From NCBI GenBank assembly GCA_017302855.1, contig JAFLBY010000005.1, positions 1 to 43,058 of the forward strand: a stretch of DNA of 43,058 bases, in the 5' to 3' direction. The notes under the pieces were generated by a model. That model had not been told where the DNA came from and ran no database searches. It worked only from the letters and a program-made list of their open reading frames with translations. Origin of the DNA: Candidatus Kapaibacterium sp. (GTDB lineage Bacteria > Bacteroidota > Ignavibacteria > Kapaibacteriales > UBA961). This document shows, in pieces, positions 1 to 43,058 of this stretch; position 1 is the first letter of the stretch; every line of letters starts with the position of its first letter. The translations under genes were made by a program, and so were the position numbers.

Positions 1-540
1 GCTAATGGCGGTACAAACAGCAATACAATAGGTGGCGCAGGAACGGTCGCTTTTTCTAATGGCACAAGTTTGAATTATACAGCCGTAGGAACAGGTGGTC
101 AAGTTCTAGTATCGAATGGTACGGGAACACCAACATGGGGATCACCAACAGCAGCAATTATTGGTGCTAATGGTATTACAAAAGCAGGCGACACAATTAA
201 ACTTGGCGGATCTCTTAATCAGAACACTAATATACCTTTCGGAACACGTAGTTTAACTTTATCGAATAGCGGTGATGCCGGAAATGTGATCATAGGTAAA
301 TTCACTTCAGCCGGGATTGTTAAAAATAATGCTTCTGGTGTATTATCCACCGGTCAAGTAAACTTAGCGTCAACATCGGAAGTTACCGGTACTCTCGGAA
401 TTACAAATGGAGGTACAGGACTTACTACTGCCGGTTCGAATGGTTCGATGCTTGTCAGTAATGGAACAAATTGGACGATTTTAGGACCGGGTTCCCCCAA
501 TCAAATATTGACAATCACTGGCGTCGGAGTACCTGCGTGG
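1..540. repeat. Long direct repeat, copy 1 (540 bp, in-frame)
   Basis: Aligns without gaps to 1555-2094 (offset 1554). The proteins are almost identical while many third codon positions differ, except for a 59-bp stretch at 229-287 that is identical to 1783-1841. A shorter related segment lies at about 1318-1590. The copy starts at or before the window edge. Confidence 0.85.
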
Positions 541-3500
541 CAAAATGTACCTACTGCAATAACTTCACTTAATGGATTGACAAATGCTACGCAAACATTT
601 GCAACGGGTACTGCAGGAACAGATTTTACCATCAACAGTGCAGGTTCAACTCATACATTCAATTTACCGGATGCTTCAACATCTGCACGTGGTGTTGTGA
701 CTACCGGTATTCAGACATTTGCCGGTGCAAAAACATTTACGAGCGACGTAACTCTTGCAAATCAAACCGATGTACGCTTCGGCGATGCTGATAATTCAAA
801 TTATGTGGGTTTCCAAGCACCTAATGCCGTCGGCAGTAATGTTGTTTGGACTTTGCCTAACACAGATGGTTCTTCCGGACAAGTTATTTCTACAAATGGT
901 TCAGGTGTATTAAGTTGGACAAGTAATGGTCTGACTTCTCTTAATGGATTAACAAATTCAACGCAAACATTTGCAACCGGTACTGGGGGAACAGATTTTA
1001 CTATCAACAGTGTAGGATCTACTCATACATTTAACTTACCGGATGCTTCAACATCTGCACGTGGTGTTGTGACTACCGGTATTCAAACATTTGCCGGTGC
1101 AAAAACATTTACAGGTGATGTTTTGCATGCAAATCAAACAGATGCGCGCTTTGGCGATGCTGATAATTCAAATTATGTGGGTTTCCAAGCACCAAATGCC
1201 GTGGGCAGCAATGTCATTTGGACATTACCAAACGCTGATGGAACAATCGGGCAAGTACTTTCAACAAATGGTACCGGAACTTTACAATGGTCAACAGTTG
1301 CAATTAATGTCCCTGCTAATAATGGTTTAAGTAAATCAGGAGATACCGTACAATTAGGCGGTACGCTAAATAAAAGCACAACTGTAAATCTTAATTCCCA
1401 CAACCTTACTTTAAGTTCACCGGGCAATGCCGGGAATGTCATTATAGGAAAATTTACTACTGCGGGTATTGTAAAAAATAGTGCGGCAGGTGTATTATCA
1501 ACAGGACAAGTTAATCTGGCATCTTCTTCCGAAGTTACCGGTGTGTTACCCATAATAAATGGTGGTACAAATAGTAGTACAATCGGTGGCGCAGGGACAG
1601 TAGCTTTTTCAAATGGAACAAGTTTGAATTATACCGCTGTAGGTACTGCCGGCCAAGTATTGCTCTCTAATGGCACAGGAACACCGACATGGGGGTCACC
1701 GACAGCTGCAATTATTGGTGCTAACGGTATTACAAAATCAGGCGATACAATCAAACTTGGTGGTAGCTTAAATCAAAATACGAATATACCTTTCGGAACA
1801 CGTAGTTTAACTTTATCGAATAGCGGTGATGCCGGAAATGTTGTTATCGGAAAATTTACTACTGCGGGTATAGTAAAGAATAGTGCAGCAGGTGTATTGT
1901 CCACCGGACAAGTAAACTTAGCATCTTCTTCTGAAGTTACCGGTACTCTCGGAATTACAAATGGTGGTACAGGATTAACGTCAGCCGGTGCTAATGGTAC
2001 AATGCTTGTAAGTAATGGAACAATCTGGACTCTTTTGGCGCCCGGTTCCACTAATCAAGTATTAACAATCACCGGCGGCGGAGTACCTGCGTGGAGTGCA
2101 GCAAGTGTGGATTGGTCAATCTTAGGTAACTCAGGAATTAACCCCGCAAGTAATTTCCTTGGAACCACAACAGCAGCTGATATGAGAATTCGCACAAATA
2201 ATATTGAGCGTATTAATATCTTATCAGGTGGTAATGTACGATTGGAAAGCAATGCCGGAACAGCACAGCAATTACAATTTGAAAATCCTGCAGGAACATT
2301 TTCAACTAATATCATTGCCGGTGCTCAAGGTGCAGACATCACTTATACATTGCCGACAACACAAGGTGTTGCTAATACTGTGCTTACAAATAACGGTTCC
2401 GGTGCTATGTCTTGGCAAAGTGTTGCTGCATTAGCCAATGCTTGGTCACTTATCGGAAATTCAGGCACTAACCCGACGAATAATTTCTTGGGAACAACCG
2501 ATGCTCAAGACTTACGCCTTCGCACAAATAATATTGAGCGTTTGAATATTCTATCCGGTGGTAATGTACGCTTAGAAAGTAATGCCGGAACAGCACAACA
2601 ATTGCAATTAGAAAATCCTGCCGGCACATTTTCAACAAATTTTGTTGCCGGTGCTCAGGGAGCCAATATTACATATACACTTCCTACGGCATTACCCGGT
2701 ACAAATGGTGTCTTAACTTCCAATAATACAGGCACACAATCATGGTCAACGGTAGATTTGTCCGGCGGAAATCAAATACTCACAGGACAAGGCGTGGCAA
2801 CACGTGTCGCATTCTGGGGTTCAACAAATACTCTTACATCAAGTGCAAATTTATTCTGGGACAATACGAATACTCGTCTCGGCGTGGGTTCGCCTACTCC
2901 TTCGCAAGAACTTGATGTCAACGGTGATATTCTTATACGTTCATCCAATGGTCAATTGCAGTTTACAGGTAACTCAACTGGTATTACCACAATCAATGCC
3001 GGCTCACAAGGAGCGACCAATATTAACTATACATTACCGACAGCTGCTCCAACAGGCACAGTTTCCGCTCTCATCAGCAATGGTTCAGGTCAATGGAGCT
3101 GGCTTTCAGCTGATAATCCGAATGGTCAAGATGGGTTCTGGACTTTGCGCGGTAATGCCGGAACAAGTACAGCAAATAATTTTATCGGTACCACAGATAA
3201 TGTGGATTTAAGAATTCGCACTAATAATACTGAGCGTATTCGTGTTGAATCCGGTGGAAATGTTGGTATCGGTAATATTGATGCCCAAGACATACTACAT
3301 ATTCACGATGGTAGCAATGCAACATATTTGAAAATAACAAATACGAATAGCGGTAGTGGTGGAAATGATGGTTTCGATATTGGTATTACCACATCAAGTG
3401 TGGGCGAATTACGCTTGCGTGAGAATCAAAATATGGCTTTCTTTACTAATAATAATCAAAGGATGGTTATTGAAAATGGTGGAGATGTCGGTATTGGTAC

Positions 3501-6500
3501 TACAAATGCCGCAGAACGATTCCACGTTGATGGAGGAAATTCACGATTTGTTGGTGGTTCCACATTAGCACAAACGTATTATATGGATTTACGCAATCAA
3601 AATAATGAAGGTTTACAATTGCGTTTCTTTGAACCTGATGCTTCCGGAACAAATTACACAGCCATGTATGCAGATATTCAGACAAATAATTACTTGTGGA
3701 AATTACCAAGTAATACAGTGCCAAATGCGAATGATTTTCTTAAAATTGCAAGTGTTGACAATTTAGGTGGTGGCAATTATCGTTTAAATTTATCATGGGA
3801 TCCAACAAGCGGTGGTGGCGGTGGTTATATACCGAATAATGCATATCGCTCAGGAGCGGGTGTTGCTACTAGAATTGCATGGTGGAGCGATGATTCGACA
3901 CTTTCTTCAAGTTCCAATCTTTTCTGGGATAATGCAAATAATGTATTACGTGTTGGTACCAGTTCAACAACATATACTTCTACGGATCTTGGCGCTGAAA
4001 TTCAAGGTCATTTAATTATCACGAATGGTATTGGTACGCCGCGTGAAACACGGTGGGCAGAAAGAAACTTTAATCCTGCATCAGCGGGTACAAGTCATTA
4101 TATTGCTTTGTCAACACGTACTGACCAAGATTTATCAGCCAGTGTTAATTATTATTGGCCAAGCTCTGCACCGTCAACAAATAATATGGTATTGACAACA
4201 AATACAAGCGGTCAATGGAGCTGGAACGATGGTAATAATTTATTCTGGCGTGTTGGCGGTAATACCGGTGCAGGTGGAGACTATATTGGTACTGATGATA
4301 ATCAGCCCTTTCCGTTCCGCGTAAACAATGTTGAAGGTATGAGATTAGTTCCCAATGTTGCCGGACCACGATTGGGTATAGGGCAAACAAACCCATCGGA
4401 GCGTTTTGAACTTCGTGATGGTAATCTCCTCATTTCCAATAGCGGCACAGCAGGTCAAATTCGTTTCCAAGAGCCGAATGCCGGCGGTACAAATTATACG
4501 GCATTCCAAGCAGGAGCACAAAGTAGTGATATTACTTATACTTTACCAACAGCATTACCCGGTACAAATGGTATTTTGACATCCAATAATTCGGGAACAC
4601 TATCATGGTCAACAGTTGATTTATCGGGTGGTAATCAAGTGATTTCAGGCCAAGGTGTTGCCACACGGATTGCTTTCTGGACAGCGACGAATACACTTGG
4701 CTCCGATGCAGAATTGTATTGGGATAATACAAATAAGCGCGTTGGTATCGGTACAACAACTCCGGGACAAGAGCTTGATGTTGATGGTGATATTAGAATC
4801 AGTGGTGCAAATGACCAGTTAGAATTTCGTGGTAATTCAACAGGATATTCCACAATTCGAGCGGGCAATCAAGGTACAACAACGATTAACTATATTCTCC
4901 CAACGGCATTGCCAACAGCAAATCAAGTACTTACTGCCAGCTCTGTCGCAGGGTCTGACATTACTTTAGGTTGGGGTAATGGCTTGAATTGGACATTAAC
5001 GGGTAATGCAAGCACAAATCCGAGTACTAATTTCTTGGGTACAACGGATGCACAAGATTTCAGAATCAGAACAAATAATACGCAGAGAATATCAGTACTT
5101 TCGGGCGGAGGTGTTTCATTATTAGCAGCAGGCGGCACAACACAAACACTTCAGTTCTCAGATGGTGATAACTCTAATTTTATAGGGTTGAGAGCGCCAA
5201 CAAATGTTTCCTCAAATGTCACATGGACATTACCATCGGCTGACGGTACGGCGAATCAAGTGCTGATTACTAATGGTTCCGGTACTTTGAGTTGGAGCAA
5301 TGTCACCGCAATTACATCCCTTAATGGTTTAACCGGCTCAACACAAACATTTGCAACAGGCACAACAGGTTCTGATTTTAATATAGCGAGTTCAGGTACA
5401 ACGCATACATTTAACTTACCTGATGCTTCGACAACTGCACGCGGTGTTATTACAACCGGTGCTCAAACATTAGCCGGAGATAAGACATTTAATGGCAATG
5501 TTCGTGTAGCAAATCAATCAGACATACGCTTTGGCGATGCCGATAATTCTAACTTTGTTGCATTCCAAGCACCTGCAAATATTATAAGTAATGTGACATG
5601 GACATTGCCTGCCACAGATGGTACTGCAAACCAAGTATTACGCACGGATGGAGCAGGTAATTTGAGCTGGACTAATGCTTCCGGCGGCGGACTTATTGTG
5701 AGCGATTCTGCATGGTCATTGAATGGTAATAGTGTCACAGCGGGTAAATTCCTTGGAACAAAAAATGCCTTTGATTTACCGATACGTACCAATAATATTG
5801 AACGATTAACACTGTTTTCAACAGGTAATATGCGCTTGGAAAGTAATGGCGGCACAGCCCAGCAGTTCCAATTTGAAAATCCCGCCGGTAATTTTATTTC
5901 AACATTCCAAGCAGGCGCACAAACAGCGAATATTAATTACACATTGCCAATAGCAGCTCCGGCAAATAATCAAGTATTAATTTCAACAGCCGCAGGTTCA
6001 ATGAGCTGGGCAAATATTACAGCCATTGCGGGCTATAAAAAAGTATCGGATTCTGCTTGGGCTTTACTTGGTAATGCAGGAACAAACCCGACAATCAATT
6101 ACATTGGAACATCGGATAATCAACCTTTGGTGGTTCGTACGAATGCAGTTGAACGTATGCGAGTCTTTACTTCGGGCAATGTAGGTATTGGTTCCCCAAC
6201 GGACGATGCAAGTGCATTGTTAAATCTTACATCAACGACGAAAGGTGTTCTTTTCCCACGAATGACACAAGCACAACGTTTAGCAATTGGTTCTCCAACG
6301 GATGGTCTTCTTGTCTATCAATCTGATAATACACCGGGATCACCGCAAGGGTTTTACGGTAGAATATTTGGTCAGTGGGTTGCCCTTCCCGGGTGGTCAC
6401 TTACCGGTAATGCCGGCACTGACCCTACGAATAATTACTTAGGAACAAACGATGCTAAAGATTTAAGTTTGCGTACGAATAGCACTCCGCGTTTATTACT

Positions 6501-7875
6501 CAAAGAAGGAACAATGAATCTTCAATTGATTCATACAAATGCGAACATGGGTCGTCTTGAGCTAAAACAAAGTAGTACAACAGGTTATAGAATCGGTACT
6601 TTGTTTGGTACTGCAAATGTTGACTCTTTAACGCTCGGTGTTAATGGCGGAACGGGTATTTCTATAAATGCAACTAATCGTGTAGGTATCGGTACTTTAA
6701 CCCCGAATGAGCGTTTGGAAGTTAGTGGAAATGTTCGTTTCAGTAATGCACTTATGCCTAATGGAACAGCCGGTACAACGGGTCAAGTTCTGTTGTCACA
6801 AGGAGCAGGGGTTGCGCCAATTTGGTCAAGTACATTCTCCGGTGTAGCGATTGATTATTGGAATCGTGGTTCAGGAACATTATCATTAGTCGGACTTGGT
6901 TCCGGTAATACTGCCGCTGCTCAATATGCAATTTCAGCCGGTCGAAATAATACGATAAGTTCATTAGGTGAGTACTCAACAATTATTGGTGGTTTCAGTA
7001 ATAATATTCAAGAGAACCGTGCTTTTATTGGTGCCGGTGAATTAAATACTGTTACTGCCGGATTCGGTGCAATTATTGGTGGTATCAGTAATACCGTTAC
7101 CGGGGTGTACTCATTTGTCGGTAATGGTAACAGCAATGATGCGCAGTCTTCATTCTCCGGTATTGTCTCCGGTCAGGATAATGCAACGAATGCATCTCAC
7201 TCATTTATCGGCTCAGGTCAAAATAATATTGTAAGTGGTGCTTGGTCAGTCATACCTGGCGGCTTTAATAATAATGTACAAAGCGGTGGTACGTATGGCG
7301 TTATCAGCGGTGGTCAAAACAATGCCGTTAATAGTACGAATACCGTCGTAGCCGGTGGTGGAAATAATACGATTGGAACTAATTCTAACTATTCAGCAAT
7401 TGTAGGTGGTAGAGAAAATCAAATCGGTAATGTCAGTGCCGCAGAGTATTCAATGGCATTCGGCTACGGAGCCGTAGTCAATCAAAATAGTGCTGTTGTG
7501 TTCAATCACCCTTCTGCAGCTCAACAAACTCAGGTTGGTATTCGCACGAACTCACCTTCACGAGCACTTGATGTTGCGGGCGATGTACGCTTGGGTGCAA
7601 ATGGTACAACAATTACAAATGTGATTAAAGCAACGGTTAATGCAAATATCGGTTCAGTACCGGCGAATGGTTCCATTACATTCGATTTTACAGTCACAAG
7701 TGCTGCTGTTGGTAGTACTGTTTCGATTTCGCCGGCAGATGATTTAGGTAATGGCTTAATAATTGCCACAGCAAGAGTTTCTGCTACTAATACTGTGCAA
7801 ATTCGTTTACAAAATGTTACAGGCGGTGCAATTGATCCGAATCAAATGGACTATTTCATTACTGTAATTCAATAA
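1..7875 (+). CDS. Giant phage-tail-fibre-like repeat surface protein (5' end outside window)
   Basis: The frame is open from base 1 and the first 69 bases match an internal repeat, so the gene starts upstream and the window holds 2,624 residues. It is made of repeats. A 540-bp block at 1-540 recurs at 1555-2094. A 124-residue block with SLNGLT and FNLPDAS motifs occurs three times. A module opening W-x-L-x-GN and ending RTNN-x-ER occurs eight times. Many modules end in VGIGT..P..LDV-like motifs. Around 6199-6390 is a 'TTKGVLFPRMTQAQR' segment of a type common in Bacteroidota surface and phage fibre proteins. About 6922-7530 holds GG-x-NN repeats like YadA/haemagglutinin heads, and 7618-7872 a compact beta-rich tip. 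No S74 chaperone peptidase and no T9SS tail are visible. It is probably an extracellular fibre or adhesin; the export route is unknown. Exported-protein genes follow closely. Confidence 0.85.
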   Translation, partial: ANGGTNSNTIGGAGTVAFSNGTSLNYTAVGTGGQVLVSNGTGTPTWGSPTAAIIGANGITKAGDTIKLGGSLNQNTNIPFGTRSLTLSNSGDAGNVIIGKFTSAGIVKNNASGVLSTGQVNLASTSEVTGTLGITNGGTGLTTAGSNGSMLVSNGTNWTILGPGSPNQILTITGVGVPAWQNVPTAITSLNGLTNATQTFATGTAGTDFTINSAGSTHTFNLPDASTSARGVVTTGIQTFAGAKTFTSDVTLANQTDVRFGDADNSNYVGFQAPNAVGSNVVWTLPNTDGSSGQVISTNGSGVLSWTSNGLTSLNGLTNSTQTFATGTGGTDFTINSVGSTHTFNLPDASTSARGVVTTGIQTFAGAKTFTGDVLHANQTDARFGDADNSNYVGFQAPNAVGSNVIWTLPNADGTIGQVLSTNGTGTLQWSTVAINVPANNGLSKSGDTVQLGGTLNKSTTVNLNSHNLTLSSPGNAGNVIIGKFTTAGIVKNSAAGVLSTGQVNLASSSEVTGVLPIINGGTNSSTIGGAGTVAFSNGTSLNYTAVGTAGQVLLSNGTGTPTWGSPTAAIIGANGITKSGDTIKLGGSLNQNTNIPFGTRSLTLSNSGDAGNVVIGKFTTAGIVKNSAAGVLSTGQVNLASSSEVTGTLGITNGGTGLTSAGANGTMLVSNGTIWTLLAPGSTNQVLTITGGGVPAWSAASVDWSILGNSGINPASNFLGTTTAADMRIRTNNIERINILSGGNVRLESNAGTAQQLQFENPAGTFSTNIIAGAQGADITYTLPTTQGVANTVLTNNGSGAMSWQSVAALANAWSLIGNSGTNPTNNFLGTTDAQDLRLRTNNIERLNILSGGNVRLESNAGTAQQLQLENPAGTFSTNFVAGAQGANITYTLPTALPGTNGVLTSNNTGTQSWSTVDLSGGNQILTGQGVATRVAFWGSTNTLTSSANLFWDNTNTRLGVGSPTPSQELDVNGDILIRSSNGQLQFTGNSTGITTINAGSQGATNINYTLPTAAPTGTVSALISNGSGQWSWLSADNPNGQDGFWTLRGNAGTSTANNFIGTTDNVDLRIRTNNTERIRVESGGNVGIGNIDAQDILHIHDGSNATYLKITNTNSGSGGNDGFDIGITTSSVGELRLRENQNMAFFTNNNQRMVIENGGDVGIGTTNAAERFHVDGGNSRFVGGSTLAQTYYMDLRNQNNEGLQLRFFEPDASGTNYTAMYADIQTNNYLWKLPSNTVPNANDFLKIASVDNLGGGNYRLNLSWDPTSGGGGGYIPNNAYRSGAGVATRIAWWSDDSTLSSSSNLFWDNANNVLRVGTSSTTYTSTDLGAEIQGHLIITNGIGTPRETRWAERNFNPASAGTSHYIALSTRTDQDLSASVNYYWPSSAPSTNNMVLTTNTSGQWSWNDGNNLFWRVGGNTGAGGDYIGTDDNQPFPFRVNNVEGMRLVPNVAGPRLGIGQTNPSERFELRDGNLLISNSGTAGQIRFQEPNAGGTNYTAFQAGAQSSDITYTLPTALPGTNGILTSNNSGTLSWSTVDLSGGNQVISGQGVATRIAFWTATNTLGSDAELYWDNTNKRVGIGTTTPGQELDVDGDIRISGANDQLEFRGNSTGYSTIRAGNQGTTTINYILPTALPTANQVLTASSVAGSDITLGWGNGLNWTLTGNASTNPSTNFLGTTDAQDFRIRTNNTQRISVLSGGGVSLLAAGGTTQTLQFSDGDNSNFIGLRAPTNVSSNVTWTLPSADGTANQVLITNGSGTLSWSNVTAITSLNGLTGSTQTFATGTTGSDFNIASSGTTHTFNLPDASTTARGVITTGAQTLAGDKTFNGNVRVANQSDIRFGDADNSNFVAFQAPANIISNVTWTLPATDGTANQVLRTDGAGNLSWTNASGGGLIVSDSAWSLNGNSVTAGKFLGTKNAFDLPIRTNNIERLTLFSTGNMRLESNGGTAQQFQFENPAGNFISTFQAGAQTANINYTLPIAAPANNQVLISTAAGSMSWANITAIAGYKKVSDSAWALLGNAGTNPTINYIGTSDNQPLVVRTNAVERMRVFTSGNVGIGSPTDDASALLNLTSTTKGVLFPRMTQAQRLAIGSPTDGLLVYQSDNTPGSPQGFYGRIFGQWVALPGWSLTGNAGTDPTNNYLGTNDAKDLSLRTNSTPRLLLKEGTMNLQLIHTNANMGRLELKQSSTTGYRIGTLFGTANVDSLTLGVNGGTGISINATNRVGIGTLTPNERLEVSGNVRFSNALMPNGTAGTTGQVLLSQGAGVAPIWSSTFSGVAIDYWNRGSGTLSLVGLGSGNTAAAQYAISAGRNNTISSLGEYSTIIGGFSNNIQENRAFIGAGELNTVTAGFGAIIGGISNTVTGVYSFVGNGNSNDAQSSFSGIVSGQDNATNASHSFIGSGQNNIVSGAWSVIPGGFNNNVQSGGTYGVISGGQNNAVNSTNTVVAGGGNNTIGTNSNYSAIVGGRENQIGNVSAAEYSMAFGYGAVVNQNSAVVFNHPSAAQQTQVGIRTNSPSRALDVAGDVRLGANGTTITNVIKATVNANIGSVPANGSITFDFTVTSAAVGSTVSISPADDLGNGLIIATARVSATNTVQIRLQNVTGGAIDPNQMDYFITVIQ
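559..1302. repeat. Tandem pair of 372-bp (124-residue) repeats
   Basis: Two adjacent copies start at 559 and 931, each running from a TSLNGLT motif through FNLPDAS, GDADNSNYVGFQAP and WTLP. The first two copies share nearly identical DNA around 680-750 and 1047-1117. A third, more diverged copy is at about 5311-5682. These units recall repeats of phage tail fibres. Confidence 0.8.
1555..2094. repeat. Long direct repeat, copy 2 (540 bp, in-frame)
   Basis: Second copy of the block at 1-540, same reading frame and no length change. It runs from an ING-G-T segment to the VPAW motif at 2083-2094. Confidence 0.85.
2113..6480. repeat. Eight dispersed W-x-L-x-GN ... RTNN-x-ER modules
   Basis: The opening Trp codons are at 2113, 2443, 3139, 4246, 4990, 5713, 6058 and 6394. 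Each module reads roughly W-S-L-x-GN-x-GT, then N-F/Y-LGT-x-DAQ, then RTNN-x-ER, usually followed by SGGNV or a GIG motif. Similar modules are widespread in Bacteroidota surface proteins with fibre-like architecture. Spacing varies from 330 to over 1,000 bases because other modules are inserted. Confidence 0.75.
5311..5682. repeat. Third, diverged copy of the 124-residue repeat
   Basis: Same motif order as the copies at 559 and 931 (TSLNGLT, FNLPDAS, GDADNSN, WTLP) but with more amino-acid changes. It is separated from them by about 4 kb of other modules, so the array was probably built by several rounds of duplication. Confidence 0.75.
6922..7530. repeat. YadA/haemagglutinin-like GG-x-NN repeat region
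   Basis: About seven repeats of roughly 23-25 residues carry the pattern S-x-I-x-GG-x-x-N-x-I (for example STIIGGFSNNI, GAIIGGISNTV, SVIPGGFNNNV, SAIVGGRENQI). The pattern resembles the left-handed beta-roll heads of trimeric autotransporter adhesins and some phage fibres. The structure assignment is inference from the pattern. Confidence 0.6.
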
Positions 7876-7895
7876 AATTATAGAGTGTAGATTAT

Positions 7896-8288
7896 ATGAG
7901 ATATGCACGATTTTTCATAGCAATGTTGTTTGTCGCTTTTTTGACTGTGTCGAAAGGGTCAGCGCAGCTTTTTGTGAATAATGGTGCGCAAATTCATGTC
8001 ACAACCGGATGCCAATTTGTAATAGGCGGCGAAGCTCAAAATATTGGACCCGGTGTATGGAATATTAATGGCAATGCCTTTGTTCATATCTTTGGTAATT
8101 TTAGAGTATTAGGCGGTATTGTTACATTCGAAAATTCTTCCACAGGAATAGTAACTCAAAATCTGTTTGTTGATAAAAGCGGGACACTCTATCGTAACGG
8201 AAATGGCTTATTTGCTGTTACACGTCGTGTATATAATTCAGGGTTGATAGACAATAGTGGTTTATTTGAGGTCGGAGTAAAAAATTAA
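7896..8288 (+). CDS. Small exported beta-rich protein, unknown function
   Basis: This encodes 130 residues. Residues 1-23 form a signal peptide (hydrophobic core AMLFVAFLTVSKG, likely cut after SAQ). The mature part is rich in Asn, Gly and Val with recurring N-x-G-x-I/F turns (VNNGAQIHV, NSGLIDNSGLFEV), as expected for a small beta-solenoid or beta-sandwich. No family is recognised. It starts 20 bases after the giant fibre gene, and the next gene begins one base after its stop, so it is almost certainly co-transcribed with both. It could be a fibre-associated or assembly component; that is inferred from position only. Confidence 0.8.
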   Translation: MRYARFFIAMLFVAFLTVSKGSAQLFVNNGAQIHVTTGCQFVIGGEAQNIGPGVWNINGNAFVHIFGNFRVLGGIVTFENSSTGIVTQNLFVDKSGTLYRNGNGLFAVTRRVYNSGLIDNSGLFEVGVKN

Positions 8289-8289
8289 T

Positions 8290-10674
8290 ATGAAATTTTT
8301 CTTTTTTCATAGTGCCTTGATTATTACACTTTGTCTCCACAGCGTTACTGTCTATAGTCAAGATTTTGTTAACGATAGTGTCGGGGTAATTAAAAATAAA
8401 GGTACCATTCGATTCTTGGCTGACACAGGAAGATTTGCCAATGGACAGCGTGATATTAATAAGATTGATAACAGCAATGGTATTGTAGAGTTTCTCGGTC
8501 GAAATAATCGCTTTACTAATCTTGATTTGACACCAAGTAATCAATTAAACATCCAAGCAAGTACGGCATTAGGAGTACGCTGCGATTTTCGGCTTAATGG
8601 ACTAACACGTTATGCTTCTGCTGCTGATACTCAACGAATTCAGAACCGATATTATTCTAATTTACAATTAGATAATGTCGCATTCAAAGTAATGCCTGAT
8701 AGTGTGTTTATTGGAACAAGTTACACAGTAGTACCTAATACAGGTAGTAGAAAATATAATGGATTTTTCTATTATGATGGTATTTTGAATCAGAGTATTT
8801 TTCCGGAAAATGGCTCTACACCCTTATTAAACCGTTATTTCAATTTGGGATTATTAGTAAGTTGCGCCGATCAATCGAGCACAAAGACTGTTGATTCCGG
8901 TAAAACTATTCGTATAGATGGAATAGTTAAATCAACTCAATTTGCTCCTTTAGATATACGCTCTTCATTTTTGGGCTTGGGCAATATAGGCAATGATTCT
9001 TCCGAATTTTTAGGTTCCGTTACTATACGCAGTAATGGTATTTTTAAGATGGGTGAAAAGCCCGCAGTATTTTACAATACAATTACGGCAGATCGCGGTT
9101 CAATTCAAGCATTGCAATTCGCCGGTCACATGAGAATTGCCCCAAGTGGCTTAATGCAATTAGCAAGCACACAAGGTAAATTGGAAATGGCTTCTGATAC
9201 TAAGCTGTTTATTGAAGGCGATTTTCGTAATCAGGGTAATGGATCCAATTTTGTAGTGAACGATAATTCTTTGCAGTATTATCGCGGTGGTGCCGGTCAA
9301 GAAATCGAGTTTACGACAAATCAGAATCCCTATGGTAATTTGACAACCCTCAATGCGAAAACCGCACGTGATAACTTCTTTGTGGGTGGTAATTTGCTTG
9401 TGCAAGACGGCAATATCACTATGAATACAGATACTTTGACTATGATATCTTCTGCAAAAACTGTTGTATATAAAAACGGTTTGGAAGAAGTTATTGGTAA
9501 ATTTAGGCATCTTGATGTGCAAGCCAGTCAATCGAGTTTAGTCTTTAATAATGCTCAAACTACGGCGCGATTTATTTCCGAAGCACAAACACGCCCACGT
9601 TCTGTGACAATGGAAGTTCGTCCGGCTGTAAATCCCGAGCAATATGAAGATACGACAGATGCCAATAGAAAGATTATTCTTAACTATGCCGGCGGTGGAT
9701 CTACGTGGGAAGCAGTGATTCGTGCAGGGTATCGGAAAGATGAAGTTACTTTAGTAGGTGCGGAGAATGAACTTGAATTTTATGAAACAGATGTTTTAAA
9801 TGCAAAAAATATTAATACTACTATTGTAAATCCTTCAAATGTTTATACAAGAAATTTAGCACAAAATTCTTCATTAGGGTGGGTGGAATTACCCGGTATT
9901 CGCCCTTCAACCGTGTCCGGAGTACCTAACTCAGTGACTTTTGAATCCGGCAAAACATTATTGCTTCGTTATCTTCCCGCATCAATTAACCCACAATTCT
10001 TCATGACCGCGAAGGTATTCTTAGAGGGTGCGTGGAGAGAAGGGGAGGGAATGGATAATGCATTAACCCAGCTTGATTTGACACCAACGGTTGCGCCCGA
10101 TATGTATCCTTATCAGCTCGATCCTTTGCGTACAACTCGTGTTGTTACTGCGGTTCCGGATTCGGTTGTTGACTGGGTCACGGTAGAATTACGCTCAGAG
10201 CTAACAGGCGGCACAACTTTTGCACGAGTGTGCTTATTGCGCAAAGACGGTATTTTGACAGATGTCGATGGGGTAAGTCCTGTTTTATTGCCAATTAATA
10301 AAAAAGATGATTATTATGTTGTTGTGCATCATAGGAATCACCTTGCTGTGATGACTCAAGAAAAAGTGAAGTTTGATTCTAAACAATCCGGACTCATTGA
10401 TTTAACAAGTCCTTCCATAGTTCTTGGCGGTGCAAATGCTTTGAAAACTATTGACGGTAACAATAATTCAGACTACATTTATGGTATGATTGCAGGTGAT
10501 TATAATGGTGACGGAATTATTGATGCGAGTGACTACACTACAATTTGGAACAATCGAGATATAGAAGGATACTTTAACGAAGATACCGATTTACAAGGAA
10601 TTGTCACTACACGCGATTTTAATGTGTCGTGGAATAATCGAGATAAAAAAACAGCAGTGCCTAAAAAACCATGA
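8290..10674 (+). CDS. Large exported protein with C-terminal dockerin-like module
   Basis: This encodes 794 residues. A signal peptide spans about residues 1-24 (hydrophobic core ALIITLCLHSVTVYS). The N-terminal part has N-x-G-x-I turns like the small protein before it, and the middle has beta-rich, solenoid-like stretches. The last ~55 residues contain two EF-hand-like segments: GDYNGDGIIDASDYTTIW, with Asp/Asn at calcium-ligand positions, then NEDTDLQGIVTTRDFNVSW. This is the dockerin-type layout often found at the end of secreted proteins in this phylum. The catalytic role is unknown and no enzyme motif was seen. The gene starts one base after the previous stop and overlaps the next gene by 4 bases (ATGA), which indicates translational coupling. 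The dockerin may bind a partner on the cell surface. Confidence 0.8.
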   Translation: MKFFFFHSALIITLCLHSVTVYSQDFVNDSVGVIKNKGTIRFLADTGRFANGQRDINKIDNSNGIVEFLGRNNRFTNLDLTPSNQLNIQASTALGVRCDFRLNGLTRYASAADTQRIQNRYYSNLQLDNVAFKVMPDSVFIGTSYTVVPNTGSRKYNGFFYYDGILNQSIFPENGSTPLLNRYFNLGLLVSCADQSSTKTVDSGKTIRIDGIVKSTQFAPLDIRSSFLGLGNIGNDSSEFLGSVTIRSNGIFKMGEKPAVFYNTITADRGSIQALQFAGHMRIAPSGLMQLASTQGKLEMASDTKLFIEGDFRNQGNGSNFVVNDNSLQYYRGGAGQEIEFTTNQNPYGNLTTLNAKTARDNFFVGGNLLVQDGNITMNTDTLTMISSAKTVVYKNGLEEVIGKFRHLDVQASQSSLVFNNAQTTARFISEAQTRPRSVTMEVRPAVNPEQYEDTTDANRKIILNYAGGGSTWEAVIRAGYRKDEVTLVGAENELEFYETDVLNAKNINTTIVNPSNVYTRNLAQNSSLGWVELPGIRPSTVSGVPNSVTFESGKTLLLRYLPASINPQFFMTAKVFLEGAWREGEGMDNALTQLDLTPTVAPDMYPYQLDPLRTTRVVTAVPDSVVDWVTVELRSELTGGTTFARVCLLRKDGILTDVDGVSPVLLPINKKDDYYVVVHHRNHLAVMTQEKVKFDSKQSGLIDLTSPSIVLGGANALKTIDGNNNSDYIYGMIAGDYNGDGIIDASDYTTIWNNRDIEGYFNEDTDLQGIVTTRDFNVSWNNRDKKTAVPKKP

Positions 10675-11978
10675 TGAAGAAAAGTGTAGGACATAGAACT
10701 TTATTGAGATTAGCATCAATTATTTTTTTGATGCTTGTTGTGTTTGTATTCAAGGTTGAGCTTAAAGCACAAGATCCGACCTTGGCTACTATTGTGATTA
10801 AAGATTTTGCCATTTTGAATACGGACTCTTTAAAATTTACTATGGGCTTGGCTCGAAACGGCAGCTCATGGCAACGTTGGGCAAATGCTACATTTCAGTT
10901 TAATGTTAAAGGTGTTCTAGCAGAGAACCTTTCAATTACAACAGTGCCCGGCTCTTCACAATTAAACCCTTCGCTCTACACGGTTACTCCGCGTGTTGTA
11001 CAGCCTTCATTATTGCCCAATAGTTCTATAACAAAAAATCGTATCAGTATCACTGTAAAAGGTCCCGAAAAATTTGAAGATGCTGTGATTGTCAGTGAAG
11101 ATACAAATCAAGCCGTGATTATTGGCACATTTATCATTACAGCAAAAAATGGAACCCAATTCGCAAGTAATACTTCTCTTGAATATCTTAATGATGTCGA
11201 ATATTATCAGGCACTTGCCTATAAAATTCAAAATGACCAATTGCCATTTCATGTTGCAGATAATAACATTGAAATAAATGCAAATTTGATGAAATTTATT
11301 GGTACAGATCCATCCGTTGTGCCTGAAACACGATTAAATTGTAAGGCTTCATTTGCCGAATATATTGGTAATATGGTGACGAAGGTGACATGGAAAACAA
11401 CCTCCGAATACCTGAATGCCGGCTTTGTCGTTTTTCGTGGTAAAACGGGCTTAGGGGGTGGTCAAGTAAGTTTCGATTCCATTGTCGGTACGTACATAAA
11501 TCGCTCAGAGTTAGTAGGGAAGGGGCAATCTTCCAAAGAGCAAACTTACACATTTATTGATACGGTCAATGAAAGAGGGGCAGCATATTGTTACAAAGTT
11601 GTCAGCATGAAAGATGCCTCCACAATCAATGTTGATAAAGATGGCAAAGAAATTGCATGTGCATTGTGTACATATGTTCCATTTGCTGTCATTGTTGCGG
11701 CGACACCGACAGAAAATCCATTTCAGACAAAAACGACAATCAATTATCGTTTGGATGATGATGTGATTCTTACAGCAAAAGTATATGATGTTTCGGGACA
11801 GTTAGTAGAAACGTTGATTGATTCAAAATATACAACTCGTGGAGAGCATTCGGTTCAATGGATTGCTTCACAGTATGCAGTTCAGGGTATGTATAATGTT
11901 ATTTTGATAGCGTATCCGGTCAATGATCCAACGATAGAATTATCGCGTGCGGTCGTAAAGTTGGAGCTAATGCGCTAA
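10671..11978 (+). CDS. Exported protein with C-terminal FlgD/T9SS-like Ig domain
   Basis: This encodes 435 residues. Residues 1-34 carry a signal peptide (LASIIFLMLVVFVFKV, cut near LKAQ). Residues about 35-200 form a beta-rich domain of unknown family; its layout might be cohesin-like, but no conserved motif proves this. The middle contains a fibronectin-like segment (VTWKTTSEYLNAGFVVFRG) of a kind commonly seen before sorting domains in this group. The last ~90 residues (NPFQTKTTINYRL ... VYDVSGQLVETL ... GEHSVQW ... GMYNVIL) match the FlgD-like Ig pattern related to T9SS C-terminal sorting domains. It overlaps the dockerin gene by 4 bases. A surface-attached or secreted role in the same system is likely. 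Confidence 0.75.
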   Translation: MMKKSVGHRTLLRLASIIFLMLVVFVFKVELKAQDPTLATIVIKDFAILNTDSLKFTMGLARNGSSWQRWANATFQFNVKGVLAENLSITTVPGSSQLNPSLYTVTPRVVQPSLLPNSSITKNRISITVKGPEKFEDAVIVSEDTNQAVIIGTFIITAKNGTQFASNTSLEYLNDVEYYQALAYKIQNDQLPFHVADNNIEINANLMKFIGTDPSVVPETRLNCKASFAEYIGNMVTKVTWKTTSEYLNAGFVVFRGKTGLGGGQVSFDSIVGTYINRSELVGKGQSSKEQTYTFIDTVNERGAAYCYKVVSMKDASTINVDKDGKEIACALCTYVPFAVIVAATPTENPFQTKTTINYRLDDDVILTAKVYDVSGQLVETLIDSKYTTRGEHSVQWIASQYAVQGMYNVILIAYPVNDPTIELSRAVVKLELMR

Positions 11979-11995
11979 TAATTAGGTATTATCTG

Positions 11996-12003
11996 TATTT
12001 TTG
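11996..12003 (+). promoter_or_regulatory. Candidate Bacteroidota -7 box (TAnnTTTG)
   Basis: TATTTTTG fits the TAnnTTTG promoter consensus known from Bacteroidota and lies 47 bases before the OmpA-family start codon. No clear TTG -33 element is seen at the expected spacing, so this is tentative. A perfect palindrome follows just downstream. Confidence 0.3.
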
Positions 12004-12013
12004 TCAGATATTT

Positions 12014-12029
12014 TCACAAAATTTTGTGA
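12014..12029. promoter_or_regulatory. Perfect 16-bp palindrome, candidate operator
   Basis: TCACAAAATTTTGTGA is a perfect inverted repeat in the leader of the OmpA-family gene, ending 21 bases before its ATG and starting 10 bases after the candidate -7 box. A dimeric repressor site would fit this position. A short RNA hairpin (6-bp stem, AATT loop) is the alternative. Confidence 0.4.
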
Positions 12030-12050
12030 TGGAATTGGGTTAACGATACT

Positions 12051-13577
12051 ATGATTCAAGTATTTAATCAAAATAGTACACGTTTTTTCATGATGCTTGC
12101 GGCATTGTACGCGGTCGTGTGCTTGCTCCCAAATTCTCTCTTTGCTCAAAGGAAATATTTTTCAAAAGTGGATGATTTTCAAGAAGTCACCGTACTCTCC
12201 ACTCGAGACACTTTGGTTCGCCTGCGTAAACCCGGTGATATGTGGTTTGGTTTACAAGGTGGCGGATTGGGTAATCTTGCCTTTGGTTCACTTAATATCA
12301 ACCCTCTTGGAACAGTCTCATCTTCCAATCGTGTAAATGTAACAAGTGGTAACGGTGAAGGATATTATTTGGGGATTGTGGCTGAATGGCAAAGACCCGA
12401 AAGATCATTCGGAGCTGCTTTACGGATTAACTTCTTAGATCGTAGAGTCGTTAATGCTATAGGCAATGCAAATGCCGGCACGATTACAAGTGGAAATGAC
12501 ACCATCCTTGCCGGATATAGATATGAATCATATACTGCGCGTCTGGTCAATGATTATATCTCCGTTACGCCGGAAGTACGTTACACATTGCCCGGAACCG
12601 GTATCCATTTTTTGGGTGGCGTTGACTTAGATTTCTTATTGTCAGCTTCATCGGAAACAGCCGGAAACAGAAAAGATGTTGCCGAGATTTCTCATTTTCA
12701 AAAAGACCCCACCTATAAACCCAATAGTTTTCGTTTTGGTGCCCACACCGGAGTAGGAGTTGATATCTATTCAGCGAATGTCGGAGGACTTGCACGATTC
12801 AAATTATCACCGTATGTGACAGTGAATTTTGGTACTCCCGTTTCTGCAAGCAATGATTTCTCATGGAATACAATGTTTATCAGAGCCGGATTTTCTGCAA
12901 AATTCTCATTTGATAAAACGTATGATACTATTCATGCCTATGATCCGCTTTATGTACCGCCGCCAGTGTTTGTGGCAACAGTACAATGGGACCGAGGTAT
13001 ATCTTCACCGGCAGTGCGCCCTGTTACGCGTCTTGAAGTTGCAGGCTTAGAATATAGTCCGGCAGAAGCCCCGGGCGTTATTGAAGAGGTGGAAGCCCCA
13101 GTTGTTGCGGCTGCTGATATTGAAAATCCGGAACAAAATGACATCGCAGATATTGGTGCCGTGGAAAAAAGTTCCGATGTTGCAAAAGAAGCATCAGCAC
13201 AGATTTCTCCTACGCAACCAAAATTACCGCAAATAGTTGCAAATAAAGAACGTGTGTTTACATATTCTACGTTTTCTTCTGTGATACCTAACCAAGCTGC
13301 ACAACAGTACTTAGATGCAGTTGCCGAATACTTAAAAGCAAATCCGGGTGCCACAGTACGTATTTCGGGACACTCTGATAATAGTGGTACAGCGGCTGAA
13401 CAACAGCGTTTTTCTAATGAGAGAGCAGATTTTGCAGTACAATATCTCTTAAGAAAAGGTATAACAAAAAGAAGATTGTTCCCATCAGGTCTTGCAGCTC
13501 GTCGCTCAATAGCTGATAACAGAACGCCTTTAGGAAGACAAAAAAACAGACGTCTTGAAATTGTTGTTGTACCGTAA
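12051..13577 (+). CDS. OmpA-family outer-membrane protein
   Basis: This encodes 508 residues. A signal peptide covers about residues 1-32 (ends LFAQ). Residues about 60-300 form an outer-membrane beta-barrel-like region with many glycines and aromatic residues. An Ala/Glu/Pro-rich linker (about 330-395) follows, and the last ~100 residues are an OmpA peptidoglycan-binding domain: ISGHSDNSGTAAEQQ, then SNERADFAVQYLL, then GRQKNRRLEIVV, with the conserved Asp and Arg of the family. It sits between outer membrane and murein and may anchor surface structures. It follows the fibre/dockerin cluster but has its own leader with a candidate -7 box and a palindrome, so it may be separately controlled. 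A functional link to the fibre cluster is inferred from position. Confidence 0.85.
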   Translation: MIQVFNQNSTRFFMMLAALYAVVCLLPNSLFAQRKYFSKVDDFQEVTVLSTRDTLVRLRKPGDMWFGLQGGGLGNLAFGSLNINPLGTVSSSNRVNVTSGNGEGYYLGIVAEWQRPERSFGAALRINFLDRRVVNAIGNANAGTITSGNDTILAGYRYESYTARLVNDYISVTPEVRYTLPGTGIHFLGGVDLDFLLSASSETAGNRKDVAEISHFQKDPTYKPNSFRFGAHTGVGVDIYSANVGGLARFKLSPYVTVNFGTPVSASNDFSWNTMFIRAGFSAKFSFDKTYDTIHAYDPLYVPPPVFVATVQWDRGISSPAVRPVTRLEVAGLEYSPAEAPGVIEEVEAPVVAAADIENPEQNDIADIGAVEKSSDVAKEASAQISPTQPKLPQIVANKERVFTYSTFSSVIPNQAAQQYLDAVAEYLKANPGATVRISGHSDNSGTAAEQQRFSNERADFAVQYLLRKGITKRRLFPSGLAARRSIADNRTPLGRQKNRRLEIVVVP

Positions 13578-13696
13578 AATTCTCAAAATTTCCTGCCAAA
13601 ACTGAATCACTTTCTAAAGTTTGATGTATTTTTGAAGTGATTTGTTTATATCATACTATTCAATTCTTCTATTGTTATTGACTTTTGGAGTTCTTT

Positions 13697-14080
13697 ATGG
13701 AATATTTGCCAAATACTATGTGTGTTATTGAAGATAATTTGTCCATTCGTAAGCTATATGTCATCCTTATCAAAAAAGCCGGTTTTGATGTAAAAGAGTT
13801 TGAAGAAGGGATTGCCGCCTTAGAGTGGCTTTCGCACAATAGCCCTAAACTTGTTGTGTGTGATGATAAATTGCCTGATACAAGCGGACTTGAGATAATT
13901 CCTAAAATTCGCGCTTTTGCACATGGTAAAAAAATGCCGGTGATTGCTGTAACAGGGTTTGCTCAAGATGGTGACAAAGAAAGATATTTAACAGCAGGTT
14001 TTAATGGCTATCTTTCTAAACCGATAACAACGTCATCTTTTGTTGAGCAAATTATCGAGATTGCAAACGCAGCGCAGTAA
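13697..14080 (+). CDS. CheY-like single-domain response regulator
   Basis: This encodes 127 residues, a receiver domain only. The acidic pair is E12-D13, the phosphoacceptor is D56 (LVVCDDKLPD), the conserved Thr lies in AVTG and the Lys in SKP. ATG 13697 is chosen because GGAG sits six bases before it; a TTG twelve bases upstream would place the ribosome site inside the gene. With no output domain it must act by protein contact or pass phosphate on. The next gene, 38 bases downstream, is a membrane histidine kinase, its probable partner. Confidence 0.85.
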   Translation: MEYLPNTMCVIEDNLSIRKLYVILIKKAGFDVKEFEEGIAALEWLSHNSPKLVVCDDKLPDTSGLEIIPKIRAFAHGKKMPVIAVTGFAQDGDKERYLTAGFNGYLSKPITTSSFVEQIIEIANAAQ

Positions 14081-14118
14081 TTCTATACCCACATTCACAG
14101 ATTTCGGAGTTCCTCATT

Positions 14119-16293
14119 ATGAATATGACATACGATTCTGCTATTTCAGCATCTGTACAAGAGAAAAAACATTCCATTTTTCAATTCTCAAAGACCTTTC
14201 CTGCCTTAATTGTGTTGATAGCCGGCATTGCTATCAGTATCTTTATCTGGCGTTTCCTCGGCAATCAGATTCAAAACGATAATCGTGTGGCATTTGATAA
14301 AGCTACAACCTCCGTTGTGAACAGATTAGAATCGGGTGTGAAGGAGAATGAGCAAATTCTATCTTCTATAAATGGACTTTACGCAAATTCAGTACAAGTG
14401 GTGCGAGATATGTTTGAGCTTTACGGCTCAATCCCAACCCGCTCCAATAATGCTTTACTAAGCGTGTGTTATGTACCCTTCGTAACACAACAAAGCAAGG
14501 AGGACTTTATTTATTATGCAAAATCAGAACGTTATTATGATTATGCAATCAAACCTGAAGGCAATAGAGACATTTATTATCCTATCGAATACATAGTGCC
14601 GCTTGAAAAAAATATGCACAGAAGCGGATTTGATATTGCCACTAATGTAACGGCTATGTCCGCTATAACCGAAGCAAAAAAAAACAATGGCGCAATTGTC
14701 GCTTCCGCCTTCTATGATGTAAGACCTGATACAGCCGGTTTCTTGATGATGTTTGCTGTCCATAAAGAAATCACCGATCAATTAGCTGCGCAACTTCAAG
14801 GAAGTCTTATTGATGGTATTGTTATGCTTGAGTTAAATGCAAAAGTATTTTTTGAACGATGTATCGGAACTTCCACTCCCGGCGATTCAAATATTGTCTA
14901 TTCAATTACACAAGAAAATTCGAATAAACATGTGTTTGCCTCAAATAATTTTACACTATCCGGTACATACTCTCCTTTATTAATTGACCAAAGAAAAGTA
15001 AAAATTGCTGATAAAGAATTGACAATCAACTTTGCAACCGTACCTAATTTTGGCGGAACATTTCAAGCATATACACCGCTAATGGCACTAATCGGAGGCA
15101 TAATCACAAGTTTTGTCGCTGCCGCTTTCTTGTTATCGGTATTGACAAGTCGAGCAAGAGCTGAAGATCTTGCTGAACGTATGACACGCTCTCAAAGACG
15201 AATTGTGGATGCCTCACAAGATATTATTGCTGTTATTGGTCTGGATGGCAAATGGAAATCACTAAGCCCCGCTGTGCAAGCAATTCTTGGTTATTCTCAA
15301 GAAGAGTTACTTGCTTCGGATTTCGGAAATCTCCTCACGACGGATGCCTATATCCAACAATATAATGGTATTGTCACCTCTGCTAAAGACGAAGTGGGAA
15401 CAAGTTTCGAAGGACAAATGAAAAATAAAAAGGGCGACATTTTGTGGATGAGTTGGAATTTGACTGTTTCTCGAACCGATGGTTTAATCTATGCTATAGG
15501 ACGTGATATTACTTTACAGAAAATGGCTGAAGATCAAATTAAAATGAAAAATCGTCAAGTACAACTTGCTGAACAATCCGCTCTAGAAGTGAGTGAATTT
15601 AAATCACAGTTTATGCGTGAATTAAGCCATGGATTACGCAATAATCTGACCGGTACTTTGGGATTCTTGCAACTTGTTACCTACAAAGTATATGACACTG
15701 AGGACGAAATGCAATCTTATATAGCAAATGCTGAAAACAGCTCTGAGCAGCTTTATGTCATGGTCACTGATATTGATGATGTTACTGAATCAGTCGGTAG
15801 CGATGTGGCTGCTCAAAAACAGCATTTCCAAGCCGATAAACTGCTGCTCAGTCTTAAAGAAAATGCTCGAACTATCAAGGATAAAAAATTATCCGTTGTT
15901 CAAGGAGAGGATTCTGCACCGGCTACAATCTACGGAAAACAACAATTAGTAACAAATGCGATTAATGAGTTAATTATTGCATTGACAGGTTCCATGAATG
16001 AAGGTACCATCACTGTTAATACAAGGCCGAATACCTATGAAAAAGTCGTTGAAGTAGAATTAATGGTAACTCCCAATGATACTGTGGCGGAAATGATTGA
16101 TTTATATAAAAAGAATATCAATAATCTTGTTGATATTATACCAAAAGATCAAAATGAGATAATTTTCCATCTTGGTTTGGCGCGCTCTATGGTGCGTCGC
16201 TGCGATGGTACTTTACTTGTAGAATCCTTAGGTAAAGGTGAACCCAATATCTGCCAAATAACTTTTCCTATGGGCAAATTAACAAAAAAATAA
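14119..16293 (+). CDS. CHASE-PAS sensor histidine kinase with degenerate ATP domain
   Basis: This encodes 724 residues. TM helix 1 is at about 28-47, a periplasmic CHASE-like sensor at about 60-310, TM helix 2 at about 322-344, a PAS domain at about 358-470 (LSPAVQAILGYSQEEL, ending GRDIT) and a HisKA segment with phosphoacceptor H504 in ELSHGLRNNL. The HATPase part is weak. The N-box keeps N613, but the second usual Asn is E617. The DxGxG box is not visible (PNDTVAEM instead), and the G2 box reads HLGLA. The protein ends with a normal VESLGKG...ITFP tail. It may be a poor kinase, a phosphatase or a ligand sensor. CGGAG precedes the ATG. It follows a CheY-like gene by 38 bases. Confidence 0.8.
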   Translation: MNMTYDSAISASVQEKKHSIFQFSKTFPALIVLIAGIAISIFIWRFLGNQIQNDNRVAFDKATTSVVNRLESGVKENEQILSSINGLYANSVQVVRDMFELYGSIPTRSNNALLSVCYVPFVTQQSKEDFIYYAKSERYYDYAIKPEGNRDIYYPIEYIVPLEKNMHRSGFDIATNVTAMSAITEAKKNNGAIVASAFYDVRPDTAGFLMMFAVHKEITDQLAAQLQGSLIDGIVMLELNAKVFFERCIGTSTPGDSNIVYSITQENSNKHVFASNNFTLSGTYSPLLIDQRKVKIADKELTINFATVPNFGGTFQAYTPLMALIGGIITSFVAAAFLLSVLTSRARAEDLAERMTRSQRRIVDASQDIIAVIGLDGKWKSLSPAVQAILGYSQEELLASDFGNLLTTDAYIQQYNGIVTSAKDEVGTSFEGQMKNKKGDILWMSWNLTVSRTDGLIYAIGRDITLQKMAEDQIKMKNRQVQLAEQSALEVSEFKSQFMRELSHGLRNNLTGTLGFLQLVTYKVYDTEDEMQSYIANAENSSEQLYVMVTDIDDVTESVGSDVAAQKQHFQADKLLLSLKENARTIKDKKLSVVQGEDSAPATIYGKQQLVTNAINELIIALTGSMNEGTITVNTRPNTYEKVVEVELMVTPNDTVAEMIDLYKKNINNLVDIIPKDQNEIIFHLGLARSMVRRCDGTLLVESLGKGEPNICQITFPMGKLTKK

Positions 16294-16343
16294 AGCATGT
16301 AAGACATATATGCATCATTTTATCATTATTTGTTGAGGTATTT

Positions 16344-16748
16344 ATGAATGAGTATGAAAACCCTTTAACTGACTCGGAATCACTAGGGGTACTTGCAGCA
16401 TTAGGCGGTGTTAGCACACTTATCGCGTTGTTAGTTATGGGAGTAATTTTTGCAGGATTATGGAAAATTTTTACCAAAGCAGGAAAACCGGGATGGGCTG
16501 CAATAATCCCGATTTATAATTACATTGTGTTGATGGAAATAATAGGAAAACCACTGTGGTGGGTCATTATGCTTTTATTACCCTGTGTCAATTTTGTCTT
16601 TGGAATTTTAGTGTATATTGAATTGGCAAAATGTTTTGGCAAAGACACTCTTTATGGTGTATTCCTTTTTCTTCTTAGTCCTATTATGATACCCGTCTTG
16701 GGATTTAGCGATGCACAATACACGCCGCCATCAGAACAGTCAATGTGA
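16344..16748 (+). CDS. Small DUF5684-like membrane protein
   Basis: This encodes 134 residues with three or four hydrophobic segments (about 25-47, 62-80, 82-100, 103-120). The segment KAGKPGWAAIIPIYNYIVLMEI is characteristic of small membrane proteins of the DUF5684 type, which older annotations sometimes call signal peptidase I-like; no Ser/Lys catalytic pair is evident. The function is unknown. It stands alone: a strong hairpin terminator follows 20 bases after its stop, and it lies 50 bases after the kinase gene. TTGAGG before the ATG is the likely ribosome site. Confidence 0.7.
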   Translation: MNEYENPLTDSESLGVLAALGGVSTLIALLVMGVIFAGLWKIFTKAGKPGWAAIIPIYNYIVLMEIIGKPLWWVIMLLLPCVNFVFGILVYIELAKCFGKDTLYGVFLFLLSPIMIPVLGFSDAQYTPPSEQSM

Positions 16749-16768
16749 TAAAACAGATACTACATATT

Positions 16769-16805
16769 ATGCACATCGAATCTTTGTTCGGTGTGCATTT
16801 TTTTT
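16769..16805 (+). terminator. Rho-independent terminator
   Basis: The arms ATGCACA-T-CGAA and TTCG-G-TGTGCAT pair across a 6-base loop, followed by a run of eight T. It sits just after the DUF5684-like gene and before the start chosen for the next one. Confidence 0.8.
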
Positions 16806-16837
16806 CAATAAAACACAATTACATCATACTTAATAGA

Positions 16838-17377
16838 ATGAAAAAAATAGCACTATTAGCCATTTTAACCTTAGCTACATTTACTATCTTGGGCTTTTAT
16901 CAAAAGCCACAAGAAAAAAGAATTGAAATTGGAAAATATTCCGTTATCTTCCCATCATCTTTTTCTGCACCACAAAAAGATACCACTTTTTTCGAGTCAA
17001 ATTATGGCAAAGCTCGCTTCATTGCTGCTGTAGCCCAACATAAAAAAGCAGCATGCATGGCAGGTATGCAGGAGTATAATGATGCCGCATTTGTTGGAGT
17101 GAATGAAGGCGACGTATTAGATTCTTTGCAGCAACAAATTGTCCGTAATATGAGTGGGAAAGTATATAGACAATTCAAAGTCAAAAAAAATGGAAAACTT
17201 ATGCGTACCACTTATTTTTCAGCATTGGCGCAAGATAGTACAACTACATTCTGGCGTTTTGAACTTTTAATGGATTCACCGAATGTCTATCAAATTGCTT
17301 ATACTTCGAGCGACAAAAGCAAGATCAATTCAAAAGAAGCTGAGGCATTTTTTAAGTCATTACATAGCATAAAATAA
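16838..17377 (+). CDS. Small exported protein, unknown function
   Basis: This encodes 179 residues. The start is set at ATG 16838 (MKKIALLAILTLATFTILGF, a signal peptide or membrane anchor) because an upstream in-frame GTG would place the preceding terminator inside the gene. The mature part (EKRIEIGKYSVIFPSSFSAPQK, then FWRFELLMDSPNVYQIAYTS and a FFKSLHSI end) resembles small surface or periplasmic proteins of the PsbP/lipoprotein-like fold in which a Tyr-rich beta sheet ends in a helix with FF-x-S. That similarity is weak. It sits 9 bases before the ComEC gene and may be co-transcribed with it. Confidence 0.65.
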   Translation: MKKIALLAILTLATFTILGFYQKPQEKRIEIGKYSVIFPSSFSAPQKDTTFFESNYGKARFIAAVAQHKKAACMAGMQEYNDAAFVGVNEGDVLDSLQQQIVRNMSGKVYRQFKVKKNGKLMRTTYFSALAQDSTTTFWRFELLMDSPNVYQIAYTSSDKSKINSKEAEAFFKSLHSIK

Positions 17378-17386
17378 ACTACACCT

Positions 17387-19315
17387 GTGATAAGCGATGA
17401 AGAAAATACCAATCACACATTAAAAGCATTCCATTTACCCGGTGTGCGATTATTGCTTTGTGTGTCCGTATTTGTACCATTGGCTTATTTCCTTAATCTT
17501 GATGAAATGAGTTTGTTTGTTACCGTGCTCTGCGGTTTCCTTTGCGCAATTCTTGCATCACGATTTATTGGATATGTTCACGCATTTCTTATTCTGTCTG
17601 CAACACTTGGCATCTATATTGGAACAAATGCCAGATCACACCACATAATTATACCTGAAAAAAAAATATTACCTATTAAAGCCGGCTTTATCGGTGAAGT
17701 TGAATCAATTATTAAAAAGGACTCAAATTCACTGAGAATACTTTCTGTCGGCAAGTTTGATGCTGAACCATTACCGCCACTGTCCAAAGTACGAATTATT
17801 GCCTCGTTAAAGCAGAGTGATAACCGATTACAAGGTATAAGACCGGGTTCTATCATCCGGATACATGGTCTGGCAAAATTCCCGCAAAAACCGACCCTCC
17901 CTACAGATTTCGATGAAGAAACATATTGTAAAGGGCTTGATGTTCAGATTATTATGAATAGTTATGAAAATAATGCCTATATCGTAGAGCAAAGCTATAA
18001 CTGGAAAACAGAATTATATAAGATTTCAGAACATATTATTGAACGAATATATGCAATTTTCCCTTCAGAAACAGGCGGATTGATGGCTGCATTACTCATC
18101 GGTGATAAAAGTCGTTTAACTCTAGAAACAAAGACAAATTATTCTCTTGCAGGGGCATCTCATGTTCTGGCTGTCAGTGGACTGCATATTGGAATTATTG
18201 CCATTATAATATTGATACCATTGGGTTTTATCCGTAATAAAAAAATCAAACTGATATTGTTTATATTATTGGTCACTCTGTTTACGCTCGTAACAGGAGT
18301 GCAACCTTCGGCCATACGTGCTGCTCTGATGTCAATACTGATAATGACGGCATATACTTTTCAAAGAAAACCACAATTGTTAAATATCGTTTGCATTACG
18401 GCATTGGTAATTATATTGTTTGACCCGTCATTTATCTTTTCAGTCGGATTTCAGTTATCATTTTTTGCTGTTCTTGGTATCGCGATTTTTTATAGACCGA
18501 TAGTAAATAAAATACTTTCGGTTCTACCACAAAATTACCAGAACTTTGTAGTGAAGTTTCTGGCTGAATCAATTGCTGTATCAATATCTGCAACATCACT
18601 GGTTGCTCCTTTTGTTGCGTGGTATTTTGATGTCTTTTCACTCATTGGAGTATTTGTGAACATCATAGCCGTACCTTTAACAAGCGCAGCTATGATTTTT
18701 GGCTTTATTGCTGTCATAACTTCATATATCAGCATGATATTTGCAGATTTTTATGCAATTTTAGCATCACATCTCATTCAAATTTCCGATGTTTTTACAC
18801 AATCGGCGGCATCTTGGAGTTTCTCGGCAATTCAGGGAAATAATTCATTGACAGTGTCTTTAGTCGTAACATCTGTAACTTTGTATGTGATATTCTCTCA
18901 GAATATACGGATGTTTCTCTTTCGTATAGCAAGTTGCTCTGCTATTTGTTTTTGTATCGTGGCACTTATTGACAATCATCAACACAAACAAATGTGGGAA
19001 ATTATTCCTCGTACTGATATGGTTATGACTGTCTTGCCTATAAATTCAACTCAAAAATTTATTCTGCTTGAAGACAGAAAACCCCATCTTAATCCACGCA
19101 ATGATAATGCTCTGATTGAGTATCTCGCAGACCATGATTCTGATATAATTATTGGTAAACGCGGCAATTGTTCTGAATGGATTACAGTAAAAGTAGCAGA
19201 AAAAAGAAAAGTGAAAATATTTCCTGTGCCCGATTCTTTGTATTACAATATTCAAAAGTTCATTGGTATTAAAAAAACATTCTCAGTGATTGAAACAGAA
19301 AAAGGTGAAATATGA
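17387..19315 (+). CDS. comEC: ComEC/Rec2 family DNA-uptake channel protein
   Basis: This encodes 642 residues from a GTG start; no good in-frame ATG is near and no strong ribosome site is seen, so the start is uncertain. An N-terminal part with membrane helices (about 12-80) and a beta-rich segment (about 90-200) is followed by a polytopic competence domain. The hallmark AGASHVLAVSGLHIGII is present, then many membrane helices to about residue 530. In transforming bacteria ComEC carries single-stranded DNA across the inner membrane. The metallo-beta-lactamase-like domain found at the C-terminus of many long ComEC proteins is absent here; such short forms are common in Bacteroidota. It overlaps the next gene by 4 bases. 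Confidence 0.85.
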   Translation: MISDEENTNHTLKAFHLPGVRLLLCVSVFVPLAYFLNLDEMSLFVTVLCGFLCAILASRFIGYVHAFLILSATLGIYIGTNARSHHIIIPEKKILPIKAGFIGEVESIIKKDSNSLRILSVGKFDAEPLPPLSKVRIIASLKQSDNRLQGIRPGSIIRIHGLAKFPQKPTLPTDFDEETYCKGLDVQIIMNSYENNAYIVEQSYNWKTELYKISEHIIERIYAIFPSETGGLMAALLIGDKSRLTLETKTNYSLAGASHVLAVSGLHIGIIAIIILIPLGFIRNKKIKLILFILLVTLFTLVTGVQPSAIRAALMSILIMTAYTFQRKPQLLNIVCITALVIILFDPSFIFSVGFQLSFFAVLGIAIFYRPIVNKILSVLPQNYQNFVVKFLAESIAVSISATSLVAPFVAWYFDVFSLIGVFVNIIAVPLTSAAMIFGFIAVITSYISMIFADFYAILASHLIQISDVFTQSAASWSFSAIQGNNSLTVSLVVTSVTLYVIFSQNIRMFLFRIASCSAICFCIVALIDNHQHKQMWEIIPRTDMVMTVLPINSTQKFILLEDRKPHLNPRNDNALIEYLADHDSDIIIGKRGNCSEWITVKVAEKRKVKIFPVPDSLYYNIQKFIGIKKTFSVIETEKGEI

Positions 19316-20061
19316 TATGCCAAATTCAGATTAACAATAAAAATGTACGATTCGACACAGATGTATATCATCATATTTCATTAGGTTTAAGTAATGGACA
19401 AGACAATCCCGATTGTTTTTATTTACCTGAACCAGTGTTTACTCCCTTTCGAGCTGGAAATTTTGTAGGTTCAACTCAAGAGGGTGGAAATTGCAATTGT
19501 TATACTCTCACAATATCACCACACGGTAATGGAACACATACTGAATGTATAGGTCATATTGTTGGCGGATTTACCATACATCAATGTTTGAAAACCATCA
19601 TTAGTTCGGCAACATTAATTTCAATTACACCCACTTTAATATCTCATAATGACTATGTCATTACAAAAGAAACTTTAGTATCAAAAATACAAGACACAGA
19701 TTGTAAATCGTTAATAATTCGAACGTTGCCAAATTCGGATGAGAAAAAGAACAGGTCATATAGTGGAAAAAATCCTCCGTATTTTACTGCTGATGCTCTG
19801 GAAATTTGTGTCGAAAAAAATATTGAGCATTTACTCGTTGATCTTCCATCCGTAGATCGAGAAGAGGACGGAGGAGCTCTTTCTGCGCATAAAGCCTTTT
19901 GGAATTTTCCGCATGCTCCGCGAAATTTTGCAACAATTACTGAATTAATTTATGTCCCTGATAATATTCCCGACGGCGATTATATACTTATGCACAATAT
20001 AGCACCATTGGAGTCTGATGCAAGCCCGTCACGTCCAATTATTTTCCCCATTATGAAATGA
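19312..20061 (+). CDS. Cyclase/formamidase (KynB-like) family metal-dependent enzyme
   Basis: This encodes 249 residues and overlaps the ComEC gene by 4 bases (ATGA). The sequence HGNGTHTECIGHI (H71, H76, E78, H82) matches the H-x-GTH-x-D/E-x-x-x-H metal-binding motif of the cyclase family, which includes bacterial arylformamidases. Later conserved-looking segments are LLVDLPSVDREEDGG and the AHKAFWNF stretch. The substrate cannot be told from sequence; kynurenine formamidase is one option, but no other tryptophan-degradation gene is near. It is expected to be cytoplasmic, as no signal peptide is visible. It is followed 12 bases later by the Sua5-like gene. Confidence 0.75.
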   Translation: MICQIQINNKNVRFDTDVYHHISLGLSNGQDNPDCFYLPEPVFTPFRAGNFVGSTQEGGNCNCYTLTISPHGNGTHTECIGHIVGGFTIHQCLKTIISSATLISITPTLISHNDYVITKETLVSKIQDTDCKSLIIRTLPNSDEKKNRSYSGKNPPYFTADALEICVEKNIEHLLVDLPSVDREEDGGALSAHKAFWNFPHAPRNFATITELIYVPDNIPDGDYILMHNIAPLESDASPSRPIIFPIMK

Positions 20062-20073
20062 CGATATACTAAT

Positions 20074-21042
20074 ATGCTGACTACTACACCAATATTGAGC
20101 GCGATGCCCGAAAATATTGAAGAATGTGCAATTATATTGAAAAATGGAGGTGTCGTTGCATTTCCTACTGAGACTGTCTATGGTTTAGGGGCTTGTTTTT
20201 CTAATGAGTCAGCAGTAAAAAAAGTATTTCTTGCAAAAGGAAGACCGGCCGATAATCCCTTAATTGTCCATATCTGTTCCTTAGACCAAGTCCCGATGTT
20301 GGCACAAGATATACCACACGATGCACAAATATTAATGGAAAAATATTTTCCGGGTCCTTTAACATTATTATTGCCCAAGAGTAACAATGTACCACAATTA
20401 GTTACAGCGGGACAAGCATCAATTGCGCTACGTATGCCGAATCATGCAATTGCATTACAAATAATTCAGAAGACAGGAATTCCGCTTGTTGCGCCATCGG
20501 CAAACACTTCAGGAAGACCAAGTCCAACAGCTGCCCAGCACGTATATGATGATTTGTCCGGAAAAATTGATGCAATTATTGATGGCGGAGTATGTAAGGT
20601 TGGAATAGAATCAACAGTTTTAGGATGGATTGATAGCATACCTACTATATTCAGACCCGGTATTATTACGAAGGAGGAAATTGAAGATGTACTACATCAA
20701 ACGGTACAAAGTACACACCTCAATAAGAATGAAATTCCTCTGTCACCCGGAATGAAGTACCGCCATTATGCGCCTAATATTCCCATAGTATTATCGTCAT
20801 CTTTTAATGAAGCAGAGAAGTGGCTGCAACATTTTCATCATAATGTCTGCATTATTACGGATAATGATGAAGCAATACCGGAAGAAAAATATTACATTAA
20901 AAAATTAGAACATAGTTCATTATATGCAAATTTTAGAGATGCTGAGATGCGAGGATATGAAGGAATAATTGTCATTCTTACACAACCCGAAAGTGTCCAT
21001 CCGGCAATATTAAATCGAATTAACAAAGCTGTTTCACTTTAA
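20074..21042 (+). CDS. Threonylcarbamoyl-AMP synthase (Sua5/TsaC family)
   Basis: This encodes 322 residues. The enzyme makes threonylcarbamoyl-AMP from threonine, bicarbonate and ATP, the first step of the t6A modification of tRNA position 37. The YrdC-like core has GGVVAFPTETVYGLGA, KGRPADNPLIVHI, PGPLTLLLP, APSANTSGRPSPT and IESTVLGW. A linker (LSPGMKYRHYAP) and a C-terminal domain follow, making it the long Sua5 form, of usual length for the family. It has its own ATG 12 bases after the cyclase gene. It is probably essential for growth, and its presence points to a chromosomal, not plasmid, setting. Confidence 0.9.
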   Translation: MLTTTPILSAMPENIEECAIILKNGGVVAFPTETVYGLGACFSNESAVKKVFLAKGRPADNPLIVHICSLDQVPMLAQDIPHDAQILMEKYFPGPLTLLLPKSNNVPQLVTAGQASIALRMPNHAIALQIIQKTGIPLVAPSANTSGRPSPTAAQHVYDDLSGKIDAIIDGGVCKVGIESTVLGWIDSIPTIFRPGIITKEEIEDVLHQTVQSTHLNKNEIPLSPGMKYRHYAPNIPIVLSSSFNEAEKWLQHFHHNVCIITDNDEAIPEEKYYIKKLEHSSLYANFRDAEMRGYEGIIVILTQPESVHPAILNRINKAVSL

Positions 21043-21052
21043 TTTCATTGCT

Positions 21053-22024
21053 ATGTTACCAGAAGATGTGTTTCCTCCCGTGATGATGAAATTATCACAA
21101 TTATCAGATCATATTGCTGATTTTATCATATCCATAGACCATAAAAAAGCTGAAACGCGCGGAACATATCAGCGTGCTTTACGAGAGTTTATGTATTTTT
21201 TTAGTACAGACAGGAAGTTTCAGTTCAGAGTTAAGGATGTAGAGCGATATAAACTTCATTTAATGAAAAAAAATCTTAAGCCGGTTTCAATAAGTACTTA
21301 TTTGACTTCATTACGCAGATTTTGTCAATATTTAACGGAAAAGGGAGTTATAGAAAGAAATCCGGCAAAAAAGGTACAAGGTTCAGCCCGCCCACAGCGA
21401 CATTCGCGACATTTTCTCACACTTGATGAAATTAAAATACTTTTAGATTCAATAGATGTATCCAATCAAACGGGGCTACGCGATAAAGCACTTATTCTTA
21501 CTATGTTAGGATGCGCATGTTCTGAAGTTGAATTAAGCACTGCTTCAATTGAAGATTTTACTAAAGATAAACATAAATGGAAATTACGTGTGCAAGGCAA
21601 AGGTAAGTCAGTAAAAAGTGAAATTGTTGATGTGCCCCCGCAAACTGCCGAAGCCATACATAATTATGTGGAGAGCAGAGGAGAACTTCAACCGCATCAA
21701 CCCCTTTTTGCAAGTAATAGTAATCGCACAAAACATAAAAACATGAGTGTAAGAGGTATCAGAGAAGCAATTTCCTTACGGCTTGAGGCAAGTAATGTTA
21801 AACAGGGGAGGGATTTACGGCTGACTCCATTTTCACTGCGCCATACTGCCGGAATTCTCATGGCAGAATCCGGATTTAGTGTTGAGCAAGTGATGGAACG
21901 GATGCGTATTGAATGGCGACCAACAGCATTATTATATTTTAAACAAGCAGGATTATTACATAGCGAAACAAAACCTGATTCAAAAGAATATGTCGGTGAG
22001 TCCGATACTGTGGAAAATTTATAG
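21053..22024 (+). CDS. Tyrosine-recombinase-like protein lacking key catalytic residues
   Basis: This encodes 323 residues. The N-terminal SAM-like core-binding domain (about 15-105) reads like XerC/XerD (TYQRALREF, SISTYLTSLRRF, NPAKKV). The catalytic domain runs from about 118. The usual GLRxSEL box with the first catalytic Arg reads GCACSEVEL, so that Arg is A155. The beta-hairpin Lys is present (QGKGKS). The HxLRHT box reads FSLRHT (F260, R263). The LGH/W box reads MRI (I286). Tyr295 (TALLYF) is kept. Thus three of six classical positions differ. It is 10 bases after the Sua5 gene and reads as a member of this operon, not a mobile-element integrase. It may be a non-catalytic partner or a diverged recombinase. 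Confidence 0.75.
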   Translation: MLPEDVFPPVMMKLSQLSDHIADFIISIDHKKAETRGTYQRALREFMYFFSTDRKFQFRVKDVERYKLHLMKKNLKPVSISTYLTSLRRFCQYLTEKGVIERNPAKKVQGSARPQRHSRHFLTLDEIKILLDSIDVSNQTGLRDKALILTMLGCACSEVELSTASIEDFTKDKHKWKLRVQGKGKSVKSEIVDVPPQTAEAIHNYVESRGELQPHQPLFASNSNRTKHKNMSVRGIREAISLRLEASNVKQGRDLRLTPFSLRHTAGILMAESGFSVEQVMERMRIEWRPTALLYFKQAGLLHSETKPDSKEYVGESDTVENL

Positions 22025-22027
22025 TAT

Positions 22028-22789
22028 TTATGAACCAAAAATTTTCTTTATTTCTGCCACTCTTCGACGTGCAACAGGCAATTGTGTGCTGTCGTCGAGT
22101 TTGACGCAATAACTGCCGGAAAACCAGGGTATTAATTCACGAATAGCATCTATTTTTACAAGATGAGATCGGTGAACACGTATAAAATCATGCGGTGATA
22201 ATCTTTGTTCTAAAACATCAACCGTATAATCTGTCTTAAATTTCCCTTCATGAATATACACAAATACATTTTTGTCTTCTGCTTCAATTCTGCGAATTTC
22301 ATTCGCTGCAACAACGCGTAAATTGCCATTGGAATGTACGGTAATTCTGGATAAAATACTTGTAGAATGTTCTTGAATTAATGCTTCAATTTTTTCTGAC
22401 TGTTGTGCCGCTCCATAATTTATAATCCGCTGAAGTGTTTTATAGAGACGCTCTTTGCTTACCGGTTTTGTAAGATAATCCAGAGCATGAACATCAAAAG
22501 CACGCAGAGCATATTCATCATAGGCGGTGACAAATATTATCTGCGGTCTAGGTGTTGAGATTAATTCAACAATCTCAAAACCATTAAGCCCGGGCATTTG
22601 AATGTCTATAAAGATAATATCAGGTTTTTCTGCATAAATTAAAGGAATTGCCTGTGTCCCATTTTCGGCTTCTCCAATAATCTCAAGAGAAAAATCTTCA
22701 AATTCAGAGGCACATCGCTGCAATAATGTACGAAATCGAGCACGAGCCAAATGCTCATCATCTATGATTATACATGTTAATTTTTTCAC
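22028..22789 (-). CDS. LytTR-family response regulator
   Basis: This encodes 253 residues. The receiver domain (about 1-120) has the acidic pair D10-D11, phosphoacceptor D62 (IIFIDIQMPGLNG), Thr in FVTAYD and Lys in LTKPVS. A LytTR DNA-binding domain follows (about 147-250; IRRIEAEDKNVFVYIHEGK, and FIRVHRSHLV). It is 10 bases downstream of a LytS-like kinase gene, its likely partner. Its end lies 3 bases from the end of the convergent recombinase-like gene, so the two transcripts may overlap. Target genes are unknown. Confidence 0.9.
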   Translation of the reverse strand: MKKLTCIIIDDEHLARARFRTLLQRCASEFEDFSLEIIGEAENGTQAIPLIYAEKPDIIFIDIQMPGLNGFEIVELISTPRPQIIFVTAYDEYALRAFDVHALDYLTKPVSKERLYKTLQRIINYGAAQQSEKIEALIQEHSTSILSRITVHSNGNLRVVAANEIRRIEAEDKNVFVYIHEGKFKTDYTVDVLEQRLSPHDFIRVHRSHLVKIDAIRELIPWFSGSYCVKLDDSTQLPVARRRVAEIKKIFGS

Positions 22790-22799
22790 TGTTAAACCT

Positions 22800-23903
22800 T
22801 TAATGAGAAAATAAAGAATTGTGGGTATGGTGAAATGTTGTATGCGGCAATTCTTTAAGAAAAGGAATGATAATGACTACTGCATGTTGTTCTATATGTA
22901 TATTACTTTGATGAGTAAATAATAATCGTAATCGGTCGCGTACATTCATGAGTCCTGTACCTTTTGAAAAGTATGATTCAAACAGTGAAGGATTAAATCC
23001 GGGTCCAGAATCTTCAATTCTTATGGTGAGAATATTATTATGTTCTGAACATTGCACAGTAATTGAAAATATACCTTCAACTACATTTGCGCCATGCTTA
23101 ATACAGTTTTCCACTAATGGTTGGAGCAATAAACTTGGTACTTTTGCTTGACGCACATAATCAGGGATATGTACTTGAGTAATTAAGCGAGAGCCGAAGC
23201 GTGCTTTTTCTATAGATAAATATAATTCGACGGAATGTATTTCATCATCTAAAGTTACTAATGGGGTTTTTGAAGCACGAAGACTGTAGCGAAATAAATC
23301 AGCTAATGATTCTGTGACTTGTTCAGCATCATCAGGATTAATTCTAATAAGTGCAGCAATCGAGTTAAGAGTATTAAAAAGAAAATGTGGATTAATTTGT
23401 GCACGAAGTGCGGAAAGTTCCGAAACAGTAGCCATCTGCTGTGCAATTTGCGCCTGCTTATAAAAGTAACGAATATAATATGCAGTATTCGCGATAAATG
23501 ATAAAAAAAATGAAATGCTTAATGCTATAGTCGTTGCCTGTTGATTCATTACACACTCATCATAGACAAGAAATTCAATTCTTTGAGCAAAATAAAAAGC
23601 AACCACGACAGAAAATGACTGAATCAATACATGACTGAAAGCTGATGCCTTAGAATTCAAAGGGATTTTTCTTTGAATATATTCACCGCTTGCTGTTTGT
23701 AGCAATATTATGCATGTTGTATAGACAAAGCATGTAAATAATTGATCATACAGCGTGAATGTACTTTGGATATTAAAATAGAGTTTGATACCCAGTATAA
23801 GACCAAAGGCAATAATACTGAACAAAACAATCATCCCAAAAGCATAGAACCATTGTTTTAGTGTACGAGGAAAAATTAAAACTGTATGTTGCATACTCTT
23901 CAT
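22800..23903 (-). CDS. LytS-like sensor histidine kinase
   Basis: This encodes 367 residues. Four membrane helices occupy about 20-145. A coiled linker with ALRAQINPHFLFNTLNSI follows, containing phosphoacceptor H173. The ATPase domain has LVENCIKHG (N266), DSGPGF (D298) and KGTGLMN, so it looks intact. This is the His_kinase/LytS type, which pairs with LytTR regulators; the partner gene follows 10 bases later. No extracellular sensor domain is apparent, so the signal may be sensed in the membrane. The C-terminal tail is His-rich (TTFHHTHNSLFSH). Confidence 0.9.
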   Translation of the reverse strand: MKSMQHTVLIFPRTLKQWFYAFGMIVLFSIIAFGLILGIKLYFNIQSTFTLYDQLFTCFVYTTCIILLQTASGEYIQRKIPLNSKASAFSHVLIQSFSVVVAFYFAQRIEFLVYDECVMNQQATTIALSISFFLSFIANTAYYIRYFYKQAQIAQQMATVSELSALRAQINPHFLFNTLNSIAALIRINPDDAEQVTESLADLFRYSLRASKTPLVTLDDEIHSVELYLSIEKARFGSRLITQVHIPDYVRQAKVPSLLLQPLVENCIKHGANVVEGIFSITVQCSEHNNILTIRIEDSGPGFNPSLFESYFSKGTGLMNVRDRLRLLFTHQSNIHIEQHAVVIIIPFLKELPHTTFHHTHNSLFSH

Positions 23904-23980
23904 TGTTTGCTTATGTATGTGATTATGAACATTTCAAAAATACATGGTTTTGCCCGAATAGCAGATAAGTAGTATGACGA

Positions 23981-24017
23981 TACTCCGTAGCATTTACTTG
24001 TGCAATACTACGGAGTA
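23981..24017. other. Inverted repeat after the TonB receptor gene
   Basis: TACTCCGTAG and CTACGGAGTA form a perfect 10-bp stem around a 17-base loop, just beyond the stop of the TonB-dependent receptor and 77 bases upstream of the LytS-like gene. No T-run follows on either strand, so it could be a factor-independent hairpin, an mRNA 3'-end stabiliser or a protein site. Confidence 0.45.
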
Positions 24018-24028
24018 CGATTGATGAC

Positions 24029-26422
24029 TTAGAATGTATAGCGAAACATTGGCACAGGGAAGAAGCCTTGCTGATATTCTGTTACGATACTATTGGTTCT
24101 TCGATTATATGATTGTTGGAAAATATTCTCATTATTAGTGATATTTTGAAACTCAATGGCAAATTCCATAGTACTGCTACCAAAGTTCTGACGATAGGCA
24201 ATTTTCAAATCTGTTCTAAAGTATGCGGACTGTCTCTCAGAAAATGCACGAGAATTATCATAAACGGCAGAACCTGCACGTTTTGATTGTTCTAAGTCTA
24301 AGGGTGTCAAGTAGCGTCCGCCGGTTGTAGAAAGCCGTAAGCTTATGGATAGCACATCGTCGCCGATTGCAAACTCTTTACCTGCGAGCATATTGGCAAC
24401 ATATCCCATATTAAAAGCTGTGTTCCTTTCAATGCCATCAAATCCTTTGTATTTCGAGTCAAACAAAGAACCGGTTGCCAATACATAAAAGCCATCATTA
24501 AAAAATCTTTCAACGGTAAGTTCTGCACCTATATTTTTTGCAGTTCCTTCATTTATTAAATTGGGTTGATCATTGGGGGCAAATGAGTTTCCGGCATTAA
24601 TGAGTGAGAATGTCGGGTTTTCCCTGCTGATGGGAATATCAAATAATGATTGATAATACATTTCTGCCTTAAGTCTCCAATTTTCTGCAAAATTCCAATC
24701 ATAACCCAAAACAAAATGATGACTTTTTGTGAATCCCATATTACTGTTTGTTCGCAATATTCCATTCGGGCTTGGGGTTTCATAAAAATAGTCATAAATG
24801 TTTTGTGTCTGGCTATGAAGTCCGTATCCTAATGATAATGTTTGTCCATTGCCAAAAGAATATTGAACACTTGCTCTTGGTTCAATAATAAAGGCATCTC
24901 CCAAGGTATAATGCTGTGTATGTGCTCCGACAATAGTTGTAAAATCATCCGTAAGGCGATGTTTCCATTGTATATATCCTTGACTCAATGTAGAACCGTC
25001 ATTAATATTTACTCTTTGTGTTTCTATGCCGTTCGGATAATCTTTATTTGATAAATTAAAGAGCAATCTGTCCACAGTAAATCCTGCCGATAGAGAATTA
25101 CGATTATCAAATTTGTGGCGAAGTTGTCCTATGGCTGATAATTTTGTCGTTGTAAATTCGGCTTGTCCATCAATATATTCTTTACGTGTTTTGACATCAA
25201 TCGAATCACCACGGAAATTTTCATTTGTGCCCGAAGCACCGAGAGTAAATTTCATAAATGTTTGCGGTGATATATTGGTTTCATAGGATATACCCGCTAT
25301 GCCTGTTTGATAATCAACACGCACATTTTGATTTTCATCACCATAAAGATTTTTTTGTGTTGTGTCAATATCATTGCCAAGAAAAGCAATATCACTGCGT
25401 CCGGCAATAGAAAAAACATTAATAGCTGAGGATTCATTCAGAGGAAAATGAAATTTTAGATTAACATCTTGATAATTAGGAATAGCTCCACCTGTCCCAA
25501 AGTCAATACCCAATTCTTTGAATACTCCTAAAGTAGAATAGCGATAATTCACAATATATGATGCACCGGATTCTTGCGATAAAGGTCCTTCGGCACCAAG
25601 TTCAAATCCATTAAATCCGACTTGACCAATAAATTCATGTTTTTCGGTATTGCCATTACGCATACGTAAATCAAACACACCGGCAAAAGCATTACCATAT
25701 TGAGAATTAAATGCTCCCGAGAAAAAATCCGATTTTCCCAGATTATTATTGTTCAAAATGCTGACAGGACCTCCCGTACTGTTGAGTGAACCGAAGTGAT
25801 TTGGATTGGGTATATTTAATCCTTCTAATTGCCATAACATACCGGCAGGCGAATTACCTCTGACAACGATATCATTGCGAGAATCATTCGCACCAACAAC
25901 GCCCGCAAAATTTTGTACCATGCGCGACGGATCGCCCAGTGCGCCCGCATATTTTTTTGTATCTTCAATATTAAATGCTCGGGCACTTACAGCAGCATAT
26001 TCATTGATGGTGTTTATTTTTTGTGCTCCTCGGTCAAATGTTACCACAACTTCTTCTGTGGCAGTTATTTTTTCAACTAATGCTATGTCCAAAATAGTTT
26101 CTTTGCCTGCCGTGACTAATATTTCCCGTAATGTTTGTTCTTGATAACCGATTGCCTTGACAATAATTGTTTGGCGACCAAGTGGCACATTTTTTAATCT
26201 GAAATTGCCGTTTTTATCCGATACCGACCCAATTTTTTTTGTACTGTCCACAATCATTTGGACAGTAATTCCGCTGAGTGCTGCATTCGATTCAGCATCA
26301 CGAATTGTACCTCGTACCGTTTGTGTTGATTTCGGTTTATTTGTGATGGCATCGCCGGTTTGAGCTTGACCGACAAATGTTGTATAAAGAAAAAGCGTAC
26401 AAAGTACAGCAAATCGTATCAT
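24029..26422 (-). CDS. TonB-dependent outer-membrane receptor
   Basis: This encodes 797 residues. Signal peptide: about 1-20 (ends VGQAQ). A CarboxypepD-like beta-sandwich is at about 32-120 (VRGTIRDAESNAALSGITV, SDKNGNFRLKNVP). A plug domain with KYAGALGDPSRMVQNFAGV, DIVVRGNSPAGMLW and NPNHFGSLNSTGGPVSIL is followed by a ~22-strand barrel ending in an aromatic residue (MFRYTF). This is the SusC/FecA-like import type seen throughout Bacteroidota, but no SusD partner is beside it. The substrate is unknown. It diverges from a predicted poly-gamma-glutamate hydrolase gene 240 bases away, which suggests (inference) a peptide-type substrate. Confidence 0.9.
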   Translation of the reverse strand: MIRFAVLCTLFLYTTFVGQAQTGDAITNKPKSTQTVRGTIRDAESNAALSGITVQMIVDSTKKIGSVSDKNGNFRLKNVPLGRQTIIVKAIGYQEQTLREILVTAGKETILDIALVEKITATEEVVVTFDRGAQKINTINEYAAVSARAFNIEDTKKYAGALGDPSRMVQNFAGVVGANDSRNDIVVRGNSPAGMLWQLEGLNIPNPNHFGSLNSTGGPVSILNNNNLGKSDFFSGAFNSQYGNAFAGVFDLRMRNGNTEKHEFIGQVGFNGFELGAEGPLSQESGASYIVNYRYSTLGVFKELGIDFGTGGAIPNYQDVNLKFHFPLNESSAINVFSIAGRSDIAFLGNDIDTTQKNLYGDENQNVRVDYQTGIAGISYETNISPQTFMKFTLGASGTNENFRGDSIDVKTRKEYIDGQAEFTTTKLSAIGQLRHKFDNRNSLSAGFTVDRLLFNLSNKDYPNGIETQRVNINDGSTLSQGYIQWKHRLTDDFTTIVGAHTQHYTLGDAFIIEPRASVQYSFGNGQTLSLGYGLHSQTQNIYDYFYETPSPNGILRTNSNMGFTKSHHFVLGYDWNFAENWRLKAEMYYQSLFDIPISRENPTFSLINAGNSFAPNDQPNLINEGTAKNIGAELTVERFFNDGFYVLATGSLFDSKYKGFDGIERNTAFNMGYVANMLAGKEFAIGDDVLSISLRLSTTGGRYLTPLDLEQSKRAGSAVYDNSRAFSERQSAYFRTDLKIAYRQNFGSSTMEFAIEFQNITNNENIFQQSYNRRTNSIVTEYQQGFFPVPMFRYTF

Positions 26423-26603
26423 TGTATTACCATAAAATTGTGAATAAATATGTTTTCGACGGCAAAAATCGGAATCAGTGCTTGCGTAAAAAAGTAAATA
26501 CCGTTGGGATGTTGATTTTTGCGGATGAACGGTATGATTTGCCCGACAAACGGTGTATTGTTCTTATGCTTTTGGCGTTTAGTAAACGGTTAGTAAGCAT
26601 CCG

Positions 26604-26611
26604 TAAGTTTG
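26604..26611 (+). promoter_or_regulatory. Candidate -7 box upstream of PGA-hydrolase gene
   Basis: TAAGTTTG fits TAnnTTTG and lies 52 bases before the ATG at 26663; TTAGGAG at 26649-26655 provides a good ribosome site. No clear -33 TTG is seen at the usual spacing. The 240-base divergent region otherwise holds no recognisable gene. Confidence 0.3.
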
Positions 26612-26662
26612 CAACTGAAAATCAAACATTACTTTCTTTCATAATTATTAGGAGTTTTCAAT

Positions 26663-27475
26663 ATGAAAAACCAACAGTCATTCTCACATCTCATTTCTTC
26701 ATCGTTCATTATGGGTATGTTTGCTTTCGGCATCATCGGTTTCGCTGTCGGATGTCGTGAAGTTCAAACAAATCAACCTGTTGACACAACAGAACAGTAC
26801 GAAGAAACCATGGAAATCAATTGTGCAGATCATGCTAATCATGGCAAATCTACTATTCTTGCGGCGGATACTTATGCAAATTTTGCTGGCTTAGCTGCTA
26901 CTGAAGCCGTGTCGGCATACAGCAAACAGTGGAGGACTACAAGTTCAACCACGATAATCTGCACGCCCCATGGTGGAGGAATTGAGGCAGGAACGACGGA
27001 AATATGCGATTCTATCGCCGGCAATGATTATGATTTCTATAGTTTCACCGGACTTAAAACGCCGAACAGCGGTAATGCGACTTTACATATTACATCCGTC
27101 AATTTCGATGAACCAAAAGGCAATGAATTAATCCAAGCAGCATCCAAAGCACTTGTGCTTCATGGTAAAGCCGATAATAACAATGAGATCGTGTATGTTG
27201 GTGGACGTGACGCAGCACTCCGCACGAAAGTTAAATCCGAATTAGAAGCAGAAGGTTTTACCGCCATCATTGATACAACATCAAGTATTTCGGGGCAAGC
27301 AAAAGCGAATTTTACGAACCGTACAACATCAGAAAAAGGTTGTCAATTAGAAATTACAACAAAATTGCGTCAGAAACTTATGTCGAATTTGTTTAATGGT
27401 CCGACAAATCGTATGAATAGTCGTACAGTACATTTTACAAAATTTGTTCGTGCTTTACGTAAAGCAGTGCAATAA
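26663..27475 (+). CDS. Poly-gamma-glutamate hydrolase-family lipoprotein
   Basis: This encodes 270 residues. A hydrophobic leader ends AVGC (C31), a plausible though not ideal lipobox, so a lipid-anchored protein is likely. The mature domain from about residue 58 matches the phage/Bacillus poly-gamma-glutamate depolymerase family (PghP-like, a zinc enzyme related in fold to carboxypeptidases): DTYANFAGLAATE, TPHGGGIEAGTTEI (H103 and E108), YDFYSFTGL, LHITSVNFDEP (H142), LVLHGK (H167), VYVGGRD and CQLEITTKLR. It would cut the gamma-linked glutamate polymer at the surface or in the periplasm. TTAGGAG precedes the start, which is taken at 26663. It ends at a shared terminator with the convergent peptidase gene. 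Poly-gamma-glutamate is a capsule of some bacilli, so digesting a foreign polymer is plausible. Confidence 0.8.
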   Translation: MKNQQSFSHLISSSFIMGMFAFGIIGFAVGCREVQTNQPVDTTEQYEETMEINCADHANHGKSTILAADTYANFAGLAATEAVSAYSKQWRTTSSTTIICTPHGGGIEAGTTEICDSIAGNDYDFYSFTGLKTPNSGNATLHITSVNFDEPKGNELIQAASKALVLHGKADNNNEIVYVGGRDAALRTKVKSELEAEGFTAIIDTTSSISGQAKANFTNRTTSEKGCQLEITTKLRQKLMSNLFNGPTNRMNSRTVHFTKFVRALRKAVQ

Positions 27476-27485
27476 TGGAGAAAAT

Positions 27486-27520
27486 AAAAGCCGGCAAAAC
27501 AATCGTCTTGTCGGCTTTTT
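27486..27520. terminator. Bidirectional rho-independent terminator
   Basis: AAAAGCCGGCAAAAC and GTCTTGTCGGCTTTTT pair with two G-T mismatches around an AATC loop, with A-run and T-run flanks. It lies between the convergent PGA-hydrolase and M1-like peptidase genes and can serve both. Confidence 0.8.
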
Positions 27521-27543
27521 ATCATAACTTAAGTTTGTGGAGA

Positions 27544-29787
27544 TTATTCCCAATCTTCAATTTTTACTGTTGCTAATACAGACTCTAAATCATTAAAGAT
27601 AATTTCTTTTGGTGCGGATGCCAAAGGTGGTAAATCAAACTCCGATTTTGCGCCGGTTATAAAAACCCGAATACGTGCGCTACTCCCATTCTCGAAGACA
27701 ATTTTTATTGGAATACTCATCTTAAAATCAGGGGGGACTTCTTTTTGTTCTACACGTACATGTACCTTAAATTTATCATCAGGAGTTTTTTCAGTTTTGA
27801 AAGCGAAATGATAGACAGGAATATCCGAACAATGTACCCATTGTTCAAAAAACCATGAAACATCTTGTTTAACATGTTTTTCAACAATTTTTTGAAAATC
27901 GGCAATAGATGCAGATTTACCTTGATACGTCGTAAAAAAATCTTTCATTATTGTTTTAAAAGCATCTTCGTTCATGGTATTTAGATTGAGCAATATATTG
28001 CGTAACATGTGTAATGTCCATGCACCTTTTTCATAAATTACTGTATGATAGTCTTCTCGAGTAAGGGATGTGCTTGCCACACGATGACCCAAAGAAATAG
28101 GGCATAAATCCACACCATCGCTTTTTCTTTGTTTTTTTGCGTTTATTATTTTCTCACGAGTGTTTTTTAAAATATCAAAGAATTTTTTATTGTCGCCCAG
28201 CATCATTTGTAAATACATAAGTGAAGAGTATTCCGTAAATCCTTCACTGAGCCATCGGTCTCGATATGTTTTATAATCTAAACCGATGCCCCACCACTGA
28301 TGTCCCGTTTCATGGGCATTAAATGATTGCCATGCTCCTGAGTTATCTGAATCTTCAAATGTAAGCCAAGAAAGATGCAGCATACCCGGGAATGCTTCGC
28401 CGTGAGTGTAAGGTATTTCGGTTGCATTCAATGATTGTAAAGGAAGTGGACCGAATAGTCTTGTGTAAAACTCATACGCTTGAGCAATGTCCGTGAGAAC
28501 ATTTTTTTTGTTATTGCTATTGATATAATGTAAAGTAATTGGGGGAACATCTTTACGGTCGGACACTGCTGTGCTGAATGGTCCTATATTAAATGAAGCA
28601 TTACGTATGGGGTATTCCACTGTCCAACGACTAATTATCTCGCCATCTTTCTTTTCTTCTGATACTTTATTGCCTATGCTGATCAGTTTATAATTGTCCG
28701 GTGCAGCGAATGTAATGTCAAAAAGTGATTTTTGCTTATATCCATAAGTAGGATACCATTGGATGGAGGTTTCTATAATTGTATAATCATAGATTCTTTT
28801 AATAATTTTACCACCATATTTGACGGTAAGTGTTTTGTTCTGACCTTTTTTAGATGCTCCAATATGTATCCAAATTTTATTTGATTCATCAGGTTGAAAA
28901 AATTCGAGAGAATTCCCTTTCTCATCTTTGATACTTTCTATCGTCAAATCTTCATATAAATTAAAGCTTGCCCATTTCATTTCATCTGAATTTACTGTAA
29001 TGCGTAATTGTGAGGTCACAGCCATTTTTAAGCCATTATCTATTTTTACATCAAGGGTGTTATGTGTAACTGTTAATTCTTCTTCAGGATTGTGTGCAGG
29101 GTTTATGGAAGGACAAAGATTAACAAAATTATATTCAAAATTATCGGCAGTGGTTTTAGAGATATAGAATGAAATCGGTTCGGGCTCCGTAGGGCAAAAC
29201 TCATATAATACTGTTTTTAGTCTTTCACCATAAGCCATACAATGGAATGAACTGTTTCTTCGAGCATCAAGCAAAGAATGAGACCAAATGATTTCTCGAT
29301 GTTCGAAGTACGTACTGAATAAATCTTTAAATTTATGAGGGAATTTTATTTTTTCTGTTGAGGTTAGTTTTTGGGGAGGAAATTTCTTCACAATGTTTTC
29401 ATACAAAGAGTCATTAAAAAAGAGTACCATATCGGTAAATTCATTGTAAAAACTTTTTTGTCCCTCATTGTATTGCGCCAATCTGTCGGTTTCAACTTTA
29501 GTCGTGGGCATATAACGCAAACTTGCTACACCTGTAAAATAAGCAATATGGGTACGATCATTCCATGGTTCTGCAAACGAAATTGTGCCGGAACTGAGAA
29601 CTATAGTAAGTCCTTCCCGTGTTATGGTATATCCTTCAACTGTACTTATTGCTTTGTTATTAATGGTTAAATCATCAAAGTACTTTTCAATGGACATATA
29701 GGTAGGGGAATCGGCAGCTATAATCGAAGCTGCTGAGCATAAGAGTATGAGTACGCCGACAGACAAAGAGCGAAAGATGTAACTCAT
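27544..29787 (-). CDS. M1-family (gluzincin) metallopeptidase, exported
   Basis: This encodes 747 residues. A signal peptide covers about 1-24 (VGVLILLCSAASIIAA). The N-terminal ~230 residues are not recognised. An M1-like beta saddle follows (about 235-410), then the catalytic domain. The zinc motif is HETGH (H492, E493, H496) with the third ligand E515 in RWLSEGFTEY. YEKGAW further on suits the catalytic Tyr of the family. The usual G-x-MEN exopeptidase motif is replaced by EAFPGMLHLSW (about 464-474), so it may not be a classical aminopeptidase. It presumably acts on peptides outside the inner membrane. It shares a terminator with the PGA-hydrolase gene and diverges from an outer-membrane protein operon. 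Confidence 0.85.
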   Translation of the reverse strand: MSYIFRSLSVGVLILLCSAASIIAADSPTYMSIEKYFDDLTINNKAISTVEGYTITREGLTIVLSSGTISFAEPWNDRTHIAYFTGVASLRYMPTTKVETDRLAQYNEGQKSFYNEFTDMVLFFNDSLYENIVKKFPPQKLTSTEKIKFPHKFKDLFSTYFEHREIIWSHSLLDARRNSSFHCMAYGERLKTVLYEFCPTEPEPISFYISKTTADNFEYNFVNLCPSINPAHNPEEELTVTHNTLDVKIDNGLKMAVTSQLRITVNSDEMKWASFNLYEDLTIESIKDEKGNSLEFFQPDESNKIWIHIGASKKGQNKTLTVKYGGKIIKRIYDYTIIETSIQWYPTYGYKQKSLFDITFAAPDNYKLISIGNKVSEEKKDGEIISRWTVEYPIRNASFNIGPFSTAVSDRKDVPPITLHYINSNNKKNVLTDIAQAYEFYTRLFGPLPLQSLNATEIPYTHGEAFPGMLHLSWLTFEDSDNSGAWQSFNAHETGHQWWGIGLDYKTYRDRWLSEGFTEYSSLMYLQMMLGDNKKFFDILKNTREKIINAKKQRKSDGVDLCPISLGHRVASTSLTREDYHTVIYEKGAWTLHMLRNILLNLNTMNEDAFKTIMKDFFTTYQGKSASIADFQKIVEKHVKQDVSWFFEQWVHCSDIPVYHFAFKTEKTPDDKFKVHVRVEQKEVPPDFKMSIPIKIVFENGSSARIRVFITGAKSEFDLPPLASAPKEIIFNDLESVLATVKIEDWE

Positions 29788-29821
29788 GAGGTTTTGACCT
29801 AAAAGTGATTAAAACAAGGTG

Positions 29822-29829
29822 CAAAGATA
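29822..29829 (-). promoter_or_regulatory. Candidate -7 box for the M1-like peptidase gene
   Basis: On the minus strand this reads TATCTTTG, a full match to TAnnTTTG, ending 34 bases before the peptidase ATG. No -33 TTG is clear. In the same 176-base divergent region, CGACAT at 29874 and ATGTCG at 29887 form a small inverted repeat. Confidence 0.35.
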
Positions 29830-29963
29830 TTAAGAAATCATGTTTTAGCGTAATTTGTTGCACAAAAGTCGAGCGACATCGAAAAAATGTCGTATTTTGG
29901 TCAACACTTCGTAATGAAGAGTACGTATGTGTGTTTTCTTTTATTCAATGTAATGGAGTATTT

Positions 29964-30857
29964 ATGAAAGTGTTGATTCTATGGTGTTGCGCAATGATGG
30001 CTGCACCCCTTCTCACAGCACAAGAGGATGTCTTACGACCCAATGGTCGAACGCAAACTTCCGTTGGTGCGCAATCCGGAGTTGCATCAGCTTCCGCTTC
30101 TTCGGGGCATTCGGGTGTTTTTGCTCTTGGGCTTGAAGCCGGTCTCGGGGTGAATTTCTTTAGTCAGACTCTAAATGAATCAGCACTCGACTCGCGACTT
30201 GTCCCAATTTATAAGTCTGCTAATGGATTAGGAGGATTTATCAATGCCGTTATTGATTATTCACTTTCGCCAAGTATTGGTTTACAAGGAAGATTTGGAT
30301 ATCAATCCAAGAATGTGACGTTCAGCGGTACATATTTAGAGGATTGCAAAGATGTTTTTGGAACATTTATTGAAAAAACCACCATTGATTATCAACAAAG
30401 CTCTTCGGGACTCAATTATTACAATCTTGGGCTTTCACTTAGAGTAAATGCTACCGATAATTTGATGTTTTTAATAGGACCGACTATAAATATCATCAAT
30501 AATTCCTCTGCTGTTTCTAGTGAGACGAAGCAAACAATAGTAAATTCTGAAAATTGTTGGTTTTATACCAATGACCCTGTAACATTAAGACGAGATTCTT
30601 CAAAAACACTTACAACAACAACGAATATAAATGGTGCAAAAGCAACTCGTGTTGGTATTGATATTAGTGCTGCTTACAAAATTCCACTTAATCATAATTG
30701 GGCTTTAATACCTCGTATAGGATTTCAGTATTTTGTTACGCCAGCATTTGAAAATGAAACGTTTCAAGATGTTAACGGTAATCAAATTATTCTTGCGGAG
30801 GACCGCGCTTTACATTCTTTACAATTTGGTGTCGGATTATTGTATTATTTTCATTAA
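29964..30857 (+). CDS. Outer-membrane beta-barrel protein
   Basis: This encodes 297 residues. ATG 29964 is chosen because GGAG lies 5 bases before it and a signal peptide follows directly (MKVLILWCCAMMAAPLLTAQ); longer readings start with an implausible Lys/Arg/Cys-rich stretch. The mature part has a Ser/Gly-rich head and then alternating strands (GLEAGLGVNFFSQTL, SIGLQGRFGYQ, LNYYNLGLSLRVN, FQYFVTPAF, LQFGVGLLYYFH), with a terminal aromatic/His as in small 8-10-stranded porin-like barrels. The specific function is unknown. It is 14 bases upstream of a PD40-OmpA gene, so both likely work at the outer membrane together. Confidence 0.8.
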   Translation: MKVLILWCCAMMAAPLLTAQEDVLRPNGRTQTSVGAQSGVASASASSGHSGVFALGLEAGLGVNFFSQTLNESALDSRLVPIYKSANGLGGFINAVIDYSLSPSIGLQGRFGYQSKNVTFSGTYLEDCKDVFGTFIEKTTIDYQQSSSGLNYYNLGLSLRVNATDNLMFLIGPTINIINNSSAVSSETKQTIVNSENCWFYTNDPVTLRRDSSKTLTTTTNINGAKATRVGIDISAAYKIPLNHNWALIPRIGFQYFVTPAFENETFQDVNGNQIILAEDRALHSLQFGVGLLYYFH

Positions 30858-30871
30858 GGAGAAATAAAAAC

Positions 30872-32356
30872 ATGAGAACATTTATACTATTTTTACTTTG
30901 TGTTTTTAGCTTTTTTTCTTTTGAAGCACAAGGACAAGTCAAGCATAATGCAGCGGTTCAATTAACCCGTACATCATTTAATACTTCTTCGGATGATTAT
31001 CCGAATGCAATGACAAAATCGGGTGGCAGATTATATGTGACATCTGAGCGTTCGGGTAAACAAAAAATATATTTTGTGGATGGCAATGGCGCAGAATGGT
31101 CTTCGATGAAAGAAATTGATGGTGCAATTAATAATGCCCAACATTCCGGTTCCGCAACATTGACTGCGGATGGTCAATATGTCATTTTTGCAGCATATTC
31201 ACATGAAGTCGAGGGTTCCGGTCGCACAGATTTATACAGTGCCAGAAAAGAAGGCGGTGAATGGCGTGATGTTCAAAATTTGGGACCGATTGTTAATTCC
31301 AATGCATGGGATGCTGCGCCAAGTTTAACCCAAGATGGTACGGTTCTTTATTTTTCAAGTGATAGAACAGGAGGTAAAGGAGGTACTGATATTTATCTTA
31401 CGAAGAGAACCCGTGAAGGGTGGACAAAGCCGCAAAATATGAATGAAATTAATACATCTTCGGATGAAACAACGCCATATATTGCTGCTGATGGGAAAAC
31501 CTTTTATTTTGCAAGCAATCGCAGCGGCGGTGTCGGAGGATTTGATATTTATGTTTCTCGTAAGTCCGGCGATGCATTTTCTTCGCCCACAAATATAGGT
31601 ACGCCTATTAATTCAGAGTTTGATGATATTGCATACATTGCAAAAATTAATACTGATCATGCATATTTTGCAAGTACACGCAGCGGCGGTGCCGGTGGGT
31701 TGGATGTCTATTTTGCTGTGCCTAATCCGGAAATGCCATCACCGGTAACAATCATGCGCGGTATCGTCTCCGATAAAGTGACCGGTAAACCTTTGGGTGC
31801 AGATATTGTGATTACTGATTTGAAAACTCGAAAACAAGTTGCAACTTTGCGAAGTGATGATATTACCGGCGAGTATTATGTGACTATTCCGGGCGATCGT
31901 GATTATTCGATTACGGCACGTAAGCCCGATTATTTGTTTTATTCGGAGCGTATGACCGTACCTGCCGTAAGCAAAGGCGCTGAGGTGACTAAAGATATTG
32001 CACTGTCGCCATATTCACAAGGGGAAACTCGATTATTAGTATTTTTTGATTTTGATAAAGCAGAATTAAAAGAGGAATCATATCCCGATTTAGATAATGC
32101 GATACAATTTTTACAGGAAAAATCTGATGTAAAAATTAGAATTGAAGGTTATACTGATAATGTCGGCGATAAAAACTACAATGTAAAATTATCTGCCGAC
32201 CGTGCCAATGCTGTGAGTAAATATCTGGCAAATAATGGAATAGATAAAAGCCGCATTACAACCAAAGGCTACGGTGAAGAAAATCCCGTAGCACCAAATA
32301 CATCCGATGAAAATCGCGCACGTAACCGCCGAGTGGAAATGAAGGTAGTGCAATAA
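30872..32356 (+). CDS. PD40 beta-propeller / OmpA-domain periplasmic protein
   Basis: This encodes 494 residues. Signal peptide: about 1-22 (FSFFSFEAQG). Five propeller-blade-like PD40 repeats span about 35-285 (for example LYFSSDRTGGKGGTDIYL, FYFASNRSGGVGGFDIYV, AYFASTRSGGAGGLDVYF), then a CarboxypepD-like beta-sandwich (about 295-375) and an OmpA murein-binding domain (about 385-494; EGYTDNVGDKNYN, SADRANAVSKYL, RARNRRVEM). The architecture recalls PorE-like proteins of the T9SS and other outer-membrane lipoproteins, but no lipobox Cys and no TPR front domain are seen. AAGGAG sits ten bases before the start. It ends at a strong terminator shared with the convergent HlyD gene. Confidence 0.85.
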   Translation: MRTFILFLLCVFSFFSFEAQGQVKHNAAVQLTRTSFNTSSDDYPNAMTKSGGRLYVTSERSGKQKIYFVDGNGAEWSSMKEIDGAINNAQHSGSATLTADGQYVIFAAYSHEVEGSGRTDLYSARKEGGEWRDVQNLGPIVNSNAWDAAPSLTQDGTVLYFSSDRTGGKGGTDIYLTKRTREGWTKPQNMNEINTSSDETTPYIAADGKTFYFASNRSGGVGGFDIYVSRKSGDAFSSPTNIGTPINSEFDDIAYIAKINTDHAYFASTRSGGAGGLDVYFAVPNPEMPSPVTIMRGIVSDKVTGKPLGADIVITDLKTRKQVATLRSDDITGEYYVTIPGDRDYSITARKPDYLFYSERMTVPAVSKGAEVTKDIALSPYSQGETRLLVFFDFDKAELKEESYPDLDNAIQFLQEKSDVKIRIEGYTDNVGDKNYNVKLSADRANAVSKYLANNGIDKSRITTKGYGEENPVAPNTSDENRARNRRVEMKVVQ

Positions 32357-32374
32357 TATTCATCATATTTATTC

Positions 32375-32408
32375 AAAAAAAAATCCCGCTTTGTGCGGGA
32401 TTTTTTTT
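32375..32408. terminator. Bidirectional rho-independent terminator
   Basis: ATCCCGC and GCGGGAT form a stem around TTTGT, flanked by a run of A and a run of eight T. It separates the PD40-OmpA gene from the convergent exporter operon and overlaps the stop codon of the HlyD gene. Confidence 0.9.
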
Positions 32409-33795
32409 ATTCTTCGCTGTCATCATCTTTTTTTGATTTTTTTCCGTCTTTGGGTTTATCAACCGTTGGCGGAAACCCATTAAATTGTCGCCATAATTCA
32501 AAGCCAAGGGTTACGGTATTTAACTGCATCCATCCTAATGAACGAGTACCCGGTCTTAAAAATTTCGATTCGGGCCATTGTTCATCATTGGGATCGGGGC
32601 GGACAACGACACGAAATTTACCGCTTGATTTTTCATCATCAACAGCATCAATAACAGAAATAATACCACCGAAAGTACCCACGGACACTGATGGCCAGCC
32701 GGAAATCTGAAATCCCGGAAATCCATCAAATTGGAGCCTTACCTTACGCCCCACCGATAATAATGGAGCATCATTGCCGGAAATCATCAATTCCACAGCT
32801 AAACTATTTGCATCAGGAACGATGATAGCAATTTCTTGTCCTTGTTTAAGTGTTTCTCCGCTGCCCAAAGTTAATAGCCGAACAACTTTGCCATTAACAG
32901 GTGAACGCACAATAGCCGCGTTGCGTCGTGCGAGAGCTGTATTTAACTCGGAAGTGCCTTTTGCAATCGAATTTTCTAATGAAGCAATAGTTTCCATAGC
33001 TTTAGTTTCATCTGACATCACTTTGAATATTTTTGATGAACCTTCGCTTTCTTTATTGATTACATTAGAGCGTTCTTCTTGTTCATTGCGTCGTGCCCCT
33101 TCGGCATCGGTTTGAGCTTTCGTCAACGATACTTCGCTACGTTGTAAATCCATGCGATCGCGTTCAAAATCGCGCTGTGAACGCAATCCTTTTTCGAATA
33201 ATTGTTTTCTGTCCTCAAATCGAGTTTTGGCAATATCATAATCTAATTCGGCTTGCTTTACTGTTGCTTCCGCGGCTATGCGTTTTTGTATAGATTGTTG
33301 GAGTTTTTGTTTTGAAGCCATAACGCCGGCTTCTCTTGCATTTCTTTCTGCTTCAACTTGCTGTCGAAAAACTTGCACCTGCATTTCAATTTGATTTTTT
33401 CTTTCCTTGAGTGCTTCTAATTGTTTTGATTGATTTTCAATAAGATTAAAATCTAAGAATTTACTGTCAATATCTTCTAATATGGCAATAGTGTCGCCTG
33501 CTTGCACAAATTGACCTTCGGTGACATACCATTTTTCTAAGCGACCTTTAATTTGCGCTTGCACTGTTTGTGGACGTTGATTTGGGATAAGAGCTGTCAC
33601 TTGACCATCTCCATTTACTGTTTGAACCCAAGGGATTCCAACAAGAACAATAATTAGAGATACGAGTAAAAACAATAAAAGAAATGCAAACACTCGCATG
33701 CTGCGTGAAGTACGCACAGCCGTAAGTGAATAACTTAGTCCGTGATTCGGAATTGATTGTGGAATATGCGGTTTAAAGAGCGACATTAGTTTCAT
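32407..33795 (-). CDS. HlyD-type periplasmic adaptor (membrane fusion) protein
   Basis: This encodes 462 residues. One membrane helix lies near the N-terminus (about 33-53). A first lipoyl-like half (about 75-110; QIKGRLEKWYVTEGQFVQAG, then DTIAILED), a long alpha-helical hairpin (about 115-280, coiled coil with many Gln/Glu/Arg) and the second lipoyl half (IVRSPVNGKVVRLLTLGSGETL) follow, then a beta-barrel domain and an acidic Lys/Asp tail. It links an inner-membrane exporter to an outer-membrane channel in type I secretion-like systems. It overlaps the ABC gene by 4 bases, its certain partner. No TolC-like gene is next to it. Confidence 0.9.
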   Translation of the reverse strand: MKLMSLFKPHIPQSIPNHGLSYSLTAVRTSRSMRVFAFLLLFLLVSLIIVLVGIPWVQTVNGDGQVTALIPNQRPQTVQAQIKGRLEKWYVTEGQFVQAGDTIAILEDIDSKFLDFNLIENQSKQLEALKERKNQIEMQVQVFRQQVEAERNAREAGVMASKQKLQQSIQKRIAAEATVKQAELDYDIAKTRFEDRKQLFEKGLRSQRDFERDRMDLQRSEVSLTKAQTDAEGARRNEQEERSNVINKESEGSSKIFKVMSDETKAMETIASLENSIAKGTSELNTALARRNAAIVRSPVNGKVVRLLTLGSGETLKQGQEIAIIVPDANSLAVELMISGNDAPLLSVGRKVRLQFDGFPGFQISGWPSVSVGTFGGIISVIDAVDDEKSSGKFRVVVRPDPNDEQWPESKFLRPGTRSLGWMQLNTVTLGFELWRQFNGFPPTVDKPKDGKKSKKDDDSEE

Positions 33796-36290
33796 TGTTG
33801 CTGTCCTTTTTGGAGATTATAATCCAAGAATGAAGATAAATCGGGAAATAAATGTGAACATTCACTTGTTTTATCATTCGCAAGCTCGGTTGGTATTCCT
33901 TGTTCCACGATAGCACCATCACGTAAGACATACATCATATCTGTTACGGCGACTACTTCCGGGTCATGAGTAATTGCAATAATTGTCCAAGGATTATTTT
34001 TATCAAATATTTTTTGCATTAATTCTATTTTTAGATTTTCTTCAATTCCGGTAAATGGTTCGTCTAAAACAAGCAGACGAGGGCTATGAACAATAGCACG
34101 GGCAATCATCAAACGGCGTATTTCGCCCGTGGAAAGATTTTTCCCAAAACTGATGAGATGAGTTTGTAAGCCCTGTGGCAAACGTAAAAATGTTTCGTCC
34201 AAATGCGTTAAACGAATAGCGTTCATCACATCTTGCGGACTGACCCAAGGTCTGCCCATCACTATATTTTCATAGACTGTACCTTCGATTATTTCATCAT
34301 TCGGCAATACAAGTCCAATATTGCGCCGTAAGGATGATAAATCCAACACTCGAGTATCATAATCATTTAAAAGAACGGTTCCTGTTTTTGCTTCAATAAC
34401 ACCAATAAGCAAATGTGCTAACGTTGATTTTCCTGCGCCTGATTTTCCAACCAAAGAAGCTCTTGCCCCTGAGGGTACGAACAATGTTAAATTATGTAAT
34501 ACGGGCAATGAATCATAAGAGTAAGACACAGATTTTGTTTCTACTGCGATGCCGCTATTTCCTTGAGGAAACAATGTTCCACCAACTCGTTCAAGGGGAA
34601 TATCCGTTACATGTCCAACTTTATCAAGAGATGTTAAAGCATCATAGACCACTTCCAATTGGCGAAACAGCTTCTCAAGTGCTGCGATAAGTGAAACAAT
34701 AACTATTTCTGTTGCAACAAGTTGACCAAGTGTGATTTGTCTTTCAATCACTAAAATACCGCCTATAGCCAACACCGATGTGTTAATTACTGAACGCAAA
34801 ACGGCAAAGCCGGATAATTGGCGAACTAAGATATGAAAATGTGAACGACGGTGTTTTAAGTATTGATGCAATAAAGAATCAATTCTGCGGAAAATAAATT
34901 CCGTTGTTCCGGTTAATTTAAAGCTGAGCATTGAGCGTCCAATGTCCTCTAAAAAACCTGCTACATCATACTTCTTTTTCGATTCATTGATGCTGGTCTT
35001 TAAAGCACCGCGCCCAAGTACATAAATCATAATACCTGAAAAAACAAGTAAGATAATGCCTATTGTAAGTAATATGGGACTGACAAATGCCAATAATGCT
35101 AAACCGGCAACACCGATAATTAATGCCCCAAGACCATCAATAAGTATTTTTGACACGGACTTTTGTAAGGTCAGTATGTCAAAAAAACGATTAAGTAACT
35201 CAGGTACATTTTCGTGCTCCATTGCTTCATAATCAGCTTTTGGTAATTTATAAGAAATTTCAAATGCCGTATTGACAAAAAGGCGTTGTTGAATTACTTC
35301 GACTACATACATTTGCACAATACTGACAAAGCCGGAAAAAAGAAGTCCAAAAAATATTAACCCTGATAATACCAAAAGAGGAAGTGTATAAATACCCGCA
35401 GATATTGTGGAAACAATAGCATTGACCGATAATGGCGTAACAAGTGAAACTAAGCCAATAATAATACTATAGGCAATAACAATCCATATATCTTTTTGTT
35501 CGAAACGTATATAGCGAACAGCTCTTTCAACCGGTGTAAGATGATGATGGTCTGCTTCATGATCTTTGTGATGGAGCGGCTCTTTATGATACACTTCAGC
35601 AATAAAACCAATTCCTCCTTCTGCTACAATAACCGGTAAGCCATGATTGGGCAATATTGTGCGCACATGATGCGCTGCCGAAAGTGTGGAAGCTAATTCG
35701 GGGTGCTCCAATAAATGACAAGCAAGTTCTTTTCTACCTTGCACTTCTAAAGCAACAACTTCTAGATATTCAGCGACGAGCAAAAGAGTTTCGCTACCAT
35801 ACTTTTGCAAACATTTGTCAATCTGCTTTGGCTCTACACCTGCGTGAGCCAATAAGGTACGCGATTTTTCTATTTCATGATCAAGAGCAATCTGATATGC
35901 TTTCTTTTCTGTGTCCTCAAGCACCTTTTCATCAATGTCTATCTCATCTTGATTCGATAAAATCACACAACGCAGAACAGAACCTTTTTTGGACATAATC
36001 GCAATTTGTTGCCAAGTTCCTTGCCAATAAATCGAAGTAACCGCCGGTATGATATAATCGGAGTGTTTTGTGAAGAAATCATGCACTGCCACATATCGCA
36101 AGTGAGCGGCTATACCAACCTGTGAACACAGATGTAACAATACTCCTGATTCTTTCCAATGCAGAACATCCGGCTGTAAATCCTGAGCATTGACTATTGA
36201 CTCTATAATGGTATGCGGCAAGGTTACTGCGGGTTTCTTCAGCAGTATTTCTAATGCCGTTGTATATTCTCTTACGATTATATCATTCAT
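33792..36290 (-). CDS. HlyB-like ABC exporter with unusual N-terminal extension
   Basis: This encodes 832 residues. About 1-130 may be a degenerate C39-peptidase-like domain (no catalytic Cys; suggestion only). About 130-210 is helical. Residues 235-250 form a His-rich linker. The ABC transmembrane domain (about 265-560) has six helices. In the nucleotide-binding domain (about 580-832), Walker A is GKSGAGKST (615-623), the signature is LSTGE (719-723, not LSGGQ), Walker B is LLVLDEP (739-745) and the H-loop His is H775. The usual Q-loop Gln is replaced (LVLPND, P663), and the D-loop reads FTGIEEN. It probably exports a peptide or protein together with the overlapping HlyD-like protein. The substrate is not known. 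Confidence 0.88.
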   Translation of the reverse strand: MNDIIVREYTTALEILLKKPAVTLPHTIIESIVNAQDLQPDVLHWKESGVLLHLCSQVGIAAHLRYVAVHDFFTKHSDYIIPAVTSIYWQGTWQQIAIMSKKGSVLRCVILSNQDEIDIDEKVLEDTEKKAYQIALDHEIEKSRTLLAHAGVEPKQIDKCLQKYGSETLLLVAEYLEVVALEVQGRKELACHLLEHPELASTLSAAHHVRTILPNHGLPVIVAEGGIGFIAEVYHKEPLHHKDHEADHHHLTPVERAVRYIRFEQKDIWIVIAYSIIIGLVSLVTPLSVNAIVSTISAGIYTLPLLVLSGLIFFGLLFSGFVSIVQMYVVEVIQQRLFVNTAFEISYKLPKADYEAMEHENVPELLNRFFDILTLQKSVSKILIDGLGALIIGVAGLALLAFVSPILLTIGIILLVFSGIMIYVLGRGALKTSINESKKKYDVAGFLEDIGRSMLSFKLTGTTEFIFRRIDSLLHQYLKHRRSHFHILVRQLSGFAVLRSVINTSVLAIGGILVIERQITLGQLVATEIVIVSLIAALEKLFRQLEVVYDALTSLDKVGHVTDIPLERVGGTLFPQGNSGIAVETKSVSYSYDSLPVLHNLTLFVPSGARASLVGKSGAGKSTLAHLLIGVIEAKTGTVLLNDYDTRVLDLSSLRRNIGLVLPNDEIIEGTVYENIVMGRPWVSPQDVMNAIRLTHLDETFLRLPQGLQTHLISFGKNLSTGEIRRLMIARAIVHSPRLLVLDEPFTGIEENLKIELMQKIFDKNNPWTIIAITHDPEVVAVTDMMYVLRDGAIVEQGIPTELANDKTSECSHLFPDLSSFLDYNLQKGQQQ

Positions 36291-36472
36291 AATATTTTGA
36301 AAAATTTGAACTTAGGTTTGTTTTTTTCGCTGTGTGACATGAATGTAATCTTACAAGTCAGTTGCCTACAACGTAGGGTAGTTAATTGCATTGTATAACT
36401 CAAGGCTCATGTGCAATCAACGCCATCCATACTTTTTGTCAAATATGATATAATTCAATAGCGGTAATTCTC

Positions 36473-36480
36473 TATTTTTG
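36473..36480 (+). promoter_or_regulatory. Candidate -7 box for the beta-helix protein gene
   Basis: TATTTTTG fits TAnnTTTG, 69 bases before ATG 36550. No -33 TTG at the expected spacing. The 259-base divergent region also has an imperfect inverted repeat (TTAATTGCA at 36382, TGCAATCAA at 36413). No gene was seen in it. Confidence 0.3.
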
Positions 36481-36549
36481 AGTAAGAAAGTTTCATATAT
36501 TGCATCGAACAATCGGGTTTAGATGTTCTAACAATCAAAGGATAAGATT

Positions 36550-38040
36550 ATGAGAAATGTTTTCCTTTTTATCATTTTCGTATGGAGTGGTATTGCTGTC
36601 GAAGCAACAGTATTGGAAATTGGTGTCGGTAAGCCATTTACGCGCTTGCAACAAGCCGCCTCGCAGGCAAAGCCCGGCGATACTCTCTTGATACGTGAAG
36701 GAGTATATCCGGGTGGGGATTATATTGAAAAGTTACAAGGCACAATGCAAAATTATATTGTCATTCGCGCCGCAAAAGGCGAACAGGTAATTTTTCGCGG
36801 TGGCTCACAAGCGTTTCATCTTACCGATCCGGCATATCTAAAAATTGAAGGTCTGATATTTGAGCAACAAACGAGTAATGGTGTGAATATTGATGATGGC
36901 GGTTCGTATGATACTCCTGCGCATCATATTGTTATCAGCAATTGTGAATGGCGTTCCATGAATGCCACAGGCAATAATGATGAACTAAAAATGTCCGGCG
37001 TGGACTCTTTTACCATCACTCGAAGCCGTTTCCTTAATGGCTCACCGGGTGGTTCGCTCATTGATATGGTCGGTTGCCATTATGGTATATTTTCCGATAA
37101 TTATTTTGAAAATGGCGGTTCTAATTGCATACAAGCAAAAGGGGGAACAGCACATATTCTCATTACACGCAATAGATTTATCAATGGTGGCGAAAGAGCC
37201 GTTAATATCGGTGGCTCGACAGGTTTACAATTTTTTCGTCCTTTAGAAACAAAATATGAAGCAGCATTTATTCGCGTGGTATCGAATATATTTATCGGAT
37301 CAAATGCACCAATTGCATTCGTGGGGGCAGTGCAATGTGAAGTTGCCAATAATACAATACATCGTCCGGTTCGCTGGGCTGTAAGAATATTACAGGAAAC
37401 AGTAGGAAATGGATTTTTACCATGCGGTAATAATTCTTTTCATGATAATATAATTGTCTTTTCTTCTGCGCAACCTGCATTTAATATAGGTGGTAATACC
37501 GCTCCGGAGACATTTAGTTATGGCTGGAATTTATGGTATAATCCCGATAATGTATCGTGGGCGGGTCCTAATATTCCGGCTGATGATAAAGACCCGGCGC
37601 GTATTATTGCAGATCCTTTATTTATTGATACAATGAATTTTATTCCAAGTTCTCTTTCTCCTGCCATTGGTTCCGGCTCTCCTGAGATTGCAGATTATTC
37701 GGATTTTAATGGTCGCCAATTTTCGACTATTTCTGCAATGGGAAGAAATCGTTCTCGTGGGGCTGTAGAGGTTTATTCTACATCGTCATCATCAGATTAT
37801 TTTGAAAAAACATCTATATTTTACCCTAATCCAAGCTCTGGGGAAGTATTTTCTGCTTTATCTCATGGAATAATTATGCCCTATGTGACATTAACTCACA
37901 GCGTAAATGGTAATTCTTTTTTGTTACCTGTTTTATGGAGAGAAAATGGAATTTCATTTCATTGTATGTCAATTCCTGCCGGCACATATTTTGTGCAATC
38001 GGGTCAAAATATACTTGGTAAAATCGTTTTGATACGGTAA
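36550..38040 (+). CDS. Secreted right-handed beta-helix protein with T9SS sorting tail
   Basis: This encodes 496 residues. Signal peptide: about 1-19 (VFLFIIFVWSGIAVEA). The body (about 25-390) is a right-handed parallel beta-helix typical of pectate-lyase-like or polysaccharide-acting proteins: FTRLQQAASQAKPGDTLLI at the start, then coils with ITRSRFLNG, GIFSDNYFENGG, LITRNRFINGG and VSNIFIGSN. The last ~75 residues (IFYPNPSSGEVF ... IPAGTYFVQSGQNILGKIVLIR) match the T9SS type A sorting domain, so it should be secreted and attached at the surface. The substrate (probably a glycan) cannot be decided from sequence. It ends 7 bases from a convergent outer-membrane protein gene. Confidence 0.85.
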   Translation: MRNVFLFIIFVWSGIAVEATVLEIGVGKPFTRLQQAASQAKPGDTLLIREGVYPGGDYIEKLQGTMQNYIVIRAAKGEQVIFRGGSQAFHLTDPAYLKIEGLIFEQQTSNGVNIDDGGSYDTPAHHIVISNCEWRSMNATGNNDELKMSGVDSFTITRSRFLNGSPGGSLIDMVGCHYGIFSDNYFENGGSNCIQAKGGTAHILITRNRFINGGERAVNIGGSTGLQFFRPLETKYEAAFIRVVSNIFIGSNAPIAFVGAVQCEVANNTIHRPVRWAVRILQETVGNGFLPCGNNSFHDNIIVFSSAQPAFNIGGNTAPETFSYGWNLWYNPDNVSWAGPNIPADDKDPARIIADPLFIDTMNFIPSSLSPAIGSGSPEIADYSDFNGRQFSTISAMGRNRSRGAVEVYSTSSSSDYFEKTSIFYPNPSSGEVFSALSHGIIMPYVTLTHSVNGNSFLLPVLWRENGISFHCMSIPAGTYFVQSGQNILGKIVLIR

Positions 38041-38047
38041 TGTTTAA

Positions 38048-38758
38048 TTAATAAAACTTAAATATAACTCCCAAATCAATTGCAGGGACAAACTCTTGTA
38101 TTGTACTCACTTCATAGCTCATTCCCAAACCTGCATTTATACCAAGACCAAAGGATTGACTTATATCCCAAGCCCAATCACCGCCGATGAGCAAAGATGG
38201 ACCGTAGAAAGATGGACCGTAGAGAGCTTCAATAGTAGTATGTATAGAGCTTGTTTCTATAAATGATCGTTGATTGTATCCCAATGTACCGAATTGCGCA
38301 TTGAGATAAACATCCTTGAAAACATAGTATTTAACACCGGCTGCAACAATAAAATCTATTTTCGGAAATAAACCAATTCCGGCATGAAAACCAAATCTAT
38401 CTTCTTTTGCCGTATTAAATTGAAATCTGATTCCGGGTAATCCATAGCTATTACCTACCCCTGCACCTACGAGAAATGATGCTTTATCGTTGTACTCAGG
38501 TTGTTCTTTTACTTCTTCATCTTTTGAAGAAAAAACCTCTCGTTTTCCATTCTCATAAAGAATAACCACAACTTGACTTATAGGAAGTACCCTTGTCGGA
38601 CCTGAGAGAAAATCAAAATCTTTATATCGTATCTCTGTGCTCGAAATTTCAAGAACTTTTGACGGTATCTCTTTCCCATCTCGTTTAATGATAATATCTT
38701 GGGCATGAAGTTCAACGCAGGCAACAATGATTGTAAGCATCACAAGTAGTCGGTACAT
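38048..38758 (-). CDS. Outer-membrane beta-barrel-like protein
   Basis: This encodes 236 residues. A signal peptide ends near HAQD. A short N-terminal segment (IIIKRDGKEIPSKVLEISSTEIRYKDF, then VLPISQVVVILYENGKRE) is a type often found before outer-membrane barrels in Bacteroidota. The rest alternates Gly and aromatic residues over about eight strands (FGFHAGIGLFPKIDFIVAAG, KYYVFKDVYLNAQFGTLGYN, SFGLGINAGLGMSYEV) and ends in Phe-Lys-Phe-Tyr. The function is unknown. Upstream, CAGCAC and GTGCTG (38800-38816) form a small hairpin in its leader. Confidence 0.75.
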   Translation of the reverse strand: MYRLLVMLTIIVACVELHAQDIIIKRDGKEIPSKVLEISSTEIRYKDFDFLSGPTRVLPISQVVVILYENGKREVFSSKDEEVKEQPEYNDKASFLVGAGVGNSYGLPGIRFQFNTAKEDRFGFHAGIGLFPKIDFIVAAGVKYYVFKDVYLNAQFGTLGYNQRSFIETSSIHTTIEALYGPSFYGPSLLIGGDWAWDISQSFGLGINAGLGMSYEVSTIQEFVPAIDLGVIFKFY

Positions 38759-38799
38759 GATTATTCCTTCAGAGTAATAAATAATACAGCATTGAGCAT

Positions 38800-38816
38800 C
38801 AGCACTAAAGGTGCTG
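38800..38816. other. Short hairpin in the 5' leader of the barrel gene
   Basis: CAGCAC and GTGCTG form a 6-bp stem with a 5-base loop, 42 bases upstream of the ATG at 38758 (minus strand). The 279-base region 38759-39037 has no other recognised element. It could be a leader structure or chance. Confidence 0.25.
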
Positions 38817-39037
38817 CTTTACTCATTCACATTTTTCAAATATAAGAAAAAAGGTGTAACATAGAATGAAATTATGGGTATAGAGTAAATATTACCTTTG
38901 AACTTGGAATGCACATTCAAGACCAATTTTACAAAATTGTACACTCAGATTTTTCTTTGCAATAGCGTATGAATACCATTGCAAGATAAGTGGATAAAAC
39001 CTTAAAAATATAATGATACTATCGAAAGTCGTAACAA

Positions 39038-39340
39038 TTACATAATTGCTTCATTGTGATGATCGTCCTCTTTGCGTTTTTCTCGCATATCGCTCACTTT
39101 GACCGACCAGATATAAGCCACAAAAAACATTGCTACCACATTTGCTCCTATAATGACAATGTCATCGCGAAAAATACCGTAAATAAGCCATAAAATTACT
39201 CCAACGAGCATTAAAGAAAGTGTTGCTATAGACAATTGTTCCACTTCGCGAGTGCGCCATACACGTAATGCTTGTGGCAAAAAGGAAAATGTTGTGCAAC
39301 ATGCGGCAACAATACCAAGAATAAAATAAAAGTTGTCCAT
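39038..39340 (-). CDS. SemiSWEET-type small sugar transporter
   Basis: This encodes 100 residues with three membrane helices (about 4-24, 37-57, 63-83). The PQ-loop motif SFLPQALRVWRT and the following SIATLSLMLVGVILWLIYG match bacterial SemiSWEET proteins, which work as dimers and carry sugars across the inner membrane. The C-terminus is charged (KVSDMREKRKEDDHHNEAIM). It starts 6 bases after the glycerophosphodiesterase stop, so the two are co-transcribed. Confidence 0.85.
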   Translation of the reverse strand: MDNFYFILGIVAACCTTFSFLPQALRVWRTREVEQLSIATLSLMLVGVILWLIYGIFRDDIVIIGANVVAMFFVAYIWSVKVSDMREKRKEDDHHNEAIM

Positions 39341-39346
39341 AGAATC

Positions 39347-40114
39347 TTATGTCTGTTGTTCGCTCATCCACTGGGTCAGATTAGCCGGAAAATTAGTGAC
39401 TAAAGCTTTCACACCCATTTTATATGCCTTGTCGAATTGATCTTTACGATTGATAGTATAAACGCCGATATACAAATTATGCTTGTGGGCATCATCCACT
39501 CTTTTTTGGGTCAATTCATGAATGGAACAGACAAAGCCCTCACAGCCCGTTTCGCGGGAAAGCTCGGAAGGCATACGTTTGTCACCCGGAACATTGATAG
39601 CTGCGGTATGTAATTGCGGATAGCGTTCTTTGAGTTCGCGCAAAGTACGATGATGAAAAGAGCTGAACAAAGTGTGGGTTTCCATTTTTGCAGCAAAGAC
39701 AGTTTCCATAACTTTTTCCAAACGTAAGCGAAAATCACTTTCTTTTGGTGGCTTGATTTCAATATTGACAAATGATTTGTCGCGCAGAAAGTCCAATGCC
39801 TCGGCTAAGGTCGGAATGCGTTCATTGATGAATTGTTCGGAGAACCATGAACCGGCATCTAATTTTTGAAGGTCTGCGAGCGATTGCGTGCGCACTTGCC
39901 CTTGTCCATTGGTAGTTCTGCCCAAAACATCATCGTGGAACACGATAACATCATTGCTTGCTGTTAGCTGCACATCAAGCTCTATCATGCGTGCTCCGTC
40001 GGCTATGGCATTGCGAAAAGAAGCCATAGTATTTTCCGGTGCAGTGCCCGAAGAACCGCGATGGGCAACGACAAAACGTTGCGTTTCAGATACAAAAGAA
40101 CGTAATAAATCCAT
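39347..40114 (-). CDS. Glycerophosphodiester phosphodiesterase
   Basis: This encodes 255 residues, a GDPD domain in full. It hydrolyses glycerophosphodiesters to glycerol-3-phosphate and an alcohol. The family motifs are HRGSSGTAPENTMASF (H18, E27), IELDVQLT (E45, D47), VIVFHDD (H60) and the later VNIEIKPP. No signal peptide is visible, so it is probably cytoplasmic. A possible -7 box, TAGTTTTG, lies on the minus strand at 40137-40144. It is the first gene of a two-gene operon with SemiSWEET. Confidence 0.9.
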   Translation of the reverse strand: MDLLRSFVSETQRFVVAHRGSSGTAPENTMASFRNAIADGARMIELDVQLTASNDVIVFHDDVLGRTTNGQGQVRTQSLADLQKLDAGSWFSEQFINERIPTLAEALDFLRDKSFVNIEIKPPKESDFRLRLEKVMETVFAAKMETHTLFSSFHHRTLRELKERYPQLHTAAINVPGDKRMPSELSRETGCEGFVCSIHELTQKRVDDAHKHNLYIGVYTINRKDQFDKAYKMGVKALVTNFPANLTQWMSEQQT

Positions 40115-40272
40115 AGTGTTTTTCTTGATTATTTGGCAAAACTACAAATGATATAGTTTTCTACCTTGTTCCAGACCTTTATTTTTGCCAATATGAATTT
40201 TCACCGCTTGCAAAACACACTGTCCGCACAGAGAGAGTCAGCAGTGGTAATAATATGGAATATATAGAGTTT

Positions 40273-41583
40273 ATGAAAAAAGTTCTTGTGATTGCTTACT
40301 ATTTTCCTCCTTCCGGCGGTCCCGGCGTACAAAGGGTGCTGAAGCATGTCCAGTATCTTCAAGAGTTTGGATGGAAGCCGATTGTTCTTACTGTTGCCAA
40401 TGGTGATTTCCCCGCTCGCGATGAATCCCTCTTGCAAAAAATTCCTCAAGACATTCGCGTCGAAAGAACCCACATTTATGAACCGTATGACCTGTACAGA
40501 AAGTTCACCGGAAAAGATAAATCTGTTGCCTTGGATGTCAATAATATCAAAAAAGAAGGGCAAAGCCGCAGCCTCACCGAGAGCATTGCCGAGTTCATAC
40601 GCTCAACGATTTTTATCCCCGATGCTCGCATTGGATGGATGTTCACAGCCGTCAAAGCTGCACATCACATCATCAAAGAAGAGGGGATTGATATGCTCTA
40701 TAGCTCCTCACCTCCTTATACATGTTCGCTCATTGCTCGTGCTGTGAAGCGTTCCACAGGATTGCCGTGGGTGGCAGGATTCCGCGATCCGTGGACAGAT
40801 TTTTTGACCACGCCCAAACGATGGTTCTTGCCCAAAATGATTGATAAAGCACTTGAGAAATCCGTGTTCACAGAAGCCGACGCTATTGAATCGGCTTGGC
40901 AGGGCATTACCGACGATGCTCTGAGGAAATATCCCTCTTTGAAACCCGCAAAATTCTATCATGTGCCCAATGGATTCGATTCGGCTGATTTCCCAACCCC
41001 TGTGGCACATGAGAATGAAGTTTGCACCATTACCTATACGGGCTCAATGTACGGCAGACGCAATCCCGCAACATTATTCCAAGCAATAGAACAGCTTATT
41101 CGTGACGGGCAAATACAAGCCGAGCGGTTTCGTCTTCGGTTCATAGGGCGTATGGGAGCTGAAGTTATGGAGATGATTGAAAAAACAAGTTTTCGTCACT
41201 CAATAGACATTGTGCCCTATGTACCCCATCGGGAAAGTATTCGTGCTTTGCAGCAAGCTGATGTGACTTTACTTATTGTGGACGAAGCAAAAGAGAGTGC
41301 GGAAATTGTCCCCGGCAAAGTCTTTGAATATATTGGTGTCAATAAACCAATATTGGCTTTAGCACCTCGCGAAGGGGCTGCGGCGCAACATATTCTTGAC
41401 TCAAAAAGCGGATGGGTAGTTAATCAACAAGATATTCAACACATTGCAAAAATATTGTTACATATTGTTACTTCTTTTGAACAAAAAACATTACAACACA
41501 GTCCCGACACGGACATCATCCGCACATTTGAAAGAAAAGAAGCAGCGCATTCTTTAGCAAAAATATTTACTTCATTATCATAA
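40273..41583 (+). CDS. Glycosyltransferase (GT4-like)
   Basis: This encodes 436 residues. ATG 40273 is preferred over an ATG 18 bases upstream because MKKVLVIAYYFPPSGGPGVQ is the usual opening of this family. The N-terminal Rossmann half contains FPPSGG and the SSPPYTCSLIA/AGFRDPW segments. The C-terminal half has TYTGSMYGRRNPATLF, FIGRMG, PYVPHRESIRAL, the acidic VDEAKESAEIVPGKVFEYI motif and KPILAL, as in GT4-type enzymes that use activated sugars. The acceptor is unknown. A TATTTTTG box lies at 40180. The rhomboid gene begins 3 bases after the stop. Confidence 0.85.
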   Translation: MKKVLVIAYYFPPSGGPGVQRVLKHVQYLQEFGWKPIVLTVANGDFPARDESLLQKIPQDIRVERTHIYEPYDLYRKFTGKDKSVALDVNNIKKEGQSRSLTESIAEFIRSTIFIPDARIGWMFTAVKAAHHIIKEEGIDMLYSSSPPYTCSLIARAVKRSTGLPWVAGFRDPWTDFLTTPKRWFLPKMIDKALEKSVFTEADAIESAWQGITDDALRKYPSLKPAKFYHVPNGFDSADFPTPVAHENEVCTITYTGSMYGRRNPATLFQAIEQLIRDGQIQAERFRLRFIGRMGAEVMEMIEKTSFRHSIDIVPYVPHRESIRALQQADVTLLIVDEAKESAEIVPGKVFEYIGVNKPILALAPREGAAAQHILDSKSGWVVNQQDIQHIAKILLHIVTSFEQKTLQHSPDTDIIRTFERKEAAHSLAKIFTSLS

Positions 41584-41586
41584 AGT

Positions 41587-42405
41587 ATGGAAAATATAAT
41601 TTTATATGCAATTATCGGACTGACGATATTTATCTCGATGCGAGGATTTTCCGATCTCAATTTTTTTGAACGTTTTTTATTCAGCACTTTTGCCATTAAA
41701 AGACAAAAAGAATTCATACGATTTATATCATCAGGATTTCTCCATGCCGATTGGTTCCATCTCGGGATGAATATGTTCGTGCTGTATTCTTTCGGCTCCA
41801 ATGTTATCATCGCCGGATGGGATAAATTTCTCGTACTTTATACGGCAAGTTTAGTGGGTGGTAATGTACTTTCTTATATCGTCAATGCCTCACGTTCCGA
41901 AGATTACAAAGCCATAGGAGCTTCCGGCGCAGTCAGCGGCATCGTCTTTGCAAGTATTGCAATAAATCCGCAATCGGAAATTATGTTCTTGCTTTTGCCC
42001 GTACCAATACCCGCATGGATTTATGGTATTGCTTATATTGCATATTCTATATTCGGAATGTCAAAAAAATATGATAATATTGGACATGAAGCGCATTTGG
42101 GTGGCGCTATCACAGGATTACTCTTAACGCTCGCATATTATCCCATGCTCTTTGTTTTAGAACCGCTCATCATCGGATTATTACTCGGCGTATCCGTACT
42201 TGTTTTATTGGGCATTATCTTTCAACCGCAATTATTCGGCATGGCACCGCGCTACACACTCACCCGAGCCGAAGAATATTCCCTTGTCAATGAATGGAAT
42301 TATCTGGCAGATAAAGCAAATCGTCTTGGTGAACATGCACTTTCTGAAAGAGAAAAATTACGCATGAAAGAAATTGATAAAAAATTAAAAAAACCTTTTT
42401 TCTAA
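41587..42405 (+). CDS. Rhomboid-family intramembrane serine protease
   Basis: This encodes 272 residues with about six membrane helices. The catalytic Ser is S113 in IGASGAVSG, the catalytic His H170 in GHEAHLGGAITG, and the HLGMN motif (H58, N62) precedes them, so the active site looks complete. It cleaves membrane proteins within or near their helices. A soluble C-terminal tail (about 215-272; YTLTRAEEYSLVNEWNYLAD, charged) follows. It begins 3 bases after the glycosyltransferase gene and is 21 bases before PaaN, suggesting one operon. Confidence 0.9.
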   Translation: MENIILYAIIGLTIFISMRGFSDLNFFERFLFSTFAIKRQKEFIRFISSGFLHADWFHLGMNMFVLYSFGSNVIIAGWDKFLVLYTASLVGGNVLSYIVNASRSEDYKAIGASGAVSGIVFASIAINPQSEIMFLLLPVPIPAWIYGIAYIAYSIFGMSKKYDNIGHEAHLGGAITGLLLTLAYYPMLFVLEPLIIGLLLGVSVLVLLGIIFQPQLFGMAPRYTLTRAEEYSLVNEWNYLADKANRLGEHALSEREKLRMKEIDKKLKKPFF

Positions 42406-42426
42406 TATATTTTTTCACGAGGAATA

Positions 42427-43058
42427 ATGGAATTTCAACAATTAATCGAAAAACACGCCGCAACATTAACCGAAGCAATCGAAGCCAATGCCACACGCAC
42501 CTTCTATGCACATTGGCCCGAACCGCCAAGCGGAAAAATCTATGGCGAAACAGCAAACGATGACGGATTAGCTCAATTCAAAAACCGACTCAATAAACCC
42601 TTCGATGGATTATTGCAGCAAGGAAGTGATGGTACAGTAGGCGAAGAGCAATCTCCCTATGGTTTTCCTTTGGGAATTACCTATCCCACGTGGTCGGCAG
42701 ACACCTTAGCAGCCAATGCAATCCAAGCGCAAAAACAATGGTCACGCCTTTCTCCGGCTGATCGCGCTGCCGTATGCATAGAACTGCTCGAACGCGCCGC
42801 CGCTCACTTCTTTGAAATCGGCTATGCAACCATGCACACCACCGGACAAGGTTTTGTCATGGCATTCCAAGCATCAGGACCCCATGCCTTCGACCGTGCT
42901 TTAGAAGCCGTCGCCATGGGATATGCCGCAACAACATACTTCGATTATTCCCAAACATGGACTAAGCCAATGGGCAAAATCTCCGTCACTTTGGAAAAAC
43001 GATTCCATGCCGTACCCAAAGGACCAAATTGCACCATCGGTTGCTCCACATTCCCAAT
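42427..43058 (+). CDS. paaN: PaaN-like aldehyde dehydrogenase family protein (3' end outside window)
   Basis: The frame is open from ATG 42427 to the window edge (210 complete codons). AGGA lies 3 bases before the ATG. The visible part matches the start of phenylacetic acid degradation protein PaaN, an aldehyde dehydrogenase-like enzyme of about 550 residues: KIYGETANDDGLAQF, then QSPYGFPLGITYP, ADRAAVCIELLERAA, the diagnostic MHTTGQGFVMAFQASGPH, and VPKGPNCTIGCSTFP. In phenylacetate catabolism it is linked to ring-opening products. No other paa gene is inside the window, and its role here depends on what follows. It is the last visible gene of the glycosyltransferase-rhomboid run. Confidence 0.8.
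   Translation, partial: MEFQQLIEKHAATLTEAIEANATRTFYAHWPEPPSGKIYGETANDDGLAQFKNRLNKPFDGLLQQGSDGTVGEEQSPYGFPLGITYPTWSADTLAANAIQAQKQWSRLSPADRAAVCIELLERAAAHFFEIGYATMHTTGQGFVMAFQASGPHAFDRALEAVAMGYAATTYFDYSQTWTKPMGKISVTLEKRFHAVPKGPNCTIGCSTFP

Follow-up and report, generated by a model that had tools for sequence, protein, structure and literature searches.

A predicted lipoprotein of the poly-gamma-glutamate hydrolase family and its gene neighbours in a Candidatus Kapaibacterium genome

What is a hydrolase of poly-gamma-glutamate (gamma-PGA) doing in a Candidatus Kapaibacterium, and does it work together with the genes that flank it? The window analysed here, by which we mean the whole stretch of DNA to which all coordinates refer, is one contig, 43,058 bases long, from a genome of 3.58 Mb. 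An earlier note had proposed a three-gene scavenging locus in it, made up of a TonB-dependent receptor, a gamma-PGA hydrolase lipoprotein and an exported M1-like peptidase, that would serve feeding on, or defence against, a foreign polymer. Our analysis does not support that locus and leaves one well-annotated gene whose role is plausible, an ordinary case with one modest twist.

The hydrolase and its active site

The gene at 26663..27475 (plus strand, 270 aa), whose ATG is directly preceded by AGGAG, encodes a predicted gamma-PGA hydrolase of the PghP/PghL type. Residues 71-264 matched PF05908 (Gamma_PGA_hydro) at 170.9 bits (cut-off 22; E 2.7e-50), and the protein also matched PHROG 4175, 'poly-gamma-glutamate hydrolase' (E 1.6e-38), and the PDB entries 21dc, 5onj, 3a9l and 5onl (E 6.7e-32 to 2.2e-24); a search of NCBIfam matched no model. 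The family annotation is far beyond chance, as the earlier note had read it from the letters alone. An AF2 model built from 16 sequences has a disordered N-terminus and a domain that is mostly confident from about residue 70. When this domain was compared with the PDB, the top three matches were all gamma-PGA hydrolases (target TM 0.92 for 21dc, 0.92 for 5onj and 0.90 for 3a9l), and the fourth dropped to 0.35.

In the part of PMC6506827 available to us, PghL is described as binding zinc through H41, E46 and H102 and as using E165 and H77 for catalysis; the R171S substitution left PghL unable to cut, and selection of L-glutamate is attributed to R171. By alignment to PghL and the PDB chains, the corresponding stretch of the window hydrolase runs from H103 to R236 (26969..27370, plus strand) and contains the zinc ligands H103, E108 and H167, the catalytic residues E230 and H142, and the substrate residues N138, T144, S145, N216, T233 and R236. 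Eleven of the 12 mapped PghL residues are identical, the exception being PghL S74, which is A139 here (the numbering was placed by hand through the 5onj alignment, PghL having no row in the alignment described next). R236 is the counterpart of Arg171, the stereochemistry arginine, which makes a polymer containing L-glutamate the expected substrate. We aligned 84 sequences, namely the window protein, three phage proteins and those of 80 named loci, the best 80 of 287 confirmed hydrolase loci gathered with two short peptide patterns. In this set H103, E108, H167, E230 and R236 are invariant (84/84) and H142 is kept in 83 rows; T233 is variable, with T in 17 of the 84. The residues of PghP/PghL that match H103/E108/H167, E230, H142 and R236 have been mutation-tested or seen in a substrate complex, according to the same partly available literature.

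The gene is under purifying selection, with a dN/dS of 0.157 for the pair formed by our genome (G000) and its congener G001, the only pair from which the ratio was taken, dS of the hydrolase being saturated between G000 and G002. This value is the highest among the five genes compared with G001 (range 0.044-0.157), which we count against our main explanation. Family, fold, active-site residues and this selection were all computed directly, and the enzyme's activity is inferred. PghP of phage phiNIT1 (3a9l), the hydrolase of Bacillus phage PM1 (21dc) and PghL/YndL of Bacillus subtilis (5onj) have the domain, the fold, the zinc ligands, the catalytic Glu and His and the stereochemistry Arg in common with the window protein. 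However, these three are phage or prophage-derived single domains, whereas the window hydrolase is longer by some 65 residues at the N-terminus, a lipobox among them, and is encoded in an Ignavibacteria-type genome.

Predicted lipid anchor, distribution and possible origin

The N-terminal extension begins with a predicted lipoprotein signal peptide (26663..26755, plus strand) that ends in the lipobox AVGC with Cys31 (26744-26755), in agreement with the lipoprotein call made earlier, and the same signal in the congeneric locus L076 was scored as lipoprotein by our rule-based procedure. We applied this procedure to the 80 named loci (the best 80 of 287) and sorted them into groups manually, using record titles and the labels of the tree. 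All four loci of the same order scored as lipoproteins. Among the 55 loci of other, mainly Gram-negative, phyla, 54 had no export signal and one had a sec/TM signal; the 12 Bacillota loci comprised eight sec/TM, one doubtful lipoprotein and three without signal, the eight from Actinomycetota two sec/TM, one doubtful lipoprotein and five without, and the single Fusobacteriota locus was sec/TM. The 'lipo' scores of L112 and L152 were unconvincing by eye. The consistent signal within the order suggests a role outside the cytoplasm. A lipobox marks a predicted membrane lipoprotein and is compatible with either side of the outer membrane, so that the surface position given in the earlier note is a possibility; the membrane in question is probably the outer one. 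The modest new point is a predicted lipoprotein form of gamma-PGA hydrolase in all four loci of this order, against no export signal in 54 of the 55 others, among the best 80 of 287 loci.

The hydrolase was found in all three genomes of the genus (our own included), in none of the 11 others of the family and in two of the 47 others of the order. Of 123 genomes of the order, five had PF05908, and of 395 genomes taken from across the phylum, three exceeded its cut-off, two of them being G000 and G001. Relatives occur in 214 phage records, of which 138 are from Bacillus and 74 from Staphylococcus phages. Such rare and patchy occurrence fits a horizontal gain. In the tree, the window protein grouped with those of L076, L077 and L079 (99/97), and this group was placed beside a Bacillota/Actinomycetota/phage branch. 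The support for that join was 83/35 and the bootstrap was still unsettled, so that the tree does not resolve the donor of the hydrolase.

A prophage origin of this particular copy was considered and rejected: among the window's ORFs of at least 150 aa, 21 of 24 were scanned against Pfam, and the region was judged to be no prophage. The phage-type matches were a tyrosine recombinase (PF00589) at 21053-22024, at a distance of four genes from that of the hydrolase, and a baseplate family (PF18338) below its cut-off (22.5 against 25.8 bits) in the ORF at 70-7875. The latter ORF, near the contig start, would encode 2601 aa with NGGTGL-type repeats, is fibre- or adhesin-like by eye and contains a 372-base repeat (562-1272). 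Mamberti et al. (2015, PMC4497714) checked 55 species for a prophage link of pghP-like genes and, in the part of that paper available to us, report none.

The flanking genes

The gene arrangement is as described before: the receptor gene (24029..26422, minus strand) and the hydrolase gene diverge across a 240-base gap, and the hydrolase and peptidase genes (the latter at 27544..29787, minus strand) converge across 68 bases. The peptidase (747 aa) matched PF01433 (Peptidase_M1, E 4.6e-17), has a hydrophobic N-terminus and contains the zinc site HExxH-18-E (H492, E493, H496 and E515), which bears out its description as an exported M1-like peptidase. The site is invariant in eight of eight aligned sequences, all of which matched the Pfam M1 family. 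Also invariant in all eight is HGEAFPG, near the expected place of the exopeptidase motif GAMEN; since HGEAFPG stands there instead, aminopeptidase action is putative, and the M1-like subfamily that carries it may form a separate peptidase group. The M1-like gene of G001 lacks one base where the signal peptide ends (L061:8190-8215, around window position 29713), which places signal and mature part in different frames and points to an assembly error or a lost signal.

The receptor was the weakest of the three calls. The 797-aa protein matched CarboxypepD_reg significantly at its N-terminus, its Plug match (E 0.0086) lies below the cut-off, and no barrel family was matched. In a PDB profile search the N-terminal domain alone found matches, and an AF2 model from three sequences was too poor to use (pLDDT 28.5). 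Among six aligned homologues, the window protein included, Plug was matched in five (best 3.5e-6) and a barrel family in one (1.9e-12), so the label of TonB-dependent receptor is fair by homology. Receptor matches are numerous, with 3 to 18 in each of 61 genomes. The arrangement resembles the SusC/SusD uptake loci of Bacteroidota, where a TonB-receptor-like gene stands beside an exported degradative enzyme, but differs from them in the opposite strands, in a linkage that is not kept outside the genus and in the missing SusD. PF07980, the sole family searched for SusD, was absent from all five hydrolase-bearing genomes and rang in the Bacteroides control; that the receptor has 'no SusD partner' therefore carries no information.

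Do the three genes act as one? They are adjacent in three of three genomes of the genus, including G002, where the hydrolase is 66-68% identical and the neighbourhood still the same, and all three products have export signals or are outer-membrane-like. Both observations would suit a locus whose lipoprotein cleaves gamma-PGA, whose M1-like enzyme trims the fragments and whose TonB receptor takes them up, and the first counts against our main explanation. But the adjacency accompanies synteny of the whole region: in G001 the matched genes span 17387 (there a partial match) to 38040 of the window, and in G002 they reach from the receptor to 42405, except 36550-38040 and 38048-38758. It is thus inherited gene order.

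Beyond the genus the neighbourhood is not kept, an outcome that the earlier note had itself named as refuting its proposal. In G021, G022 and G102 the DNA retrieved around the hydrolase gene contained no receptor or M1 homologue; in G021 and G022 the best homologues of both lie on contigs other than the hydrolase's, and the neighbours identified there are a thioredoxin-like protein and a sulfatase. Likewise, receptor and M1 homologues were absent from 78 of the 80 named hydrolase loci (the best 80 of 287), the exceptions being the congeneric L076 and L077. The queries in this homology test were the proteins encoded in the window (E 1e-5), so that unrelated receptors or peptidases would escape the count, and flanks of at least 4 kb were available on both sides in 40 of these best 80 of 287 loci and on at least one side in 71. 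Of 61 genomes, 15 have clear M1 homologues (E 2.1e-99 or better), and ten of these 15 are free of the hydrolase. M1 peptidases, moreover, act on alpha-peptide bonds.

The transcriptional layout points the same way. Between the convergent hydrolase and peptidase genes lies a hairpin (27486..27519), a probable two-way terminator with a T run after it on both strands (z -2.8 on the plus and -4.1 on the minus strand; 2 and 0 of 200 shuffles, respectively, were as good), and the same gap in G002 also contains a hairpin, of different sequence. This suggests separate transcription of the two genes. A promoter scan with a sigma-70 consensus, which may not suit this phylum, returned two promoter-like sites against 4.2 in shuffles, with none in the divergent gap (26423-26662). 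Given the opposite strands, the terminator and the other surroundings elsewhere, the genes for the receptor and the M1-like peptidase are in all likelihood independent of the hydrolase, and a joint scavenging locus is very unlikely. A genus-specific link may nevertheless exist in view of the adjacency in all three congeners, and receptor and hydrolase could be controlled together from the 240 bases between their divergent genes.

The receptor has other neighbours. Directly downstream on the same strand are genes for a LytS-type histidine kinase (PF06580; 22800..23903, minus) and, after it, a LytTR response regulator (22028..22789, minus), an order found in G000 and G001. G055, of another family, keeps receptor, kinase and LytTR regulator (51% and 59% identity) without hydrolase or M1. 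In G037, G044 and G022 the DNA retrieved around the receptor homologue showed no such pair (G002 and G047, whose contigs end inside the receptor, were left out of the comparison), so this link is also partial. Two closely related delta-proteobacterial loci (L087:10638-12337 and L095:2000-3293) have a LytTR regulator and a kinase beside the hydrolase, on the opposite strand. Further along the window, 32407-36290 encodes what may be a pair for export, namely a membrane fusion protein of HlyD type and an ABC transporter whose N-terminal region is long, and 36550-38040 encodes a chondroitinase-B-like right-handed beta-helix protein (PF14592, E 8.1e-8), possibly a polymer-degrading enzyme.

Substrate, products and meaning

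Whose polymer would the enzyme cut? CapC (PF14102), the sole synthesis marker used, was absent from all five hydrolase-bearing genomes and rang in the Bacillus subtilis control. Turnover of an own capsule is therefore unlikely and was rejected as the main reading, and a foreign polymer is the likely substrate. That the enzyme instead acts on a gamma-glutamyl polymer made by the bacterium itself, or on some different gamma-glutamyl compound, appears quite improbable: CapC is missing and the substrate residues for gamma-PGA are kept, with 11 of the 12 mapped PghL residues identical, even if the substrate of the lipoprotein forms is only predicted. The genome does contain one CapA-like gene (PF09587), which we count against our main explanation; the family is unspecific and was also found in 7 of 14 controls, Escherichia coli included. 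Synthesis of gamma-PGA has been proposed in Cloacimonadota in the part of PMC13082233 available to us.

The part of the earlier proposal that concerned a foreign substrate thus seems likely, and the part that concerned feeding is unproven. Gamma-glutamyltransferase (GGT, PF01019) was absent from the three congeners and present in one of the five hydrolase-bearing genomes, so full use of the oligomers as food would lack a known enzyme; this, too, is counted against our explanation. PF07722, found in 5 of 5 hydrolase-bearing genomes and 14 of 14 controls, is uninformative. The lack of GGT in the genus fits an enzyme that serves access or defence but not nutrition, by removing gamma-PGA that belongs to neighbours or to a biofilm matrix, as does the role in polymer clearance that phage relatives are held to have (PMC4497714, as far as available). 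But sequence does not separate clearance from feeding, and other enzymes might use glutamate oligomers; we regard clearance alone as possible, at appreciably less than an even chance.

The explanation that we hold, with somewhat more confidence than doubt, is an exported, lipid-anchored, zinc-dependent gamma-PGA hydrolase of the PghP/PghL type that acts on the polymer of other microbes, the flanking genes being independent. The product would be exported and anchored by lipid, probably at the outer membrane, and would shorten L-glutamate-containing gamma-linked polymers of other microbes in the same community. The benefit would most likely be local, through loosening of the foreign polymer matrix and release of short glutamate oligomers. 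It is also conceivable, if improbable, that the lineage has made a phage-type hydrolase into a permanent outward-facing outer-membrane lipoprotein, a depolymerase of contact range, joined in one genus to the receptor and the LytTR pair.

The feeding idea is already in print. Mamberti et al. (PMC4497714), in the part available to us, describe pghP-like genes in many non-producing bacteria and propose feeding on gamma-PGA; their non-Bacillales cases show, as here, a hydrolase without a synthesis gene and horizontal spread. The idea in the earlier note is therefore an independent rediscovery, for a further lineage. The enzyme family is known, and the lipoprotein form is the only point not met in the available part of that paper, whose main text contains neither 'lipoprotein' nor 'signal peptide' and does not discuss the lipid-anchored form under these words. 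Our literature search returned nothing on polyglutamate in Kapabacteria, nor on a gamma-glutamate hydrolase in Ignavibacteria.

The case illustrates how adjacency alone misleads, here through inherited gene order within one genus. If the enzyme is active, it would show cleanly how a non-producing organism of Gram-negative type digests gamma-PGA with an exported enzyme, and would make the feeding hypothesis of 2015 (PMC4497714) directly testable.
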